Shown here one piece after another: positions 1 through 64,000 of a stretch of 64,000 nt of DNA. The DNA is from Chromatiaceae bacterium. Its GTDB lineage: Bacteria; Pseudomonadota; Gammaproteobacteria; Chromatiales; Chromatiaceae. The notes under the pieces were generated by a model. That model did not search any database, was not told where the DNA came from, and was given only the letters and a program-made list of their open reading frames with translations. Within the stretch, counting starts at the first letter, position 1. Each line of letters starts with the position of its first letter. The stretch covers positions 1 to 64,000 of the forward strand of contig JACDZG010000013.1 of NCBI GenBank assembly GCA_013426805.1. Reading direction: 5' to 3'. Both the position numbers and the translations under genes were made by a program.

Positions 1-1
1 T

Positions 2-493
2 GTGTACGATCTCGACTGGGGCAGTCGCCGTATCCGCCTGATCGTCCTGAACGCCCTGGCCGAGAACCCGCGCAACGCCCCGTGGGAACTGTTCGCCAGC
101 GAGCTGGATCGAATCCGCTATGGGTTGGCGCACTATCAGCCGCGCAGCCCGGCGGCGCACCTGCTGCCGTATCATCTGGCGAACATCCATCGACTTGAGT
201 TGCCCAACATGGCTTATACACTCGACGACTTCAAGCTTGACACCTATCGGATGCTCATCGACGATTTTCACGCGCTCAGCTTGGAAGAGCGCCAAGTGCT
301 GCTGGAACGGATGGATGTTGCGGACCGTTTGCGTGGGTTGGACCCTGAGGAGCGTTTACGCGGGTTGGACCCTGAGGAGCGTTTGCGTGGGTTGGACCCT
401 GAGGAGCGTTTGCGTGGGTTGGACCCTGAGGAACGTTTACGCGGATTGGACCCCGAACAGGTCAAATCCTGGCTTCAGCGTACGGGGCATTGA
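2..493 (+). CDS. C-terminal part of a repeat-tailed protein (partial at window edge)
   Basis: The frame is open to the first base of the window, so the true start probably lies upstream; a GTG at position 2 is only the first available start. The visible 163 residues have a mixed helical N-terminal part with no motif I recognise. From residue 109 there are five in-frame copies of the nonapeptide RLRGLDPEE (the last ends in EQ), followed by VKSWLQRTGH and a stop. Chromatiaceae and cyanobacteria often carry Rpn/PD-(D/E)XK-type nucleases with similar charged repeat tails, so a C-terminal piece of such a protein is possible. No catalytic motif is visible here, so the function is unassigned. Confidence 0.55.
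   Translation: MYDLDWGSRRIRLIVLNALAENPRNAPWELFASELDRIRYGLAHYQPRSPAAHLLPYHLANIHRLELPNMAYTLDDFKLDTYRMLIDDFHALSLEERQVLLERMDVADRLRGLDPEERLRGLDPEERLRGLDPEERLRGLDPEERLRGLDPEQVKSWLQRTGH
326..460 (+). repeat. Five tandem 27-bp coding repeats
   Basis: Five consecutive 27-nt units at 326, 353, 380, 407 and 434 encode RLRGLDPEE. Units 1, 3 and 4 are identical at the DNA level. Unit 2 differs at two synonymous third positions, and unit 5 has diverged further and ends in Gln. The near-identity of the DNA points to recent expansion. The unit is a multiple of three, so copy-number change keeps the frame. Confidence 0.9.
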
Positions 494-517
494 CGGCGAT
501 GGATCTGCGACGGGGGT

Positions 518-534
518 GGTCCGCGGAGCGGACC
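518..534. repeat. Short palindromic repeat (REP-like), copy 1
   Basis: GGTCCGC and GCGGACC are 7-bp perfect inverted arms around a 3-nt loop, followed by CTAC. The same arms and the same CTAC flank recur at 51998-52014, so this is probably a dispersed palindromic element. It lies between the repeat-tailed gene and pqiA. Confidence 0.55.
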
Positions 535-551
535 CTACAACCGATTCCCCT

Positions 552-1877
552 ATGCACGACACCCTGACCGAATGTAAGGAATGCGGTCTGCTCCAGCGCA
601 ATCCGCGGCTGCCGCCCGGCGGTTCCAGCGCTTGTGCTCGGTGCGGCTGCGCCTTGCATCGCGACCGGCCGGATAGTCTCAACCGGACGCTGGCGCTGAC
701 GATCGCCGGACTGATTTTGTTCATCATCGCCAACAGTTTTCCCTTCCTGTCGTTCTCGATGCAGGGTCAGTTGACACAGACCACGCTGCTCACCGGGATA
801 CTGGATCTGTATGACCAGGGCAAGTGGGAGATCGCCGCGGTGGTGGCCTTTACCAGTGTGCTGGCGCCCGGCCTGCAATTGTCCTTGCTGCTGATCGTGC
901 TGGTTCCGCTGACGGGTAACCGGTTGCCGGGCTGGCTGCCGACCCTGTTCCGCCATGTTCGTACCCTGACCCCCTGGGGCATGATGGATGTGTTCATGCT
1001 CGGTATCCTGGTGGCCGTGGTGAAGCTCTCGGAGATGGCGACGATCGTCCCCGGCATCTCGCTCTTTGCCTTCGCCGCCTTGATCTTCGTCCTCGCGGCG
1101 GCCCAGGCGGCGCTGGACCCGGATCTGGTGTGGTCGCGGGTGCCGGTGCGCAGCGCCGTCGCCCGTCCGCTGGAGCCGGGTGAAGCGTACGTCGGCTGCG
1201 ATGTCTGTGAACTGGTGGTCCCGCAACGGGCCGCGCTGTTCGACGGGCGCCGCGAGCGCTGCCCGCGTTGCACCGATGTGCTGCATCATCGCAAACCACG
1301 GAGCATGCAGCGCACCTGGGCGCTGGTGCTGGCCGCCGTGATCCTCTACATTCCGGCCAACCTGCTGCCGATCATGACCGTGACATCGCTCGGACGCACC
1401 CAATCGGATACCATTCTGAGCGGTGTCGTGTTTCTGCTGACGCACGGGATGTGGCCGCTGGCGGCGGTGGTGTTCCTGGCCAGTGTCTTTGTGCCGTTGC
1501 TCAAGCTGTTGATCCTGATTTTCCTGCTGATCTCGGTGCAGGTGCGCTCGGCGTGGCGGCCGCGCGAGCGCACCCGGCTGTACCGCATCACCGAGACGAT
1601 CGGCCGCTGGTCCATGGTGGACATCTTTGTGGTGACCATCCTGGTCGCACTGGTGCGTTTGGGCAATCTGGCGAGTATCGAGGCGGAAGCGGGCGCCATT
1701 TTTTTCTGCGCGGTCGTGGTCATTACCATGGTTGCCGCTATGTCATTTGATTCCCGTCTGATCTGGGATAACCTGGAACCAACCGGGGCGCAGGGGAGGG
1801 GGTCGGATCATGTCGGAGACCGAGAACGGGGCCGTCCCACGGCCGCTGCCGCCCGTGGCCGCACCAGGCCAGCCTGA
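552..1877 (+). CDS. pqiA: PqiA-family inner membrane protein
   Basis: The 441-residue protein is a tandem duplication. Each half begins with a zinc-ribbon-like four-cysteine module (CKECG...CARCG near residues 10-35; CDVCE...CPRCT near 217-242) and continues with about four hydrophobic helices, the PqiA/YebS (LetA) architecture. Such proteins sit in the inner membrane and work with a periplasmic MCE-domain partner in lipid transport between the membranes. The ATG at 552 was chosen because the family starts just before the first cysteine module; the frame is open further upstream but that part overlaps the preceding gene. The 3' end overlaps pqiB by 68 nt, which suggests co-translation. Confidence 0.9.
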   Translation: MHDTLTECKECGLLQRNPRLPPGGSSACARCGCALHRDRPDSLNRTLALTIAGLILFIIANSFPFLSFSMQGQLTQTTLLTGILDLYDQGKWEIAAVVAFTSVLAPGLQLSLLLIVLVPLTGNRLPGWLPTLFRHVRTLTPWGMMDVFMLGILVAVVKLSEMATIVPGISLFAFAALIFVLAAAQAALDPDLVWSRVPVRSAVARPLEPGEAYVGCDVCELVVPQRAALFDGRRERCPRCTDVLHHRKPRSMQRTWALVLAAVILYIPANLLPIMTVTSLGRTQSDTILSGVVFLLTHGMWPLAAVVFLASVFVPLLKLLILIFLLISVQVRSAWRPRERTRLYRITETIGRWSMVDIFVVTILVALVRLGNLASIEAEAGAIFFCAVVVITMVAAMSFDSRLIWDNLEPTGAQGRGSDHVGDRERGRPTAAAARGRTRPA

Positions 1878-3525
1878 AGACGCAACCGACGCCGCGCTGC
1901 CGCAGGCCATCACGATCCGCCGCGACCGGCTGTCGATCGTCTGGCTGATCCCCTTGGTGGCCTTGATCATCGGCGGCTGGCTGGCCTTCAAGACCTTCTC
2001 CGAGCAGGGTCCGACGATTTATATTCAGTTCGCCACCGCGGCCGGGCTGCAGGCCGGCAAGACCAAGGTCAAGTTCAAGGATGTGGATGTCGGCGAGGTC
2101 ACCAGCATCGACGTGAGCGACGACCTCAAGAGCGTGGTGGTCACCGCGCAACTCAAGCACGGCGCGGCCGCTTACCTGACCCGCGGCACGCGCTTTTGGG
2201 TCGAACGTCCGCGGGTGACCGCCAGCCGGGTCTCCGGTCTGGATACCTTATTGTCCGGACCCTTTATCGCCATCGACCCGGTGGCCGAGGGGGACGCGGA
2301 GCGCCACTTCGTGGGTCTGGAGGAGCCGCCGCTGTTCACCACCTCAGAGCCGGGCAAGCGGTTCCAGTTGCGCTCGCCGACGCTCGGCTCGCTCAACATC
2401 GGCTCACCGGTCTATTACCGTCAGATCCAGGTGGGGCAGGTGGCCGGCAATGCGCTGGATGCGGATGGTCGGGCCGTCAGTATCGAGGTTTTTGTCTCTG
2501 CCCCTCATGATCGACTGGTCACCCGGGATACGCGCTTCTGGAACGCAAGCGGGGTGGACTTTTCCATCTCGACGAACGGGATTCAGGTCGACACCCAGTC
2601 GCTCCTGTCGGTGCTGATCGGCGGCGTGTCCTTCGATACCCCGGATACCATCGATGGGGCGCGTGAACCCGCGGCGGTCAATGAGGTTTTCCACCTCTAT
2701 CAAGGCCGCGAGGAGGCTCACGCCAAGACCTATGCGCATAAGGAACGCTATCTGCTGTTCTTCCAGGGGTCGGTGAACGGTTTGAACGTCGGTGCACCGG
2801 TGCTGCTGCGCGGGATCAGCATCGGTCAGGTACTGGATGTGCAGTTGACCTTCGATCCGGAGGACTTCGAGTTTCAAATCCCGGTGTTGATCGAGGTCGA
2901 ACCGGAGCGCATCGGGGTGCGCGGTGATCGCGACCGGATCAACCAACAGGGGGTGGTCGAGCGTCTGGTCGCCAACGGCCTGCGCGGCCAGCTCAAGTCG
3001 GGCAGTCTGCTGACCGGCCAACTCTATGTGGATCTCGACTTCCATCCGAATGCCCCGGCCCAGCCGCTGAGCAAGCACGGCGACTACACGGTATTGCCCA
3101 CGGTGCCGGCCCCGCTCGATGCCCTGACCACCAAGGCCAACAGCATTCTCGATAAGCTGGACGCCCTGCCGATCCAACAGCTCGGCCAGGATGCGGCGGG
3201 GGCGCTGGCCGGTGCCAACGCGCTGATCGGTTCCAAGGAGTTGCGCGGGGCGATCGTCGAGGCGGAGGCGGCCTTGGCGGCGCTGCGTCAGACCGCGGAA
3301 CGTCTCAACACCCAGATCGCACCGGAACTCAGTACGGCCCTGCGGGACACCTCCGCGACCCTCAAATCCGCCAACGCGATCGTGTCGGAGAATGCCCCCA
3401 TGTATATCGAGATGCAGCGGATGTTCCAGGAGTTGACGGCTGCCGCGCGTTCCGTACGGCTCCTGACCGACTACCTGGAGCGTCATCCGGAAGCGCTGCT
3501 CAAGGGCAAGGGAGGCGGGCGATGA
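1810..3525 (+). CDS. pqiB: PqiB-type MCE-domain lipid transport protein
   Basis: The 571-residue protein has a short cytoplasmic N-terminus, one transmembrane helix (about residues 39-62) and three MCE/MlaD repeats (roughly 65-160, 175-280 and 310-412), followed by an alanine-rich helical region. Three MCE domains fit PqiB (about 546 residues in E. coli) rather than the seven-domain YebT/LetB. MCE proteins form hexameric tubes in the periplasm that carry lipids between inner and outer membranes. A GGAGGG ribosome-binding site precedes the ATG. The gene overlaps pqiA at its start and pqiC by 4 nt (ATGA) at its end, so pqiABC is one coupled operon. Confidence 0.93.
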   Translation: MSETENGAVPRPLPPVAAPGQPEDATDAALPQAITIRRDRLSIVWLIPLVALIIGGWLAFKTFSEQGPTIYIQFATAAGLQAGKTKVKFKDVDVGEVTSIDVSDDLKSVVVTAQLKHGAAAYLTRGTRFWVERPRVTASRVSGLDTLLSGPFIAIDPVAEGDAERHFVGLEEPPLFTTSEPGKRFQLRSPTLGSLNIGSPVYYRQIQVGQVAGNALDADGRAVSIEVFVSAPHDRLVTRDTRFWNASGVDFSISTNGIQVDTQSLLSVLIGGVSFDTPDTIDGAREPAAVNEVFHLYQGREEAHAKTYAHKERYLLFFQGSVNGLNVGAPVLLRGISIGQVLDVQLTFDPEDFEFQIPVLIEVEPERIGVRGDRDRINQQGVVERLVANGLRGQLKSGSLLTGQLYVDLDFHPNAPAQPLSKHGDYTVLPTVPAPLDALTTKANSILDKLDALPIQQLGQDAAGALAGANALIGSKELRGAIVEAEAALAALRQTAERLNTQIAPELSTALRDTSATLKSANAIVSENAPMYIEMQRMFQELTAAARSVRLLTDYLERHPEALLKGKGGGR

Positions 3526-4247
3526 CCCGCGTGCGAACCGCGGGCCGCGGACTTCAACGCGCTGATGCGGCGTGGCCGGAGTCGCGCGCTTGGCGCTCGA
3601 GCGCATGGCCGCCCTGGTTCTGCTCCTGGACCCTGGTCTGGATGCTGGCGGTCGCCGGCTGCGCCGGCTCGCTGCCGTCCACTTTTTTCTCGCTCTCGCC
3701 GCTGCCGGCGGCGGCCGGGCAGGGCGCCATGACGGGCGGGGCGCTCGGGATCGGGCTGGGTCCCGTGACCTTTCCGGCCTTTCTGGATCGTCCGCAGATC
3801 GTCTCACGGGACACCGGCAACCGCTTGGCCGTGGACGAATACAACCGCTGGGGCGGGACCATTCAGGACGACTTCCTGCGGGTCTGGAGCGAAAATCTGT
3901 CGTACCTGGTCGGCACCAGCCGAATCGTGCTGTTTCCCAGTGAGGTCCGGTATCCGCTGGACTTCAGGATCACCGCGGACATCCTGACCTTTGAAGGCAC
4001 ACCGGGCCGCGAGGCCGTGCTCAAGGTGCGCTGGGCGGTCCTCGACCCATTGCTCGAACGGGCGCTGGCCGTGCACGAGAACACCTATCGCCAACCCCTG
4101 CGCCCGCCGGCCGATCACGCGGCACTGATCGCCGCGATGAGTGCGGCCCTGGGGGCCTTCAGCGAGGACGTGGCCGCCGTGCTGCGCACTCTACCCAAAC
4201 CGCAGTCTACCAGGGAGCAGCCGCCGGAAAGTGCATCCCCCGGCTGA
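3522..4247 (+). CDS. pqiC: PqiC-type lipoprotein (ABC-type transport auxiliary family)
   Basis: The 241-residue protein has a hydrophobic stretch ending in a lipobox (LAVAGC, Cys47), then a PqiC/YmbA-like domain with the family pattern of a short FxLxPL strand followed by a VxxPxFLDRPQIV segment and EYNRWG. PqiC is the outer-membrane lipoprotein that receives the PqiB tube. The ATG overlaps the pqiB stop codon by 4 nt. The N-terminal region before the signal helix is long (about 30 residues, Arg/Trp-rich), so an internal start closer to the signal helix is possible. About 250 nt without a gene follow before the next ORF. Confidence 0.85.
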   Translation: MTRVRTAGRGLQRADAAWPESRAWRSSAWPPWFCSWTLVWMLAVAGCAGSLPSTFFSLSPLPAAAGQGAMTGGALGIGLGPVTFPAFLDRPQIVSRDTGNRLAVDEYNRWGGTIQDDFLRVWSENLSYLVGTSRIVLFPSEVRYPLDFRITADILTFEGTPGREAVLKVRWAVLDPLLERALAVHENTYRQPLRPPADHAALIAAMSAALGAFSEDVAAVLRTLPKPQSTREQPPESASPG

Positions 4248-4500
4248 TCCCGCAGCAGGCCATCAGCCTCGCGGGCAGCACGGTGTCGACGGCGGCCACC
4301 CAAGTCGGGAACTGCTTGCGCGGCGGTGTCCAGCGGCGGCGATCACTTGTAAACTGTAAGATAGGACATCACGTCCCTTAAGACCCCGGCGCGATGCATC
4401 AGGGGCCATGGGTGCGCGGGCGCTGCCAGGCTCCGCGATCGACCCGCAATGAAAAAAACCAGACAGACCCGATCGTCTCTTGAGTCAAGGTGGAGCAGCG

Positions 4501-4950
4501 ATGACCGATTTCACGGTATGCCATGAGCAGAATCATAAAATTACTGAATTATCCAACGTTTTTCTCTATCTGATCCGCGAGCGCTCAATGTGTGATACCG
4601 AGTGTGCCCGCAATCTATTTTTTGAGTATGTCAGCCGCGTCCGGGAGCACATGGAAATCGTCGATGCCCAACTCTGCGGTCGCCTGATCCAAAGTCAGGA
4701 CCGCACGATGACCAACACCGCGAACCGGTTTCTGTCCGGATCGCAGGAGATCAAGCGGATCTTCGCCGCCTACGTCAGAGACTGGGGTGACGAGCGGCTG
4801 CGTGAATTGCGGGTTGGCGATCACGACGCCTTCGTCAAGGACACCAATCAGGTCTTCGGGCTGGTGCTGGAGCGCATTCAGCGCGAAACGGAGCACCTGT
4901 ATCCTCTGGTTCGCAAACTGGAACAGGTCCGACCAATGTCCGCTGCCTGA
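4501..4950 (+). CDS. Small helical protein, possibly hemerythrin-like
   Basis: The 149-residue all-helical protein is preceded by a GTGGAG ribosome-binding site about 8 nt before the ATG. Widely spaced histidine/acidic pairs (HEQNH near residue 9, REHMEIVD near 51, TEHLYPL near 137) have the spacing expected of a four-helix HHE/hemerythrin-like bundle, but there are fewer histidines than in canonical di-iron hemerythrins. Metal binding is therefore uncertain. It converges on the sensor kinase at 4969 with only 18 nt between the stop codons. A role in oxygen or redox sensing is inference. Confidence 0.6.
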   Translation: MTDFTVCHEQNHKITELSNVFLYLIRERSMCDTECARNLFFEYVSRVREHMEIVDAQLCGRLIQSQDRTMTNTANRFLSGSQEIKRIFAAYVRDWGDERLRELRVGDHDAFVKDTNQVFGLVLERIQRETEHLYPLVRKLEQVRPMSAA

Positions 4951-4968
4951 GCCGGCCGCCGACACCGC

Positions 4969-7900
4969 TCAATCGGCCCGGGACCTCAATGCTTCCTGTG
5001 CCTGGCGCAGGGCACAATAGGCTTGATCGAGGTTGCGGCTGATGATTGCCTGCCCCAGTTGAATCGCGGCTGGTCCCAGTGTCGTCTCGATCAGTGGCGC
5101 GAACTCCAACCAAGTCTCAGCGACATCACCCGTCGGCAATTGACGTTCCAGTTGGTCCAACACCAGGTGAACCAAGGCCTGATCAGCCTCGCCGGGCGGC
5201 GGCGCGACCGGTGCGGGCCGAGCGACGGGTAACGGCGGCGCGAGCCAGCGCAACAGGGCCGCGAACAGTGCTTGGGGCTCCACCGGCTTGGCAATATGAT
5301 CGTTCATCCCGGCCTCCAGACAGCGTCGGCGATCCTCCGCGAAGGCGCCGGCGGTCATGGCCAGGATCGGCAGCGCTGCCTGTCCGGGCAGTCCGCGGAT
5401 CGCGCGGGTGGCGTCCAGGCCGTCCAGCACGGGCATATGGATGTCCATCAGCACGAGGGCATAGCTGGCGTTGTGGATCCGTTCGACCGCCTCCCGGCCG
5501 GTACCGACCACATCGACGACCAGCCCCAGAGCTTCCAGCAGTTCGACCGTCACCGCCTGATTGATCGGTTCATCTTCCGCCAACAACACACGCACGCCGC
5601 GGTAGCGGCGCGCCAGTTCCTGTTCCACCGGCGTGGGTCCGAAGGCGCCGGCGGCGGTCGGCGCCGCGGTGCGGAGCGGCGTCACCCGACCGAGGCGCGC
5701 GGTCAGCCAAAAGGTGCTGCCGACGCCGGGGGTGCTCGTGACGCCCGTGCGGCCGCCCATCAGGGCGGCCAGACGCTGCACGATGACGAGTCCCAGGCCG
5801 GTGCCGCCGTACTCGCGGGTCGTTGAGCTGTCGGCCTGCACGAACGGCTGGAACAACCGTCCCTGCTGTTCCGGGGTCAGGCCGATGCCCTGATCCTCGA
5901 CCTCAATGCGCAGCACATCATCGTGCGGACCATGCTCCGTCAGGCAGGCCCGCACCTGGATCTCGCCATGCAGCGAGAACTTCACCGCATTGCTGACGTA
6001 GTTTGCCACCATCTGGCCCAGGCGCAACGGGTCGCCGTGCAGTGTCGCCGAGCACTCAGGGTCGACCGCGATGGTCAGCCGCAGCCCCTTCTGCGCGGCT
6101 TGCTCGCGCACCAGGTCGGTTGCGCGCTCCAGGACGGGGATCAAGGAGAACTCGGACGCGTCGAGCGACATGCGATCAGCCTCGATCTTGGCAAGGTCCA
6201 GGATGTCGTTGAGAATGCCGAGCAGGTGCCGGGCCGCCTCGTTGATCTTGACCAGCCGTTCGCGCGCCCGCGGGGCGGTGATTTCCCGCGTCAGCAGGTG
6301 GGTCAAACCGATGATGGCGTTCATCGGCGTGCGCAGTTCGTGGCTCATGTTGGCCAGGAAGACGCTCTTGGCACGGTTGGCCGCCTGGGCGGCGTCACGT
6401 GCTTCCATCAGGTCCAGGGTCCGCGACGCCACCAACGACTCCAGATGGTGCCGATGGTGCTCCAGCTCGAGCGCGACTTGCTTGCGTTCGGTGATATCCT
6501 GGACGACACCGGCGACCGTCGTCGTTTTGCCGTGCTCGGTCATGGCCCGGCCGATTGCATGGACCCAGCGCCGATGACCTGTCGCGGTGATGATTTCCAA
6601 TTCCAGGTCGAACGACTGACCCTGATCGATGGCCCGCTGCACCGCCGCCACAATCGTCGGGCGGGATTCCGGTGCATAGAACGCGAGCGCGTCGTCGAGG
6701 GTCGGGATAGCGCGCTCTGCAACCCCGTGGATTCGATAGACGGCCGCGGTCCAGGTCAGCTCGCGTCGCTCCACGTCGAGTTCCCAGCCGCCGATGCCGG
6801 CCATCCGACCCACCTCGTTCAGCAAGGCTTCACTCTTGCGCAGCGCGTCCAGCGCCCGGCGGCGTTCGGTGATATCGAAAAAGGTCACGACGATCTGCAG
6901 CAGTCGACCCTGTTCATCGCGAAGCGGATGGGCCTCGCACTGGACCCAGGTCGGCGCGTCGCGGTCGGGCCTGGTGATCGCCAGGTTGAGGTTCCGCAAG
7001 CCGGTTCCGGAGGCTGCGACGCGCGTGACCGGAAATTCATGCGTCGGCAGGCCGGTGCCGTCTTCGCGGAGGAAACACCAGGCCGGGTCGGCGGCCGTCA
7101 GGCCGAGCATCTGCTCCGGCGTCAGTCCCAGCAGGTGCGCGGCCATCGGATTGGCGAACTGGATACCGGTGTCCGGTCCGTGCACAACCACCCCGGCGTG
7201 CAGATTCTCAACCAGACCGCGGTAGTTGCGCTCGCTCTCACGCAGCGCGGACTGGGTCTCCAAGCGCGCGGTCGCATCGGCCAGGGTATCGGCGATGGTC
7301 TGGAGCGTCGCGAGCAGCTGCGGCGCGTCCGGACGGCAGCGCGTATCGGCCAGCGACAAAGTCCCCAGTGTCCGCCCCCCGAGTGTCATCGGAGCGCACA
7401 GAAAGGTCACCACGCCGATCGCCTTCAGGACCTGGTCCGCGTATTCCGGTCTGGTATCCGCGGCGAGTTCCACCAGGGGCGTGCCGGTCATGGCGACCGG
7501 ACCCGACAGGGTCGCGTCGACGGGCACCCGCAAAGGCGCAGCGGCCGCGGCGGGTATCCCGACCGAGCCGGCGAAGACCATCTCCGCGCGCTCCCTGTCA
7601 TAGGTCTCGATGGCGACGATCGGGAACCCGAGCCTGGTCGCCAGCAGGGGCGGAAGGGCGCAGCGGAAGCTCGCCGACGAGTCGGACGAGACCGCCAGCC
7701 GGGCCACGGCGCTGACCGCCTCGCGCGCCAGCAGCTCCGACGCCAGCCGAACGGCCTGCGAACGGCTGCTGGTGAGCGCCAGGACCAGCGCGGCCAGCAG
7801 CAGGCTGATGGCCGTGCCGCTGGTTGCGATCAGCAAGACCCGCGGGTCGGCGAGGGCGGGCAGCAGTGGCTGCGCGTGCGCGAAGCGCAGCGTCCAGCGA

Positions 7901-8790
7901 TGGCCGTTGAAGTCGATCGGGACGCGGACGGACTCCGCCGGGTCGGGTGCCGCACCCTGCGGTTGGGTCGGCTGGCTGTCGTACAGCAGGGTCGCGGGGG
8001 AAATCAGGTCACCGTCATGGATCCGTAAGCGAATGCGCCTGGTCTCGTGCAGGTCCCAACCGCCAAGCACACCATGCATCAAGTCGTTCATGCGATAGGG
8101 GCTGTAGACCCAACCGCGCAGTGCGGCACGGCGTTCGTCGACGGTCAGTGTCGGCTGCTCGGGTCGATAGACCGGGACATACATCAGGGTGCCGGCCTGC
8201 ACATCCTCATCCGTCTCCTGCACCAGCAGCACCTTGCCGGAGAGCGCCGCGACGTCCTGGTCCCGTGCCTGCTCCATCGCCGCGCGCCGCACCGGCTCCG
8301 TGAACATGTCATAGCCGAAGGCGCGCAGATTCCGGTCCGAGAACGGCTCCAGGAAGACGATGGATGAATACAGGCTGCGCTCGCCCTCCGGCCAGACCCG
8401 ATAATCCGGGAACCCCTGCGCGCGCAACGCCGCCAAGTGTCCGGTGAGTTGGTCGGCCGGGATCAGCAGCGAGAAGCCGATACCCTGAATGCCGGGGAGG
8501 TTCAGATAGATCTTGCTGCGTTCGATAAACTCGCGCCATTCCTCCCGGGTGACCTCCGCGGATCCGGCGAAGAAGGCCGCCCCGCTGCGCAGAATCTGGG
8601 CATGGGTGTGGAGCCTGGCCTGAATCTTGGCCGCGATCTCCTCGCCGATCAGTGTGAGCTCGCGGCGGTTCAGCGCCGCGACGTCGGTCTTGGTGTAGAG
8701 CGTCGCCAGTGCGGTCAGCAGCAGACCGGCCGTGAGGCTCAACCAGGCGAGCCTGAGCTGTCGATGCTGCGGCGTCCGGGTGTCAGGCAT
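4969..8790 (-). CDS. CHASE-GAF-PAS-PAS hybrid sensor histidine kinase
   Basis: This 1273-residue membrane sensor kinase has, in order: a first transmembrane helix (about 14-32), a periplasmic CHASE domain (about 75-300), a second transmembrane helix (about 318-340), a GAF domain (about 360-505), two PAS domains (about 520-640 and 655-780), a HisKA domain with phospho-acceptor His817 in SHELRTP, a HATPase domain, and a receiver domain with Asp1116 in LMDIHMP. The C-terminal 80 residues are helical but lack a recognisable HPt histidine. It lies 27 nt downstream of a second hybrid kinase and is probably cotranscribed with it. No output regulator is adjacent. The ligand is unknown. Confidence 0.9.
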
Positions 8791-8817
8791 GGTCTGCTGG
8801 ATGTTCCGGTAATCGCC

Positions 8818-11800
8818 TTAGTCTTCGCGGAATGCGGGCAAGGCAACAACCCGGCGCAGGGTGGCGAGTGCCTGCTCGAACTCGAAGGCCTCGATCTCCT
8901 CGCCCAGGCGGGCAGCGGCCGGCCCCAGCACGGGCTGTATCAGTGCTTCCGCGGAACGCCACAGGTTTCTGGCCTGGGTGTCGTCATCGGCCAGCAGGGC
9001 TTCGAGCTGAATCAGGATCTCGTCGGTCTTGGCCCGATCCCATTTGGGCGGCGGCGAGGCGGCGGGGCTTGATTCGGCTCCTTCGATTCCGTCGATTCCT
9101 GCAATCGCTGCCAGGAGGGGACCCAACGCCTGATCAACCAGGCCGATGCACGCCGCCACGTCCGGATCCGGCGCCGCGTCGCGCAGGGCTTGTTCCAGGG
9201 CCAGGGCGCGCTGGTGCAACTCCCGCGCACCAAGGGTGAGTGCCAGGCCCTTGAGCGTGTGCGCGAGATGGCGGACTTGCGCCGTGTCGCCGGCGGTCAG
9301 ATAGCCGCGCAACAGCAGTGCGTCATCGCCGTGGCCCTGCGCGAACATCTTCAACAGGCGGACATAACTGCCCAGTTTGCCGCGCACGCATTGCAAACCG
9401 GCATCCAGGTCGAGATCCGGAATCGCCGACAGGATCTGTCGCCGGTCGCTCGTGACCGGCACTGTCGGCGGCACTGCCGTTGGCCGCGCCGCCGACTCGC
9501 CCGGCTCGTGAGGTGCCGGCAGCCAGCGCAGCAGCGCGCGGTAGAGCCGTTCCGGCTCGACCGGCTTGCCGATGTGATCGTCCATGCCGGCGGCCAGACA
9601 GCGGCGGCGGTCATCATCGAACGCGTTGGCGGTCATAGCCAGAATCGGCAGCCGCGCCGCCGTGGCGGCGCGGATGCGCCGGGTCGCTTCCAGTCCGTCC
9701 ATGACGGGCATCTGCACGTCCATCAGCACCAGGTCGTAGCCGCCGGTCAGGGCGCGCCCCACCGCCTGTTGACCGGTGGCGACCCCATCGACGATGAGAC
9801 CCAGGCCGCCGAGTAACTCACCGGTGACCTCCCGATTGACCGGATCGTCCTCCGCGAGGAGGATGCGTGCCCCCCGGTAGCGGCGCGCGAGTGCTTCCTC
9901 TGCCGTTTCACCCGAGCGATGTCCGGACTGCAGCGCCAGTGGTGCCATGTTCCGAGTCAGTTCAGCGCTGGCGGCAACCGGCTCGGTATGAACGATCAGC
10001 CAGAACGTACTGCCCTGACCCGGAACGCTATCGACCCCGACCCGCCCCCCCATGAGATCAGCCAGCCGCCGACAGATGATCAGTCCCAGGCCGGTCCCGC
10101 CGTAGCGGCGGGTGGTCGAATCATCGGCCTGGGCGAAGGCCTGGAAGATGCGCTCCTGTTGCGCTTGGGCCAGACCGATGCCCTGATCCTCGACGCGGAG
10201 CCGCAGCAGGACGCGCTGGTCCTGGTCATCCGCCAAATCGGCACGCACCCGGATCAGGCCCTGCTCGGAGAACTTGATCGCATTGCTGATGAAGTTGAGC
10301 AGAATTTGCCCGAGCCGCAGGGGGTCTCCGCGCAGGATCCTGGGCACCGCGGGATCGACCTCGGCGATCAGGTCCAGACCCTTGGCCGCCGCGCGTTCCG
10401 CCAGGATGCCGATCGCGTGTTCAAGTAATTCGAGCGGACTGAACTGACCATCCTCCAGAATCAACTGGCCGGCTTCGATTTTCGACAGATCGAGAATGTC
10501 GTTGATGATCCCCAGCAGATGTGCGGCTGCTTCGCCGATCTGCCCCAGCCGCGCCTGCGATCTGGGTACCGTGATCTCGGAGCGCAGCAGATGGGTCAAC
10601 CCGATGATGGCGTTCATCGGGGTGCGAATCTCGTGGCTCATATTGGCCAGAAAGGTGCTCTTGGCGCGATTCGCCGCCTCCGCCGCTTCCTTGGCCTGGG
10701 CCAGGGCGGCCGCGGTGCGCTGCCGGGCGATGATCCGCCACAGATCCTCGGCGATCAGTTGCAGTTCCTGCGCATCGCTTGCATCGTAGTCGCTGGATTT
10801 GTTTCCCACCCCGATGAGTATCCGTATCTGCCCCCCCTCGCGGACCGGAACGCCCAGGTGTCGAATCAGGTGAGTGTGACCGTCCGGATAGCCCGCGCGC
10901 TGCGTCAACTGCTGGTAGTCGTTATGAATCACCGGCTGTCCGGTGCGCACCGTGTCGGCCCAGATGCCGGCTTGGGAGACGGGGTAATGACCGGTATTGG
11001 TCGCGGAGCACTGTTCCTTGGCCTGGCTCGACCAGGCACAGAGCTGGATCGTCTCCTGATCCAGTTCCAGGAAATGCAGGTATCCGATCGCACTGTCGGT
11101 CAAGCTGACAGCCAGATCGATACCGCGTTGCAGCAGTTCCTGCTCATGCAGGTCGGGCGCCGACTGACTCAGTTCGAACAATGCCTTCAGGCGCAGGTCG
11201 CTCTTGTGCAGTCGCTGATTGGCGACCTCCAGTTCGGCGGTGCGCGCCTGCACCAGCGTTTGCAGGTGATGGCGGTGCAGATCCAACTCCCTGGCGGCCG
11301 ACTTGGACTCGGTGATATCGGTGATGATCGCCGACAGGTAGTGCCCACCCTTGAACTCGATGGCCCGGTTGCTCACCCGCGCATGCCGCAGACTGCCGTC
11401 CTTATGCCGATGCAGGGTATCGAAATCCCCGCTGCCCGTCTCAAGGATCTTGCGAATCTCGGCGGCCACCCCCGTTGGGTCGTGCTCCGCCTGAATGTCC
11501 GGGATGCCCAACTGGGCGAACTCCTCCCGCGTATAGCCCAGGGCCGCACAGGCGGCATCATTGAACTCGACGAAGCGGGCCGTCTGCGCATCAACCAGAA
11601 TGATGCCGTCGGTCGCCTGGGTGACGATGGCGCGAAAAATCTCATCACGCTCGCGCAAGGCCTCCTGGGCCTCGCGCAGTTTGGTGATGTCGCGGGCGAT
11701 TCCAAGCACGCCGATCAGTTCGCCCGCGGCGTCCCGCAGGGGCGTCTTGATGGTCTCGAACAGGCCGTGGTAACCATCCGCGGCGAAGGTCAGCCATTCG

Positions 11801-12186
11801 GTGTTGACGGTCGGCCCGCCGGCGGCCAGGGCCTGGATATCGTGAGCGCGGAAAAAGTCGGCGAGTTCCCGGTCAACGAAATCGTGGTCGGTATGGCCGA
11901 TGATCCGGGCCTCCGCTGCACCGAAAAACCGTTCGAAGGTCGGGTTGCAGGCGAGGTAGACACCATTGAGGTCCTTGAGCCAGATCAGGTCGGGGATGGC
12001 CCGCAGAATGGTCTGCAACAGGTTCGAGCCCGCCGGCGTCGACTGCCGCTCGACGCAAGCCCCGGCCGCGTCGCTCAACGTGCGGTCTTCGGAAATCCCG
12101 ATGGTCAGCGTCGGCCGTCCGCCCTGCGCATCGAGCAGGCTGTTGGATTCATCATGGACACCGGTCGGGTGAACTGCCAAAGACAT
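8818..12186 (-). CDS. PAS-PAS-GAF hybrid histidine kinase with receiver and HPt domains
   Basis: Starting at the ATG at 12186 (GAGGA ribosome-binding site 5 nt upstream) the protein has 1122 residues. It has no transmembrane segment. Domains in order: PAS (about 55-180), PAS (about 185-300), coiled coil, GAF (about 335-480), HisKA with His518 in SHEIRTP, HATPase, receiver with Asp823 in LMDVQMP, and a C-terminal HPt with His976 in HTLKG. All phosphorelay residues are present (H-D-H). A GTG 90 nt further upstream is possible but has no good ribosome-binding site. The order suggests a cytoplasmic relay feeding a separate regulator, perhaps shared with the downstream CHASE kinase. Confidence 0.9.
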
Positions 12187-12486
12187 GGACGTCCTCGATC
12201 GTGCGGCCGGCGAGCCGCAGCCGGTTTCTGGGTCGGTCCGGGCACGGTGTGGGCGCGTCGCCGGTTGCACGGCCACCCGGCAGGCACCACTGCACCGTCA
12301 GATAAGCACAGTATGCATCGCAATCCGGCGGAAATCTGTGCTGTGTCGTCTGAATCTGTGATCGCCGGCCCACCACGCGCCGGATTCAGGCTTCGCTGCT
12401 GGAGCCGCGCGGTGGTACTGCGCCGTCGTCCTCGCGACGGGCCGGCCGCCGTGCCGCGAGTCGTGGGCCGTCGGCGGTGGGAGGAT
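12187..12486. other. Gene-free stretch upstream of the kinase pair
   Basis: These 300 nt lie between the kinase start and the 3' end of the helicase remnant. No supported gene or clear hairpin was seen. The promoter for the two kinase genes should be here, but I could not pick out convincing -35/-10 boxes. Confidence 0.4.
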
Positions 12487-14060
12487 TCAGCGCTCGGGTA
12501 CTTCCGGCTGATCGCGGATCTCGACGTAACCAATGAGTTCTGCCGAGTAGCTGCCATCCCCATTCGCCGCGCCTTTGTGCCTGAGTTCCCGTTGCAACGT
12601 CGGCTCGACGGTGTGCCTGAAGAGGTCGATCCGCTCATCCGGTTGGAATGCCGCTGAGGCGGCGGTGGCATGCAGCCATGCGTCGCACTGGCGCTCGACC
12701 GCCGGGACGCGCGTGCCGTCCGGCTTGACGGCGATGGGTTGGATCACGACCCGGCGCTCTCCTTTGCCGACAGGCGCCTCGACCATCTACAGCGACAGCA
12801 ACACCGTTGAGTCCAGATCCTCTCGTCCGGGTTCTGCCGCCACAGGGTGCCCAGGCCGTCGAGCAGCTTTTGTGCCTTGGTCTCACGCTCCTGCGGGAAA
12901 ATCCGCAGCAGGTCGCCGATCCGCATCCGCTCTTCGGGCAGATGCAAGTCCACCACCGCGGAGGCCGCCTCCTCGGCATGAGTCGACGAATACTCGCTGC
13001 CATAGGGGTCGGCGGCCATCTCCAGCGCCTCCTCGTCCAGCTTCTTGACCAGCCGGTACTTCAGATCGGCCAACACAAGCTCCACCTCGCTGCGGCCGAT
13101 GGCATCGCGAGCGATCCCAAACTCCTCATGGATGAGCTCACGGGCCTCTTTGAGCAGGCCCTCCCGGCCCTCGATGTCGAGGTCTTTATCGCGCAGAAAG
13201 GCTTCGTGGAGCGTGAGCATCAGCAGACGGCGCTTCAGGGTCCGTCGCACGGCGGCGAAACTGGAGGCCGCAATCTTCTGGAAGATGGCCATCAAAAAAC
13301 CCAGGGCGCGACCCTTGTTGCCCTGGCGGCGCGCGAGATCGAAGCCGTCTTGCCGATACTCGCGCAGCCGCTCGTAAAAATGGTGCGCCTCATCGAACAC
13401 CACCAGGTCCCAGCGGGGGGCGTCCAGCAGTCGCTTGATCCGGGCGGGGCGTTTCAGGGTATCGATGCTGGCGATCAGCCGGTCGTGTTTGGCAAAGGCG
13501 TTGGTCTTGCGGTCGGTGATATCGCCCTCCGAACCGAAGACCTCAAAGTCCAGATTGAAGACGTCGTTGAGCTCTCGATGCCAATTGTTCACCAATCCCG
13601 CGGGGACCGCCATCAGCGCCCGGACGAGTTCCCCGCGGCTGGCCAACTCTCGTAGGATCAGCGCGGTTTCGATGGTTTTGCCAAGACCCACCTCGTCTGC
13701 AATCAGGAAGCGTCGCGGGGATGCGGTGGCGATGCGGTGGGTCAACACCACCTGATGCGGAAGCAGGTCGATCCGGGCTGAGGTCAAGGCCGCGGCGCTT
13801 TCCATCAGCGGCAGCGCATGGGCCTCGTAGGTGAGCCAAGCCTTTTGGGCTCGATCTGCGCCGCTTGCCACGGCGCGCAGGATACGTTCCGTACGCGTCA
13901 GCTGGCGGCAAACGGATCCAACCGGAACGCGGCGCTCGCCGGCACTGAAAAAGGCACGCAGGTAACCATCGCGAACGGAGTCAAGGACGACACCTTGTCC
14001 ATACTCGTGGTGGAGTATTCGTTCGCCAGGTTGCAACTGGGGTTCGGTTTGCGCTTCCAA
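12487..14060 (-). pseudogene. Broken SNF2/DrmD-type DEAH helicase
   Basis: The N-terminal 200 residues read as an intact superfamily-2 helicase: a GxVL-type N-terminal domain, motif I DEVGLGKT, and Walker B DEAH near residue 227. Directly after DEAHH the frame jumps to FYERLREY...LARRQGNKGRALGF, a segment that in the DISARM DrmD-like family normally lies about 100 residues further on; motif III (SAT) and its surroundings are missing. After WRQNPDER (near 12820) the C-terminal helicase lobe is absent and the frame runs into unrelated cysteine/arginine-rich codons. A 99-codon continuation in another frame (12487-12786, starting next to a TAG) looks like a C-terminal remnant. The upstream start is TTG at 14060. 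It cannot be an active helicase. Confidence 0.75.
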
Positions 14061-14069
14061 GCCCTGGTC

Positions 14070-14569
14070 TCAGGTGATGCGCAGGTGGAACAACCCAGCC
14101 GGCTTGGCGCCCTCGCGCAGCAAGACCTCCTGCGGATAATCGAGGGCCTCGCCCCACAGGACGCGGCCGAAATCCAGGGCTTCTTGGCCGTGCGGGGCAG
14201 AGCAGCGCCAGGTTACCGCCTCGGTAGCCGGATTGACCTTGATCCGTCCCTGGCCGGAGGGCAGCCAAAAGACCAGGGCCACCTCCCCTCGTAGTGGGAC
14301 TGGAACGACAGGATGGCGTCTTTGATGACATCGCCCAGCCAGGCCTCGGCGTCCGCTGGTGTCAGCAGGTCGAGGCAGCCCTCAAGTCCCGCGACCACCA
14401 GGGTGTTGTTGTCGTTGCTCGGCAGGTCTTCAGGCCAGTGGCCCACGGCACGCAGGAGTTGCCGCAGACTCCGTACCTCACTGGCCGCGCAGACCTGGTT
14501 GCGCGCCTCCTCGTCCCAGATCCAACTGGTGCCGCGGCGTTGCCAGACGGTATCGAGGGTCTGTCTCAT
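14070..14569 (-). pseudogene. Unknown protein split by a frameshift
   Basis: An ATG at 14569 overlaps the stop of the ParA-like remnant (ATGA). It starts a frame encoding about 95 residues of ordered sequence (MRQTLDTVWQRRG to SHYEG), after which the frame degenerates. Near 14280 a second frame continues coherently (ALVFWLPSGQGRIKV to GLFHLRIT, stop at 14070). Joined, these give a protein of about 165 residues with no motif I know. It sits 9 nt before the helicase remnant, so the two were probably one operon. The frameshift agrees with the decay of its neighbours, but an assembly error is not excluded. Confidence 0.6.
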
Positions 14570-15192
14570 GGCTGGCCGCTCCAATGCAATCGGGTGCGCC
14601 GCGCCACTGCTTCGGCAAGCGTCCGGAAGTCCCCATAGCACTGCTGAACATACGTTTGATGTGCACCGATCGCACCGTCCGCGGGCTTGAGCAGGAACAT
14701 CGGCTTGCGTGCATCCATCGCCAGGGGCATCAGGCTCCGATAGTGTTTGATGCGGGTAATCTGGTCATCGCCGGGTGATGTCGAACCGGGCGAGGCCGAG
14801 CGACCCTCGCCGAGCACAGACTCACGATAAACCCCTGGGATACGCGCATGCCACCGTTCGTAAGCCTTGGTCGGTCGCCCGAGACGCTCGGCATGCTGCA
14901 TCAGTACGTAGCCGATCGGCGTCATCTCACCCTGGGGTAAAGCCACGCCTTTGAGGGGCGATTTAGCATAGGACTGGCGCCAGGTCTCACGCCATTGGCG
15001 TAAGACTGGTCCCAGGTTCTTCAAGCCTTGCAGCGAGAACAGGTCCGGCGCGACCGGCACGACCACATGACTGGCCGCGATGAGGGCGGCGCGATTGATG
15101 GCGCCAAGGTTGGGACCAACGTCGATCAGACAGACCTCCGCCTCATAGCTCAATGCAGCCCTTTCGATCAGCCGCCAAAAGGCCGAAGTCAC
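14566..15192 (-). pseudogene. N-terminally truncated ParA-like ATPase
   Basis: The 208 codons correspond to the C-terminal two thirds of a ParA/MinD-type ATPase: the switch-II-like strand VCLIDVGPNLGAINRAAL, followed by HVVVPVAPDLFSLQGL and LIGYVLMQHAERLGR-like helical segments. The N-terminal P-loop (KGGVGKT) is absent. The upstream sequence is instead the end of a truncated AAA ATPase gene, so a deletion has joined the two. Without the P-loop it should not bind ATP. Confidence 0.75.
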
Positions 15193-16178
15193 CCGAAACG
15201 CTCAATCCTTCCCTGGACAAGTCGCCCAGACTTCCGCCAGCGATGAGCTTGGGTAGTTGCTCGATATCCTCCAATTGAGTGAGGCGACTGAATCCCGTGG
15301 CTTCATCGCGGTGCGCCACGGTCATGAATGGCACCATCGATACGCCCGCGGCATCGAGCAGTGCGGGGTTGTGGGTCGTCGCCAGAACGTCGATGCTGCG
15401 CTCTTCCCCCAGCGTTTGCAGCATGTTGACGAGACAATGCGCACGCGAAGGGTGCAGTCCGTTATCCACCTCCTCGATTACCAGCAGGCTACCCGGTTCA
15501 CGGGTCAACAGTGCGGTCACGATAGCCAGATAGCGCAGCGTGCTATCGGACATGCCCCGAGCGTCGACCTCATGGGTCGGTTGATGCTCCCAACCCTCTT
15601 CACAATAGAGCTTTCCTGGCACCGTACTGAACGTCTGGCTGGGCGTTATGGAGGGTCTCGGTTTGGGTGAGGATAAGTTGACTGCGAGCAAGATCGACAT
15701 GCTTGCCCCGCCCTTGGGTGCCGGTAAAATAGTAGGTGGGGATGGCAGGGCTGTTGGCCTCGTCCGCACGGGTGTGCAGGAGCTTGATCTTTTTGGGGGT
15801 CTTGCTGCGCGGGCCATAGTGAAGCAAAATCAACTCTTCCTGAACCACCTCAGCCTTGGTGCTGTTCACCTGTACCGCCAGACTATACCGGTACTCCTGT
15901 CGAGTGGTCTCGTCATCAATGAGGACGGCTAAGCCAAACTGCTTTTCCGGTTTTCTGCACACCCATTCGATACCACCGCGCAAGGCGGGCAGATTGAGGT
16001 CACCGGCAATCGCCGGAAAGATGGCGATACCACGACTGACACGACTCAAAAACAGCAGAGCATCCAGGGCATTGGATTTGCCGCTGGCATTACTACCGAT
16101 CAGGATCGTCAAAGGATCGATGTAGAGTGTCGCTTCAGCAAAACTCTTCCAGTTGGTGAGTTTCAGTTCTTTGATCAT
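15143..16178 (-). pseudogene. Broken AAA_21/SMC-like ATPase, fused to the ParA remnant
   Basis: The first part (ATG at 16178) reads MIKELKLTNWKSF and carries the Walker A motif GSNASGKSN, typical of RecF/AAA_21 ATPases. Its frame decays after about residue 170. A second frame takes over near 15660 and contains the signature-like GMSDSTLRYLA, Walker B LLVIEEVDNGLHPSR and the H-loop TTHNPALLDA, so roughly 100 residues between the two parts appear to be missing. The second frame ends shortly after running into the ParA-like sequence near 15190. Such ATPases are common cores of anti-phage modules. This copy is not functional as it stands. Confidence 0.75.
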
Positions 16179-16287
16179 GACAGGTCCGCGTCGAGGGCCA
16201 TCAGGCGTCTCCTTCTCCGGGATTTGACCGACCAAGGCGGATCATCGCCTTCGACCCGCTGTTTCACCTCGGTGACTTAAGCCCGGC

Positions 16288-16349
16288 AGAGCAAGGGTGA
16301 TGCCCATCCTCAAGCGTCGCGGTGGCCGAATGGGCATCGCTCTCGCTCT
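16288..16349. terminator. Imperfect inverted repeat downstream of aceF
   Basis: Arms 16288-16307 and 16330-16349 pair at 16 of 20 positions, including a perfect 9-bp core (GATGCCCAT/ATGGGCATC). The element lies 62-123 nt past the aceF stop codon. There is no clear T-run, so it could be a Rho-dependent end, an mRNA-stabilising hairpin or a palindromic repeat. Confidence 0.4.
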
Positions 16350-16410
16350 GCCCATCCGACGCGCGTCTGCGACGACATCACTTTGGAACGCACCCGGACG
16401 GTGGTCGGAC

Positions 16411-18063
16411 TCAGAGCAACAACCGCCGGATATCCGCCAGGAGATGGCAGAGCAGGGTGGTGAAACGCGCCCCCTCGGCCCCGTCGATGACCCGGTGGTC
16501 ATAAGAGAGCGACAGCGGCAGCATCAGCCTGGGTCTGAACTCGCTGCCGTTCCACACCGGTTTCATGTCCGCCCGCGACACTCCGAGGATGGCGACCTCG
16601 GGGGCGTTGACGATGGGGGTGAAGTGGGTGCCGCCGATGCCTCCCAGGCTGGAGATGGTGAAACAGCCGCCCTGCATGTCGGTGGGCAGCAGTTTGCCGT
16701 CACGCGCTTTCTTACCCAGGTCGCCGAGTTCCCGCGCCAGCTCGAAGATGCCTTTCTTGTCCACGTCGCGCACGACCGGGACCACCAGTCCGCCGGGGGT
16801 GTCCACGGCGACGCCGATGTGGGTGTATTGCTTGAGGATCAGTGATTCGCCGTCCGTGCTCAGCGATGACTTGACCTTGGGCATCTGATTGAGCGCCACG
16901 GCCGCGACTTTGAGCAGCAGCGGCAGGATGCTGAGCCGGACCCCGGCCTGCGCGGCGGCATCTTTCTGCGCTTTACGGAAGTCCTCAAGATCAGTGATGT
17001 CCGCGTCCTCGAATTGCGTGACGTGGGGGATGGAGAGCCAGCAGCGGTGCAGGTGCCGACCGCTGAGTTTCTTGATGCGCGGAAGTTCCTGAACCTCGAC
17101 CGGACCGAACTTGGCGAAGTCCACCTCGGCGGCGGCCGTCAGGCCGAAGGGCAAGGCGCCGGCGGCGGGTGCAGCCGCTGCCGCCAGGGGCGACGCACCG
17201 ACGGCCAGGGCCCCCTTGACGTAGCCCTGCACGTCCTCGCGCAGGATCCGGGCCTTGGGTCCGGAGCCGGTGACCAGGCGCAGATCGACGCCAAGCTCGC
17301 GGGCGAAGCGACGTATCCCAGGGCTGGCGTGGGGCTTGGATCCGGTCACGGCCAGGTCTTCCGGGCGCGCGGGCACCGGCGCCGGGCGCGGCTCGGGTTC
17401 GCCGGGAGCACGGGCGGCGGGCGCCGCCGGGGTCGGTTCAGGCACCGGTGTCCCAGTCTGTGCAGTATCTGCAACCTCGCCCCGCAACGTCAGGATCAGG
17501 TCGCCCTGCGTCAGTTTATCCCCGATCTTGACCGCGACACTCTCCACCAGACCCGCGTAGGGGGAGGGGACCTCCATGGTCGCCTTGTCGGTTTCCAGCG
17601 TCACGAGGGATTGATCCATCGCGATCTGCTCACCGGGTTTCACCAGCACCTCGATCACCGGCACATCGGTAAAGTCGCCGATGTCCGGCAGCACGACCGA
17701 GAGCGTTGCAGCGCCACCGGCACGCGCCGGGGCCGCCGCGGGGGCGGCCGCTGCCGCTGCGGTGACCGGAGCCGCTGCGGCCGGAGCCGGTTTCGTGGCC
17801 GGAGCCGGAGCCGTCGACGCGCCCTCCGTCTCCAACGTCAGCAGCGGGCGGCCCGAGCTGATTTTGTCGCCGAGCTTGACCAGCAGTTCTTTGACGACGC
17901 CGGCACGCGGCGCGGGCACCTCCATGGTCGCCTTGTCGCTCTCCAGTGAGAGCATGGGTTGTTCGGCGATAATCCGGTCGCCGGGTGCGACCAGGATCTC
18001 GATGATCTCGACGTCCGCGAAGTCCCCGACGTCGGGCAGCAGGATAGTTTCGACAGTTGCCAC
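16411..18063 (-). CDS. aceF: Pyruvate dehydrogenase E2, dihydrolipoamide acetyltransferase
   Basis: This 550-residue E2 has two N-terminal lipoyl domains (lysines K44 and K160, each in DKATMEV), separated by Ala/Pro-rich linkers. A peripheral-subunit-binding domain follows (about 252-290, starting near ASPGIRRFARELG), then the catalytic acetyltransferase domain ending in SLSYDHRVIDGA with the catalytic histidine and aspartate. It transfers the acetyl group from E1 to CoA in the pyruvate dehydrogenase complex in the cytoplasm. The gene starts 34 nt after aceE, in the usual order. No lpd (E3) gene follows. Confidence 0.95.
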   Translation of the reverse strand: MATVETILLPDVGDFADVEIIEILVAPGDRIIAEQPMLSLESDKATMEVPAPRAGVVKELLVKLGDKISSGRPLLTLETEGASTAPAPATKPAPAAAAPVTAAAAAAPAAAPARAGGAATLSVVLPDIGDFTDVPVIEVLVKPGEQIAMDQSLVTLETDKATMEVPSPYAGLVESVAVKIGDKLTQGDLILTLRGEVADTAQTGTPVPEPTPAAPAARAPGEPEPRPAPVPARPEDLAVTGSKPHASPGIRRFARELGVDLRLVTGSGPKARILREDVQGYVKGALAVGASPLAAAAAPAAGALPFGLTAAAEVDFAKFGPVEVQELPRIKKLSGRHLHRCWLSIPHVTQFEDADITDLEDFRKAQKDAAAQAGVRLSILPLLLKVAAVALNQMPKVKSSLSTDGESLILKQYTHIGVAVDTPGGLVVPVVRDVDKKGIFELARELGDLGKKARDGKLLPTDMQGGCFTISSLGGIGGTHFTPIVNAPEVAILGVSRADMKPVWNGSEFRPRLMLPLSLSYDHRVIDGAEGARFTTLLCHLLADIRRLLL

Positions 18064-18097
18064 GCGATGTTCTCCAAAACCTGTGTTGCCGGGCGCT

Positions 18098-20752
18098 TCA
18101 GACCGTCGCCGGGTTGGGCTTGTCCGGGTCGATACGGTATTTCGTGATCGCCTGCGCGACCGTGGCCGCGGGAATCTCGCCCTCGTCCGCCAGGGCCTTG
18201 AGTGCGGCTACGGCGACGTAGTAGCGATTCACCTCGAAGAACTTGCGTAACTGACTGCGCAGGTCGCTGCGCCCGTAACCGTCGGTCCCGAGTACGGCAT
18301 AGCGGCGCGGGCAATAGGGCCGGATCTGGTCGGCGTAAGCACGCATGTAATCCGTGGCGGCGATGATCGGGCCGCTGGTCGGGGCGAGCTGCGATTCCAC
18401 AAAGGTAACCCGCTGCTCCTGATCCGGGTGGAGCATGTTCCAGCGTTCCGCGTCGATGCCTTCGCGCCGCAGTTCATTGAAACTGGTGACGCTCCAGACA
18501 TCGGCACCCACGTCGAAGTCCTGAGCCAGCAACTCGGCGGCGGCCTGCACCTCGCGCAGGATGGTGCCGGCACCCAGCAACTGCACCCGATGGGCGCGCG
18601 CCTCACCCGCCTGGATGCGGTACATCCCTTTGAGGATACCCTCCGCGACACCTTCCGGCATGGCCGGCTGGGGATAATTCTCGTTCATCGCGGTGATGTA
18701 GTAGAAGCACCGCTCCTGGTCCTGGAACATCCGGCGCAGGCCGTCCTGGACGATCACCGCCAACTCGTAGGCGTACGTCGGGTCGTAGGACACGCAGTTG
18801 GGAATGGTCGCGGCCATCAGGTGGCTGTGGCCGTCCTGGTGCTGGAGCCCTTCGCCGGCCAGCGTGGTCCGTCCGGCGGTGGCGCCGATCAGGAAACCGC
18901 GCGCCTGCATGTCGCCGGCCGCCCAGGCCAGATCCCCGATGCGCTGGAAGCCGAACATCGAGTAATAGATATAGAAGGGAATCATCGCCTGGCCATGATT
19001 GGCATAAGCCGTGGCCGCGGCGATCCAGGACGACATGGCGCCGGCCTCGTTGATGCCCTCTTCGAGGATCTGGCCCTGCTTGTCCTCGCGATAGGACATC
19101 ACCTGATCCGCATCCACCGGCTCGTAGAGTTGGCCCAGTGAGGAGTAGATGCCGAGCTGGCGGAACATGCCCTCCATCCCGAAGGTGCGCGCCTCGTCCG
19201 GCACGATCGGGACCACGAAGCGCCCGATCTCGGGGTCGCGCACCAGCAGATTCAGGATGCGCACCAGGGCCATGGTGGTGGACATTTCCTTCTCGCCGGT
19301 GCCTTCCAGCAGCGCTTTGAAGACTTCCAGTCGCGGGACCTCGAGCGCCGCGGCATCGTCGTAACGGGCGGGCAGGAAGCCGCCGAGGCGCTCGCGCACG
19401 TCAAGCAGGTATTTCTGCTCGGCGCTGTCCGCCGCTGGCTTGTAGAAGGGCGCGGCGGCGATCTGATCCTCGGAGATCGGGATATTGAAGCGGTCGCGGA
19501 AGGCTTTGAGCGCATCCTCACCCATCTTTTTCTGCGAGTGGGTGATGTTCATCCCCTCGCCGGCCACCCCCATGCCGTAGCCCTTGACCGTCTTGGCCAG
19601 GATCACCGTGGGCTTGCCGTTGCTCTGCATGGCGGCGGCATAGGCGGCATAGACCTTCGCCGGATCGTGGCCACCGCGGTTCAGGCGCCAGATGTCCTCG
19701 TCGGTCATGTTGGCCACCATCTCGCGCAGTTCCGGATAGGCGCCGAAAAAGTGCTCGCGCACATACTTGCCGTCTCTGGCTTTATAGGTCTGGTAGTCGC
19801 CGTCGACACATTCCTCCATGCGCTTGAGCAGCAATCCATCTTTGTCGCGGGCGATCAGTTTGTCCCAGTAGCTGCCCCAGATGACCTTGATGACGTTCCA
19901 GCCGGTGCCGCGGAAATCACGCTCCAGTTCCTGAATGATCTTGCCGTTGCCGCGCACCGGTCCATCCAGGCGCTGCAGGTTGCAGTTGACCACGAACACC
20001 AGATTGTCCAGCCCCTCGCGGGCGGCCAGCGCAATGGCCCCCAAGGACTCGGGCTCGTCCATCTCGCCGTCGCCGAGGAAGGCCCAGACCTTGCGCTTGC
20101 TGGTGTCGACGATCCTGCGGTCATGCAGATAGCGCATGAAACGCGCCTGGTAGATCGCCATGATAGGACCGAGCCCCATCGATACCGTGGGGAACTGCCA
20201 GAAATCGGGCATCAGCCAGGGGTGGGGGTAGGAGGAGAGTCCGCCGCCGTCGACTTCCTGACGGAAATTGAGGAGTTGATCCTCGCTGATCCGGCCCTCC
20301 AGGTAGGCGCGGGCATAGATGCCGGGAGCCGAATGACCTTGGACGAACACCAGATCGCCGCCGTGCTCGGGTGTACGGGCATGGAAAAAGTGGTTGTAGC
20401 CGACATCGAACAGCGTGGCCCCGGACGCGAAGGATGCGATATGGCCCCCCAGTTCGGTCGACAGCCGGTTGGCCTGGACCACCATCGCCATGGCGTTCCA
20501 GCGCACGAAGGAGCGGATGCGCCGCTCCATCGCCCGATCACCGGGGAACGGCTGCTGCTGGGGCACCGGAATCGTGTTGAGATACGCGGTGTTGGCGCTG
20601 TAGGGCAGGTCGGCTCCGGAGCGCCGGGCCTGGTCGATGAGCCGCTCCAGCAGGAAGTGGGCGCGCTCGGCGCCTTCCTGATCAAGCACGGCCTCGAGTG
20701 CATCGAGCCACTCCTGGGTTTCTTGCGGATCGATATCGGGGGTGTTGTTCAT
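18098..20752 (-). CDS. aceE: Pyruvate dehydrogenase E1 component, homodimeric type
   Basis: The 884-residue protein matches the usual length of the homodimeric AceE (about 887). The thiamine diphosphate motif GDGEMDEPES...NCNLQRLDGPV is near residues 230-270, and the pyrimidine/transketolase region lies in the middle third. It decarboxylates pyruvate and acetylates the lipoyl groups of AceF. It is the first gene of the aceE-aceF unit. About 100 nt upstream are free of genes before conflict-gene fragments begin on the other strand. Confidence 0.96.
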   Translation of the reverse strand: MNNTPDIDPQETQEWLDALEAVLDQEGAERAHFLLERLIDQARRSGADLPYSANTAYLNTIPVPQQQPFPGDRAMERRIRSFVRWNAMAMVVQANRLSTELGGHIASFASGATLFDVGYNHFFHARTPEHGGDLVFVQGHSAPGIYARAYLEGRISEDQLLNFRQEVDGGGLSSYPHPWLMPDFWQFPTVSMGLGPIMAIYQARFMRYLHDRRIVDTSKRKVWAFLGDGEMDEPESLGAIALAAREGLDNLVFVVNCNLQRLDGPVRGNGKIIQELERDFRGTGWNVIKVIWGSYWDKLIARDKDGLLLKRMEECVDGDYQTYKARDGKYVREHFFGAYPELREMVANMTDEDIWRLNRGGHDPAKVYAAYAAAMQSNGKPTVILAKTVKGYGMGVAGEGMNITHSQKKMGEDALKAFRDRFNIPISEDQIAAAPFYKPAADSAEQKYLLDVRERLGGFLPARYDDAAALEVPRLEVFKALLEGTGEKEMSTTMALVRILNLLVRDPEIGRFVVPIVPDEARTFGMEGMFRQLGIYSSLGQLYEPVDADQVMSYREDKQGQILEEGINEAGAMSSWIAAATAYANHGQAMIPFYIYYSMFGFQRIGDLAWAAGDMQARGFLIGATAGRTTLAGEGLQHQDGHSHLMAATIPNCVSYDPTYAYELAVIVQDGLRRMFQDQERCFYYITAMNENYPQPAMPEGVAEGILKGMYRIQAGEARAHRVQLLGAGTILREVQAAAELLAQDFDVGADVWSVTSFNELRREGIDAERWNMLHPDQEQRVTFVESQLAPTSGPIIAATDYMRAYADQIRPYCPRRYAVLGTDGYGRSDLRSQLRKFFEVNRYYVAVAALKALADEGEIPAATVAQAITKYRIDPDKPNPATV

Positions 20753-20852
20753 AGGGATTCCCGGAAAGTGGTCGCAACGAAAGGGGCGCGGGACACTGGA
20801 AGTATATCAGCGGGAGGGGTAGTGCAATGGTCGGAATTTACGAGCTTAATGT

Positions 20853-21104
20853 GTGGAACTACGGTCGGGCCAAGGGATAGACAACACCGTGCGGACCGGC
20901 CCGGACCCGCGAGGCAAAGCGGTGAAATTCGCCATCGCCGAGCGTCGGGCACCGCTGCCCTGTGCGGTGTTCGATACCGTCGGCCCGCCGCTCCAGCAGG
21001 AACGGCGCCTGCGTAACGCCGCCAATCTGGGTCTGACCTGGATCGACGGCACCCGCCCGGACTGGCGGCACCAACTGGCCGGCTGGCTCGGGGAGGCCGT
21101 GTGA
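20853..21104 (+). pseudogene. Fragment of a conflict-system protein (C-terminal end)
   Basis: The frame from about 20890 reads like a coherent protein end (RTGPDPRGKAVKFAIAE, CAVFDTVGPPLQQERRLRNA, WRHQLAGWLGEAV, stop), but no matching N-terminal part exists upstream. Its stop overlaps the ATG of the STAND-type fragment, as expected for the remains of an operon. I do not recognise the domain with confidence; an effector-associated or VMAP-like C-terminus is a guess. Confidence 0.4.
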
Positions 21105-21386
21105 TGGACACGCCCGCCCTGCCGGCCGCGGCCGATCCCGTTGCCGTCGCGGCCCTATCCGGGCCTGCGTCCCTTCGAGCAGACCGCGAGGCCGATTTTC
21201 TTTGGCCGCGAGACCATGACCGTCGAGATCATCGACCGGCTGCCGGCGCAGCGCCTGTTGTTGGTTCACGGCGACTCCGGCTGCGGCAAGTCCTCGCTGG
21301 TGCGCGCCGGCGTGCAGGCACAATTGGAGCACGAGCAGGCGCGTTCCGGCCACCGCTGGCTCACGGTCAGCATGCGCCCCGCCTGA
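21104..21386 (+). pseudogene. Fragment of a STAND-type NTPase (nSTAND1-like)
   Basis: The ATG at 21104 opens a frame (MDTPALPAAADP) that shifts by one base near 21140 into a second frame with the hallmark nSTAND start: YPGLRPFE, FFGRE, then the P-loop GDSGCGKSSLVRAG. It stops at 21386, less than 60 residues past the P-loop. The Walker B motif, the winged-helix part and any sensor repeats are missing. STAND NTPases act as threat sensors that gate toxic effectors; this is a remnant. Confidence 0.65.
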
Positions 21387-21717
21387 GCCACATCAAGGTC
21401 GATCTCGAGACCGAGCCGAAAGTGCTGTACGCGCTGGATGGCTATCTGCGCCACAGTCAGCCGGTGCGTGCCTGGGAGGACAGCGGCGACATCCCGGCCG
21501 GTTCGCGGTTCGCCGAGGAGATCGCGGCCGGTATCCAAGACAGCTCGTTGCTCTGCGTGCTCACCGACAACTATTCCACTTCGGACCGCCCGAGCGGGGG
21601 CCGGGGTCGGATGAAATCTGGTATGCGGGCCGGATACCCGGCGTACTGGAGGAGGTGGCGCTCTCGCGCATGGTCGAGCTGATCCTGACGGGGCTTGGCC
21701 GATTCCCGGATCGCTGA
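21387..21717 (+). pseudogene. Fragment of a TIR-like domain gene
   Basis: Shortly after the STAND fragment, another frame encodes SHIKVDLETEPKVLYALDGYLRH-type sequence followed by VRAWEDSGDIPAGSRFAEEI and IQDSSLLCVLTDNYS. This matches the middle of a TIR domain: box-2-like DxxDIxxGxxxxxxI, then SxxxxxxLTxxY. The open frame ends near 21590. A further 35 codons in another frame (EIWYAGRIPG to GLGRFPDR, stop 21715-21717) look like a protein C-terminus. The pieces appear to have been joined by deletions. Confidence 0.55.
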
Positions 21718-21722
21718 GCGCC

Positions 21723-21740
21723 GCGGCCGTTGCCGGCCGC
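21723..21740. terminator. Hairpin downstream of the cyclophilin gene
   Basis: GCGGCCG and CGGCCGC form a perfect 7-bp stem with a TTGC loop, 18 nt past the 3' end of the minus-strand cyclophilin gene and just after the last fragment on the plus strand. No T-run follows, so intrinsic termination is uncertain. Confidence 0.4.
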
Positions 21741-21757
21741 GAACCAGGTCAGCCCGC

Positions 21758-22336
21758 TCAGAGCTGCTTGCAGGCGGCCAACTTGACCTCGGACTGCGTG
21801 GTTCCGGCACGGCTGCCCTGGGCTTCCATCTTTTTCAGCACATCCATGCCGTCGACCACTTTGCCGAAGACGACATGCTTGCCGTCCAGCCAGGAGGTGT
21901 CGGCCACGGTGATGAAGAACTGCGACCCGTTGGTGTTCGGGCCGGCGTTGGCCATGGACAGGGTGCCGGGGCCGAAGTGCTTGAGCTTGAAGTTCTCGTC
22001 TTCGAACTTCTCCCCGTAGATGGACTCGCCGCCGGTGCCGTTGCCGCGGGTGAAGTCGCCGCCCTGGATCATGAAGCCCGGAATGATGCGGTGAAAGGTG
22101 CTGCCCGCATAGGTCAGCGGTTTGCCGCTCTTGCCCATGCCCATCTCGCCGGTGCACAGGGCGCGGAAGTTCTCCGCGGTTTTCGGCACCACGTCGGCGA
22201 ACAGCTCGACGGTGATGGTGCCGGCGGGCTCGCCGCCGATGGTCACGTCCAGGGCGACTTTCGGATTGGCGGCCATGGCGGTCGGGGCGCCGACGGAGAG
22301 GACAGCGGCAACGAGCAGATTGGGTGTCAGATTCAT
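21758..22336 (-). CDS. Periplasmic cyclophilin-type peptidyl-prolyl cis-trans isomerase
   Basis: The 192-residue protein has a signal peptide (hydrophobic core followed by AMAANP, cleavage near residue 23) and a complete cyclophilin domain: [35 protein letters not shown] and a [12 protein letters not shown] segment. The catalytic arginine is in FHRIIP. It should catalyse proline isomerisation in the periplasm as a folding helper. It is monocistronic; the neighbour at 22412 on the same strand is separated by 75 nt. Confidence 0.93.
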
Positions 22337-22411
22337 GAGGGTTCCGCGGTGAGTGGTGATTGTGGATACGATTCTAAGGCGTTCGCCCGGTTGCGGCCGG
22401 GCGGCGCATGA

Positions 22412-22987
22412 TCAGGCTGAAAGCGGCGTCGATGCAAACTCCGTGTCCGCTCCCGCGAGGTCCGCGGGCGGCGGGCAGCGCTCGGCGAGACGGTTCGGCA
22501 CTTCGCCGCGCTGGGCCTGATAGATGGCGCCGGACTCCAACATGACGAGCACCATCAGCGTTATCAACATGGGTGCAATCGCCACCCGTTGCAGCGCGAT
22601 GAACATCAGGTCCTGCATGCCGGGTGATTTTTGGGCCTGGGCCAACAGCCAGCCCAGTCCGATCAGGCCGGTACCGACCAGATAGGCGATCAACAGCACC
22701 TGGTAGCGCGCGCCGGCCAACCGCCAGTGAGCGGCCAGAAACCAGGGACCGTCCCGCGCGGCACGCCGGGCGCGCACCCAGGTGTAGCCCGCGATGGCGA
22801 GCGAGATACCCAGCGGCACCGCCACCCCCGGAACCTTGTAGGGCGCCAGGGACGAATCCGACTCCACGAAGCTCCCGCCCAGCAAGGCGATCAGCATCAG
22901 CAGGTTGAACAGCACCAGATTGACCATGGCCAGCTCATGCGGAGACTTGGCCTGACGGCGGACGGGTTCGGGGATGGGGTAAAACAT
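22412..22987 (-). CDS. Polytopic inner membrane protein of unknown function
   Basis: Starting at the ATG at 22987 the protein has 191 residues and about four hydrophobic helices (near 24-45, 55-75, 98-120 and 130-155). The C-terminus is polar. No family motif is recognised. The frame is open upstream to 23059, but that part is not membrane-protein-like. It is upstream of the cyclophilin gene on the same strand and could be cotranscribed with it. Confidence 0.65.
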   Translation of the reverse strand: MFYPIPEPVRRQAKSPHELAMVNLVLFNLLMLIALLGGSFVESDSSLAPYKVPGVAVPLGISLAIAGYTWVRARRAARDGPWFLAAHWRLAGARYQVLLIAYLVGTGLIGLGWLLAQAQKSPGMQDLMFIALQRVAIAPMLITLMVLVMLESGAIYQAQRGEVPNRLAERCPPPADLAGADTEFASTPLSA

Positions 22988-23360
22988 GGCCGTGAGTCCA
23001 TCGTTCGTCTTACATTCGGAACTGCTGAATCCTGCGCCTCGCCCTTGTAAAAACAACAATTCTAGACTAGCATTTTTTCCGGGCCGCTACGCTTCCAAAA
23101 TTTGTGAAGTCGACACGCTGTCCTGAATCCATTCGCGCCTTGCCTAAGCCGGCCGGCGGCTTTCCCGGCGATCACAACGGAGGTCCGCACCACCCGTTAG
23201 TCGGTTTTTCAGCCCTTGGTGCCCGTTATCAACCGGGTTTGCTCGGGGGAATCTTCGACCGCCATCACCACGTAACCTCGGCGGTTCGAGTGGAAGTCTC
23301 AGACAGGCAACACCGGTCGACTCGGGACTCAGGAATATATTTTATCAACAGGATCTTGTC
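22988..23360. other. Divergent intergenic region before the M6 protease
   Basis: These 373 nt separate the membrane protein (minus) from the protease gene (plus). Part of the region (about 23050-23085 and 23330-23350) is more A+T-rich than its surroundings, as expected of promoters. No gene was seen. Confidence 0.4.
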
Positions 23361-25952
23361 ATGTTACTTCGACGTAAATTCACGCTTTTGGGCACGCTGC
23401 TCGTGCTCGCCCTGCCCGCATCCATTGCACTCGCAGTTCCGGCGGCTCCGGAGCTACTGCGATTGAGTCAACCCGATGGTCTCACCTTCCGCGCCAGGCA
23501 GTGGGGTGACGAGTTTAATCACGGTTGGGAAACTCAGGATGGTTATTCCATCATCCGTGATCAATATTCCCAAGCCTGGGTCTATGCCTTGCCCAGCAGC
23601 ACCGGCGAATTGATGGAATCATCGGCGATTGTTGGCCGAAGTCCGCCGCCAACCGGTCTCGCCCGCGGTTTGAAACCCGCGTCTGCAGCGATGGCGCAAC
23701 AGCGTGTCGAGCGGATGGAGGCGTTGGACGTCGCGGCCGTTCAGCCAGCCATCGCCTTGAACGGCACCGCGAATGTACTGACGATCCTGGTCAACTATCA
23801 GGATCGGACGACCAGCTATTCACCCGCCAATTTCACCAATATGCTGTTCGGCACCGGGAACAACAGCATGAAGGACTTCTATACGGAGAATTCGCACGGC
23901 TTGTTTACGGTGTCCGCCGGCCCCGGAGGGATTGCGGGTTGGTATCAAGCGGCCTCGGGTCATGATTATTACGGAGCCAACGTCAATGGCAATGACGCCT
24001 GGCCGGGTGATCTGGTCTATGAGGCGGTCCGTGCCGCGGACACCGCCGGATTCAATTTTGCACCCTATGATCAGGACCGGGACTGTCAGGTCGACGTCGT
24101 GAATATCGTTCATCAGGGAACCGGCGAGGAGTCCGGCGCGGCAGCCACCGACATTTGGTCGCATAGTTGGGACCTGGACTCTGCAAGATACTGGAATAAC
24201 AGCCATTTCGGCAGCTATACTACCCGTAGCGCCTGTGCTGTCGGCGGCTTCGTCAGGGTCAATCGGTATGTCATACAGCCGGAACTGTACGCCGGCGCCA
24301 TGTCGACCGTGGGTGTCTTCGCACATGAATACGGACACGCGCTGGGTTTGCCGGATTTATATGACACCGACGGTAATTCCGAAGGCGTCGGCAACTGGAG
24401 TCTGATGGCTGGTGGGTCCTGGAATGGCGTGACGCGCAGCGGCGACCGCCCGGCGCATCTGGACGCCTGGAGCAAGACCAAGCTAAGTTGGTTGACGCCG
24501 ACTCAGATCACCAGCCCATCCCCGTCGAGCGTCACCATCAATCCTGCGTATCTCGCCGCCAGTGCATACCAATTCCGCTCCGGCAGTGCCGCATCCGGCA
24601 CCGGTGAGTATTTCCTGGTCGAGAACCGGCAGCGCGGCGGCTTCGATGCCGGGCTGCCGGGGTCCGGCCTGCTGGTCTGGCATATCGATGAAGCCAAGAC
24701 CAACAACACTGGCCAGTGTATTCCTTCCGGTTCATCATGCAGTACGGTCCATTACAAGGTCGCGCTGGTCCAGGCCGATAATCTCTGGAATCTGGAGCGC
24801 GACCAGAATCGCGGCGATGCCGGTGATCCGTTCCCCGGCAGCGCTGTCAGGACGGCGTTCAGCGGTACCACCACGCCCAACAGCCTGCTCTACAACGGCA
24901 GCGCCAGCGGTGCTGCGATCAGCAATATCGCGCTTTCAGGCTTGAACATGACCGCGCAAATGTCGATCGGTGCGGCCGTGGTCGTGCCGAGTGCACCCTC
25001 AAACCTCAGAGCAACCGCCGTGAGTACCACTCAGGTGACCCTGGCGTGGCAGGACAACAGCAGCAACGAGACCGGCTTTTACCTCGAGCGTAAGACCGGC
25101 AGCGCCGGTACCTGGTCGCAGATCGCCAGCCTCGGTGCCAACGTCGTCTCCTACAGCAACACCGGTCTGACCGCGGGCACCAGCTATTACTATCGGCTCC
25201 GGGCCTACAATGCGGGCGGGAGTTCGAGCAACTCGAGCGAGTTGAATGTCGTTACGTCCAGCGCCTGCAGTTCTTCCACCACGGCGATCAGTGTCGGCGG
25301 CTCACTCGGCGGTACCCTGGCGTCGACAGACTGTCGCTCGACGGTGCGTACGACCAGCTACTACGACAGTTTTACCTTCGCTGCGACGGCCGGTACACCT
25401 TATACGATCACGATGAACTCGACGGCGTTCGACGCCTATCTGTACCTGCTCAATGGGTCCACGGTGCTGGCGTATGACGACGACAGCAACGGGAACAATA
25501 ACGCGAAGATCGTCTACACCCCGACGACCTCGGGAACGCTGACGATTCATGCGGTGTCCTACAGTGCCAACGCCACCGGGGCTTATAGCGTGGCGCTCAG
25601 CGCCCCCAGTTCCTGCTCGTCCTCCACCACGGTCATCGGTGCGGGAGCCTCACTCGGCGGCACCCTGGCGACGTCCGACTGCCGTTCGTCGGTGCGTACG
25701 ACCAGCTACTATGACAGCTTCACCTTTGTGGCGACGGCCGGTGCGCGCTACACGATCACGATGAACTCGACGGCGTTCGACGCCTATCTGTACCTGCTCA
25801 ATGGGTCCACGGTGGTGGCGTATGACGACGATAGCAATGGGGCTGCCAACGCGAGAATTGTGTACACTGCACCGAGTTCGGGGACATTGACGATCCATGC
25901 GACATCCTACTTCTCCAGTGCAACGGGGGCCTACACGGTGACCAGAAACTAG
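23361..25952 (+). CDS. Secreted M6-family metalloprotease with Fn3 and PPC domains
   Basis: The 863-residue protein has a Sec signal peptide (positively charged start, hydrophobic core, cleavage near residue 27 at ALA-VPA). An M6 (immune-inhibitor-A-like) domain follows, with zinc motif H322-E323-x-x-H326 in AHEYGHALGLPDLYD and the downstream NWSLMAGG Met-turn region. Next come a fibronectin type III domain (about 546-635) and two tandem PPC-like domains (about 636-750 and 752-863), each with a YDSF start and an AYDDDSNG calcium-binding-like loop. It is likely an extracellular protease; PPC domains are usually cleaved or bind surfaces. AGGA lies 8 nt before the ATG. Confidence 0.92.
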   Translation: MLLRRKFTLLGTLLVLALPASIALAVPAAPELLRLSQPDGLTFRARQWGDEFNHGWETQDGYSIIRDQYSQAWVYALPSSTGELMESSAIVGRSPPPTGLARGLKPASAAMAQQRVERMEALDVAAVQPAIALNGTANVLTILVNYQDRTTSYSPANFTNMLFGTGNNSMKDFYTENSHGLFTVSAGPGGIAGWYQAASGHDYYGANVNGNDAWPGDLVYEAVRAADTAGFNFAPYDQDRDCQVDVVNIVHQGTGEESGAAATDIWSHSWDLDSARYWNNSHFGSYTTRSACAVGGFVRVNRYVIQPELYAGAMSTVGVFAHEYGHALGLPDLYDTDGNSEGVGNWSLMAGGSWNGVTRSGDRPAHLDAWSKTKLSWLTPTQITSPSPSSVTINPAYLAASAYQFRSGSAASGTGEYFLVENRQRGGFDAGLPGSGLLVWHIDEAKTNNTGQCIPSGSSCSTVHYKVALVQADNLWNLERDQNRGDAGDPFPGSAVRTAFSGTTTPNSLLYNGSASGAAISNIALSGLNMTAQMSIGAAVVVPSAPSNLRATAVSTTQVTLAWQDNSSNETGFYLERKTGSAGTWSQIASLGANVVSYSNTGLTAGTSYYYRLRAYNAGGSSSNSSELNVVTSSACSSSTTAISVGGSLGGTLASTDCRSTVRTTSYYDSFTFAATAGTPYTITMNSTAFDAYLYLLNGSTVLAYDDDSNGNNNAKIVYTPTTSGTLTIHAVSYSANATGAYSVALSAPSSCSSSTTVIGAGASLGGTLATSDCRSSVRTTSYYDSFTFVATAGARYTITMNSTAFDAYLYLLNGSTVVAYDDDSNGAANARIVYTAPSSGTLTIHATSYFSSATGAYTVTRN
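25266..25949 (+). repeat. Tandem duplication encoding two PPC domains
   Basis: Two units of about 348 and 336 nt start at 25266 and 25614 and encode 116- and 112-residue domains that are nearly identical over long stretches. The DNA is identical over several dozen bases around the ATGAACTCGACGGCG segment, so the duplication is recent or homogenised. Confidence 0.85.
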
Positions 25953-26161
25953 CAGCGTCAGGGATCGCTGCGCGCCACGGCGCGCAGCGTTGAGACACGT
26001 CTGCCATGGCACGAAATCCCGGCTGCACGCGCTGTTCAGACACAAAATAGTTCCAACCGAACGGGATTCTCCGTGCCGTGGCAGCGGTTGCGATCGTCCG
26101 CAACGGCGGCCTGTGCGATCATGCGGCGCCTTAGTGTCGTTTGATCGTCGACGGAGCCCTC

Positions 26162-26584
26162 ATGACTCAACCCGAACTGACCCCTTATCCGGAGAACAGC
26201 CCACAGGCCTGCCTGCGGCTCATCGCACTTTTCATCGTCTGCGACGGCGATGTCGCCGAGGGCGAGATCGACATCTTGGAGCGCCTCGGGATACTGGAGA
26301 CGCTGGGTGCCGATCGGGATCTGTTCGCCCAGGTCTTCGACGCCTACTGCGACGACCTCATCGCCCACGCCGGAACTTCCCGCTACGTGGGTCTGGCGGA
26401 CATGGACTGGGTAGACAGCGTGCTGGCCGGCGTCACCGAGCCGGATCGACGACGCTTCCTGGCCAGCGCACTGCTGTTGATCGCCCGCTCGGACGGCTAT
26501 TTCGCGGACGCCGAACTGACGGTCTACCGCCAGCTGCTGGACCGCTGGGGTCTGGACCTGGATCAGTTGGGGGCCGGGTCCTGA
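26162..26584 (+). CDS. TerB/DjlA-like acidic helical protein
   Basis: The 140-residue acidic, all-helical protein shows the TerB-like pattern: a helix with DGDVAEGEIDIL near residue 29 and a repeat of the same theme, SDGYFADAEL, near 110. These Asp-rich loops bind metal in TerB proteins. GGAG precedes the ATG by 9 nt. It lies just outside the T6SS cluster and converges on ppkA. A direct link to secretion is not shown. Confidence 0.7.
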   Translation: MTQPELTPYPENSPQACLRLIALFIVCDGDVAEGEIDILERLGILETLGADRDLFAQVFDAYCDDLIAHAGTSRYVGLADMDWVDSVLAGVTEPDRRRFLASALLLIARSDGYFADAELTVYRQLLDRWGLDLDQLGAGS

Positions 26585-26656
26585 TCAGCCCTTGCCGCGA
26601 GCGGCCGGCCGTGGCGCCGTCCCGGCGGCATCCGGCCGACAGGATGGCGGTACGGT

Positions 26657-28534
26657 TTACGGAGTAGACGCCGATTGTAACGCGGCAAGCCGTTCCTCAG
26701 CCTCGTGGACCCCCTGACGCAGCGCCTGTTCATACCATTCCTGGGCCTTGTCCGCGCGGGGTTTCGCGAGTGGCGAGGTACTGGCCGACCAGTGCTGGGG
26801 ATCGTACATTTCACCCATGGCGAAGCTGGCCGGGCCATAGCCCCGGTTCGCCAGGTTGCGCACCAGGAAGAACCAGGGGTCGAGGCGACCGGCGGCGCGC
26901 AAATCCTGGGCCAGGGGCCAGAGGGTGTTGATCGGCGGCGTTTCACCCGCACTGATCAGGGCCTCCGCCAGGATGAATGCGTCCTGCGGCCGGCCGGCGG
27001 TCCGCAACTGATGGGCCAGCGCCAGCAAGGCGCCGGTCGGGAGCGGCTGGGCACTGGCCGCGGGGGCCGCCGACCGGGCCGCGATCAGGCTCTGGGCGGT
27101 GCGCAGCGCCGCGTCGTCACGGTGGGCCGCGATGAGCTGCTCCAGGGTACCGGCTGGTGTTGCGGGCGCGTCGGGTTCCGGAATGGCCGGACCGGGCGGC
27201 GTCGGCCTGGTGTCGGTCGTGGGACCCGGGCGCGTCGCCGTCCCTGGGGGAGAGACGGGCTTAAGTGGTTGCAGCGCGACATAGATGCCGGCGGCAACCG
27301 CGGCCAGCGCGAGCGCACCGCCGCTGATCAGCCACACCCGCGGCGCCCGGCGCGCGGCCGACGCTGAGCCGGGCACCGCGTCGGGCGCGCGAGTCCGAAC
27401 GGGTGCCGACGCCTTGGCATCGGCGTTCGCGGTGCGGGGCAGCGGGTCGACCCGAGTGGCCGCGGGCCATTGGGTCAACACGGCATCCAGGTCCGCCGGA
27501 CGGCGGGCCGGATCGGGGTGGAGCATGGCGGCCAACCAGGGCTGCAGGGTCTGCGGTATTCCAGTCAAATCCGGGACACTCTGGCGGGTCGCCAGGGCGT
27601 CCGCGAAGGACTCACCCATGGCCAGCGGGCGGCCGAGCGCGGCGGCGGCGAGGATCAGACCCAGACTGTAGATGTCGGAGCGCCCGTCGACGGCTCCGCC
27701 GCAGAGCCCGAATTGCTCGGGCGAGGCGAAACGGTATTTCCCGGCGAAGGATGACCCGATGATGGTTTCCTGAGTCGGGTCGGTGAGCTTGCTGAGTCCA
27801 AAGTCGATCAGTTTGGCGGCAGCCACCTGGTTGCCCGGCAGGATCACGTTGTCGGGCGAGAGATCCCGGTGCACGGCACCCCGGCGGTGCGCCTCGGCAA
27901 GCCCGGCGGCGAGACGATCGCGCAGCGTCAGCACCTCGTCGGGCGGGAGCGGTCCGCGGCGCAGCCGCTCCCCGAGCGAGGGTCCATCCACGTATTCCAT
28001 AACCAGGTAGTCCCGTCCTTGCGCATCGCGCACGAAGCCGTCATAGCTCACCACGGCGTCATGACGGACCCCGCGCAGGACTTTGGCTTCGCGGTAAAAC
28101 AAATCCATGACCTGACGGTTGGCCGCCATCGAGGGGCGGATCACCTTCACCGCGTGCTGAACGCCGACCCGCTCGTCGCGCGTCAGGTAGACCTCGCCCA
28201 TCCCGCCGCCGCCGAGCATGCGCTCGACCCGATAGGTATTGGCCAGCAGGGTGCCGGGGGGAATGCCGTAGGCGGGCAAGGGGTCGTTGAGCGGGGCCGG
28301 ATCCGGCGCGGCCGGGGACGGAGCAGCCGGGTCCGGCGCCATGGTCGGCCCGACCGTTCCGGCAGCGGCCAGCGGGGCGGGACGCTCCGCCAGACGCGTC
28401 TCCTGCTCGGTCGCGATCGGCGGTTCAGGCGGAGCCTGCCGCGGTTCCGCTGCCGGGGTGCGGTCCGGTATGCGGGGCACCGCCGCGGGGTCCGCGCTGT
28501 CGGTCCCGATCACCTTGGTCGCTTCGTCGTTCAT
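26657..28534 (-). CDS. ppkA: T6SS-associated Ser/Thr protein kinase (PpkA/Stk type)
   Basis: The 625-residue protein has a Pro/Ala-rich N-terminal tail, a Hanks-type kinase domain (about 100-370), a long linker, one transmembrane helix (about 403-425) and a periplasmic helical C-terminus with Sel1-like character (YGPASFAMGEMYD, KAQEWYEQAL). Visible motifs are the Gly loop LGGGGMGEV, VKVI, the catalytic H222-R-D224-LSPDN, and DFG. The usual lysine of HRDLKxxN is a serine here. In the T6SS threonine-phosphorylation pathway PpkA phosphorylates the FHA protein, and PppA reverses this. It is divergent from tagH; PppA is at the far end of the plus-strand operon. Confidence 0.87.
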   Translation of the reverse strand: MNDEATKVIGTDSADPAAVPRIPDRTPAAEPRQAPPEPPIATEQETRLAERPAPLAAAGTVGPTMAPDPAAPSPAAPDPAPLNDPLPAYGIPPGTLLANTYRVERMLGGGGMGEVYLTRDERVGVQHAVKVIRPSMAANRQVMDLFYREAKVLRGVRHDAVVSYDGFVRDAQGRDYLVMEYVDGPSLGERLRRGPLPPDEVLTLRDRLAAGLAEAHRRGAVHRDLSPDNVILPGNQVAAAKLIDFGLSKLTDPTQETIIGSSFAGKYRFASPEQFGLCGGAVDGRSDIYSLGLILAAAALGRPLAMGESFADALATRQSVPDLTGIPQTLQPWLAAMLHPDPARRPADLDAVLTQWPAATRVDPLPRTANADAKASAPVRTRAPDAVPGSASAARRAPRVWLISGGALALAAVAAGIYVALQPLKPVSPPGTATRPGPTTDTRPTPPGPAIPEPDAPATPAGTLEQLIAAHRDDAALRTAQSLIAARSAAPAASAQPLPTGALLALAHQLRTAGRPQDAFILAEALISAGETPPINTLWPLAQDLRAAGRLDPWFFLVRNLANRGYGPASFAMGEMYDPQHWSASTSPLAKPRADKAQEWYEQALRQGVHEAEERLAALQSASTP

Positions 28535-28827
28535 CTGCCCCCTTCGCGGATCGTGCGGACCTGGCGAGCCCTGGCGTCCGGCAGCGGCCGGCCATGACCG
28601 TCCTCGGGTCCTGGGTGGCGGCCTGGTGATGGATCATGCCGACGCCGATTGTCCGGCCATTGTAGCCGACCAGCCGGAAAGCCGGTGATCCGGCACCGGG
28701 ACGGATGCGCCGATCCAACCCTTGAGGTACCCTCTTCGCGCGGATTCCGATGGCCGGACGCGGTTGCCGCCGCTGAGACCATGACCAGAAGTCGGCTATA
28801 CTGACACTTCCCAATGATAGCGAGTCA
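28535..28827. promoter_or_regulatory. Divergent promoter region between ppkA and tagH
   Basis: The 293 nt between the two divergent T6SS units must contain promoters for both. The A+T-richer stretch just before tagH (about 28795-28825) is the likeliest site for its promoter. No clear operator was identified. Confidence 0.35.
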
Positions 28828-30534
28828 ATGCAGGGCATGGAGTACACGATAACTGTCGCGCGCTACGGCGGCGTGGCGCCCGTGCGGCCAGCCGGTTGGT
28901 GCGTGTCCGCGCGGGGTTGCACGATCGGCCGCAGCCCGGACAACGATCTCCCGCTGAGCGATCCGGAGCGTGTCATCTCCGGGCATCACGCGCGCGTCGA
29001 GTTGCGCGACGGCACCCTGTGGGTCACCGATCTGAGCACGAACGGGACCTTTCTCAATCAGGACGCGGAGCGGCTGCCGGTCGGTCAGCGGGTGCAGATC
29101 CAGGTAGGCGATATCCTGCATGTGGGCGGCTATGAGCTGTGCGTCGAGGCCAGCGCCGCCCACGGCGCGCCCGCGGGGCAATCAGCATCCCACGCGACCG
29201 ACCCGTTCGGATTCGGCGACGATGAGGTGCCGACCCTGGGCTCTGAGTTGCGCGCGAACGCGGACATCATGGACATCCTTGGCCCCAGCGGTCAGAACGG
29301 GGGGCCGCTGCCGGGCACCCCGCGTGCGCCCGCGCGCGCCGCGGCAGGGCGCGCTCAAGCCGAAGATCCGTTCGCCGATGCCGTGGCGTTCGATCCCTTT
29401 CTCGGCGGACCCGCCGAACCTGCGGACGCGCCGCTGATCACACCGGCGCCGACCCCCTTCGAGCATGTCTACGTGCGTGCGCCCGAGACCCAACCCGTTT
29501 CCAGCCAGGCGGTTTCAAACCAGCCGCACCGGCCCGCGGAACCCTTATTCCCGGATGAATACGACCTGATGGCCGATGCCTTGGGTCCAGCCGCCGGCCC
29601 CGCCGCGGTGCCGGCCGCCGCGCCTGCCGCGTTTACGGAGCCGGTCTGGGCGGAGCCGTTCGCCCCGGCAGCGGCCATCCCGGAACCGGTGTTCGAGGCG
29701 CCGGTCGGCGCGGCGCCCAGGTTCGACGAGCCGCTGTTTTCAGCGCTCGATGAGCCGGACGCACGGCTGACCAGCCTCGGCGTCGTCCCCGCGGTGGTGA
29801 CGCCGACCCCGCTCAGCGCCGCCGGAGCTGCCGCGACGGGACCGGGTCCAGTGATCGTCGCCGCGCCCGCCGCGTTACCGAGCGGTGACGGTAGCGGGCT
29901 CGCGGCCTTTCTGGCCGGCCTCGGCGCCGGCGATCCGGCCCAGGTCCGTGATCCCGACCTGTTTCTGCGCGCGGCCGGGCAATTGATGCGCGACCTCACC
30001 GCGGGCCTGACCGCGACCATGCAGGTGCGTGCCCAGTTCAAGAGCGAGCTGCGGTGCGCGGTGACCACCATCCGGGCCGTCGAGAACAACCCGTATAAGT
30101 TCTCCGTCGGGGTGGACGAAGCGCTGGAGCGGCTCTTCTTCCGGTCCGGCCCCGGCTATCTCCCGGCCGGCGAGGCCGCGCGTGCCGCCTTCGAAGACCT
30201 TCAGGCCCACGAGATGGCGATGATCGCCGGCTTGCGGGCGGCCTTGCGGGCACTGCTCGCGCGGTTTGAGCCCGCCGAACTGGAACAGCGGCTGGGTGCC
30301 GCTTCCGGGCTCGACAAGCTCCTGCCCATGGCGCGCAAGGCGCGCTTCTGGGATCTCTTCACCGAGACCTTCGCCCAGGTGGCGACAGACGCGGCGGACG
30401 ACTTCATGCAACTGTTCGGGGACGCCTTTACCCATGCCTACGAGGATCAGATCCAGCGGCTGGCGCAGGCGCGCGCCAAGGCCGCCGGACCGACGGCGGG
30501 TCGCGGGCCCGGCCGGTCCGGCCCACCGTCCTGA
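28828..30534 (+). CDS. tagH: T6SS-associated FHA-domain protein TagH
   Basis: The 568-residue protein has an N-terminal FHA domain (about residues 20-105) with GRSPDNDLPL, SGHHARV and STNGTFLN, the phosphothreonine-binding loops. A long Ala/Pro-rich low-complexity region follows (about 115-350). The C-terminal domain of about 190 residues (LMRDLTAGL, NPYKFS, FxDLFxE-like) is typical of TagH/ImpI. It is the phosphorylation-responsive scaffold that promotes T6SS assembly when modified by PpkA. It is the first gene of a co-directional run to pppA. A second ATG four codons in is an alternative start. Confidence 0.92.
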   Translation: MQGMEYTITVARYGGVAPVRPAGWCVSARGCTIGRSPDNDLPLSDPERVISGHHARVELRDGTLWVTDLSTNGTFLNQDAERLPVGQRVQIQVGDILHVGGYELCVEASAAHGAPAGQSASHATDPFGFGDDEVPTLGSELRANADIMDILGPSGQNGGPLPGTPRAPARAAAGRAQAEDPFADAVAFDPFLGGPAEPADAPLITPAPTPFEHVYVRAPETQPVSSQAVSNQPHRPAEPLFPDEYDLMADALGPAAGPAAVPAAAPAAFTEPVWAEPFAPAAAIPEPVFEAPVGAAPRFDEPLFSALDEPDARLTSLGVVPAVVTPTPLSAAGAAATGPGPVIVAAPAALPSGDGSGLAAFLAGLGAGDPAQVRDPDLFLRAAGQLMRDLTAGLTATMQVRAQFKSELRCAVTTIRAVENNPYKFSVGVDEALERLFFRSGPGYLPAGEAARAAFEDLQAHEMAMIAGLRAALRALLARFEPAELEQRLGAASGLDKLLPMARKARFWDLFTETFAQVATDAADDFMQLFGDAFTHAYEDQIQRLAQARAKAAGPTAGRGPGRSGPPS

Positions 30535-30588
30535 CCTCCACGTGCGCGCACCAGCATAACGACTTATTCGGCTTCAGGAGGGCAACCA

Positions 30589-31110
30589 ATGAGTGCAACC
30601 CGATTCGGACCGACACGGCGGCGACAGTTCCTGGGCCTGTTGGCAGCGACCGTAGCGATCGGTTTGCCGACGGCCTGCGCAAGCAAGCCAAAACCCGAGG
30701 CGCCGAAGAAGGAACCGGAGAAACCGGTGCCGGAACTGCGGGTCGAGGTCATTGCCGCCCCCGATGCCAATCGTGATCCGAGCGGGCGGGCGCTGCCGAT
30801 CGTGGTGCGGCTCTATGAATTGAAGGGCGAGGGCGCCTTTGCGGGCGCGGACTTCTTCAGCCTCTATGATCGGGCGCCCGCGACCCTGGGCGGCGACCTG
30901 GTCGCGCGCGAAGAGGTCACGCTGGTGCCGGGTCAGCGGCGGCTGGTCGTGCACCCGCTGAACCCCGCGGCCAGCCAGCTCGGGGTGGTCGCGGCCTTTC
31001 GTGACATCGACCGCGCCGGGTGGCGTGCGCTGGTCGCGCTGACGCCCGACCAGACCAACACGGTCCAGGTCGAGGTGCGGGCCGCGGCCGTTTCCGCTCA
31101 ACTGCGTTAA
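30589..31110 (+). CDS. tssJ: T6SS outer-membrane lipoprotein TssJ
   Basis: The 173-residue protein has a signal with a twin-arginine-like RRRQFLG start and a lipobox (LPTAC, Cys at about 31), then a short charged linker and the TssJ beta-sandwich with the family segments VVRLYELKG and FFSLYD. TssJ anchors the TssM periplasmic domain to the outer membrane. A CAGGAGGG ribosome-binding site precedes the ATG. It is 54 nt after tagH and 10 nt before tssK. Confidence 0.92.
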   Translation: MSATRFGPTRRRQFLGLLAATVAIGLPTACASKPKPEAPKKEPEKPVPELRVEVIAAPDANRDPSGRALPIVVRLYELKGEGAFAGADFFSLYDRAPATLGGDLVAREEVTLVPGQRRLVVHPLNPAASQLGVVAAFRDIDRAGWRALVALTPDQTNTVQVEVRAAAVSAQLR

Positions 31111-31120
31111 GGGAGAGACC

Positions 31121-32455
31121 ATGGCCTGGGACAACCGTGTGTTGTGGTCCGAGGGGCTGTTTCTGCAGCCCCACCACTTCCAGCAACACGACCGCTATCT
31201 GGAACATTTGGTGGAGTCCCAATCCGGACTCGGCTGCCCCTATCCCTGGGGCCTGTCACGACTGACCATCGACCGGGATCTGCTCGCACAGGGCCGGCTG
31301 GCCGTCACCGCGTGTGTCGGCCGGCTGCCGGACGGCACCCCCTGCGATGCTCCGGATTGCGATCCGCTGCCGCCGCCGCTGATCCTCGACGATGCCGCGG
31401 CCGGCCAGGTCGTCTACCTGGCGCTGCCGTTGCGCCGCCCGGGCGCCCCCGAAAGCGGTGCCCCGGCGGTCCAGGAGACCATGCTGCGCTACCGCGCCGG
31501 TGAGTTGACGGTGCGCGACAACAGTCTGGGCGCGGCGACCGAGGCGCTGCTGGAAGTCGGGCGTCTCGATCTGCGGCTGCTGCGCGAACGTGACGCCCGC
31601 GACGGCTTTGCCTGCTGCGGTATCGCCCGGGTACTGGAATGCCGCGCCGACCGTCTGGTGGTGCTCGATGATGCGTACATCCCGCCCAGCCTGGACGTGC
31701 GGACGTCCAGCCGCCTGGCCGGTTTCCTGGAGGAGGTGACCGGACTCATGCACCGCCAGGCCGAGGCGCGCGCCGGGCGCGTGCGCGGCGGCGGGCGCGG
31801 CGGGGTCGCCGACTGGGCCGACTTCCTGATGCTCCAGTTGATCAACCGCAGTGAACCGGTGACGATCCACCTCTCGCGCATCCAAGGGCTGCACCCGGAA
31901 CCTTTCTACCGCTTCCTGCTCGGGCTCGCCGGTGAACTTGCTACCTATGCGGCGGAAGCCAAGCGCCCGCCGGATTTCGCACCGTACCGGCACGAGGATC
32001 TGGATGCGACCTTCACCCCGCTCATGGAGCGCCTGCGGGACTATCTCAGCCGCGAATTGGTCGAGCGGGCCGTGGCGATTCCGATCGAGGAGCGCAAGTT
32101 CGGTTTTCGGGTGGCGCTGGTGGCCGATCGGTCCCTGCTGACGGGGGCCCGCTTCGTGTTGGCCGCACAGGCCGATCTGGACTCGCAAGTGCTGCGCAAC
32201 CGCTTTCCGGCCCAGGCCAAGATCGGACCCATCGAGCGCATCCAGGAGTTCGTCAAACTGGCCCTGCCGGGGATTGCCTTGCGGCCCCTGCCCACGGCCC
32301 CGCTGGAGATTCCCTATCATGCCGGCTGCGACTATTTCGAACTCGACCGCAATAGCGAGTTCTGGAAACCCTTGACCACCGGCGGGGGACTGGGACTGCA
32401 CATCGGTGGTGAGTTTCCGGGCTTGCAATTGACCCTGTGGGCGATTCGGGAGTAG
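31121..32455 (+). CDS. tssK: T6SS baseplate-membrane connector TssK
   Basis: The 444-residue protein starts with the family hallmark VLWSEGLFLQPHHFQQHDRY. It continues with the shoulder and C-terminal domains, including GIALRPLPTAPLEIPYHAGCDYFELDRNS-type sequence near 380. TssK is a cytoplasmic trimer that joins the baseplate to the TssL/TssM membrane complex. The GGGAGAG ribosome-binding site and the 3-nt gap to tssL fit a tightly coupled operon. Confidence 0.95.
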   Translation: MAWDNRVLWSEGLFLQPHHFQQHDRYLEHLVESQSGLGCPYPWGLSRLTIDRDLLAQGRLAVTACVGRLPDGTPCDAPDCDPLPPPLILDDAAAGQVVYLALPLRRPGAPESGAPAVQETMLRYRAGELTVRDNSLGAATEALLEVGRLDLRLLRERDARDGFACCGIARVLECRADRLVVLDDAYIPPSLDVRTSSRLAGFLEEVTGLMHRQAEARAGRVRGGGRGGVADWADFLMLQLINRSEPVTIHLSRIQGLHPEPFYRFLLGLAGELATYAAEAKRPPDFAPYRHEDLDATFTPLMERLRDYLSRELVERAVAIPIEERKFGFRVALVADRSLLTGARFVLAAQADLDSQVLRNRFPAQAKIGPIERIQEFVKLALPGIALRPLPTAPLEIPYHAGCDYFELDRNSEFWKPLTTGGGLGLHIGGEFPGLQLTLWAIRE

Positions 32456-32458
32456 CGC

Positions 32459-33886
32459 ATGACTGTCGACGATCCCTTTTTCGATCCCAATGACGCGGGT
32501 CCGACCGTCATCCGACCGACTCCCGGCGGCCGACGCCCGGCGGCCGGCGCACCCCCGCCGCCCATGTCCCCCCCGCCGTTCAATCCGCCGCCGCCGCGTC
32601 CGGCGGCCGCGGCTGATCCTGGGGCCGGTCCGCGGCCGCTGCCGATCGCCACCGACAACCCACTGGTCGCCTGTGCCGGTGACCTGCTCAGCGTCGCCGG
32701 CGAACTGCGGGGCAGCGCCGCGCACCGTGACCCGGAGGGGCTGCGCGAGCGTCTGGTGGGTCAGGTGCGGGATTTCGAGAACTGCGCCCGGGCGCGCGCC
32801 CTGGTGGAGACAGTGGTGCTGCCGGCCCGTTATGTCATGTGCGCCCTGCTGGACGAAGCGGTGCTGGACACGCCTTGGGGCAGCCAGAGCATCTGGAGCA
32901 AGCAGGGACTCCTGGTCAGCTTCCACAACGAGACCTGGGGCGGCGAGAAGTTCTTCGATGCGCTCGACCGCCTGCTGACCTACCCGGCAGGGAACCTGCA
33001 TCTTCTGGAACTGATTTATCTTTGTCTGGCCCAGGGCTTTGAAGGCCGCTACCGGGTGCGCGACGGGGGCCGCGATCAACTCGAACGCGTCCGCACCAAC
33101 CTGTATCAGACCATCCGCGCCCAGCGCGGCGAACCGGAGCGGGAGCTCTCCCCGCACTGGCGGGGGGTGACGCCCCAGCGCGATCCGCTGATCCAGCAGG
33201 TTCCGCTATGGGTGCTCTCCGCCGTCGCCGGCCTGTTGCTGCTCGGACTCTTCACCGCCTTCACCTTCGCGCTCAGTCGCGACTCGGACCCGGTCTATCT
33301 GTCGCTTGCCACCCTCGATCGGGGGATTCCGGATCCGGCGGACCGACCGCGCCGCGCCCTGCCGCCGCCGGTGGCGCCCGCGCCTGTGCCCGACGTCCCA
33401 CCGATTACCCTGCGCACCTTGCTGGCGGAGGATATCGCCGCCGACCGGATCGCCGTCATCGAGGGACCGCAAGGCCAGACCGTGACGATCCGCGGTGACG
33501 GGCTCTTTGCCTCGGCGCAGGCCAGCCTCACCCCCACGGTGGTGCCGTTGATCGAGCGGATCGCCGCCGCTCTGGCGCAACTGCCCGGTCCAGTGCTGGT
33601 GACCGGCCACAGTGACAGCGCCCCCATCAAATCCCTGCGCTATCCGTCCAACTGGCACCTGTCGCAAGCGCGCGCGGACGAAGTGACCAAACGGCTCGGG
33701 CAACTCACCAAGGACCCGGGACGCTTCATCGGTGAGGGCCGCGCCGACGCCGAGCCGGTGGTGCCGGAAAACCCGCGCGATGCGCGCAACCGGCGCGTCG
33801 AGATCACGCTGCAGCGGCCGAGCGCGGCCAGATCGCCCGCTGCGGGGGCGCTGTCCGTACCCCGCACCGAGGGCCTCGCTCCATGA
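32459..33886 (+). CDS. tssL: T6SS inner-membrane TssL with C-terminal OmpA/peptidoglycan-binding domain
   Basis: The 475-residue protein has a Pro-rich N-terminus, a DotU/TssL cytoplasmic domain (about 60-240, with YVMCALLDEAVLDTPWG), one transmembrane helix (about 248-270), and an OmpA-like peptidoglycan-binding domain (about 335-465) with VTGHSDSAPI and NRRVEITL. This is the extended TssL form that also anchors to the cell wall, rather than the short form needing TagL. The gene overlaps tssM by 4 nt (ATGA). Confidence 0.95.
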   Translation: MTVDDPFFDPNDAGPTVIRPTPGGRRPAAGAPPPPMSPPPFNPPPPRPAAAADPGAGPRPLPIATDNPLVACAGDLLSVAGELRGSAAHRDPEGLRERLVGQVRDFENCARARALVETVVLPARYVMCALLDEAVLDTPWGSQSIWSKQGLLVSFHNETWGGEKFFDALDRLLTYPAGNLHLLELIYLCLAQGFEGRYRVRDGGRDQLERVRTNLYQTIRAQRGEPERELSPHWRGVTPQRDPLIQQVPLWVLSAVAGLLLLGLFTAFTFALSRDSDPVYLSLATLDRGIPDPADRPRRALPPPVAPAPVPDVPPITLRTLLAEDIAADRIAVIEGPQGQTVTIRGDGLFASAQASLTPTVVPLIERIAAALAQLPGPVLVTGHSDSAPIKSLRYPSNWHLSQARADEVTKRLGQLTKDPGRFIGEGRADAEPVVPENPRDARNRRVEITLQRPSAARSPAAGALSVPRTEGLAP

Positions 33887-36800
33887 AGGCATTCTTTGGA
33901 TTTCTCACGGCCCGGTGGTTCCTGGCCCTGTTGGGCACCACTGCGCTTGCTGCCCTGGTGTGGCTCATCGGCCCCCTGTTCGGCTTCGCCGGGCGCGTGC
34001 CGCTGGAGCCGGAAGCATCGCGCTGGTGGGTCATCGGCAGCCTCTTCGCCCTGTGGGCGCTGTGGCAGATCGGCACGGCGGTGCTGGCGCGGCTGCGCAA
34101 CCGCCGCCTGATGGAGCAACTCGCGTCCGGCCCAGCCGCGACGCCCGACCCGACGCAGACGGCCTCCGCGGAGGAGCTGGCAACGCTGAAGCAGCGCTTT
34201 GATGAGGCGCTGTCGCTGCTCAAGGGCTCCGCGGGCCGCAAAGGGCTCGGCGGGCACTGGGTCTATCAACTGCCTTGGTATCTGATCATCGGCCCGCCCG
34301 GCTGCGGCAAGACCACCGCCCTGGTCAACTCGGGGCTGCGCTTCCCGCTCGCCGAGCGGCTGGGGCAGGACCCGGTCCAGGGCGTGGGCGGCACCCGCAA
34401 CTGCGATTGGTGGTTCTCGGATCAGGCCGTGCTGTTGGACACGGCGGGGCGCTACACCACGCAGGACAGTTATGCCCAGGTCGACAACGCCGCCTGGACC
34501 GGCTTCCTGGCGCTGCTCAAGCGCCATCGCCCGCGGCGTCCCATCAACGGGGTGCTGGTGGCGGTCAGCTTGTCGGATCTGCTGCAACTCTCCCCGACCG
34601 AGCGCGCCGCCCATGCGCAGGCGATCCGCCAGCGCGTCCAGGAGATCTACGCCGCCTTCCGCATTCGCGTGCCGCTCTATGTTCTCTTCATGAAGGCTGA
34701 CCTGGTGGCCGGCTTCATGGAATATTTCGCGGATCTCGGCAAAGAGGGGCGCGAACAGGTCTGGGGCATGACCTTCCCCTTCGATCCCGCCCCCACGGCC
34801 GCGGGCACACTGAGCGGTTTCCACGCCGCGCACCAGGCGCTGTCGCAGCGGCTCGATCAGCGTCTGCTCGGGCGGATGCAGGAGGAGCGCGACCCCCGGC
34901 GGCGCGGTCTGGTGTTCAACTTCCCGCGTCAGTTCGCCGCGCTTGGCGAGACCATCCAGCAGTTTCTCACCGACGCGCTGGAGTCTACCCGCTATGAGGT
35001 GCGGCCCCTGGTTCGCGGGGTCTATTTTACCAGCGGCACCCAGACCGGCACCCCGATCGACCGGGTGCTCGCGGCGATCGCCGCCAATTTTGGCCTGGGG
35101 CGCCAGGGGCCGGCTCCCTTCAACGGCACTGCCAAGACGTTCTTCGTCAACCGTCTGCTCACCGATGTGGTGTTTCCGGAGGCCCCGCTGGCCGGGCTCG
35201 ATCCGCGCCGGGAACAACGGCGGCGCTGGCTGCGCTGGGGTGCTTATGCGGGGGCCGTGTTGCTCGCGGTGACGGCCGCCGCGCTCTGGAGTCTGAGCTA
35301 CGCGCGCAACCGTGCCTATATCGCCGAGGTCGCCACCCAGGTCGCCGCCATCCAGACCCGGATCGATGCGCTGGAGCCCAGCGGGCGTGATGTGCTCGCC
35401 GTCTTGCCGCTGCTCGACGCCGCCCGCCGCATTCCCGGTGGTTATGCCGAGCGCGACGCCGACACACCGCTGACCATGGGATTGGGTCTGTATCAGGGGG
35501 ACAAGCTTGGATCCCAGGCGCAACGCACCTATCGACGGGTGCTGGTGCGCGCCTTGCTGCCCGCGGTGATCCTGCGGCTGGAGGAGCAAATCCGCCAGGG
35601 CGCGGCCGATCCGGCGACTCTCTACGAGGCGTTGCGCGCGTATTTGATGCTGGACGATGCGGAGCACTACGACCCCGACCAGTTGCAGATCTGGATCGAG
35701 CGTGACTGGGCGCGCAGTCTGCCGCGCGAAACCACGACCGAGCAGCGCGAGGCATTGGCCGGCCATCTGGCCGCCTTGCTGGAGACCCGGCCGAGTCCGT
35801 TACCCTTGGCACTGGATGCGGACCTGATCGGGCAGGCGCGCGACATCCTGAGCAGTGCCCCGCTGGCCACCCGGGTCTATGCGCAATTGAAGCAAGCGGG
35901 ACCGGGCGCGGGGCTGCCCGACTTCACCATCGCCACCGCCGGCGGCGATCTCGCCAAGCTGGTGTTCCAGCGGCGCAGCGGCCAACCGATCAACCAGGGC
36001 ATTCCCGCGCTCTACACCTACGCGGGCTACCATCAGGGGTTCGACGCGGTGACCGCCCGCCTGATCGCGGATGAGGCCGCGGAGAGCTGGGTCCTGGGTC
36101 CGAGCGCGCGGCTCACCCCCGGCAGCCCCGCGGCCAAGGCGCTGATCGAAGCCGTCCGCACGGCCTATCTGCGCGACTATGTGGCGCAGTGGAACAGCCT
36201 GTTGGAAGACCTCGGATTGGTCCCGGCGCGGGACCTGCCGCACGCGGCCGAGATGGCCGATGCGCTCGCCGCCCCGGACGACTCGCCGCTGCGCCAACTG
36301 CTGGTCGCGGCGGCCCGCGAGACTGAACTCGATCGTCCGACGGAATCGGCGGTGACCGGCGACCAGGCGGCCAAGATCGCGGCCAGGGCCGCCGGCGCCA
36401 CGAGCATGGTCACTAACCTGCGCAACCAGGTCGGCCGCTATTTCGATGCCCCCACGACGCAGGAGCAGCCCGGTGAGGCGCCGGAAGCCTATGTGACGCG
36501 CCGTTTCGCCTGGCTGCACGATCTGGTCCAGGGCAAGGGCGATCGACCCGCACCGCTGGATAAGTCACTGGAGAGTGTCGGTCAACTCGGGGCGCATCTG
36601 CGTTCAGTGGCGGCTGCCGCCACCACCGGGCGCGGCACCCTGGCGGCCGGCACCGGGACCGAGATCCAGGCGGCCAAACAGGCGGCGGCCGCCCAGCCGC
36701 CGGTCCTTGCCGCATTGCTCGGGGCGCTGGCGGAAGACAGCGCCGGCCTGGTGGCCGGGGGCGCGCGGTCACATCTGAACAATCTCTGGACGTCCGAGAT

Positions 36801-37461
36801 CCTGCCGTTCTGCCGTGAGGCAATCCAGGGTCGCTATCCATTCGATAAAGGCAGCGCTCGGGATACCACCCTGGCCGACTTCGGGCAACTGTTCGGCCCC
36901 GGCGGATTGCTGGAGACCTTCTTCAAGACCAACCTGGCCCCCCTGGCGGACACCTCGCGTCGCCAGTGGCGCTGGGTGAACGCCGACTTGGGTATTCCCG
37001 CGTCGGTCCTGACGCAGTTCCAGCGGGCCGCGACCATCCGTGACGCATTTTTCGCGCCCGGGGCCAAGGTCCCGGGGGTGGAGTTTGCACTGACCCCCAC
37101 CAGCCTCGACGCACGGGCGACTCAGTTCACACTGGACTTGGGCGGTCAACTCCTTGATTACCGCCATGGGCCCATGAAAGCGCAGGTGCTCAAGTGGCCC
37201 GCTCCCGACGGGCTCGGACAGGTGCGGCTGGTGTTCACCGGGGTCGACGGCAAGACGCCCGGTCAGACCGAAGAGGGTCCCTGGGCCTGGTTTCGGGTGC
37301 TCGACCGGGCCCGGCTTCAGCCCACCGGACAGCCGGAGCTGTTCCGCCTGACCTTTGCCCTGGGCGGGTTGTCGGCAGCGTTCGATTTGCGTGCGATGAG
37401 TGTGCGCAATCCCTTCCAACTCGACGAATTGCGCGGCTTTGCCTGCCCGGAGCGGCTATGA
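33883..37461 (+). CDS. tssM: T6SS inner-membrane protein TssM (IcmF)
   Basis: The 1192-residue protein has two N-terminal transmembrane helices (about 10-30 and 50-70), a cytoplasmic NTPase-like domain with intact Walker A GPPGCGKTT (Lys143), a third transmembrane helix (about 448-468), and a large periplasmic IcmF/DUF1215 region and C-terminal beta domain. Length and order are normal for TssM. It forms the trans-envelope channel with TssL and TssJ. Coupled ATGA overlaps occur at both ends (tssL before, tagF after). Confidence 0.96.
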   Translation: MKAFFGFLTARWFLALLGTTALAALVWLIGPLFGFAGRVPLEPEASRWWVIGSLFALWALWQIGTAVLARLRNRRLMEQLASGPAATPDPTQTASAEELATLKQRFDEALSLLKGSAGRKGLGGHWVYQLPWYLIIGPPGCGKTTALVNSGLRFPLAERLGQDPVQGVGGTRNCDWWFSDQAVLLDTAGRYTTQDSYAQVDNAAWTGFLALLKRHRPRRPINGVLVAVSLSDLLQLSPTERAAHAQAIRQRVQEIYAAFRIRVPLYVLFMKADLVAGFMEYFADLGKEGREQVWGMTFPFDPAPTAAGTLSGFHAAHQALSQRLDQRLLGRMQEERDPRRRGLVFNFPRQFAALGETIQQFLTDALESTRYEVRPLVRGVYFTSGTQTGTPIDRVLAAIAANFGLGRQGPAPFNGTAKTFFVNRLLTDVVFPEAPLAGLDPRREQRRRWLRWGAYAGAVLLAVTAAALWSLSYARNRAYIAEVATQVAAIQTRIDALEPSGRDVLAVLPLLDAARRIPGGYAERDADTPLTMGLGLYQGDKLGSQAQRTYRRVLVRALLPAVILRLEEQIRQGAADPATLYEALRAYLMLDDAEHYDPDQLQIWIERDWARSLPRETTTEQREALAGHLAALLETRPSPLPLALDADLIGQARDILSSAPLATRVYAQLKQAGPGAGLPDFTIATAGGDLAKLVFQRRSGQPINQGIPALYTYAGYHQGFDAVTARLIADEAAESWVLGPSARLTPGSPAAKALIEAVRTAYLRDYVAQWNSLLEDLGLVPARDLPHAAEMADALAAPDDSPLRQLLVAAARETELDRPTESAVTGDQAAKIAARAAGATSMVTNLRNQVGRYFDAPTTQEQPGEAPEAYVTRRFAWLHDLVQGKGDRPAPLDKSLESVGQLGAHLRSVAAAATTGRGTLAAGTGTEIQAAKQAAAAQPPVLAALLGALAEDSAGLVAGGARSHLNNLWTSEILPFCREAIQGRYPFDKGSARDTTLADFGQLFGPGGLLETFFKTNLAPLADTSRRQWRWVNADLGIPASVLTQFQRAATIRDAFFAPGAKVPGVEFALTPTSLDARATQFTLDLGGQLLDYRHGPMKAQVLKWPAPDGLGQVRLVFTGVDGKTPGQTEEGPWAWFRVLDRARLQPTGQPELFRLTFALGGLSAAFDLRAMSVRNPFQLDELRGFACPERL

Positions 37462-38204
37462 GCACGGGGAACCCGGTCGGGACCGGGTTCTACGGCAAAC
37501 TCCCGCACCTGGGTGACTTCGTCGGTCGGCGCTTATCTACCGAACTGATCGAGCCCTGGGATCAATGGCTGCAAGCCTCCCTGGCGGCCAGCCGCGCCCG
37601 TCTTGGCGAGGCGTGGTTGGAGCACTATCTCAGCAGTCCGCTGTGGCGCTTTGTCCTCAGTCCCGGCGTGGCGGGGCAGGGAGCCTGGACCGGGGTCCTG
37701 ATGCCGAGCGTGGACCGGGTGGGACGTTACTTCCCGCTCACCCTCGCTTGTTCGCTGCCGACGGGCACCAACCCTTGCCGGTTACTCAATGTCACCGACT
37801 GGTTCGAGCGGGCGGAGGCGCTGGCCCTGTCCGTCCTCGATGACCCCTTTTCGCTGGATGACTTCGACACCGCGGTCCTGGCGCTGGGTGACCCCATCGG
37901 CGCGGCTGGTGCGATCGGCCCTCCCGAGCCAGGTCGTGGACGACCCAATGCCTGGCACCTGAGCACGGCCGACGGACCGGTCGACGGCGCCTGCCCGAAC
38001 CTGCTGGACCATGCCATGAACCAGGTGTTCCTCGCCTACAGCCTGTGGTGGGGCCAGGGGTCCGACCTGGTCGCGCCCTCGCTCCTGGCCTGTCAGGGGT
38101 TGCCGCCGCCCGATGGCTTTGCCGCGCTCCTCAATGGCGATTGGTCCGGGGGCGATTGGCGGCTGCTCGGGGAGGCGCAGCGAACCGCGAGTCCGGAGGC
38201 GTGA
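37458..38204 (+). CDS. tagF: T6SS-associated protein TagF
   Basis: The 248-residue protein starts with the TagF signature GFYGKLPHLGDFVGRRL and contains WLxxSPLWRF- and DRVGRYFPLT-like segments. In other bacteria TagF represses T6SS assembly post-translationally, often by sequestering the FHA protein, and is sometimes fused to PppA; here it is a separate gene directly before pppA. The ATG overlaps the tssM stop codon. Confidence 0.93.
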   Translation: MSTGNPVGTGFYGKLPHLGDFVGRRLSTELIEPWDQWLQASLAASRARLGEAWLEHYLSSPLWRFVLSPGVAGQGAWTGVLMPSVDRVGRYFPLTLACSLPTGTNPCRLLNVTDWFERAEALALSVLDDPFSLDDFDTAVLALGDPIGAAGAIGPPEPGRGRPNAWHLSTADGPVDGACPNLLDHAMNQVFLAYSLWWGQGSDLVAPSLLACQGLPPPDGFAALLNGDWSGGDWRLLGEAQRTASPEA

Positions 38205-38205
38205 C

Positions 38206-38955
38206 GTGGACGATCCCTGCCCAGGCTTCCGCTGGATCTCCGGTGGTGCGACCGATCAGGGTATGCGCCGCTCCATCAATCAGGACGCCTTCCTAGACCG
38301 TCCCGACCTGGGGCTCTGGGCCGTCGCCGACGGGATGGGCGGGCACCGCGACGGCGATCGGGCGAGTCGGCTGCTGGTCGAGGCGCTCGCGGCCCTGCCG
38401 CACCCACGCCTGCTCGGAGCGGCAGGAGACGCTGTGCGCGCGGCCCTGACCGCCGTCAACCGGGCACTGTTCGATGAGTCCGCCGCCGGCAGCGATGTCA
38501 TCGGCAGCACCATCGTCACCCTGATCGCGGTCGGCGATCACTGCGGCATCCTGTGGGTGGGGGACAGCCGCGTCTATCGGTTGCGTGACGGTATCATCGC
38601 CCGCCTCACCCGTGACCACACCCAGGTCCAGGCCCTGGTCGACCAGGGGCTGCTGGCCCCGGAACAAGCCGCAGGCCACCCGTACTCCAATGTCCTGGCC
38701 CGCGCCATCGGCGCGGACGCCTGGGTTGAGATCGACACCCGCATCGAACCCCTGCGTGACGGCGACCGCTACCTGCTGTGCAGCGACGGGCTGGACAAGG
38801 AGTTGGGTGATCCGGAAATTGCCGTGGTGCTTGGCGGGACTCATGGCGGTGCCGACCTTGGGCCTATCGCCCAGGCCTTGGTGCAGCGTGCCTGCGCGGC
38901 CGGCGGGCGCGACAACGTCACGGCCGTCGTCGTTCAGTTTGAGCGGCGTGCGTAG
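38206..38955 (+). CDS. pppA: T6SS PP2C-type Ser/Thr phosphatase PppA
   Basis: The GTG at 38206, just after the tagF stop and preceded by GGAGG, gives a 249-residue PP2C-family phosphatase. Visible metal-binding motifs are RSINQDAF, ADGMGGHRDGD, WVGDSRVYRLRDG, CSDGLDKEL and GGRDNVTAVVV. It should remove the phosphate that PpkA places on TagH, keeping the T6SS off. It is the last gene of the operon, followed by a hairpin. Confidence 0.93.
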   Translation: MDDPCPGFRWISGGATDQGMRRSINQDAFLDRPDLGLWAVADGMGGHRDGDRASRLLVEALAALPHPRLLGAAGDAVRAALTAVNRALFDESAAGSDVIGSTIVTLIAVGDHCGILWVGDSRVYRLRDGIIARLTRDHTQVQALVDQGLLAPEQAAGHPYSNVLARAIGADAWVEIDTRIEPLRDGDRYLLCSDGLDKELGDPEIAVVLGGTHGGADLGPIAQALVQRACAAGGRDNVTAVVVQFERRA

Positions 38956-38975
38956 TCAGGGCTTCCAGCCCTGAC
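38955..38975. terminator. Hairpin between pppA and argE
   Basis: GTCAGGGCT-TCC-AGCCCTGAC is a perfect 9-bp stem with a 3-nt loop, starting at the pppA stop codon and lying 21 nt from the end of convergent argE. It could terminate either transcript. There is no T-run. Confidence 0.6.
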
Positions 38976-38995
38976 AGTGTCAGGCCAGGATGGCC

Positions 38996-40150
38996 TCATT
39001 CCATACAAAACCGTCGAATGAACCCGCGCAGCAGTTCGATGGTCGGCGGGATACGGGCGATTTCCAGGTACTCGTCCGGTTGATGGGCCTGGGCAATGTC
39101 GCCGGGGCCCAGGATCAGGGTCTGCATCCCCAACTGGTCGAAAAACGGTGCCTCGGTACCGAAACCGACCGCCTCGGCGGCGTGCCCGGTCAGTGCTTCG
39201 CCGGCCCGCACGATGGCCGCGCCGGCCGGTGTCTCGACCGGCGGGATGGGTGGAAACAATGGCGCCACCGTCCAGGCAAGCCCGCGCCGTTCGGCTACGG
39301 CCGACACCCGGCGGGTGAGTTCGTCGCGCAGATCCGTGGGGTCGAGACCCGGCAACACGCGCAGGTCCAGATGCAGTTCGCACTCGCCGCAGATGCGATT
39401 GGGGTTGTCGCCGCCGTGGATATAACCCGGATTGATGGTCGGATAGGGGACCGCGAAAGCCGGGTGATGGTGGGTGCGCTGCAATTCATCGCGCCAGGCG
39501 AGGATGGCGGTCAGGGCCTCGTGCATCCCCTCGAGCGCATTGTTGCCCAGGCGCGGGTCACTGGCGTGGCCGCTGCGCCCGATCAGCCGCACCGCCTCGC
39601 CCATCACCCCCTTGTGTGTGCGCACCGGCCGTAAACCCGTGGGCTCCCCGATCACCGCATAGCGCCCCAGCGGGCGGCCCGTAGCGACCAGCGCGCGCGC
39701 GCCGGTCATCGATGACTCTTCATCCGCGGTGGCGAGGATCATCAGCGGTCGGGTCAGATCCCGCGCCGTCAGTCCGCGCGCCGCCTCGATCGCCAGTGCC
39801 AGGAACGATTTCATGTCCGCGGTGCCGAGCCCATAGTAGCGGCCGTCCGCCTCGGTCAGCGCCAGCGGGTCGTAGGACCAATAGGGCTCGTCATAAGGAA
39901 CCGTATCCGTGTGTCCGGCCAGAACCAGCCCGCCAGGCCCGGCGCCCAGGGTCGCGAGCAGATTGGTCTTACCCGGATGGCCGGGGATCGGCAGAATCTC
40001 GACCCGAAACCCGGCCGCGTCGAGCCAGCCGGCCAACAACTCGATCAGCGGTCGGTTACTGTGGTCAAAGGCCGGCGCGAGACTGCTGACCGACAGGGTG
40101 CCGATCAAGCCTTGCAGCATCGGGAGTAGGGCGGGGGCCTGGTTGGACAT
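38996..40150 (-). CDS. argE: Acetylornithine deacetylase ArgE
   Basis: The 384-residue M20-family enzyme has the metal-binding motifs GHTDTVP (near residue 79), GTADMKSF (near 109) and DEESSMTGA (near 142), plus the dimerisation domain with HEALTAIL-like helices and DLRVLPG. It removes the acetyl group from N-acetylornithine in arginine biosynthesis, in the cytoplasm. It is monocistronic and convergent with the T6SS operon. The related succinyl-diaminopimelate desuccinylase is less likely, given the length and the DSNRP-like N-terminal segment. Confidence 0.88.
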   Translation of the reverse strand: MSNQAPALLPMLQGLIGTLSVSSLAPAFDHSNRPLIELLAGWLDAAGFRVEILPIPGHPGKTNLLATLGAGPGGLVLAGHTDTVPYDEPYWSYDPLALTEADGRYYGLGTADMKSFLALAIEAARGLTARDLTRPLMILATADEESSMTGARALVATGRPLGRYAVIGEPTGLRPVRTHKGVMGEAVRLIGRSGHASDPRLGNNALEGMHEALTAILAWRDELQRTHHHPAFAVPYPTINPGYIHGGDNPNRICGECELHLDLRVLPGLDPTDLRDELTRRVSAVAERRGLAWTVAPLFPPIPPVETPAGAAIVRAGEALTGHAAEAVGFGTEAPFFDQLGMQTLILGPGDIAQAHQPDEYLEIARIPPTIELLRGFIRRFCME

Positions 40151-40222
40151 GGCTGCTCCGTAGTGTGTGAGTACCCGACGGGAACCGCGAAAGGCGCGTG
40201 ACCTCTGCGACCTTGGTGTCGA

Positions 40223-40555
40223 TTAGCGAGCGTGTTTTTCGAGCGGTGCGCCTGTCAACCCGAGATCGATCATCGCCATTGCCGCGTCGCGGATCGCGTC
40301 GGACTGGCCGCGCAGCGCGGCGGCCAATGCCGCGGGCTCGTTGAGTGCCCAGTCGGTGATCGCGTCGACATAGACTTCGCCGAGTGCGCCGTCGACCGCG
40401 ATGACCGCCCCGGTCGGGATCGCCGCCACGAGATTGTCGTCCGAGACCCGCGGCTGCGAACGAACATTCGTGTAGCCATCATTTGAGCTGATCACGAACC
40501 GATTGCAATTCTCGGCGCCGGCAATCCCCGGGGGGAGGTAGCATCCGACGAGCAT
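40223..40555 (-). CDS. Small protein with an SH3-like segment
   Basis: From the ATG at 40555 the protein has 110 residues. The first half includes NDGYTNVRSQPRVSDDNLVAAIPTGAVIAV, the pattern of a bacterial SH3 (SH3_3) domain; the second half is a helical Ala-rich tail. The start is uncertain (the frame is open to 40582) and no signal peptide is clear, although SH3_3 domains are usually extracytoplasmic. It may be a truncated copy. No operon partner. Confidence 0.45.
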   Translation of the reverse strand: MLVGCYLPPGIAGAENCNRFVISSNDGYTNVRSQPRVSDDNLVAAIPTGAVIAVDGALGEVYVDAITDWALNEPAALAAALRGQSDAIRDAAMAMIDLGLTGAPLEKHAR

Positions 40556-40586
40556 AACCCTTGGAATCCGGCAATTGCGCATCGCT

Positions 40587-40690
40587 CACTCCCACGCTCC
40601 AGCGTGGGAGTGTCGTGCGGGCGCTCCGCGTCCGGTCTGCGCACTGGACGCCGAGCGTCCGCACCTGCTCCCACGCTGGAGCGCGGGAGC
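40587..40690. repeat. Pair of related palindromic hairpins
   Basis: The first hairpin (40587-40612) has perfect 12-bp arms CACTCCCACGCT/AGCGTGGGAGTG around CC. The second (40667-40690) has 10-bp arms GCTCCCACGC/GCGCGGGAGC with one mismatch. They share the same stem sequence, as expected for a REP-type dispersed element. They sit upstream of the small SH3-like gene and downstream of the Uma2 gene. Confidence 0.65.
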
Positions 40691-40811
40691 CAGAGTACCT
40701 GGGCTGGACGGGGCATTTGCCCCGTCCGAAACGTTTTCCCCGAACCTGCCGGTTCCAATCAACGCTCGGCCACGAAGAATTCGCCACCAGGGTCCGTTCC
40801 TCACCGCAATC

Positions 40812-41954
40812 CTACCGCGCGAGGCGTGCCCGCAGGGCCGCCAGGTCCTGCTCCAGGCGCTGCCGTGCCTGGGCCTCGGCGTCGGCCCGCCGGGTCTGCT
40901 CGAGCGCCCGCTGCGCCTCGGCGTCGGCCCGGTGCTCGGCCTCGCGCTTGGCCTGCGTCTCGGCCTCGGCCCGGTCCATGGCCTCGCGTTTGGCCCGCGC
41001 CTCGGCGTCGGCCCGCCGCGCCTCGGCCTCGGCTCGGTCCATGGCCTCGCGTTTAGCCCGGGCCTCGGCGTCGGCCCGGTCCAATGCCTCGCGTTTAGCC
41101 TGAGCCTCGGCGTCGGCCCGCCGTGTCTGCGCGTCGGCCCGCCGCGCCTGCGCATCGGCCCGCCGCGTCTGCGCATCGGCCCGCCGCGTCTGCGCATCGG
41201 CCTGCCGCACCGCGGCCGCCGCGCGCTCCCGATCGGCGCGCCAACCGGGAAGGACGAAGCCGGCATAGATCGGATCATCACGCAACGCTTCCAGACCCGG
41301 TCGGCGCGCCAGGTCGGTCGGGCGGAATTGCAGCCCCGGCAGCACCCGCGAGCAGATGACCCCGGCCTGTGGTGCGATGGGCGTATAGAACCCGGTGGGG
41401 GTGCGGGTGTAGAACGCCTGGTGGGCGGGGTTCTGGTGCAGGATGTAATACTCGGGTACGCCCCCGGCGGCGTATTCGGCCTTCTTGGTGACGGTATCGC
41501 GCACGATGCCGCGGCGCTCCAGGTCGGACAGGGCCTCGATACAGAGGTCGAAAACTCCGTGGTAGGAGCAATCCAGGGGCAGCAGCGGCTGGGGATTATC
41601 GTTGCGCACCACGCCGAAATCAGGCTTGCGGATGACCGTGCCGCTCGGCAGCGGCAGCCGGAAACCCATCTCCAGGCCGACCAGCTGCGCACAGGGGTAG
41701 GTGCGCAGGAAGTGCTGCACCAGTGTACTGAACCAGGCATAGACCAGAAAGGTCTCGTAATCGGACACCGGTTTCTCCTCCAGGCGGCCGTTGTTCCACT
41801 CGTAATGGTGGTCCGACTCCAGGTAATACGTGGTCCAGTAGACCGCCTCCGAGACCAGGAGACCGTCCGCGGAGCCCGCCGCGGGCAGGCGTCGGGGCGG
41901 CGGGGCCGGGACCTGCGGTGCGGGTGCGAGTTCAGTGGCAGCGCTGGAGGACAT
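40812..41954 (-). CDS. Uma2-family nuclease with long charged coiled-coil tail
   Basis: From the ATG at 41954 the protein has 380 residues. The first 240 form a Uma2 (DUF820) PD-(D/E)XK-type domain, with YYLESDHHYEWNNGRLEEKP at the N-terminal acidic motif, IRKPDFGVV, and the KAEYAAGGVPEYYILH motif. The last 130 residues are a continuous alpha-helix of repeats such as RRADAQT and AKREAMDRAEAE. Uma2 proteins are abundant and poorly understood; some are linked to transposition or defence. The start is ambiguous: the frame is open to 42131 and none of the candidate starts has a strong ribosome-binding site. Confidence 0.75.
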   Translation of the reverse strand: MSSSAATELAPAPQVPAPPPRRLPAAGSADGLLVSEAVYWTTYYLESDHHYEWNNGRLEEKPVSDYETFLVYAWFSTLVQHFLRTYPCAQLVGLEMGFRLPLPSGTVIRKPDFGVVRNDNPQPLLPLDCSYHGVFDLCIEALSDLERRGIVRDTVTKKAEYAAGGVPEYYILHQNPAHQAFYTRTPTGFYTPIAPQAGVICSRVLPGLQFRPTDLARRPGLEALRDDPIYAGFVLPGWRADRERAAAAVRQADAQTRRADAQTRRADAQARRADAQTRRADAEAQAKREALDRADAEARAKREAMDRAEAEARRADAEARAKREAMDRAEAETQAKREAEHRADAEAQRALEQTRRADAEAQARQRLEQDLAALRARLAR

Positions 41955-42196
41955 GGGCGGCAGGAGTCCGATCTTGGGATCGCAGGGGCCAAGCGTAGCG
42001 CGATAACGGCGCACGTGCATCTCGTATTGTATTGGCGGCCCGCGGTGTCTTCGGCCAGCGCGTAGCGCGTAGGATGCGGTGAGTACTCGAACCGCATCAC
42101 GGACCACGCGCGCATCGGCTGCGCGTATCATAACGAACTGTCGCCGTTTCGCGGCAGCGGTACCGATGGCATTCCCGTGTCTCTTGAGGAGGAGCG

Positions 42197-42592
42197 ATGA
42201 GCGAGCAACTTGAGCTGATTTCGTTGGCGGATCTGATCGAGCAGATCAAGACCGATCTCCTGACCAAGGGTGCCGGAAACAACCCGGCATTCTTTATCGA
42301 CGGCGTGGAGATCGCGGCCCAAGTCGTCGCCCGGCGCGAACAAGCCGAGGGGGGCAAGGCCGGCCTCGGGATCAGTCTGGCGGTGCTCGGGCTGCGGGCC
42401 GACGCCGGGGTCGACACCAAGACCACGCTGGGCAGCCAATTGACTCAGACGGTCACGATCAAACTATCCCCCCTGCTGAGCAAAGAGCAATACCTCGCCC
42501 AACTCGGGGACGCTGAGCGGGAGCGGGTGACGCAGACGGCCGCCAAGGTGGTGGCCCGCGGGACCCGCGGTGGATCCGGCAACCCGGTTTGA
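42197..42592 (+). CDS. Trypco2-like (trypsin-co-occurring domain) protein
   Basis: The 131-residue protein starts after a strong AGGAGG ribosome-binding site. It has the pattern of the trypsin-co-occurring domain 2: an N-terminal amphipathic helix (LADLIEQIKTDLL), a FFIDGVEIAAQVVARRE strand pair, a LGISLAVLGLRADAG strand, then the QTVTIKLSPL strand. Such small domains accompany trypsin-like proteases, CHAT proteases and STAND NTPases in predicted conflict systems. Here the next gene, 45 nt downstream, begins with a CHAT-like N-terminal segment but is broken. The assignment is by pattern and needs a profile search. Confidence 0.6.
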   Translation: MSEQLELISLADLIEQIKTDLLTKGAGNNPAFFIDGVEIAAQVVARREQAEGGKAGLGISLAVLGLRADAGVDTKTTLGSQLTQTVTIKLSPLLSKEQYLAQLGDAERERVTQTAAKVVARGTRGGSGNPV

Positions 42593-42636
42593 ACCGCCCG
42601 CGCAGGGCGCCGGGCGCAGCGTGCCGGGGGTGAGGG

Positions 42637-43313
42637 ATGGACGCATCTGAGCTTCAGATCGCGCCGGCACTGGAGCCTGAATCCTGGGCGCTGAGGTTAC
42701 GCGCCAGCTCCGGCGTCATCGGCGAGGTCGAGCCTGATCCCATTGCGCTACCCTTCACGTCCACGGATCTCGAGCTGTTCGAGCGTGCCCTGGATCTGAA
42801 CGGCGGCACCGCTATAAAGCGCACCTTCAGCTTGGATGAGATCGCGCGGCTCGCCGAACTCAAGCTCCTGCGGCACGCGCCGGCACCACTCGCGGACTCG
42901 CGGACTCGCGGACGCCATTGTCGCTGCTGTTGCTCGATATCGATCACTTCAAGATGATCAACGATACCCATGACCATCTCGCCGGTGACCAGGTCTTGAT
43001 CGAGCTGACCCGTCGTCTCGGCCACCAGTTGCGCGCGGTCGACGTCCTGGCCCGTTGGGGCGGCGAGGAATTCGTGATCCTGATGCCTCACTGTAGGGCG
43101 ACCCAGGCACTGCACGCGGCGGAAAGGTTACGGGCCCTGGTTGCGGATCAATCCTTCCCCGAGGTCGGCGCGGTCACCACGAGCTTCGGTGTGGCCGAAT
43201 ACCAGGCTAACGAAAGCGATCACGCCTGGATCAAGCGGGCCGATGATGCACTCTACGCGGCCAAGTCCCGCGGCAGAAACCGCGTTTATCTCTCCACCCG
43301 GCAGATTGAATGA
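42637..43313 (+). pseudogene. CHAT-like N-terminus joined out of frame to a truncated GGDEF domain
   Basis: Frame 1 (ATG at 42637) encodes about 85 residues resembling the N-terminal segment that precedes CHAT protease domains (WALRLRASSG, ALPFTSTDLELFERAL). It then runs through a short 8-bp tandem repeat. A different frame continues from about 42915 with SLLLLDIDHFKMIND, the catalytic GGEEF (near 43064) and FGVAEY, to a stop at 43313. The usual start of a GGDEF domain (DxLTxLxNRR) is missing, so the cyclase domain is truncated. Removing one 8-bp unit would put both parts in frame. Confidence 0.65.
42893..42913 (+). repeat. 8-bp tandem repeat at a gene junction
   Basis: The unit CGGACTCG occurs at 42893-42900 and 42901-42908 and continues as CGGAC to 42913 (2.6 copies). 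It lies exactly where the CHAT-like and GGDEF reading frames change. Eight is not a multiple of three, so unit gain or loss changes the frame. Confidence 0.85.
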
Positions 43314-43411
43314 CCGTCTCGGACAAGCCTCAAGGGGTCAATTCACGACATGGAAGTTACTTGGTCGAAGCATGATAGCGAGGCGCCGAGGCGCCTCGCG
43401 ACTCGAACCGG

Positions 43412-43837
43412 TCAGAGTTTAATGACGACGACATTCACGCCGTCTTCTTGGCCCAGATCGAAGGTGTTGTGGCTGAGTTTGGCGACCGCGCCGATCGTCT
43501 CGACAACAAAGGCGGGATCGGCACCCGCGTTGATGACAAGACCATTGCCCGCCCCGTCGTTGACCACCAGCGTCGCCGCGTCCGGCCTGGTCACCGAGAT
43601 GCCCTCCGCGGGCGAAAGGATGGTGAGATCCGCGTTCAGAAAGCGCACCGACAGCGACGAGGCATCGCGATTGGCCTCGACGAACGCATCGGCCGCGTCG
43701 ACCGCTCCCGCCTTGACCTTCTCAACCAGACCAAGGGCAGCCGCTTTCGCCTTGCCCGCGATCTCCCGCGCGTTTTCGCTGGTGGCAGCCTCTTTGACAG
43801 CCGCAACCGCTTTGTCGAGTTGTTCTTGCCAGCTCAT
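43412..43837 (-). CDS. Hypothetical protein with helical N-terminus and beta-rich C-terminus
   Basis: The 141-residue protein has a good AGAGGA ribosome-binding site. Residues 1-60 are an Ala/Lys/Glu-rich amphipathic helical region (WQEQLDKAVAAVKEAA). Residues 60-141 are beta-rich with VRFLNADLTILSPAEG and end in VNVVVIKL. No known family is recognised. No adjacent gene shares its strand closely. Confidence 0.65.
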   Translation of the reverse strand: MSWQEQLDKAVAAVKEAATSENAREIAGKAKAAALGLVEKVKAGAVDAADAFVEANRDASSLSVRFLNADLTILSPAEGISVTRPDAATLVVNDGAGNGLVINAGADPAFVVETIGAVAKLSHNTFDLGQEDGVNVVVIKL

Positions 43838-44305
43838 CGTCGTTTCCTCTTGGTTGATTGTCTATCGAAATAGTGACTTGGCGAACGATATCGGGAACCA
43901 TTCAAGTCCGAGCGGCGCTCCGTCGCCGGGCGGCTCACTGCCCGGACCAGAAGCTCGCTTAGGCGCGAGTCGAGGCGGAGCGCTCTTGGTTAGTAAGTAT
44001 AGAATGCATTTGATCCCTCTGTAGAGCAGATCGGACAGACCGGAGGCGAACCCGGAAAGCAGCGTCGGAAAACCAGACCGCAGCCCATTCGAATTGAACG
44101 CGATCTGTTCGACATTGCGGAGGAGCACAAAGTTCTCCCGCGACAACCCGCCGCGGCGAGCGGCACCGGCGATGCGCCCGAGGGCGCGATCCGACTGGCG
44201 GGCGGCGCGGCGAATGCTCGCCGCCCGCTGTCGAGCGGGTCCGGATCGGTATACTGTACCCGCGACCTTGATCAAGCGCCCCTCACCGCAGCCCCCCGAG
44301 GCCCT
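43838..44305. other. Intergenic region with no supported gene
   Basis: In 468 nt between the hypothetical protein and the VWA gene, the only long frame is a minus-strand one (43862-44275) that lacks a credible start and has an Arg-rich, low-complexity start. Its later part (VEQIAFNSNG, GLSDLLYRGIKCILYLL) is more protein-like, so a decayed gene is possible. The promoter of the VWA gene should lie here. Confidence 0.35.
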
Positions 44306-46567
44306 ATGCCCATGCTCACCATCCCCGCGGCCGCGTCACTCCAGCCCTTGCGCCGACAACTGCGTTGCAGTTTTCCGCAGCTCGACCAGGTGTTCCCGGA
44401 CTGTATCGCCGAGGCTCAAGCGCTGCTGAGTCCGGCGGGGATCACCGATTATCTGGAGGGAGCTTCGCTGATCTGCCGCATCGGCCGCGGCTTCGAGCCG
44501 GTCCTGGTCTACCTGGAGGAGTTGCCGCAAGTCGCCGCCGATCTGGGCGAGCAGACCCTGGGGCTGGTCTCGCAGACGGTGTGGAAGATCTCGCGCAGTC
44601 CGAACGGCAAGGCGATTCTGCCCTTTCTTCAGAGTATTGCCGCGGTGTCGCGCCGGCTCGCCAGCGCCGAGTTGCTGGGTCGCTACACCGAGATGATCCT
44701 GAGTTTCATGGAGCGGACCACCGGCTCCATTCACGGCTTTCATACCACGATCCCGAGTCCGAGCCTGCCGGATCTGCTGGAGCGCATCCCGTACCTGCTC
44801 AGTCAGCTCACCTGCCATGGGCTGAGTAATTGGGTCGAATACGGCCTGCGCCACTATGCCGATCACCCGGACCGTCAGCGCGACTATTTCAGTCTGCAAT
44901 CGACCGACAGCCGTGCGGTGCTCCAGCGCGAGCGTCACGGCACCCTGTTCGTCGACCATGAGCGCCAGCTCGACCTCTATCTGCGGTCTTTGTGGTGCGA
45001 GCACCGGCCGTTCGTTCCCTATTCGGACGCCTTCGACACGCTGCGCAAGCCCATGCCCTATGTCGACGCCTTGGGGGTGCGGGTTCCGGATGTCTACGAC
45101 GACCGTGCCGGAGTGGCCGGGATCGACCGCTACCGCGCCTTGCTGGCCCACGTCGCCGCGCATCTGCGCTGGAGCGGCTCGCTGATCGCCGACAACCTGA
45201 GCCCCTTCCAGCGGGTGGCCGTCGAGACCTTCGAGGACTGCCGGGTCGACTGCCTGGCGATCCGCGAATACCCTGGGCTGCGGCGGCTGTTCCTGGCCCT
45301 GCACCCGCGGCCGGAAGAAGACGCCTGCGACCCCGAGCAGGAGTCCTGCATCCGCCATCGTCTGGCCATGTTCTCGCGCGCCGCGCTCGACCCGGATCAC
45401 GGCTACCGCAATCCGGATTTGGTCGACTTCGTCGCCCGTTTCCACGCCGAGTTGGCCGCCGGCGCGTCCAGCACCCAGGCCATCGCCGAGCTGGCGATCA
45501 CCTATATCGCCCGTACCCGCCGTCAGCAGGATCTCTCACCCAAGGTCTATTTCACCGACACCGAAGTCGATTACCGCGACGATAACCGCCATCTGTGGCG
45601 CTATATCGAGCAGGGCGATGAAGAAGAGTCATTCGAAGAGCGCAAGCCGCCCAAGGCCGAGGAGGCGCAGACCCTGCCGCCCCGCCATTACCCGGAGTGG
45701 GACTACCAGAGCAAGACCTACCGTCCCGACTGGGTGAGTCTCTACGAGGCACTGCATCCCGCGGGCGACCCGGCCAGGATCGACGCGCTGCTCGACAAGC
45801 ACCGGATGCTGGCCAAGCGTCTCAAGCAGATTCTCGACCTGCTCAAGCCGCAGCAATATGTGCGCCTGCGGTATCAGGAGGAGGGCAGCGAGCTGGATCT
45901 GGATGTGGCCATTCGCTCGCTCATCGACTACCGCGGCGGTGCCACCCCGGACCCGCGCATCAATATGAGCCACCGGCATGACGGGCGCGATATCGCCGTG
46001 ATGCTCCTGCTGGATCTCTCCCAGTCGCTCAATCAGATTCCGGACGGCTGCACCCAGAGCATTCTGGAATTGAGCCAGGAGGCGGTCGCACTGCTCGGCT
46101 GGGCCATCGATCACCTGGGTGACGAGTTCGCCATCGCCGGCTTCTCCTCCAACACCCGGCATGAGGTTCGCTACCAGCACATCAAGGGCTATCGCGAACA
46201 CTGGGACGACCAGGTCAAGGCGCGTCTCGCCGCCATGGAGGCCGGCTACTCCACCCGCATGGGCGCCGCCTTGCGTCACGCCGCCCATTACCTGGAGGCC
46301 CGCCAGGCGGAGAAAAAGCTGATGCTCATCCTCACCGACGGTCAGCCCCATGACATCGACGTGCAGGACGAACGCCTGCTCATCGAAGACACGCACAAGG
46401 CCGTGCAGGAACTCGATCAACAGGGCATCTATACCTACTGCATCAGTCTCGACGCCCATGCCGACGACTATGTCCGCGACTGTTTCGGCAATCGCTTCAC
46501 CGTCATCGACCGGGTGGAGCGGCTGCCGGAGAAACTGCCGCGGTTGTTTATGGCGTTGACCAAGTGA
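44306..46567 (+). CDS. VWA-domain protein of the CbbO/NorD type
   Basis: The 753-residue protein has a long helical N-terminal domain with several conserved Arg/His/Asp-rich segments (e.g. ETFEDCRVDCLAIREYPGLR), an acidic linker (about 435-450), and a C-terminal von Willebrand factor A domain (about 555-753) with MIDAS motif DLSQS and LTDGQPHD. This is the CbbO/NorD architecture. Such proteins pair with a MoxR-family ATPase (CbbQ/NorQ) to remodel Rubisco or activate nitric oxide reductase. No cbbQ/norQ or client gene is adjacent here, so the client is unknown. Confidence 0.82.
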   Translation: MPMLTIPAAASLQPLRRQLRCSFPQLDQVFPDCIAEAQALLSPAGITDYLEGASLICRIGRGFEPVLVYLEELPQVAADLGEQTLGLVSQTVWKISRSPNGKAILPFLQSIAAVSRRLASAELLGRYTEMILSFMERTTGSIHGFHTTIPSPSLPDLLERIPYLLSQLTCHGLSNWVEYGLRHYADHPDRQRDYFSLQSTDSRAVLQRERHGTLFVDHERQLDLYLRSLWCEHRPFVPYSDAFDTLRKPMPYVDALGVRVPDVYDDRAGVAGIDRYRALLAHVAAHLRWSGSLIADNLSPFQRVAVETFEDCRVDCLAIREYPGLRRLFLALHPRPEEDACDPEQESCIRHRLAMFSRAALDPDHGYRNPDLVDFVARFHAELAAGASSTQAIAELAITYIARTRRQQDLSPKVYFTDTEVDYRDDNRHLWRYIEQGDEEESFEERKPPKAEEAQTLPPRHYPEWDYQSKTYRPDWVSLYEALHPAGDPARIDALLDKHRMLAKRLKQILDLLKPQQYVRLRYQEEGSELDLDVAIRSLIDYRGGATPDPRINMSHRHDGRDIAVMLLLDLSQSLNQIPDGCTQSILELSQEAVALLGWAIDHLGDEFAIAGFSSNTRHEVRYQHIKGYREHWDDQVKARLAAMEAGYSTRMGAALRHAAHYLEARQAEKKLMLILTDGQPHDIDVQDERLLIEDTHKAVQELDQQGIYTYCISLDAHADDYVRDCFGNRFTVIDRVERLPEKLPRLFMALTK

Positions 46568-46645
46568 GTCGGGTGGGGATTTCGGCGGGCGCGGATGATA
46601 GTGAACGGTTCCTTACCCCGATCAGGCAACACTGGAGCATCATCG

Positions 46646-47761
46646 ATGATCGAGCGCCTCTACATTCATAACTTCCGGTGTTTCGAGAATTTCACGTTCG
46701 AACCGAAAGGACTGTCAACCGTGCTCTTACTCGGGGCCAACGGTGTTGGTAAATCGACAGTCCGTCTCGTCTTGACGATGTTGCAGCACATCGGCCGCGG
46801 AACTAACCGTGCCCGTGACCTGGTGGCTGTCACGGATTTTGCCCAAGGGCGGACAGGGGAGCCCATGCGCATCGAGATAGAGGCGACGATCGCCGGTCGC
46901 AGTTACCACTACAGCCTCGCGTGGGAGTTTCCGCCAGGCTTCAAGGAGCTGAGGATATTTGAGGAAAGACTCACCGCGGAAGGCAGCCCGATCTATTCCC
47001 GGTCCCAGGCCCAGGTCACCGTGCATGCTGCTCCAGCACGAGGGGAGGCCAGGTTTCGCGTCGACTGGCACCTCGTGGCGCTGCCGGTCATCCAAGTTCA
47101 GGGTGATCCCGACGACTTGGCCATCTTCAAGCGCTGGCTGGCGCAAATGATCATCCTGACACCACTCCCCGCGCTGATGACCGGAGATTCGGTGGACGCT
47201 GTCTTGGAGCCGGAGCCCGACGGAAGCAACTTTGGCGAGTGGTTTTCCGGCGTACTCGGCAGTTATCCAGCGGCCTACTCGCGCATCGACTGCTATTTGC
47301 GCGACGCGCCCATGACGGACTTTGGCGACATCCGCCAGATCCTGGTAGGACCCAAGAGCAAGCAAATGTTGGTATCGTTCCAGAAGAATGGCACGACCCT
47401 TCAGGTGCCGTTTTACAACCTGTCCGACGGCGAGAAATGCCTGTTGCTCGGTGCCCTGGTCCTGGCCGCCAACCAGGTCTCTGGCCCCCTCTTCTGTTTC
47501 TGGGATGAACCTGATAACTATCTGTCCCTCTCCGAAGTCGGACGCTTCGTCATGGAACTGCGTCGCGCATTCGGTCCAGGAGCGCAGCTCATCGCCACCT
47601 CGCACAATCCCGAGGCGATTCGTCGGTTCGCGGACGAGAATACCTTCGTTCTTTACCGGAAAAGCCATCTCGAACCGACCCAGGTCCGAGTGGTATCCGA
47701 TCTGGGCATTCAAGGCGATCTTGTCGAGGCGCTGACCCGCGGAGACGTTGCGCCCTCATGA
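46646..47761 (+). CDS. AAA_21 (RecF/OLD-like) ATPase of a putative defence module
   Basis: From the ATG at 46646 (TGGAG upstream) the protein has 371 residues. It starts IERLYIHNFRCFENF, as RecF/SMC-like ATPases do. Visible motifs are Walker A GANGVGKST (near residue 31), the signature LSDGEKCLLLGAL (near 258), Walker B LFCFWDEPDNYLS (near 284) and an H-loop TSHNP (near 316). All residues for ATP hydrolysis seem present. There is no built-in nuclease domain. It overlaps the next gene by 4 nt (ATGA), so the two are coupled. ATPases of this class form anti-phage pairs with separately encoded effectors (for example the PARIS ATPase with its TOPRIM partner). Confidence 0.82.
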   Translation: MIERLYIHNFRCFENFTFEPKGLSTVLLLGANGVGKSTVRLVLTMLQHIGRGTNRARDLVAVTDFAQGRTGEPMRIEIEATIAGRSYHYSLAWEFPPGFKELRIFEERLTAEGSPIYSRSQAQVTVHAAPARGEARFRVDWHLVALPVIQVQGDPDDLAIFKRWLAQMIILTPLPALMTGDSVDAVLEPEPDGSNFGEWFSGVLGSYPAAYSRIDCYLRDAPMTDFGDIRQILVGPKSKQMLVSFQKNGTTLQVPFYNLSDGEKCLLLGALVLAANQVSGPLFCFWDEPDNYLSLSEVGRFVMELRRAFGPGAQLIATSHNPEAIRRFADENTFVLYRKSHLEPTQVRVVSDLGIQGDLVEALTRGDVAPS

Positions 47762-48255
47762 ATCAGTATCGACCGCATCTCCTGGTGCTGCCCGAGGACG
47801 ATGCCAACCGCCAGTTGGCAAACGGATTCCTGCTCCACCCCGCGGTTGATTCTGGCCGCATCCAGGTGTTGGCACCGGCCGAAGGATGGGGAAAAGTCCT
47901 TGAGGCCTTTGACCGCGACCAGCTTGCTTACTTGCGTCGCTTTCCAGAAAGATACCTGTTGCTGGTGATCGACTTCGATGGCGATGCAGACCGTATGGGA
48001 GACGTCAAGGCACGAATACCAGAGGATGTGCGCGGACGGGTCTTTATACTCGGTGCCCGCCAGGAACCTGAAACTGTTAAGCGCGCCCTGTCGCGCATCG
48101 GTTCGTTGGAGAAGATCGGTACCGCGCTGGCCGGGAATTGCCAGGGTGACGAACCCGCGGTTTGGACCCATCCGGAGCTCGCTTGCAACACTGACGAGTT
48201 GGAGCGGATGAAACCGATCGTCGAGCCCTGGTTATTTCGGTCCATAACGATCTGA
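47758..48255 (+). CDS. TOPRIM-like partner of the upstream ATPase
   Basis: The 165-residue protein begins with a beta-strand ending in acidic residues (HLLVLPEDDANRQ), a helix, and later a strand LLLVIDFDGDADR with a DxD pair (D72, D74), then a VFILG strand. A Glu after strand 1 and a downstream DxD are the arrangement of TOPRIM nucleases/topoisomerase folds. Residues near the C-terminus (LERMKPIVEPWLF) are helical. I do not recognise the family; the fold assignment is by motif only. Translational coupling to the ATPase suggests a two-gene sensor/effector unit. Confidence 0.6.
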   Translation: MNQYRPHLLVLPEDDANRQLANGFLLHPAVDSGRIQVLAPAEGWGKVLEAFDRDQLAYLRRFPERYLLLVIDFDGDADRMGDVKARIPEDVRGRVFILGARQEPETVKRALSRIGSLEKIGTALAGNCQGDEPAVWTHPELACNTDELERMKPIVEPWLFRSITI

Positions 48256-48368
48256 TGTCCGACCTGACGACGCTGCTTGACCAAGTCGAGCTCTCGACCT
48301 AACCTGCCTGTCTGAGGACGGTTGACTGCACTGCCACATGTTCCAGCGCCATTTCTGGCCGTAAATCC

Positions 48369-49436
48369 ATGAGCCAGCTTGCAAACAAAACCGCCACCAA
48401 CTGTCGTGAAATTCACCGCTCCGGCGGCGAGGCAACGCTAGCCTTTGCCGATGCATTGCAAGTTTATGCGAGTTGGCCGTTGCCCACCGTCATCGTTGCT
48501 GATGGTCCCTATGGTCTGGGCAAATTCCCGGGTGATCCACCGACAACGGATTCCCTTGCGGATTGGTATGAGCCCCATGTGGCGGCTTGGACCGAGCACG
48601 CCTTGCCGGAAACCACGCTCTGGTTCTGGTGTACCGAGCTCGGCTGGGCGGAGGTCCATCCGGTGCTGAAGCGCTATGGCTGGCGCTACCGGGCTGCTCA
48701 CATTTGGGACAAGGGCGTCGCCCATGTCGCGGGGAACTGCAATGGAGATACCATCCGGAGCTTTCCGGTCGTTACGGAGATCTGTGTTCAATATGTCCGG
48801 GAGGTCTGTCTTCCAGATGCCGCTGGTCATTCGCTGCCCCTCAAGGTTTGGCTGCGCCGCGAATGGCAGCGTAGCGGTCTCCCGCTCAACAGCACCAATG
48901 AGGCATGCGGGGTGCGTAACGCGGCGACCAGAAAGTATTTTACCCAGTGTCATTTATGGTATTTCCCGCCGCCGGATAAGATGTTGCAGCTTGCGGACTA
49001 TGCGAGCCGGCACGGCAGATCGACCAGCAGACCTTACTTTTCGCTTGACGGTGAGAGCCCGCTGACTGCGGTCGCTTGGTCACGATTGAGAGCGAAATGG
49101 AACCACACGCACGGCATCACGAATGTTTGGGCCGAGCCCGCGGTCCGTGGTAGCGAGCGGCTAAAGGTGGATAAAGGGCTCAAGGGTCTGCACGCCAACC
49201 AGAAGCCGCTGAAACTCCTGGATCGCATCATCCATGCCTCCAGCGACCCGGGCGATGTGATCTGGGAGCCCTTCGCGGGGCTTGCCGGTGCGCTCGTCGT
49301 CGCGTTGCGCCAGGCCCGCCGCGGCTTTGGTGCGGAGATCAACCCCCAGTTTTTTCGCAACGCCTGCGAGCGCCTGTGTTCGGAGTCTCAAGGAGACCTG
49401 TTGGATGTCATCTACTATCCCGAGCAAGCCGGTTGA
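48369..49436 (+). CDS. Site-specific DNA methyltransferase (beta-class N6A/N4C type)
   Basis: The 355-residue protein has the catalytic motif IV as DGPYG (residues 45-49) near the N-terminus and the AdoMet-binding motif I as PFAGLAG (near 299) near the C-terminus, preceded by NQKPLKLLDRII (motif X). This circular order is typical of beta-class enzymes. The target recognition region should lie between them. The end overlaps the start of the restriction endonuclease gene by 32 nt, so this is a type II restriction-modification pair. No strong ribosome-binding site precedes the ATG. Confidence 0.85.
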   Translation: MSQLANKTATNCREIHRSGGEATLAFADALQVYASWPLPTVIVADGPYGLGKFPGDPPTTDSLADWYEPHVAAWTEHALPETTLWFWCTELGWAEVHPVLKRYGWRYRAAHIWDKGVAHVAGNCNGDTIRSFPVVTEICVQYVREVCLPDAAGHSLPLKVWLRREWQRSGLPLNSTNEACGVRNAATRKYFTQCHLWYFPPPDKMLQLADYASRHGRSTSRPYFSLDGESPLTAVAWSRLRAKWNHTHGITNVWAEPAVRGSERLKVDKGLKGLHANQKPLKLLDRIIHASSDPGDVIWEPFAGLAGALVVALRQARRGFGAEINPQFFRNACERLCSESQGDLLDVIYYPEQAG

Positions 49437-50348
49437 TAGCGGTCCGGCACCCGCGTGGCCGAATTATCCGCTCTATATTGGAGTCAAGGACGCGCTGCAC
49501 CGTCTTCCCGAGTCTTTTCGCTCGCCGCTCCATATTCATGGTGTCCTCGCGACTGATCTTTTCGCCTTTAACTCGTCGTTGAGTGCGACGATCGAAGAGC
49601 AGGTAGTCAATGCCTTGAACGGGCTGCGGGGAGTCTGGGATCCGCAGGGCATTTACGATCTGTACGCGTTCGAGCGCCGGCCGCAGACTTTTCCCGATGT
49701 GGTGCTTCGTACCAGGGTGCCTGGAAAGGTGCCTTCCATCCTCTTGGGGTTAGAACTCAAAGCTGGTATGCGCTCGCTAAAGAGGGTGAGCCCAGCTTTC
49801 GCTACAAAGTGACCCCCGCTGTTTGCGCGTCGGCTGATCTGATCGTAATCGTACCCTGGACCTTGAGTGAGGTGATTTCTGGTACCCCAATCGTTCACGA
49901 TCCATATATCACGCACGCCCGATTTGCGGCTGAGTACCGCAACTGGTGGTGGACCTGGGGCAGGAAATGGAAATCGGGGTCCGGGGCAAGTGTACAAGAC
50001 TCCGCCGTCGATCTTTCCAGCGTGACCCAGTGCTATCCGGCGAAGAGCGACCAGATTTCGGATCGCCCAAAGTCCGACGCGGGTAATAATTTTGGGCGAT
50101 TCGCGCGAACCGGCTTAATGGCTGACTACATCAAGGACCTTTTCGCTACGCGGCTATGCGGGATTCCAATTGGCTCTTGGCAACAGTTCTTCAAGCTATT
50201 CACCGATAACTGCGATTTCCAAGACATCGAAGCAAAGATCGGCGCGATCGAGGTCGGCGAACAGGTCCAGGGTGATGTGCACAATACGTTGGAGCGCGTC
50301 GCTGCCGTGCTTATGGAACTCGCCCAGCGGTTGAAGCGAACCCCATAG
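49405..50348 (+). pseudogene. PD-(D/E)XK restriction endonuclease with a frameshift
   Basis: The ATG at 49405 follows AAGGAG by 9 nt. Frame 1 encodes about 122 good residues, including the PD-(D/E)XK core: FPDVVLR, then LLGLELKA (E-x-K). Directly after the catalytic Lys-Ala the frame degenerates and stops at 49812. A coherent continuation (WYALAKEGEPSFRYKV, then TPAVCASADLIVIVPWTL) is in the -1 frame to the stop at 50348, as expected from loss of a single base near 49771. The restored protein would be about 314 residues. The partner methyltransferase is intact. Either restriction is lost in this strain or the base is a sequencing error. Confidence 0.78.
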
Positions 50349-50380
50349 GGCCGTTAGCGGATGCCTCGCGCACCGACAAT

Positions 50381-51466
50381 TCAGTCAACTGGTCGATCGT
50401 CCCCCTGGTTTGGCTCCAACACCAGATTGATACGGTTGTCGCCGATACGGTGAAGCGAGGACTGGCTGCGGTAGCCGGGGGCGATCACCATCACCTCGAT
50501 CCGCGCGCCGGCCGGTTCCCGCAACGTGATGATAAAACGGCCAAAGCGGTCCGTTTCACTGCTTGCCGCGCGGGTGGGGATGAACACGCGGACCCCGGGG
50601 ATCGGTTGACCGCTGCGCTCCCAGACAAAGCCGGCAATGCCGCTGGTCGCGGCGATGGGCTCCGCGGGCGGCAGCGGCGCCGGCGTGTCCGGCTCCAACC
50701 ACCACACCAGGCCCAAGGCAGCGAATGCCAACCCGGCACCCAGTCGGAGCAAACGGTTGCCCAGTCGGGTGTCCAGACCCGCAATCCAGGTGAGCAGGCG
50801 GGCGCCGACACCCTGGTCTTGACGGATCCGGGCCTGCGGCCAGACCGCGATCAGCGCTTGGGAAGGGAGTAGAAATCCGTTCCGTCCCGGGCTGTCGGCG
50901 GCGACCACAAGACCCAGCACGGATTCGCGGATCGGGTCCCAGGCGCCGGTTCCGGTGAAACTGCCGTCGATGCTGCCGTGATCGGTTTCCAGGCCGGTGA
51001 TGGTCTGCGCGTCTTCATCGGCACAGTCCGCGTGGATCCGCAGCCCGGTCGGATGCTCCGGTGGAAACCCCAGACAGAACACTGCCCGGTTGCGGTAGGC
51101 CGCGGGTTCGAGCAACTCCAACTCAGCCGCGACGGCCAGTTGCGGAACCGGCTCGGTCAGCTCCAGCACGGCCAGCCCCGGCGGTTGCGCACCGGGGAGC
51201 GTCCAGCGCGGGTCCAGTCCGGCGTAGGGTGCCCAGGCCGCGACCCGCGCGATCCCGCGGTGCGGGTTCGGCAGCAGGGGCAGGATCACCGCGATCTCCC
51301 CGGCCGGCGCCGCTGTGCCGACCTCCGCCCGCAGGGCGGCGGCGACCACGGTCGCGCAGGTCATCACCTGCCGCGGACCGATGAGCACACCGGCACCGAC
51401 CCATTCATCGTCATCAAGGTCGGCGCAGCGGCCGATGCGTGCCTGCCAGGGGTATCCGTCGTGCAT
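50381..51466 (-). CDS. Trypsin-fold membrane protein with degenerate catalytic triad and C-terminal beta domain
   Basis: The 361-residue protein begins with a chymotrypsin-like domain (about 1-210): VGAGVLIGPRQVMTCATVV, PPGLAVLELTEPVP and SFTGTGAWDP align with the segments that carry His, Asp and Ser in active relatives. Here the positions are Thr39, Gly97 and Thr171, so the triad is lost. One transmembrane helix follows (about 240-262). The C-terminal domain (about 285-355, GFVWERSGQPIPGVRVFI, DRFGRFIITL, APGYRSQ) is a carboxypeptidase-regulatory-like beta-sandwich. The fold suggests a role in the trypsin-associated conflict systems, as a sensor or scaffold rather than a protease. It is monocistronic and convergent with the restriction gene. 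Confidence 0.75.
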   Translation of the reverse strand: MHDGYPWQARIGRCADLDDDEWVGAGVLIGPRQVMTCATVVAAALRAEVGTAAPAGEIAVILPLLPNPHRGIARVAAWAPYAGLDPRWTLPGAQPPGLAVLELTEPVPQLAVAAELELLEPAAYRNRAVFCLGFPPEHPTGLRIHADCADEDAQTITGLETDHGSIDGSFTGTGAWDPIRESVLGLVVAADSPGRNGFLLPSQALIAVWPQARIRQDQGVGARLLTWIAGLDTRLGNRLLRLGAGLAFAALGLVWWLEPDTPAPLPPAEPIAATSGIAGFVWERSGQPIPGVRVFIPTRAASSETDRFGRFIITLREPAGARIEVMVIAPGYRSQSSLHRIGDNRINLVLEPNQGDDRPVD

Positions 51467-51560
51467 AACTCGCCGGGCGCCGCCCCACGTCTGGTAATAA
51501 AAAAACCATGGCGAGCTTAGCGCCTTGGCGTGAGAATTATGTTTTCAGGGAAAAACCACC

Positions 51561-51588
51561 CCGAACTCCGAACTCCGAACTCCGAACC
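51561..51588. repeat. Four tandem 7-bp units
   Basis: CCGAACT occurs three times in a row, followed by CCGAACC, in the intergenic region between the pseudo-protease and the DUF1840 gene (63 nt before the latter's start). A slippage-prone tract of this kind upstream of a gene could affect its expression; nothing else shows this. Confidence 0.8.
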
Positions 51589-51651
51589 CTGGCTTTGCTA
51601 CAGTAGCGGGGCGACCACGCCGGTCGCGAACGACAACCCGTGGAGGCTTCC

Positions 51652-51972
51652 ATGCTGGTGACCTTTGAAACCAAGGCCCATGCCAATATCACGATGTTCG
51701 GCGAGGTGGCGGTGACCCTGATCCAGCTGATGGGTCACAGCGGCACCGTGCCGGGGGCGCTGCTGGCGGCGGATGTTCCGGCCGCCCTGGAGCGGCTGCG
51801 GCGGGCGGTCTCGGAGCACCCGGATGCGCCGCTCGACCCCAAGGCCGGGGTCGGTGCCGCGGACGATGGCGAAGAGCGGCATGTCAGCCTGGCAAACCGC
51901 GCGCTCCCCTTGATCGCGTTATTGAGCGACGCGGCCGCGGCGGGGGAGAACGTGATGTGGAGCAGTCCTTAA
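51652..51972 (+). CDS. DUF1840 domain-containing protein
   Basis: The 106-residue protein matches the proteobacterial DUF1840 pattern: MLVTFETKAHANITMFGEVAVTLI, then a helix with LIQLMGHSGTVPGAL, an Ala-rich helix, and a C-terminal ISLANRALPLIALL-type helix (here VSLANRALPLIALL). Function is unknown for the family. A GTGGAGG-like ribosome-binding site is 7 nt upstream. It is probably monocistronic. Confidence 0.85.
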   Translation: MLVTFETKAHANITMFGEVAVTLIQLMGHSGTVPGALLAADVPAALERLRRAVSEHPDAPLDPKAGVGAADDGEERHVSLANRALPLIALLSDAAAAGENVMWSSP

Positions 51973-51997
51973 GCGTACCAGGAGCGGTCAGGCCGCT

Positions 51998-52014
51998 GGT
52001 CCGCACAGCGGACC
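51998..52014. repeat. Short palindromic repeat (REP-like), copy 2
   Basis: GGTCCGC-ACA-GCGGACC followed by CTAC repeats the element at 518-534 with a different loop. A second small hairpin, GTCCGC-TGC-GCGGAC, follows at 52035-52049. They lie just past the DUF1840 stop codon. Confidence 0.55.
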
Positions 52015-52057
52015 CTACGGATCGCGGCCCCACCGTCCGCTGCGCGGACCGACGCGC

Positions 52058-52240
52058 TCAGCGGCCCAGGCCGACGAACCAGGACTTGTGATCCATCCGC
52101 GCCATCCGGTGCGCGCGCCCTTGCATCATGCGGCCCGTGTCCAGCGCGCTCAAGCGCGGCCCGACCGGATGCCGCAGTGAGCGAAAGCCGCGGATCTCCG
52201 CGCTGGTGCGAATCCCTGCCGACGTCTGTAACTTGATCAT
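52058..52240 (-). CDS. Possible 60-residue basic protein
   Basis: An ATG at 52240 is preceded by GAGAGG at about 9 nt and by an A+T-rich stretch, and opens a 60-codon frame (MIKLQTSAGIRTSAEIRGF to WFVGLGR). It has a mixed composition without the Arg/Ala bias of chance frames in this GC-rich DNA. No family is recognised. A TTG 9 nt upstream is an alternative start. Confidence 0.4.
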   Translation of the reverse strand: MIKLQTSAGIRTSAEIRGFRSLRHPVGPRLSALDTGRMMQGRAHRMARMDHKSWFVGLGR

Positions 52241-52564
52241 GACCGCCAACCTCTCGATTAAAAACTGCGTTTGGTGTGGTGCGGACGCAAGGAGCTCCCG
52301 GTTGCACGGTGTGGCGTCGGCCTGAGCCGCCGCTGACCACCGGAGATCGCCCCCAGCCCACCCTTATGATAGGCCAAACGCGTGAGATGTCACGGGTTGG
52401 GTGCTCAATGCGTGCCGCGGTTCGCAGCGCGGTCGAATTGAATTCTTCGCTGACCGGTTCCAGGTTCCTGCCCCGACCCCAGGCCAGCCGCGCCAAGCGC
52501 AAGACCGCAACGGTCATGGGGCCTCGGCTGTGCCCAACAATCTCACCAGGAGCGGTCCCACCCC
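52241..52564. other. Region upstream of the MoxR gene
   Basis: No supported gene is seen in these 324 nt. An A+T-rich island near 52256-52270 may hold the promoter of the minus-strand small ORF, and the promoter of the MoxR gene should be further right. No clear motif could be chosen. Confidence 0.35.
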
Positions 52565-53659
52565 ATGAATATTCCGGCAGTGTCCATCGCGGCAGCCAAG
52601 CAAGCGTTGATCGAGCAGTACACCGACCCTTTGCTGCGCCGCCGCGCCTCCATGCTGTGGGGTACCCGCGGCGTGGGCAAATCGTCCATCGTGCACCAGG
52701 TGGCAGCGCACTTCGGCGTGCCGCTGGTGGATTTGCGCCTGACCACCATCGAGCCGGTGGACATCCGCGGCGCGATCTGGGTGGACGAGCGGCAGTCCAA
52801 GACCCTGTGGTTCCCGCCGGAGTTCCTGCCCGATCAGGATGAGCCGGACGGCATCCTGTTTCTTGACGAGTTGACCGCGGCCGATCAACGCCTGCAGATC
52901 TCCGCCTATTCACTGATCCTGGATCGCCGCGTCGGTCATTATTGCCTGCCGGATGGATGGCAGGTCATCGCGGCGGGGAACGCCGGCTTCCACGGGGCGA
53001 TCGCCCACGATATGGGCACGGCGCTCGCTGACCGGATGTTCCATTTCAACGTACAGACCGCCATCGACGCCTTTCTGGCCCACGCCCTGACCAGAGGATT
53101 TGCCCCGGAGGTGTTGGCTTATCTCAAGGTGCGCCCCGACAAGCTCGACGATACTCAGGCGCAACTCGCCAACGATCATCTGGTGGGGGCGAGCCCGCGC
53201 GGCTGGGAAGACGTCTCCAACGTGCTCAAGTCCGGGCTGTCGGAGCCGGCCAAGCGGGTCTTCGTCCAAGGGCGCGTCGGCGCGGCCAACGCGGCCGAGT
53301 TCTTCGGTGTGCTGCGCGAAATCCAGGCGGGGGTCGACGTGCTGCGGCTGCTTGCCGCCCGGCCCGGGGCCGAGACCGCGGCGCTGTTGCCGACCAGCCT
53401 CGATGCGCTGTACGGCATGATCTACGGACTGCTGGCGGCGACCCAGGACGCCGCGACCCTCATCCGCGCACTGGAGATCATCGAGCAACTGCCCGACGCC
53501 CGTGCCACCACCCCGCTGCCGATCCGCGAGGCCCAGACCCTGGTGATGGAGCTGCTGTTTCAGCGCGCTCTGGAGTCCGGTCTGGAGGCGGCAATCTTCG
53601 ACAGCCCGGCCTATCGGCGCTACAGCGAACAGCGCAAGGCCGAGGGGCTGGCCGACTAG
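52565..53659 (+). CDS. MoxR-family AAA+ ATPase
   Basis: The 364-residue ATPase has Walker A GTRGVGKSS (near residue 33), the Walker B strand ILFLDELTAA (near 98), sensor 1 VIAAGNAG (near 136) and an arginine-rich lid, all typical of MoxR-type chaperone ATPases. These ATPases usually work with a VWA-domain partner to remodel a client complex. The VWA protein at 59877 (HExxH plus VWA) is of the type normally found next to it; here the hydrogenase operon lies between them. AGGAG lies 11 nt before the ATG. Confidence 0.87.
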   Translation: MNIPAVSIAAAKQALIEQYTDPLLRRRASMLWGTRGVGKSSIVHQVAAHFGVPLVDLRLTTIEPVDIRGAIWVDERQSKTLWFPPEFLPDQDEPDGILFLDELTAADQRLQISAYSLILDRRVGHYCLPDGWQVIAAGNAGFHGAIAHDMGTALADRMFHFNVQTAIDAFLAHALTRGFAPEVLAYLKVRPDKLDDTQAQLANDHLVGASPRGWEDVSNVLKSGLSEPAKRVFVQGRVGAANAAEFFGVLREIQAGVDVLRLLAARPGAETAALLPTSLDALYGMIYGLLAATQDAATLIRALEIIEQLPDARATTPLPIREAQTLVMELLFQRALESGLEAAIFDSPAYRRYSEQRKAEGLAD

Positions 53660-53788
53660 GTCTCCCTCGAAAGCATGGGCGGTTGGCCCCGCTCATCCTG
53701 GAAAGTCCATTCTCGTCCCAACGCAAACTGCTTGCTGACCACGCTGTCGCAAGGTGCGGCGAGCCCCGGCGATAATGAGAACTCCGTA

Positions 53789-53818
53789 TTGGACAGCGCG
53801 CGCGCGATAGTCTATAAG
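53789..53818 (+). promoter_or_regulatory. Candidate sigma70-type promoter upstream of hyb
   Basis: TTGGAC (53789) and TATAAG (53813) are separated by 18 nt, in an A+T-rich island about 265 nt upstream of hybO. This is a fit by eye to sigma70 consensus and could be chance. No convincing sigma54 -24/-12 pair was found, although hydrogenase operons in relatives often use sigma54. Confidence 0.3.
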
Positions 53819-53934
53819 AGTATTACCATATAGCCACATTTTAACGTAACGGGAGGGCGTCGCCCACATTGAACACCGACGGCCAGGCGAACGCGTTACG
53901 CGCTTGTTCGATCGCCGACGCGATTCCGCGATTT

Positions 53935-53952
53935 CAATGACATTTGTCATTG
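53935..53952. promoter_or_regulatory. Perfect dyad, possible operator of the hydrogenase operon
   Basis: CAATGAC-ATTT-GTCATTG is a perfect 7-bp inverted repeat with a 4-nt spacer, 128 nt upstream of the hybO start and downstream of the candidate promoter. The geometry is that of a helix-turn-helix dimer site (FNR/CRP-like spacing), but the half site is not the FNR TTGAT. The rest of the 53660-54080 region holds no gene. Confidence 0.45.
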
Positions 53953-54080
53953 CATTCCGTCGCGGTGACTTCCGCTCGCGCCTCCAGGCAGGACGCCGAT
54001 CGATCTATTTGAGAATTCAGTCGTAACGTTTCACGAATAGTATCAACCTGTGCAGCGCCCCACCGGGCAAGGCAGGATCT

Positions 54081-55289
54081 ATGAACCGATCAGCAGCAAG
54101 CCGACGCGAGCCCGCGCTCGGCCCCTACCTCTCCGATCAACTGGAGGTCTATGGCATCAGCCGGCGCCGCTTCATTGAGTTCGCGCTCGGCATCACCGCG
54201 ACGCTGGGCCTGCCGCTCGGCATGTCCGGCCAGGTGCTCGCGGCCCTTGAGGAAACCAAAGCACGCCCGACGGTGATCTGGCTGCATTTCCAGGAATGTA
54301 CCGGTTGTACCGAGTCGCTGTTGCGGGCCACGCATCCGAGCGTCGAAACCCTGCTGCTGGATCTGATCTCATTGGACTATTCGGAGACCTTGCTGGCCGC
54401 CGCGGGGCATCAGGCCGAGCAGGCGCTGCACGACTCGCTGGACCAGAACAAAGGGCGGTTCATTTTGGTCGTCGAGGGCTCGGTACCGCTGCGCGACGGT
54501 GGTATCTATTGCAAGATCGCCGATAAGACACCGCAGCAGATGCTGCATGAGATCGCCCCGCATGCCGCGGCGGCCGTCGCGATCGGGTCATGCGCTTCCT
54601 GGGGCGGTGTACAGAGCGCGGCGCCCAATCCGACCGGCGCCGTCGGCCTGCCTGAAGCGCTGCGGATCACCGGCATCACCAAAATCGACGGCACGCCATT
54701 GCCGGTGATCACGCTGCCCGGTTGTCCGGCCTCGCCCTATAATTTGCTGGCGACCGTCCTGTATTACCTGACCCTCAAGAAACTGCCTGAACTGGACGCC
54801 AAAGGCCGCCCACGCTTCGCCTATGGGCATTTGATCCATGATCACTGTGAACGCCGGCCGCACTTCGACGCCGGCCGCTTTGCCGAGCAGTTCGGCGACG
54901 CCGGCCATCGCCAGGGCTGGTGTCTGTACAAGCTCGGCTGCAAGGGTCCGGAGACCTATGCCAATTGCCCGGCGATCGCGTTCGGTGATGTCGGCGCCAA
55001 TACCTGGCCGGTCGGGATCGGTCATCCCTGTTTCGGTTGTGCGGAGCAGGGTGTGGGCTTCCACAAGGCGCTGCATGAACAGGCCGACGTTGCGTCGGTG
55101 ACGCCGCCATCGTTGTTCCCCGAGATCATCACCAAGCATGCGGGCGGCGTCACTGCCGGCGCCGCGGCTGTCGTCGGCGCCATTGCCGGCGGTGCTGTCG
55201 TCTATGCCTTGGGTGCCAATGACAAGCTCAAGCAGGTCGAGGCTGAAGCGACCGCAGTCGCCAAGAGCGAAGCGGAGGAACCAAAATGA
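54081..55289 (+). CDS. hybO: [NiFe] hydrogenase small subunit, Tat-exported
   Basis: The 402-residue protein has a long twin-arginine signal (ISRRRFIEFALG near residue 26), then the small-subunit core starting VIWLHFQECTGCTESLLR with proximal-cluster cysteines. Further conserved Cys/His segments (CASWGGVQSA, LPGCPASP, HCERRPHFDAGRFA, KLGCKGPETYANCP, GHPCFGCAE) bind the three Fe-S clusters. A C-terminal hydrophobic helix (about 350-375) anchors it to the membrane. It passes electrons from the [NiFe] site to HybA. First gene of hybOABCD; it overlaps hybA by 4 nt. Confidence 0.94.
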   Translation: MNRSAASRREPALGPYLSDQLEVYGISRRRFIEFALGITATLGLPLGMSGQVLAALEETKARPTVIWLHFQECTGCTESLLRATHPSVETLLLDLISLDYSETLLAAAGHQAEQALHDSLDQNKGRFILVVEGSVPLRDGGIYCKIADKTPQQMLHEIAPHAAAAVAIGSCASWGGVQSAAPNPTGAVGLPEALRITGITKIDGTPLPVITLPGCPASPYNLLATVLYYLTLKKLPELDAKGRPRFAYGHLIHDHCERRPHFDAGRFAEQFGDAGHRQGWCLYKLGCKGPETYANCPAIAFGDVGANTWPVGIGHPCFGCAEQGVGFHKALHEQADVASVTPPSLFPEIITKHAGGVTAGAAAVVGAIAGGAVVYALGANDKLKQVEAEATAVAKSEAEEPK

Positions 55290-56317
55290 ATATCGATCGC
55301 CGTGCATTCTTTAAGATCGCGGCCGCCGGCGCAGCGACTGCATTGTGTCCGGCCCCGGCCGCGGCGCGCCCTCCAAAGGAGCTGCCGCCGGAGGCCGTGG
55401 GTATTCTTTACGATGCGACCCTGTGCATCGGCTGCAAAGCCTGTGAGGTCGCCTGTAAGGCCGAGAACGACATGCCAATGGCGCATGACACGCCGCTGGA
55501 GCGAGCCCACGGCGTAGCCGGCACCTGGGATGCCGATAACGATCTGAACAGCCGTACCATGACCAAGATCAAGGTCTACACCAGCGGCACGGCCGCGGTG
55601 AAAGACCGCGAGGAAGACGGCTTCAGCTTCATCAAACGCAGTTGCATGCACTGCGTCGATCCCAATTGCATCTCGGCCTGCCCGGTCAGTGCCTTGACCA
55701 AGGACCCGTTCACCGGTGTGGTGCGTTACAATCCCGATGCCTGTATCGGGTGCCGCTATTGCCAGCTGGCGTGTCCATTCAATATCCCGAAATTCGAATA
55801 CGACAAGGCCTTTCCGAAGATCGTCAAGTGCCAATTGTGCCCCGACCGCCTGGCCGCGGGCGGCATTCCCGCCTGTTGTGATGCCTGTCCCACCGGGGCG
55901 AGCCTGTTCGGGCGCTTGCCCGACCTGTTGACCGAGGCCCATCGCCGCCTGACCTTCAAGCCGGGCGAGCAGCAGCAGTATCCGGTGCGCCGTGTGGACG
56001 GCGATGAGCAACGTAAGGCGGAGGTGACCGGCTATTACCCGAAAGTCTACGGCGAGACCGAAAGCGGCGGCACTCAATATCTGATGATGGCGGGTGTTCC
56101 CTTCGATAAGCTGGGGCTGCCGCCCGTGGGCGACACCTCGCGCGCCCAGCTCTCGGAGACCATTCAGCATACGCTCTATCAGGGCATGGTCGCGCCGACG
56201 CTGCTGCTGGGCGGCCTGGTCTTTGCCGTCTATCGCCGTACCCATGCCGAGCAGGAGGACGCGTCCGCGGGTACGGAGCCGACCGCCGAGGCGCGGGAGG
56301 GCCGCCGTGATGCGTGA
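55286..56317 (+). CDS. hybA: Hydrogenase Fe-S electron-transfer subunit HybA
   Basis: The 343-residue protein has a Tat signal (DRRAFFKIAAAG) and four 4Fe-4S binding motifs: CIGCKACEVACK, CMHCVDPNCISACP, CIGCRYCQLACPF and CQLCPDR...CCDACP. One transmembrane helix lies near 290-310. It carries electrons between the small subunit and the membrane subunit HybB, on the periplasmic side. Coupled by overlaps to hybO and hybB. Confidence 0.94.
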   Translation: MNIDRRAFFKIAAAGAATALCPAPAAARPPKELPPEAVGILYDATLCIGCKACEVACKAENDMPMAHDTPLERAHGVAGTWDADNDLNSRTMTKIKVYTSGTAAVKDREEDGFSFIKRSCMHCVDPNCISACPVSALTKDPFTGVVRYNPDACIGCRYCQLACPFNIPKFEYDKAFPKIVKCQLCPDRLAAGGIPACCDACPTGASLFGRLPDLLTEAHRRLTFKPGEQQQYPVRRVDGDEQRKAEVTGYYPKVYGETESGGTQYLMMAGVPFDKLGLPPVGDTSRAQLSETIQHTLYQGMVAPTLLLGGLVFAVYRRTHAEQEDASAGTEPTAEAREGRRDA

Positions 56318-57461
56318 AGTCTATCGGCCGATCGGCGGCAAACTGCTGACCCGGCATTTCTACTTCATGGGCGTGCTGGTGCTGATCGGCGCCTTCTTCA
56401 TGGCCCGCCGGTTCATCTTCGGCATCGGTGATGTGGCAAACCTCAGCGACGGGTTTCCCTGGGGTATCTGGATCACCTATGACGTGGTCACCGGTACAGC
56501 CATCGCGTGCGGCGGTTACGCGATGGCGCTGCTGGTCTACATCTTCAATCGTGGTCAGTTCCATCCGATGATCCGGGCGGCGCTGCTGACGAGCGTTTTC
56601 GGCTATACCCTCGCGGGGTTGTCGATCGTGATCGATGTCGGCCGCTATTGGCAGCTCTACAATGTCTTTCTGCCGCAGTACGCGAATCTGAATTCGGTGA
56701 TGCTCGAAGTGGCGCTGTGTGTCACGCTCTATACCCTGGTACTGTGGATCGAGCTGTCGCCCGCGATTCTCGAAGCGATGAAGGACAACCGGCACTTACG
56801 CCAGGTACGGCACGCCCTGTTTTTCTTCATCGGACTCGGTATCCTGCTGCCGACCATGCATCAATCCTCCCTGGGCTCGCTGCTGCTGATCGCCGGTTAC
56901 AAGGTGCATCCACTCTGGCAGACCAACATCATCCCGCTGTTGTTCCTGCTGACCGCGATCACCATGGGCTATGCGATGGTGGTGTTCGAGTCGCTCTATG
57001 CCGCGGTCAATCTCGATCGCCCGATCGAGACCGAGCTGTTGTCCAAGGTCTCGGCCATCATTCCCTGGCTGTTGATCCTGTATCTGGTGCTGCGGATCAG
57101 CGATCTGGTGTGGACGGGTGCCATCGCGGCCCTGCTCAAGCCTGGCCCGGAGCCCCTGCTGTTCGTGCTCGAGACGGCGCTGTTCCTCTATGCGATCGTC
57201 AATCTGCTGCATAAGGAGCGGCGCGTGCGGCCACGGGTGCTGTTCTGGACCGCGCTGGCGACCATTCTCGGGGGTTCACTCTACCGCTTCGATGCCTTCC
57301 TGATCGCCTACGATCCCGGCCCAGGCTGGCAGTATTTCCCCGGGGTTGGCGAGATCCTGATCACCTTGGCGATCATCGCCGTCGAGATCATGGCGTATCT
57401 CTTCTTCGTCAAGAAGATGCCGATTCTGCTTGCGGCGCGGCCGGCACGACTGGGAGCATGA
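56310..57461 (+). CDS. hybB: Hydrogenase membrane subunit HybB (NrfD family)
   Basis: The ATG at 56310, with GGGAGGG about 8 nt upstream, gives a 383-residue polytopic protein with about ten transmembrane helices. It has the NrfD/HybB features FPWGIWITYDVVTGTA and a YWQLYNVFLP segment. It exchanges electrons with the quinone pool. The frame is open upstream but overlaps the hybA coding region. It overlaps hybA by 8 nt and hybC by 4 nt. Confidence 0.94.
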   Translation: MREVYRPIGGKLLTRHFYFMGVLVLIGAFFMARRFIFGIGDVANLSDGFPWGIWITYDVVTGTAIACGGYAMALLVYIFNRGQFHPMIRAALLTSVFGYTLAGLSIVIDVGRYWQLYNVFLPQYANLNSVMLEVALCVTLYTLVLWIELSPAILEAMKDNRHLRQVRHALFFFIGLGILLPTMHQSSLGSLLLIAGYKVHPLWQTNIIPLLFLLTAITMGYAMVVFESLYAAVNLDRPIETELLSKVSAIIPWLLILYLVLRISDLVWTGAIAALLKPGPEPLLFVLETALFLYAIVNLLHKERRVRPRVLFWTALATILGGSLYRFDAFLIAYDPGPGWQYFPGVGEILITLAIIAVEIMAYLFFVKKMPILLAARPARLGA

Positions 57462-59167
57462 GCATGACAACAACCCGTATTTGTGTGGACCCGGTCACCC
57501 GGATCGAGGGTCATTTACGCATCGATTGCGACATCCGGGACGGCCAGGTGGTCGATGCCTGGTCGAGCGGACAGATGTGGCGCGGCATCGAGACCATCCT
57601 GACCGGGCGCGACCCGCGCGATGCCTGGCTCTATACGCAGCGCATCTGTGGTGTCTGCACCACGGTTCATGCGATTGCCTCGGTGCGGGCGGTCGAGGAT
57701 GCGCTCGCGCTCGAGATTCCGCTGAATGCGCAACTGATCCGGAATCTGATCGTGGCCGCGCACGGCATCCATGATCATCTCGTGCATTTTTATCACCTCT
57801 CGGCCCTGGACTGGGTGGATGTAGTGTCGGCGCTGAAGGCCGATCCCATGGCGACCGAGCGGTTAGCTCAAGGGCTGTCGGATTGGCCGAACAACAATGC
57901 CCGCTATTTCGCCGAGGTGCAGTCGCGGGTCGGCAAGTTCGTGGCGAGCGGGCAATTGGGTATCTTTGCGCATGGCTACTGGGGTCATGCGGCCATGCGG
58001 CTGCCGCCCGAGGCCAATCTGATGGCGGTGGCGCATTATCTCGAGGCGATGGACTATCAGCGAAAGTCCAATCAGATCACCGCGATCCTGGGCGGCAAGA
58101 CGCCGCATATCCAGAATCTGGCCGTGGGCGGGGTGGCGAACGCGATCAATCCGGATGAGCAGTCCGCGCTGAACATGGAGCGGCTGGCCTACCTCAAGAC
58201 CCTGATGAATGAATTGCAGGGTTTCGTGCGCCGGGTCTATCTGCCCGATGTCATTGCCATCGCGGCCCTGTATGCGGATTGGCTGCCCTATGGCGCGGGG
58301 GTGATGAATTATCTCTCGGTGCCGGATTTCCCGCGCGATACCAAAGGTACCGACTTCGGGATGCCCGGCGGCTACATTCCGGCGGCCGATCTGACTCAGT
58401 TCCACGCGGTGAAGCACTTCGGCGATGCCTATTTCGAGCAGAACGTCAAGGAAAGTATCAAGCACAGTTGGTACAAGGGCGACTGGACACGCTCGCCTTA
58501 TGACGGGGAGACGGTGCCCGAGTATACGGATTTCCAACAGGATGCGGCCTACTCGTGGGTCAAATCGCCGTCCTTCGCTGACGAGCCCGCGCAGGTCGGC
58601 CCCCTGGCGAATGTGCTGGCCGGGGTCGCGTCCGGACACGCGGGCACCATCGGTTATCTGAATACCGCCTTGGCGCGGATCGGCGCCATCACGGGCAGCC
58701 CGGTGCCGCTGGCGGCATTGCACTCATCGCTCGGTCGGCATCTGGCGCGCTGTGTGCGCACTCAGGTGCTCTATGACATGATGGTGGAGAACTACCAGGC
58801 GCTGGTGGCGAACATCGCCGCGGGTGATATCACAAGCTTCAATCCGCCGACCTTCCCTAAGGGCGAGCAGATGGGCTATGGATTCCACGAGGCGCCGCGC
58901 GGGGTCTTGTCGCATTGGGTAGTGATCGAGAACGGCAAGATCAAGAACTATCAGGCGGTGGTGCCCTCGACCTGGAATGCGGGTCCGCGTAATCAGCACG
59001 ACGCCCGGGGTCCCTACGAGGCATCGCTGATCGGCAACCCGATACTGGAGGAGGAACGCCCGCTGGAGGTGCTGCGGACCGTCCACTCATTCGATCCCTG
59101 TCTGGCCTGCGCCATTCACCTCCACGATAATGCGAGGCAGACGATTGTCCGCGTCAATGCGTTCTGA
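57458..59167 (+). CDS. hybC: [NiFe] hydrogenase large subunit
   Basis: The 569-residue catalytic subunit has both nickel-binding motifs: RICGVC (near residue 62, L1) and DPCLACAIH (near 547, L2). The conserved DPVTRIEGH is near the N-terminus. After the L2 histidine a 15-residue tail (LHDNARQ...) remains, the peptide removed by HybD after metal insertion. The enzyme oxidises H2 at the periplasmic face and reaches the periplasm by hitch-hiking on the Tat signal of HybO. A second ATG two codons in is an alternative start. Confidence 0.96.
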   Translation: MSMTTTRICVDPVTRIEGHLRIDCDIRDGQVVDAWSSGQMWRGIETILTGRDPRDAWLYTQRICGVCTTVHAIASVRAVEDALALEIPLNAQLIRNLIVAAHGIHDHLVHFYHLSALDWVDVVSALKADPMATERLAQGLSDWPNNNARYFAEVQSRVGKFVASGQLGIFAHGYWGHAAMRLPPEANLMAVAHYLEAMDYQRKSNQITAILGGKTPHIQNLAVGGVANAINPDEQSALNMERLAYLKTLMNELQGFVRRVYLPDVIAIAALYADWLPYGAGVMNYLSVPDFPRDTKGTDFGMPGGYIPAADLTQFHAVKHFGDAYFEQNVKESIKHSWYKGDWTRSPYDGETVPEYTDFQQDAAYSWVKSPSFADEPAQVGPLANVLAGVASGHAGTIGYLNTALARIGAITGSPVPLAALHSSLGRHLARCVRTQVLYDMMVENYQALVANIAAGDITSFNPPTFPKGEQMGYGFHEAPRGVLSHWVVIENGKIKNYQAVVPSTWNAGPRNQHDARGPYEASLIGNPILEEERPLEVLRTVHSFDPCLACAIHLHDNARQTIVRVNAF

Positions 59168-59690
59168 CGCGGACGCCGGCCCGGATGCCGGCGCGGACGC
59201 GGGCGTGTTGATCATCGGGCTGGGGAATCTGTTGGTCGGCGACGAGGGCCTGGGCGTTCAGGTCCTACGTCGTCTGGAAACCGACTATGGGTTCCACCCC
59301 GCGATCACGCTGGTCGACGGCGGCACCTCGGGGTTGGATCTGCTGCCGTTGTTTGCGGACTATCGGCGCATCCTGCTGATCGATGCCGTCGTCGGCGAGG
59401 GTCCGCCGGGGTCGGTCACCGTCCTGCGCGATGCGGCGATTCTGCGGGTCCTGAGTCAGAAGTTGTCGGTGCATCATCTGGGCGTGACCGATGTGCTCGC
59501 CTTGGCGCAATTGCTCGGCTACCCGGCGGCCGAGATCGTGCTGATCGGCGTCGTCCCCGCGGATCTGGAGGTGGGTCTGCAACTGTCGCCGACGGTCGCG
59601 CGGTCTGTCCCCGCGGTCATCGAACAGCTTGGCGCCGTCCTGACGGAGTGGGGTGTAACAGTGCGTGCGAAAGACCGCGGTACCTGCTGA
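59157..59690 (+). CDS. hybD: Hydrogenase maturation protease HybD
   Basis: From the ATG at 59157 the protein has 177 residues. It has the HyaD/HybD pattern: ILIIGLGN-like start (here VLIIGLGNLLVGDEGLGV) with the nickel-sensing glutamate, VDGGTSGLDLLPLF with the Asp, and SVHHLGVTDVL with the His. It cleaves the C-terminal tail of HybC once nickel is in place. It overlaps hybC by 11 nt; an ATG at 59130 would lengthen the overlap. The hyp genes for cofactor synthesis are not in the window. Confidence 0.9.
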   Translation: MRSDADAGPDAGADAGVLIIGLGNLLVGDEGLGVQVLRRLETDYGFHPAITLVDGGTSGLDLLPLFADYRRILLIDAVVGEGPPGSVTVLRDAAILRVLSQKLSVHHLGVTDVLALAQLLGYPAAEIVLIGVVPADLEVGLQLSPTVARSVPAVIEQLGAVLTEWGVTVRAKDRGTC

Positions 59691-59709
59691 CTGCAAGCAG
59701 TCGGGATCT

Positions 59710-59808
59710 CCCGTGGGAGCGGCCTCCGGCCGCGATCGGGGTCGCCATGACCTCCGCGGCCGGCGAGATCCCGCGAGCCCCATCGCGGCCGGAGGCCGCT
59801 CCCACGGG
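59710..59808. repeat. Perfect 27-bp inverted repeat
   Basis: The arms 59710-59736 and 59782-59808 are exact reverse complements over 27 nt, separated by 45 nt. The element lies right after hybD and before the VWA gene. As RNA it would form a very stable long stem. It may be a terminator, an RNA-stabilising hairpin or a pair of inverted REP-like units (GTGGGAGCGGCC is a common motif of such elements in Chromatiaceae). Confidence 0.85.
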
Positions 59809-59876
59809 GTCGCGCCGCGACTTTCACGGTAGACTCCCTCCTTCCCAGTTCATTTCAGCACCAGCAGAGGGCGTTC

Positions 59877-61235
59877 ATGCACATCCACCGCGGCACCCGG
59901 GCGATTCAGCGGCTGGTCGAGTATGCGCCCTCCAGCGGCGGTCTGGCCCTCTGGGTCAAACACCTCGACCGGGATGATGTTCCCGATACACTAAACGCCG
60001 CTAACGACGGTACCGCCATCTTCTACGGCCCGGAGTTCAGCATCTTGCCGCTCACCGAACAGGCCGGACTGGTCGCTCATGAGGTCCTGCATGTCGCGCT
60101 GCGTCACCGCCAACGCTACGTGGCGTTGCGTGGTCTGCTGGGCGATGTGGATCTGCAACTTTTTAATTGCTGTGCCGATGCGATCGTCAACAGTGCGCTT
60201 GGGCACCTGACCTGGCTGGAACTGCCCCCAGGCGCGGTCGGTCTGGACAGCATCCTGGACACGGCGCTGAGTATTCGGGAGCCGGTCGAAAAATCCCTGC
60301 TCGAATGGGACCTGGAGCGGCTCTATCGCGCCATCGACGATCGTCGCCTGCCGCAGGTGTCGGGCCCGGCCGCCAGCCGCATGCCGTCCCAGTCCGGCAA
60401 AGCCGGTGCCGGCGCGCAGCACCAGGGTCCGAGCGACTCCCACGAGCAAGAACAGGAGGATGCAACGGCCGGACGCTGGACGACGCGGTTCGACGGTCCA
60501 CGGGCCGCGCGGGTCCGGGGTCTGGCGTCGCGGATCCAGGAAGACCTTTGGCCCGGTGCCGACGAGAGCCGACCCGAGGCCGAAATGGAGGAAGCACGAG
60601 AGTGGGGCCAGCGCCTCGCGCGGGCCCACACCGGTGACGGTACCTTCTCGTTGCTGCGGGTGCTGCTGGCGGATCTCCCCAGGGTCCGGACACCCTGGGA
60701 GCATCTGCTGCGCACCCATCTCACCCGCGGCCTGTCGCTGGCGCCGGGACTGTCCTGGTCGCGTCCATCGCGTTCCTACCTGGCGAACCAGGGCCGCGTC
60801 GGCACCCGCGGGCGCATGCCTTGGGAGCCGGGACGGGTCTCAGCGCGCGCCGTCGCCCGGCTGGTGGTGATGGTGGATCTCTCGGGTTCCATCGACGCCC
60901 CGCTGCTCGACCGCTTCGCCCGCGAGTTACAGGCGGTGACCCGGCGCCTGGAGGCGCGGGTGATCGTCATCCTCGGCGATGACCGGGTGACCGGGGTCGA
61001 GGTCTACGAGCCCGGCCGTTTCAACCTGCCGGACCTGGTCTTCGACGGCGGCGGCGGCACCGACTTCACCCCCTTGCTGCGCGAGGCCGACCGCCATCGC
61101 CCGGATTTGGGCCTGTTCCTGACCGACCTGGATGGTCCGGCCGACTTCCGCCCCCGCTGGCCGGTGATCTGGGCGGTGCCGGTCGCCAACGAGCAGGCCG
61201 AGGCACCTTTTGGGCGCAAGTTGGTGTTGGGCTGA
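59877..61235 (+). CDS. VWA-like/DUF2201 putative metallopeptidase
   Basis: The 452-residue protein has an N-terminal putative metallopeptidase domain with HEVLH (HExxH, near residue 67). The middle is a disordered Gln/Ser/Glu-rich linker (about 170-205). The C-terminal VWA-like domain has a MIDAS-like DLSGS (near 336) and a GGGGTDFTP loop. Proteins of this type are usually encoded directly after a MoxR ATPase such as the one at 52565. Whether the HExxH domain is an active protease is not known. Confidence 0.83.
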   Translation: MHIHRGTRAIQRLVEYAPSSGGLALWVKHLDRDDVPDTLNAANDGTAIFYGPEFSILPLTEQAGLVAHEVLHVALRHRQRYVALRGLLGDVDLQLFNCCADAIVNSALGHLTWLELPPGAVGLDSILDTALSIREPVEKSLLEWDLERLYRAIDDRRLPQVSGPAASRMPSQSGKAGAGAQHQGPSDSHEQEQEDATAGRWTTRFDGPRAARVRGLASRIQEDLWPGADESRPEAEMEEAREWGQRLARAHTGDGTFSLLRVLLADLPRVRTPWEHLLRTHLTRGLSLAPGLSWSRPSRSYLANQGRVGTRGRMPWEPGRVSARAVARLVVMVDLSGSIDAPLLDRFARELQAVTRRLEARVIVILGDDRVTGVEVYEPGRFNLPDLVFDGGGGTDFTPLLREADRHRPDLGLFLTDLDGPADFRPRWPVIWAVPVANEQAEAPFGRKLVLG

Positions 61236-61290
61236 GTGGATCGTTCAGGGTTTTTTCCAGGAGTGTCGGGTGATGCGACTTGTCCAGACC

Positions 61291-63345
61291 TTACCCGATT
61301 CCAAGAGACAAGACCGCCGCCTTAGTCGGCGAATCATAGAACTGCCACTGAATCGCCGTTAGGATGGCATCGGGCACCTCGGGCAGGTCGCGCTTGTTCT
61401 CGCTCGGAATCAGGATGCGCTTGGCGCCGGCCTCGACCGCGAGCTGCATCCGTTCCGGCAGTGCATTGACCTTGAGCAGTAGGCCCTGGATGCTCATCTC
61501 GCCAAGTACGACGGTTTGGTTCTGCACGGGTTTATCGAGCAGACTCGACACCATGGCGATGAAAAAGGCGACGGCGGTCTCGGCCCCCTCTTGCGCCTGA
61601 TTCAGATTGATCGCCTGCACAGTGAAGTCGTAGGCCTTCAGATCATGGTCGATACCCAGGTTCTTCAGGTTGGCTTTGAGATAGGCATCCGCGGTCTTGA
61701 GTGCCTCCTTCATCTTGGGCGACAGGTTGCCGAGCGCCACGATGCGACCGGACCCGCGGTTCATTTGTGTTTGCAGTAAGAACAGTGCGAGGCGATTGTC
61801 GGCACTGTCGCTGCCGATGGTGTAGACGCTTCCGGCGGGCAAGCATTCCTCGGTGATGATGGAACAGCCGCCCATTTCCGGTAGCGGCACGAAGGTCTCC
61901 TGCCCCGACTGTTTTTCGATATACGAGAAGCTGGTATCCCAATACTCCAGGCCGCCCCTCTTCTTGAGCTGCTCCTTGACCCGTCGCCGCATCTCCATCG
62001 CGTAGCCGACGTACTCAGTCAGCTCCTCCTTGGTTACCTCGCCGTTCGGATTGAGGAGTTTGACCAGTCCGGACACCGTCTTGCGTACGGCCTTCTGGTC
62101 GCGTCCGCCTAAATGGCTGCCGAAGCGTAACTCACGCTCCGCATAGTCGGCATAGCTGCGCTTGCGCAACTCCCGAAAGACCTCGGCGAGATAGTCTGTC
62201 ACAACACCGAAGTGATCCGTATAAGTCGCATCCGACGTTTTTTGGAACTCCCAACCCGGGATATAGGCATGAATACGGTCGAAAAATGCCGTATCCATCT
62301 CCTTGGGCATGGGGTAGAAGAGGTTGGAGGTCCGGACGATGGTTTCGATGTCGCCGTCGATGTTGCCAACGAAGACAATCGCCCCCTCGGCGTTAATGAT
62401 GTCGCGCCCGCGGCTGAAAGTTCCGTCCTCCATATACCCCTTCATGATGTTGATGCCGCTCTTATCGGTGAAGCGGATACCGGCCGCCTCGTCGAACGCG
62501 ACCACATCCCACAGCGCCACCAGGCCCCGCTGCCCAGTGCTTAAGTTGACGAACATCTGGGCCGTGGTGGTTTGCCCTCCGGAGACCAGGTGGCAGTAGG
62601 GGCTGAGCTGTTGATAAACGAAGCTCTTGCCGGTCCCTCGCGGCCCCAGTTCGACGAGGTTGTAGTTTTTCTCCACGAACGGGACTAGGCGCAACATATA
62701 GTGCAGCTTACGGCGCCGCGTGTAATAGGGGTGACTCGGCTCATAACCCATCGATCGCATGATGAGGTCGAGCCATTGGTCACTGGAGAAGCGGCTCCGG
62801 GCCGCGATGAAACTGTCGATATTGCGGTTCGACAGTTGTATGGGGCGCAGACTCTCGACAAAGAACGGGCGGTTCTGGCCCTTGAAGACATAGGCGTCAT
62901 CGTAACGGAGGACGATTTCCGCCCAGATGCCGCCCATAAGCAGCCGATCATGGTCGTGGACCAGACTGTCCTCGACGTTGATATAGTCCAGGTCGAGGTT
63001 TGAAAGGCGCCCCCAGTATTTGTCGTGGGTCTCGACCAGCCGTACCGAGATCTTGTCGATAATCTCGTAGCGCGTGTGGCGCTTGATGGCAGATTTCACC
63101 GCCTCCCGCTCGTCTGGTTTGACGTACTTGGCCGACAAGGTCTCACGAACGAACTCCAGACCCTCCTGGATGACGTCCTCGTCCGTGGATGCGCAGTATT
63201 TGCCCAGCAGGAACTCGATCACGAAGGCGGGCACGCCATAGGCGCTGCGCATGCGGCGCAGCAGATCCTTGCGCACCACCAGGCCGGGAAATGCCTCGTT
63301 GGCGAGGCAATCCAGGTCGTCCAGCATCAGCGGGCCGTCGTTCAT
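61291..63345 (-). CDS. brxL: BREX protein BrxL (Lon-related ATPase)
   Basis: The 684-residue protein matches BrxL: LDDLDCLANEAFPGLVVRKDLLRRM N-terminal domain, a central AAA+ domain with GPRGTGKSFVYQ (near residue 238) and LWDVVAFDEAAG Walker B, and a C-terminal Lon-protease-like domain with VLGEMSIQG (putative Ser) and the AKRILIPSENK segment. BrxL is a DNA-binding barrel ATPase needed for BREX phage defence. It is at the 3' end of a minus-strand locus whose upstream genes (brxA-brxC, pglX, pglZ) would lie beyond 64000 or are not visible. Confidence 0.93.
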   Translation of the reverse strand: MNDGPLMLDDLDCLANEAFPGLVVRKDLLRRMRSAYGVPAFVIEFLLGKYCASTDEDVIQEGLEFVRETLSAKYVKPDEREAVKSAIKRHTRYEIIDKISVRLVETHDKYWGRLSNLDLDYINVEDSLVHDHDRLLMGGIWAEIVLRYDDAYVFKGQNRPFFVESLRPIQLSNRNIDSFIAARSRFSSDQWLDLIMRSMGYEPSHPYYTRRRKLHYMLRLVPFVEKNYNLVELGPRGTGKSFVYQQLSPYCHLVSGGQTTTAQMFVNLSTGQRGLVALWDVVAFDEAAGIRFTDKSGINIMKGYMEDGTFSRGRDIINAEGAIVFVGNIDGDIETIVRTSNLFYPMPKEMDTAFFDRIHAYIPGWEFQKTSDATYTDHFGVVTDYLAEVFRELRKRSYADYAERELRFGSHLGGRDQKAVRKTVSGLVKLLNPNGEVTKEELTEYVGYAMEMRRRVKEQLKKRGGLEYWDTSFSYIEKQSGQETFVPLPEMGGCSIITEECLPAGSVYTIGSDSADNRLALFLLQTQMNRGSGRIVALGNLSPKMKEALKTADAYLKANLKNLGIDHDLKAYDFTVQAINLNQAQEGAETAVAFFIAMVSSLLDKPVQNQTVVLGEMSIQGLLLKVNALPERMQLAVEAGAKRILIPSENKRDLPEVPDAILTAIQWQFYDSPTKAAVLSLGIG

Positions 63346-63364
63346 GGTTTATTCATGATCAATA

Positions 63365-63703
63365 TCACGTCGCTTGTCGTGCGCGTTCGAGCAATTCGCT
63401 CTTATGCCTTTCCAGAGACGCGAGTCTCCTCTTGAGGCTAACTATTTCGGTATCGACCTTCTGCAAGTCGTGCTTGAGTTTTTGCGCTTCTACGTCTTTC
63501 CCGCCGCGTAGTTCCAGGGCCAGTGACTCGACTTCAGTGCGAAGTAACTTCAGGTAGGGATTGCCATGGGCGTAGTTTTGACGGCATTGCAGTTTACCCG
63601 CTCTCACCGCGTCAATTATCTCGTCTTCCGTAAACCCGAATTCCCTACAGGCATTCTTGTGACTTAAAGTTGCGCCTTGCTGGTTCCACTGGGATTCCGA
63701 CAT
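63365..63703 (-). CDS. Small HTH/coiled-coil protein in the BREX locus
   Basis: The 112-residue protein has an N-terminal segment that reads like an excisionase/MerR-type helix-turn-helix (HKNACREFGFTEDEIIDAVRAGKL). It is followed by YAHGNPYLKLLRTEVE and a C-terminal coiled coil (VDTEIVSLKRRLASLERHK). It lies 19 nt upstream of brxL. I have no name for it; a regulator or accessory factor of the BREX operon is plausible. Confidence 0.65.
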   Translation of the reverse strand: MSESQWNQQGATLSHKNACREFGFTEDEIIDAVRAGKLQCRQNYAHGNPYLKLLRTEVESLALELRGGKDVEAQKLKHDLQKVDTEIVSLKRRLASLERHKSELLERARQAT

Positions 63704-63738
63704 CTTTGGCTACCGGGTGGTGAATTGCGAATTAAGGT

Positions 63739-64000
63739 TTACATGTCCCGGCCAATGGTCAGCTTGATGCCGCCCGAGGGGAACTGCTCGGTCGTCTCGC
63801 TATCGCGGATATCCAGGTCCAACAGTTCACCTTGTTTGAAAGATGCTGCCGTGTGGAAGAACAGCGTCGCGGCCTGCTCCTGGCCCTGTGGTTCGAGCCG
63901 CAGCTCCTTGGGTCCGGAGGCCAGCACTGAGGGCGTGTCCGCTGCCGCGCTCCCACCGTAGCGCCGAACGTCCAGTGTGAGCGTCCTGCCCGCTTCAGCG
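63739..64000 (-). CDS. C-terminal end of an upstream BREX-locus protein (partial)
   Basis: The frame is open from the stop codon at 63739 to the window edge (87 codons). It reads AGRTLTLDVRRYGG, then ASGPKELRLEP, ATLFFHTAASFKQGELLDLDI and GGIKLTIGRDM: a beta-rich C-terminal domain. The position upstream of brxL is where PglZ sits in type 1 BREX, but I cannot confirm that from this fragment. Confidence 0.7.
   Translation of the reverse strand, partial: AEAGRTLTLDVRRYGGSAAADTPSVLASGPKELRLEPQGQEQAATLFFHTAASFKQGELLDLDIRDSETTEQFPSGGIKLTIGRDM

Follow-up and report, generated by a model that had tools for sequence, protein, structure and literature searches.

A predicted trypsin-fold pseudo-enzyme joined to a probable transmembrane helix and a CarboxypepD_reg domain in a Chromatiaceae bacterium

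The trypsin-fold domain, its replaced residues and its tail

The window, as we call the whole stretch of 64,000 nucleotides that was analyzed, comes from a Chromatiaceae bacterium, a purple sulfur bacterium (genome G000). On its reverse strand, positions 50381 to 51466 hold an open frame of 361 codons beginning with ATG, whose 361-residue product, referred to here as the pseudo-trypsin, appears to consist of a trypsin-fold domain, a transmembrane (TM) helix and a CarboxypepD_reg (CpdReg) domain. The gene call is supported by two full-length orthologues, one in Lamprocystis purpurea DSM 4197 (genome G142; L005, the same as L017; 91% identity) and one in a second congener (G107; L006; 63% identity), both of which share the start methionine with the window protein in the alignment. 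A scan of the window in all six frames with a trypsin profile finds this ORF and no other, and the protein has no match in PADLOC (E values up to 0.01) or NCBIfam (up to 0.001).

The trypsin-fold domain spans residues 1-212 (50831 to 51466, reverse strand). Taken alone, the window protein has no Pfam trypsin match up to an E value of 1, and its 63% identical orthologue matches Trypsin_2 with an E value of 1.5e-5 and 26.2 bits, under the gathering score of 27.6. When the three pseudo-trypsins were compared by hhalign with five active domains, a set from which the closest (nSTAND1) relatives were excluded, the result was 98.5% with an E value of 2.3e-15 over 186 columns. A family profile of eight rows, three of them pseudo-trypsins, also matches the solved structure 3k6z, a possible membrane-associated serine protease that we take to be MarP, with the His and Ser motifs in register; this match is weak (E value of 8.4e-5) and no single stretch passes by itself. 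Because an AlphaFold prediction for the window protein and its L. purpurea orthologue (two rows) gave a mean pLDDT of 33.6, the fold assignment rests on sequence, and by these comparisons the domain is a member of the Trypsin_2, or S1-like, fold over its length.

The original prediction placed Thr39, Gly97 and Thr171 at the catalytic His, Asp and Ser positions, and two MAFFT alignments, of 8 and 15 rows, put all three residues in those columns. The Thr39 codon (51350 to 51352) lies in CATVV, where active relatives have CAHVV; the Gly97 codon (51176 to 51178) in PPGLAVL, against PEDIAVL; and the Thr171 codon (50954 to 50956) in SFTGTGAWD, against GFSGTGAWD, all on the reverse strand. In the larger alignment, from which L003 (Ser part deleted), L008 (frame broken) and the fragments L084 and the second L023 piece were left out, 12 of the 15 trypsin domains have His, Asp and Ser in these columns; the other three are the window protein and its two orthologues, which have Thr, Thr and Ser at the His column, Gly throughout at the Asp column and Thr throughout at the Ser column. 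The residue two before the nucleophile, at the oxyanion-hole position that we take to be chymotrypsin 193, is Gly in all 12 triad rows and Ser in all three pseudo-trypsins (Ser169 in the window protein; codon at 50960 to 50962, reverse strand). The triad is lost in every orthologue.

The His and Ser columns are free of gaps for two residues on either side, and a one-column gap directly precedes the Asp column. In hhalign, Thr39 again faces the His and Thr171 the Ser, and the Asp stands opposite Ala99 instead of Gly97, so that the Asp site holds no acidic residue under either method. We favor Gly97 over Ala99, since LAVLEL corresponds to IAVLEL in the active domains. With neither the triad nor the oxyanion Gly in any of the three rows, these proteins are predicted to be inactive as serine proteases.

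The remainder of the layout that had been proposed, with a helix and a CpdReg domain after the trypsin fold, is borne out for both domains and stands as probable for the helix. This lies at about residues 239-257 (50696 to 50752, reverse strand), and its hydropathy near residues 239-255 is 1.79, against 1.64 for a segment inside the trypsin domain; the orthologues reach 2.19 and 2.12, and in the G107 protein the helix at 2.12 compares with 2.14 for a segment within the trypsin domain. Because hydropathy alone hardly separates the helix from such segments, its assignment draws as well on how it aligns with TM segments in the related proteins described below. The counts of Lys and Arg in the 20 flanking residues are 3 against 0, 2 against 0 and 4 against 0 in the three orthologues and 5 against 1 both in an active trypsin protein and in the TIR protein of G107, and the counts agree across the three orthologues, the trypsin protein and the single-helix TIR proteins. 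By the positive-inside rule the protein would be oriented N-in/C-out, with the trypsin domain in the cytosol and the CpdReg domain in the periplasm. The latter covers residues 277-349 (50420 to 50638, reverse strand) and matches Pfam PF13620 with an E value of 3e-7 and 31.1 bits, just under the gathering score of 32.3. From about residue 226 onward the pseudo-trypsin is homologous to the tails of other proteins of a wider family, and hhalign of its CpdReg domain against those of the TIR, SEFIR, headless and trypsin members gives 98.3% with an E value of 1.3e-14.

Orthologues, selection and possible decay

Among 210 genomes of the order, 11 match the pseudo-trypsin at an E value of 1e-5 and three, the window's own included, have a full-length copy; within the genus, full-length copies occur in three of eight genomes. 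A fourth, G079, a congener, has a frame-broken remnant adjoining leuC, in the same place as the intact gene of G107, and in the remaining four neither a full copy nor a remnant was recognized, G188 giving no more than a weak match of 23 residues. In a survey of 96 genomes leuC was found in 92, and of 30 loci examined, over up to 1500 bases upstream and some over less, one (G079) held anything related; G107 and G143 were outside these 30. The genome that contains the window has, upstream of leuC, not the pseudo-trypsin but an uncharacterized frame that matches nothing in Pfam (L088 2-772, equivalent to L045 2-793). Viral contigs scanned with the trypsin alignment gave no relative and phage records no match to the pseudo-trypsin, and the three matches in plasmid records are all cyanobacterial, 26-29% identical and in the trypsin part.

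The pseudo-trypsin is kept as a protein under purifying selection, with a constraint looser than that on its neighbors. Between the window and L. purpurea its dN/dS (NG86 throughout) is 0.25, with 0.32 in the trypsin domain, 0.23 in the linker and TM helix and 0.15 in the CpdReg domain; between the window and the G107 orthologue it is 0.27 at a dS of 1.06, with 0.34 in the CpdReg part, and between the two orthologues it is 0.32. The neighboring MoxR, vWA and DUF1840 genes have ratios of 0.05, 0.03 and 0.06 between the window and L. purpurea, and that of the pseudo-trypsin is four to eight times as high.

This faster evolution (0.25 against 0.03-0.06) is one of several hints that the gene might be a relic, left after both partner and triad had disappeared from an active trypsin receptor, and now decaying. 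The broken G079 remnant beside leuC, the occurrence of full-length copies in only three of the eight genus genomes and the lack, in two of the three carriers, of the TPR partner gene described below all fit such a history. We nevertheless regard decay as unlikely, because under neutral evolution the frame should no longer be open: the frames are intact in three species down to 63% identity, dN/dS is about 0.27 even at a dS of about 1, and the FTGTGAWD and PPGLAVL motifs are invariant in the three orthologues.

Relatives of the two halves

The trypsin domain of the pseudo-trypsin groups with nSTAND1-fused trypsins with moderate support (88/85, under the firm-support threshold of the tree tool). 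It is 38% identical to the domain of L002, from the same genome, and 42% identical to that of L007, from G093, both of which are fused to nSTAND1 (Pfam, E values of 4e-101 and 3e-104); for L023 the fusion is assumed. Since G142 and G107 gave no match to the trypsin-nSTAND1 paralogue with all candidates scored, which leaves it in one carrier species of the three, a fixed partnership between the two proteins is unsupported across species. In the genus, some copies of trypsin-nSTAND1 and TIR-CpdReg genes are broken or have internal deletions (L003 1447-2832, L008 and L016), a sign of fast turnover.

The tail leads to a different set of proteins, in which various heads precede TM segments and a CpdReg domain. 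These comprise a SEFIR protein with three TM segments in G027 (L022; PADLOC bSEFIR, E value of 1.6e-32; 6321-8956); a protein of three TM segments and CpdReg with no recognized head in G115 (L010/L028); TIR-TM-CpdReg proteins in G107 (L021; 4605-7891) and in G803, from another family of the class (L090 144-1097, ending near the contig edge), whose TIR_2 matches have E values of 1.6e-9 and 6.6e-18; and a trypsin-TM-CpdReg protein in G143 (L031/L087; 2811-6833 of L087) with an intact triad (Trypsin_2, E value of 2.5e-9) and a Trypco1 gene upstream (E value of 1.4e-15). Family-wide, a CpdReg search matched 12 of 194 genomes, the matches including five large frames with unread N-termini (L032-L036) and one, L038, that overlaps the G107 partner gene; class-wide, the four matches among 229 are the window's own, the TIR protein L090 and two unlike proteins (L091 and L092). 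In G127 there is a broken TIR-CpdReg gene without a partner. A literature search, with most subscription papers outside its reach, returned no report of a TM-CpdReg layout with exchangeable heads.

In G143, G107, G027 and G115 the TM-CpdReg gene is followed by the gene of a probably secreted TPR protein, and in three of the four pairs the two genes overlap through an ATGA start/stop. The partner has a hydrophobic, signal-like N-terminus (examined in two, by hydropathy), a CpdReg-like region and TPR-kind repeats; Pfam matches in three partners are weak, with CarboxypepD_reg in one (E value of 7e-4), TPR in two (6e-5 and 3e-4) and no match in the third. A TIR_2 match in the L031 partner (E value of 2e-4) was taken as chance, with no passing stretch. 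With up to 11 candidates scored per genome, the partner family was found in at least 4 of the 194 family genomes, each time adjoining a TM-CpdReg gene; a phylum-wide search, which took the best five candidates per genome and had no positive control, found it in 0 of 398 genomes and shows little.

By homology the pseudo-trypsin has the head, TM and tail order of this family without the adjacent partner, and it is an orphan of the TM-CpdReg set. No TPR partner gene is seen beside any of the orthologues on reading of their loci, none was detected in G000 or G142 with all candidates scored, and the one in G107 lies within the TIR pair, away from the pseudo-trypsin. The presence in G107 of both the pseudo-trypsin and a TIR-TM-CpdReg and TPR pair would suit a decoy or inhibitor receptor for the two-gene systems, its CpdReg domain competing for the TPR sensor or for a rival's signal, but with no partner protein detected in the other two carriers we consider this improbable.

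Descent in place from a G143-type operon was considered and rejected. The G107 pseudo-trypsin and the G143 operon are both divergent beside leuC, where the G079 remnant also lies, but tblastn detects no similarity between their trypsins, and the pseudo-trypsin is closest to the nSTAND1 trypsins; what the two have in common is the locus or the CpdReg half at most.

Gene neighborhood and putative role

In the window and in L. purpurea the pseudo-trypsin gene lies between a vWA gene (44306-46567 in the window) and a DUF1840-MoxR segment containing a MoxR-like AAA gene (52565-53659), is transcribed against them, and is separated from the vWA gene by other genes. In G107 it lies between a weakly metallophosphatase-like gene and leuC, and the 20 kb of this locus contain no match to the window's MoxR, vWA or Trypco2; MoxR and vWA are near the pseudo-trypsin in two of the three loci. 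These flanking genes, together with the inactive trypsins of VMAP systems described in one report (PMC7159879), could point to an effector or regulator of a MoxR-vWA ternary conflict system. We consider this very improbable and set it aside because the G107 locus has neither gene in its 20 kb, and no conserved linkage to MoxR-vWA or to NucA is seen at the pseudo-trypsin loci. The opposite transcription and the intervening genes argue against it as well, as do the roughly eightfold and fivefold lower dN/dS of the vWA and MoxR genes; no VMAP or iSTAND match occurs among nine proteins (the pseudo-trypsin and eight nearby frames), and bpMoxR matches the AAA protein at an E value of 0.027 at best.

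No conserved neighborhood of CHAT, trypco and STAND genes, to which the original prediction had looked, was found. One Trypco2 gene lies 8 kb away (42197 to 42592, forward strand; PF19631, E value of 6e-10); tblastn found no match to it in L. purpurea, over 37 kb of the contig, or in 20 kb around the G107 orthologue. Neither CHAT nor a convincing STAND domain occurs among the Pfam-scanned window proteins (most of 1-38 kb and of 54-59 kb being outside the scan), and an nSTAND6 match of the AAA protein, with an E value of 0.096, is at chance level. About 21 kb from its pseudo-trypsin (L019 13359-14566), L. purpurea carries a Trypco1 and, after it, a trypsin-EAD8 fusion with an intact triad; because tblastn with the Trypco1 of L031 missed this Trypco1, a diverged Trypco1 near the G107 copy could have escaped notice too. 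The proposed link to conflict systems draws on homology, through the grouping with nSTAND1 trypsins and the tail in common with TIR, SEFIR and Trypco1-trypsin proteins, and not on gene context.

Several other features of the window may be recorded here. The segment 46595-50348, with a GC content of 0.585 against 0.649 for the whole window, is a candidate defense block; it contains an AAA_21 ATPase like the PADLOC mad3/AbiLi/AriA proteins, a gene of 165 aa, an N6/N4 DNA methylase and two frames without convincing matches, and in L. purpurea the ATPase is a broken piece only (L017 12462-12823). MoxR-like AAA genes and DUF2201 metallopeptidase-vWA genes are usually neighbors, and in the window the two (52565-53659 and 59877-61235) are split, by our reading, by a hydrogenase-like operon. 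At 26657-38955, kinase-, FHA-, TssM/IcmF-like and PP2C genes resemble a type VI secretion cluster, the PP2C assigned by Pfam and the others by reading.

That the pseudo-trypsin retains hydrolase activity through an atypical active site, such as one using Thr171 as nucleophile together with other residues, is hardly credible: Thr can act as the nucleophile in other enzyme classes, and all three orthologues have His145 and His163, but the His, Asp and oxyanion Gly are gone in all three, the His and Ser sites agree across both MAFFT alignments and hhalign, and Gly97 and Ala99 are both non-acidic.

We give about an even chance to the pseudo-trypsin being a maintained, membrane-tethered, non-catalytic protein of the inner membrane with a putative docking or regulatory function. 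Its CpdReg domain would read a state in the periplasm, and the trypsin-fold domain in the cytosol, coupled to it, would bind rather than cut. Most likely it would dock onto, and restrain or recruit, an active trypsin-domain protein, such as the trypsin-nSTAND1 protein of the same genome, or a substrate of that protein, acting as a membrane-tethered regulator or decoy. The missing TPR partner gene suggests that the pseudo-trypsin no longer follows the two-gene design and works on its own or with different partners. The sensor role first proposed for it is a possible candidate.

A broader interpretation, which we offer tentatively and which may well prove wrong, is that the TM-CpdReg proteins are receptors laid out like those of the animal Toll/IL-17 type, with a constant periplasmic CpdReg domain, interchangeable TIR, SEFIR and Trypco1-trypsin heads and often a co-translated secreted TPR sensor, and that they occur in purple sulfur bacteria and in one or more further families of the class; the window would then encode a docking or decoy pseudo-enzyme. 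If true, this would point to bacterial receptors built so that the head in the cytosol can be exchanged or inactivated, with the pseudo-trypsin as a small, testable case of the role of an inactive protease in such a system. Inactive peptidases in bacterial conflict systems are already known, described as vWA fusions, and the newer aspect lies around the pseudo-trypsin, in a receptor-like family with exchangeable immune heads.

Among the proteins to which it can be compared, the trypsin-nSTAND1 proteins (L002 and L007) have the trypsin fold in common with the pseudo-trypsin but keep His, Asp and Ser, are fused to nSTAND1 and gave no CpdReg match in the stretch read. The G143 operon is alike in the order of trypsin, TM and CpdReg and, like the G107 copy, in its position beside leuC, and differs in its intact triad, its upstream Trypco1, its downstream TPR partner and its trypsin, for which tblastn detects no similarity. 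The bSEFIR and TIR proteins (L022, L021 and L090) resemble the pseudo-trypsin in their C-terminal half and differ in having a SEFIR or TIR head and, in the SEFIR form, three TM segments. The conflict loci with DGRs described from Chromatiaceae belong to related bacteria and have trypsin, Trypco, TIR and MoxR parts; a search of the available text gave no CarboxypepD (PMC10907252), and any DGR tie of the pseudo-trypsin would be conjectural.

Two published precedents, the VMAP trypsins and MamO, suggest roles that an inactive trypsin may have. For VMAP systems it is reported that almost all of the trypsins fused to vWA lack activity, and a dominant-negative or peptide-binding role has been proposed for them (PMC7159879). 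These and the inactive trypsins of NucA-trypsin systems have, like the pseudo-trypsin, the fold without the catalysis in a proposed conflict context, whereas the inactive proteins are fused to vWA and the pseudo-trypsin to TM-CpdReg (PMC7159879). MamO is a trypsin-fold pseudo-protease that is reported to promote MamE-dependent proteolysis (PMC4794232). It differs in retaining the His and Asp of the triad (H116 and D149, mutated in that study), in its metal binding and in its setting in the magnetosomes of magnetotactic bacteria, and the text examined contains no CpdReg (PMC4794232). MamO is like the pseudo-trypsin in being of the trypsin_2 type with Thr at the nucleophile position and a non-Gly residue at 193, a number that the paper applies to MamO's own residue, and its non-catalytic role parallels the putative one of the window protein (PMC4794232); of the marks of the MamO type, which include activating a protease non-catalytically, the pseudo-trypsin has the loss of catalytic residues and the non-Gly 193.
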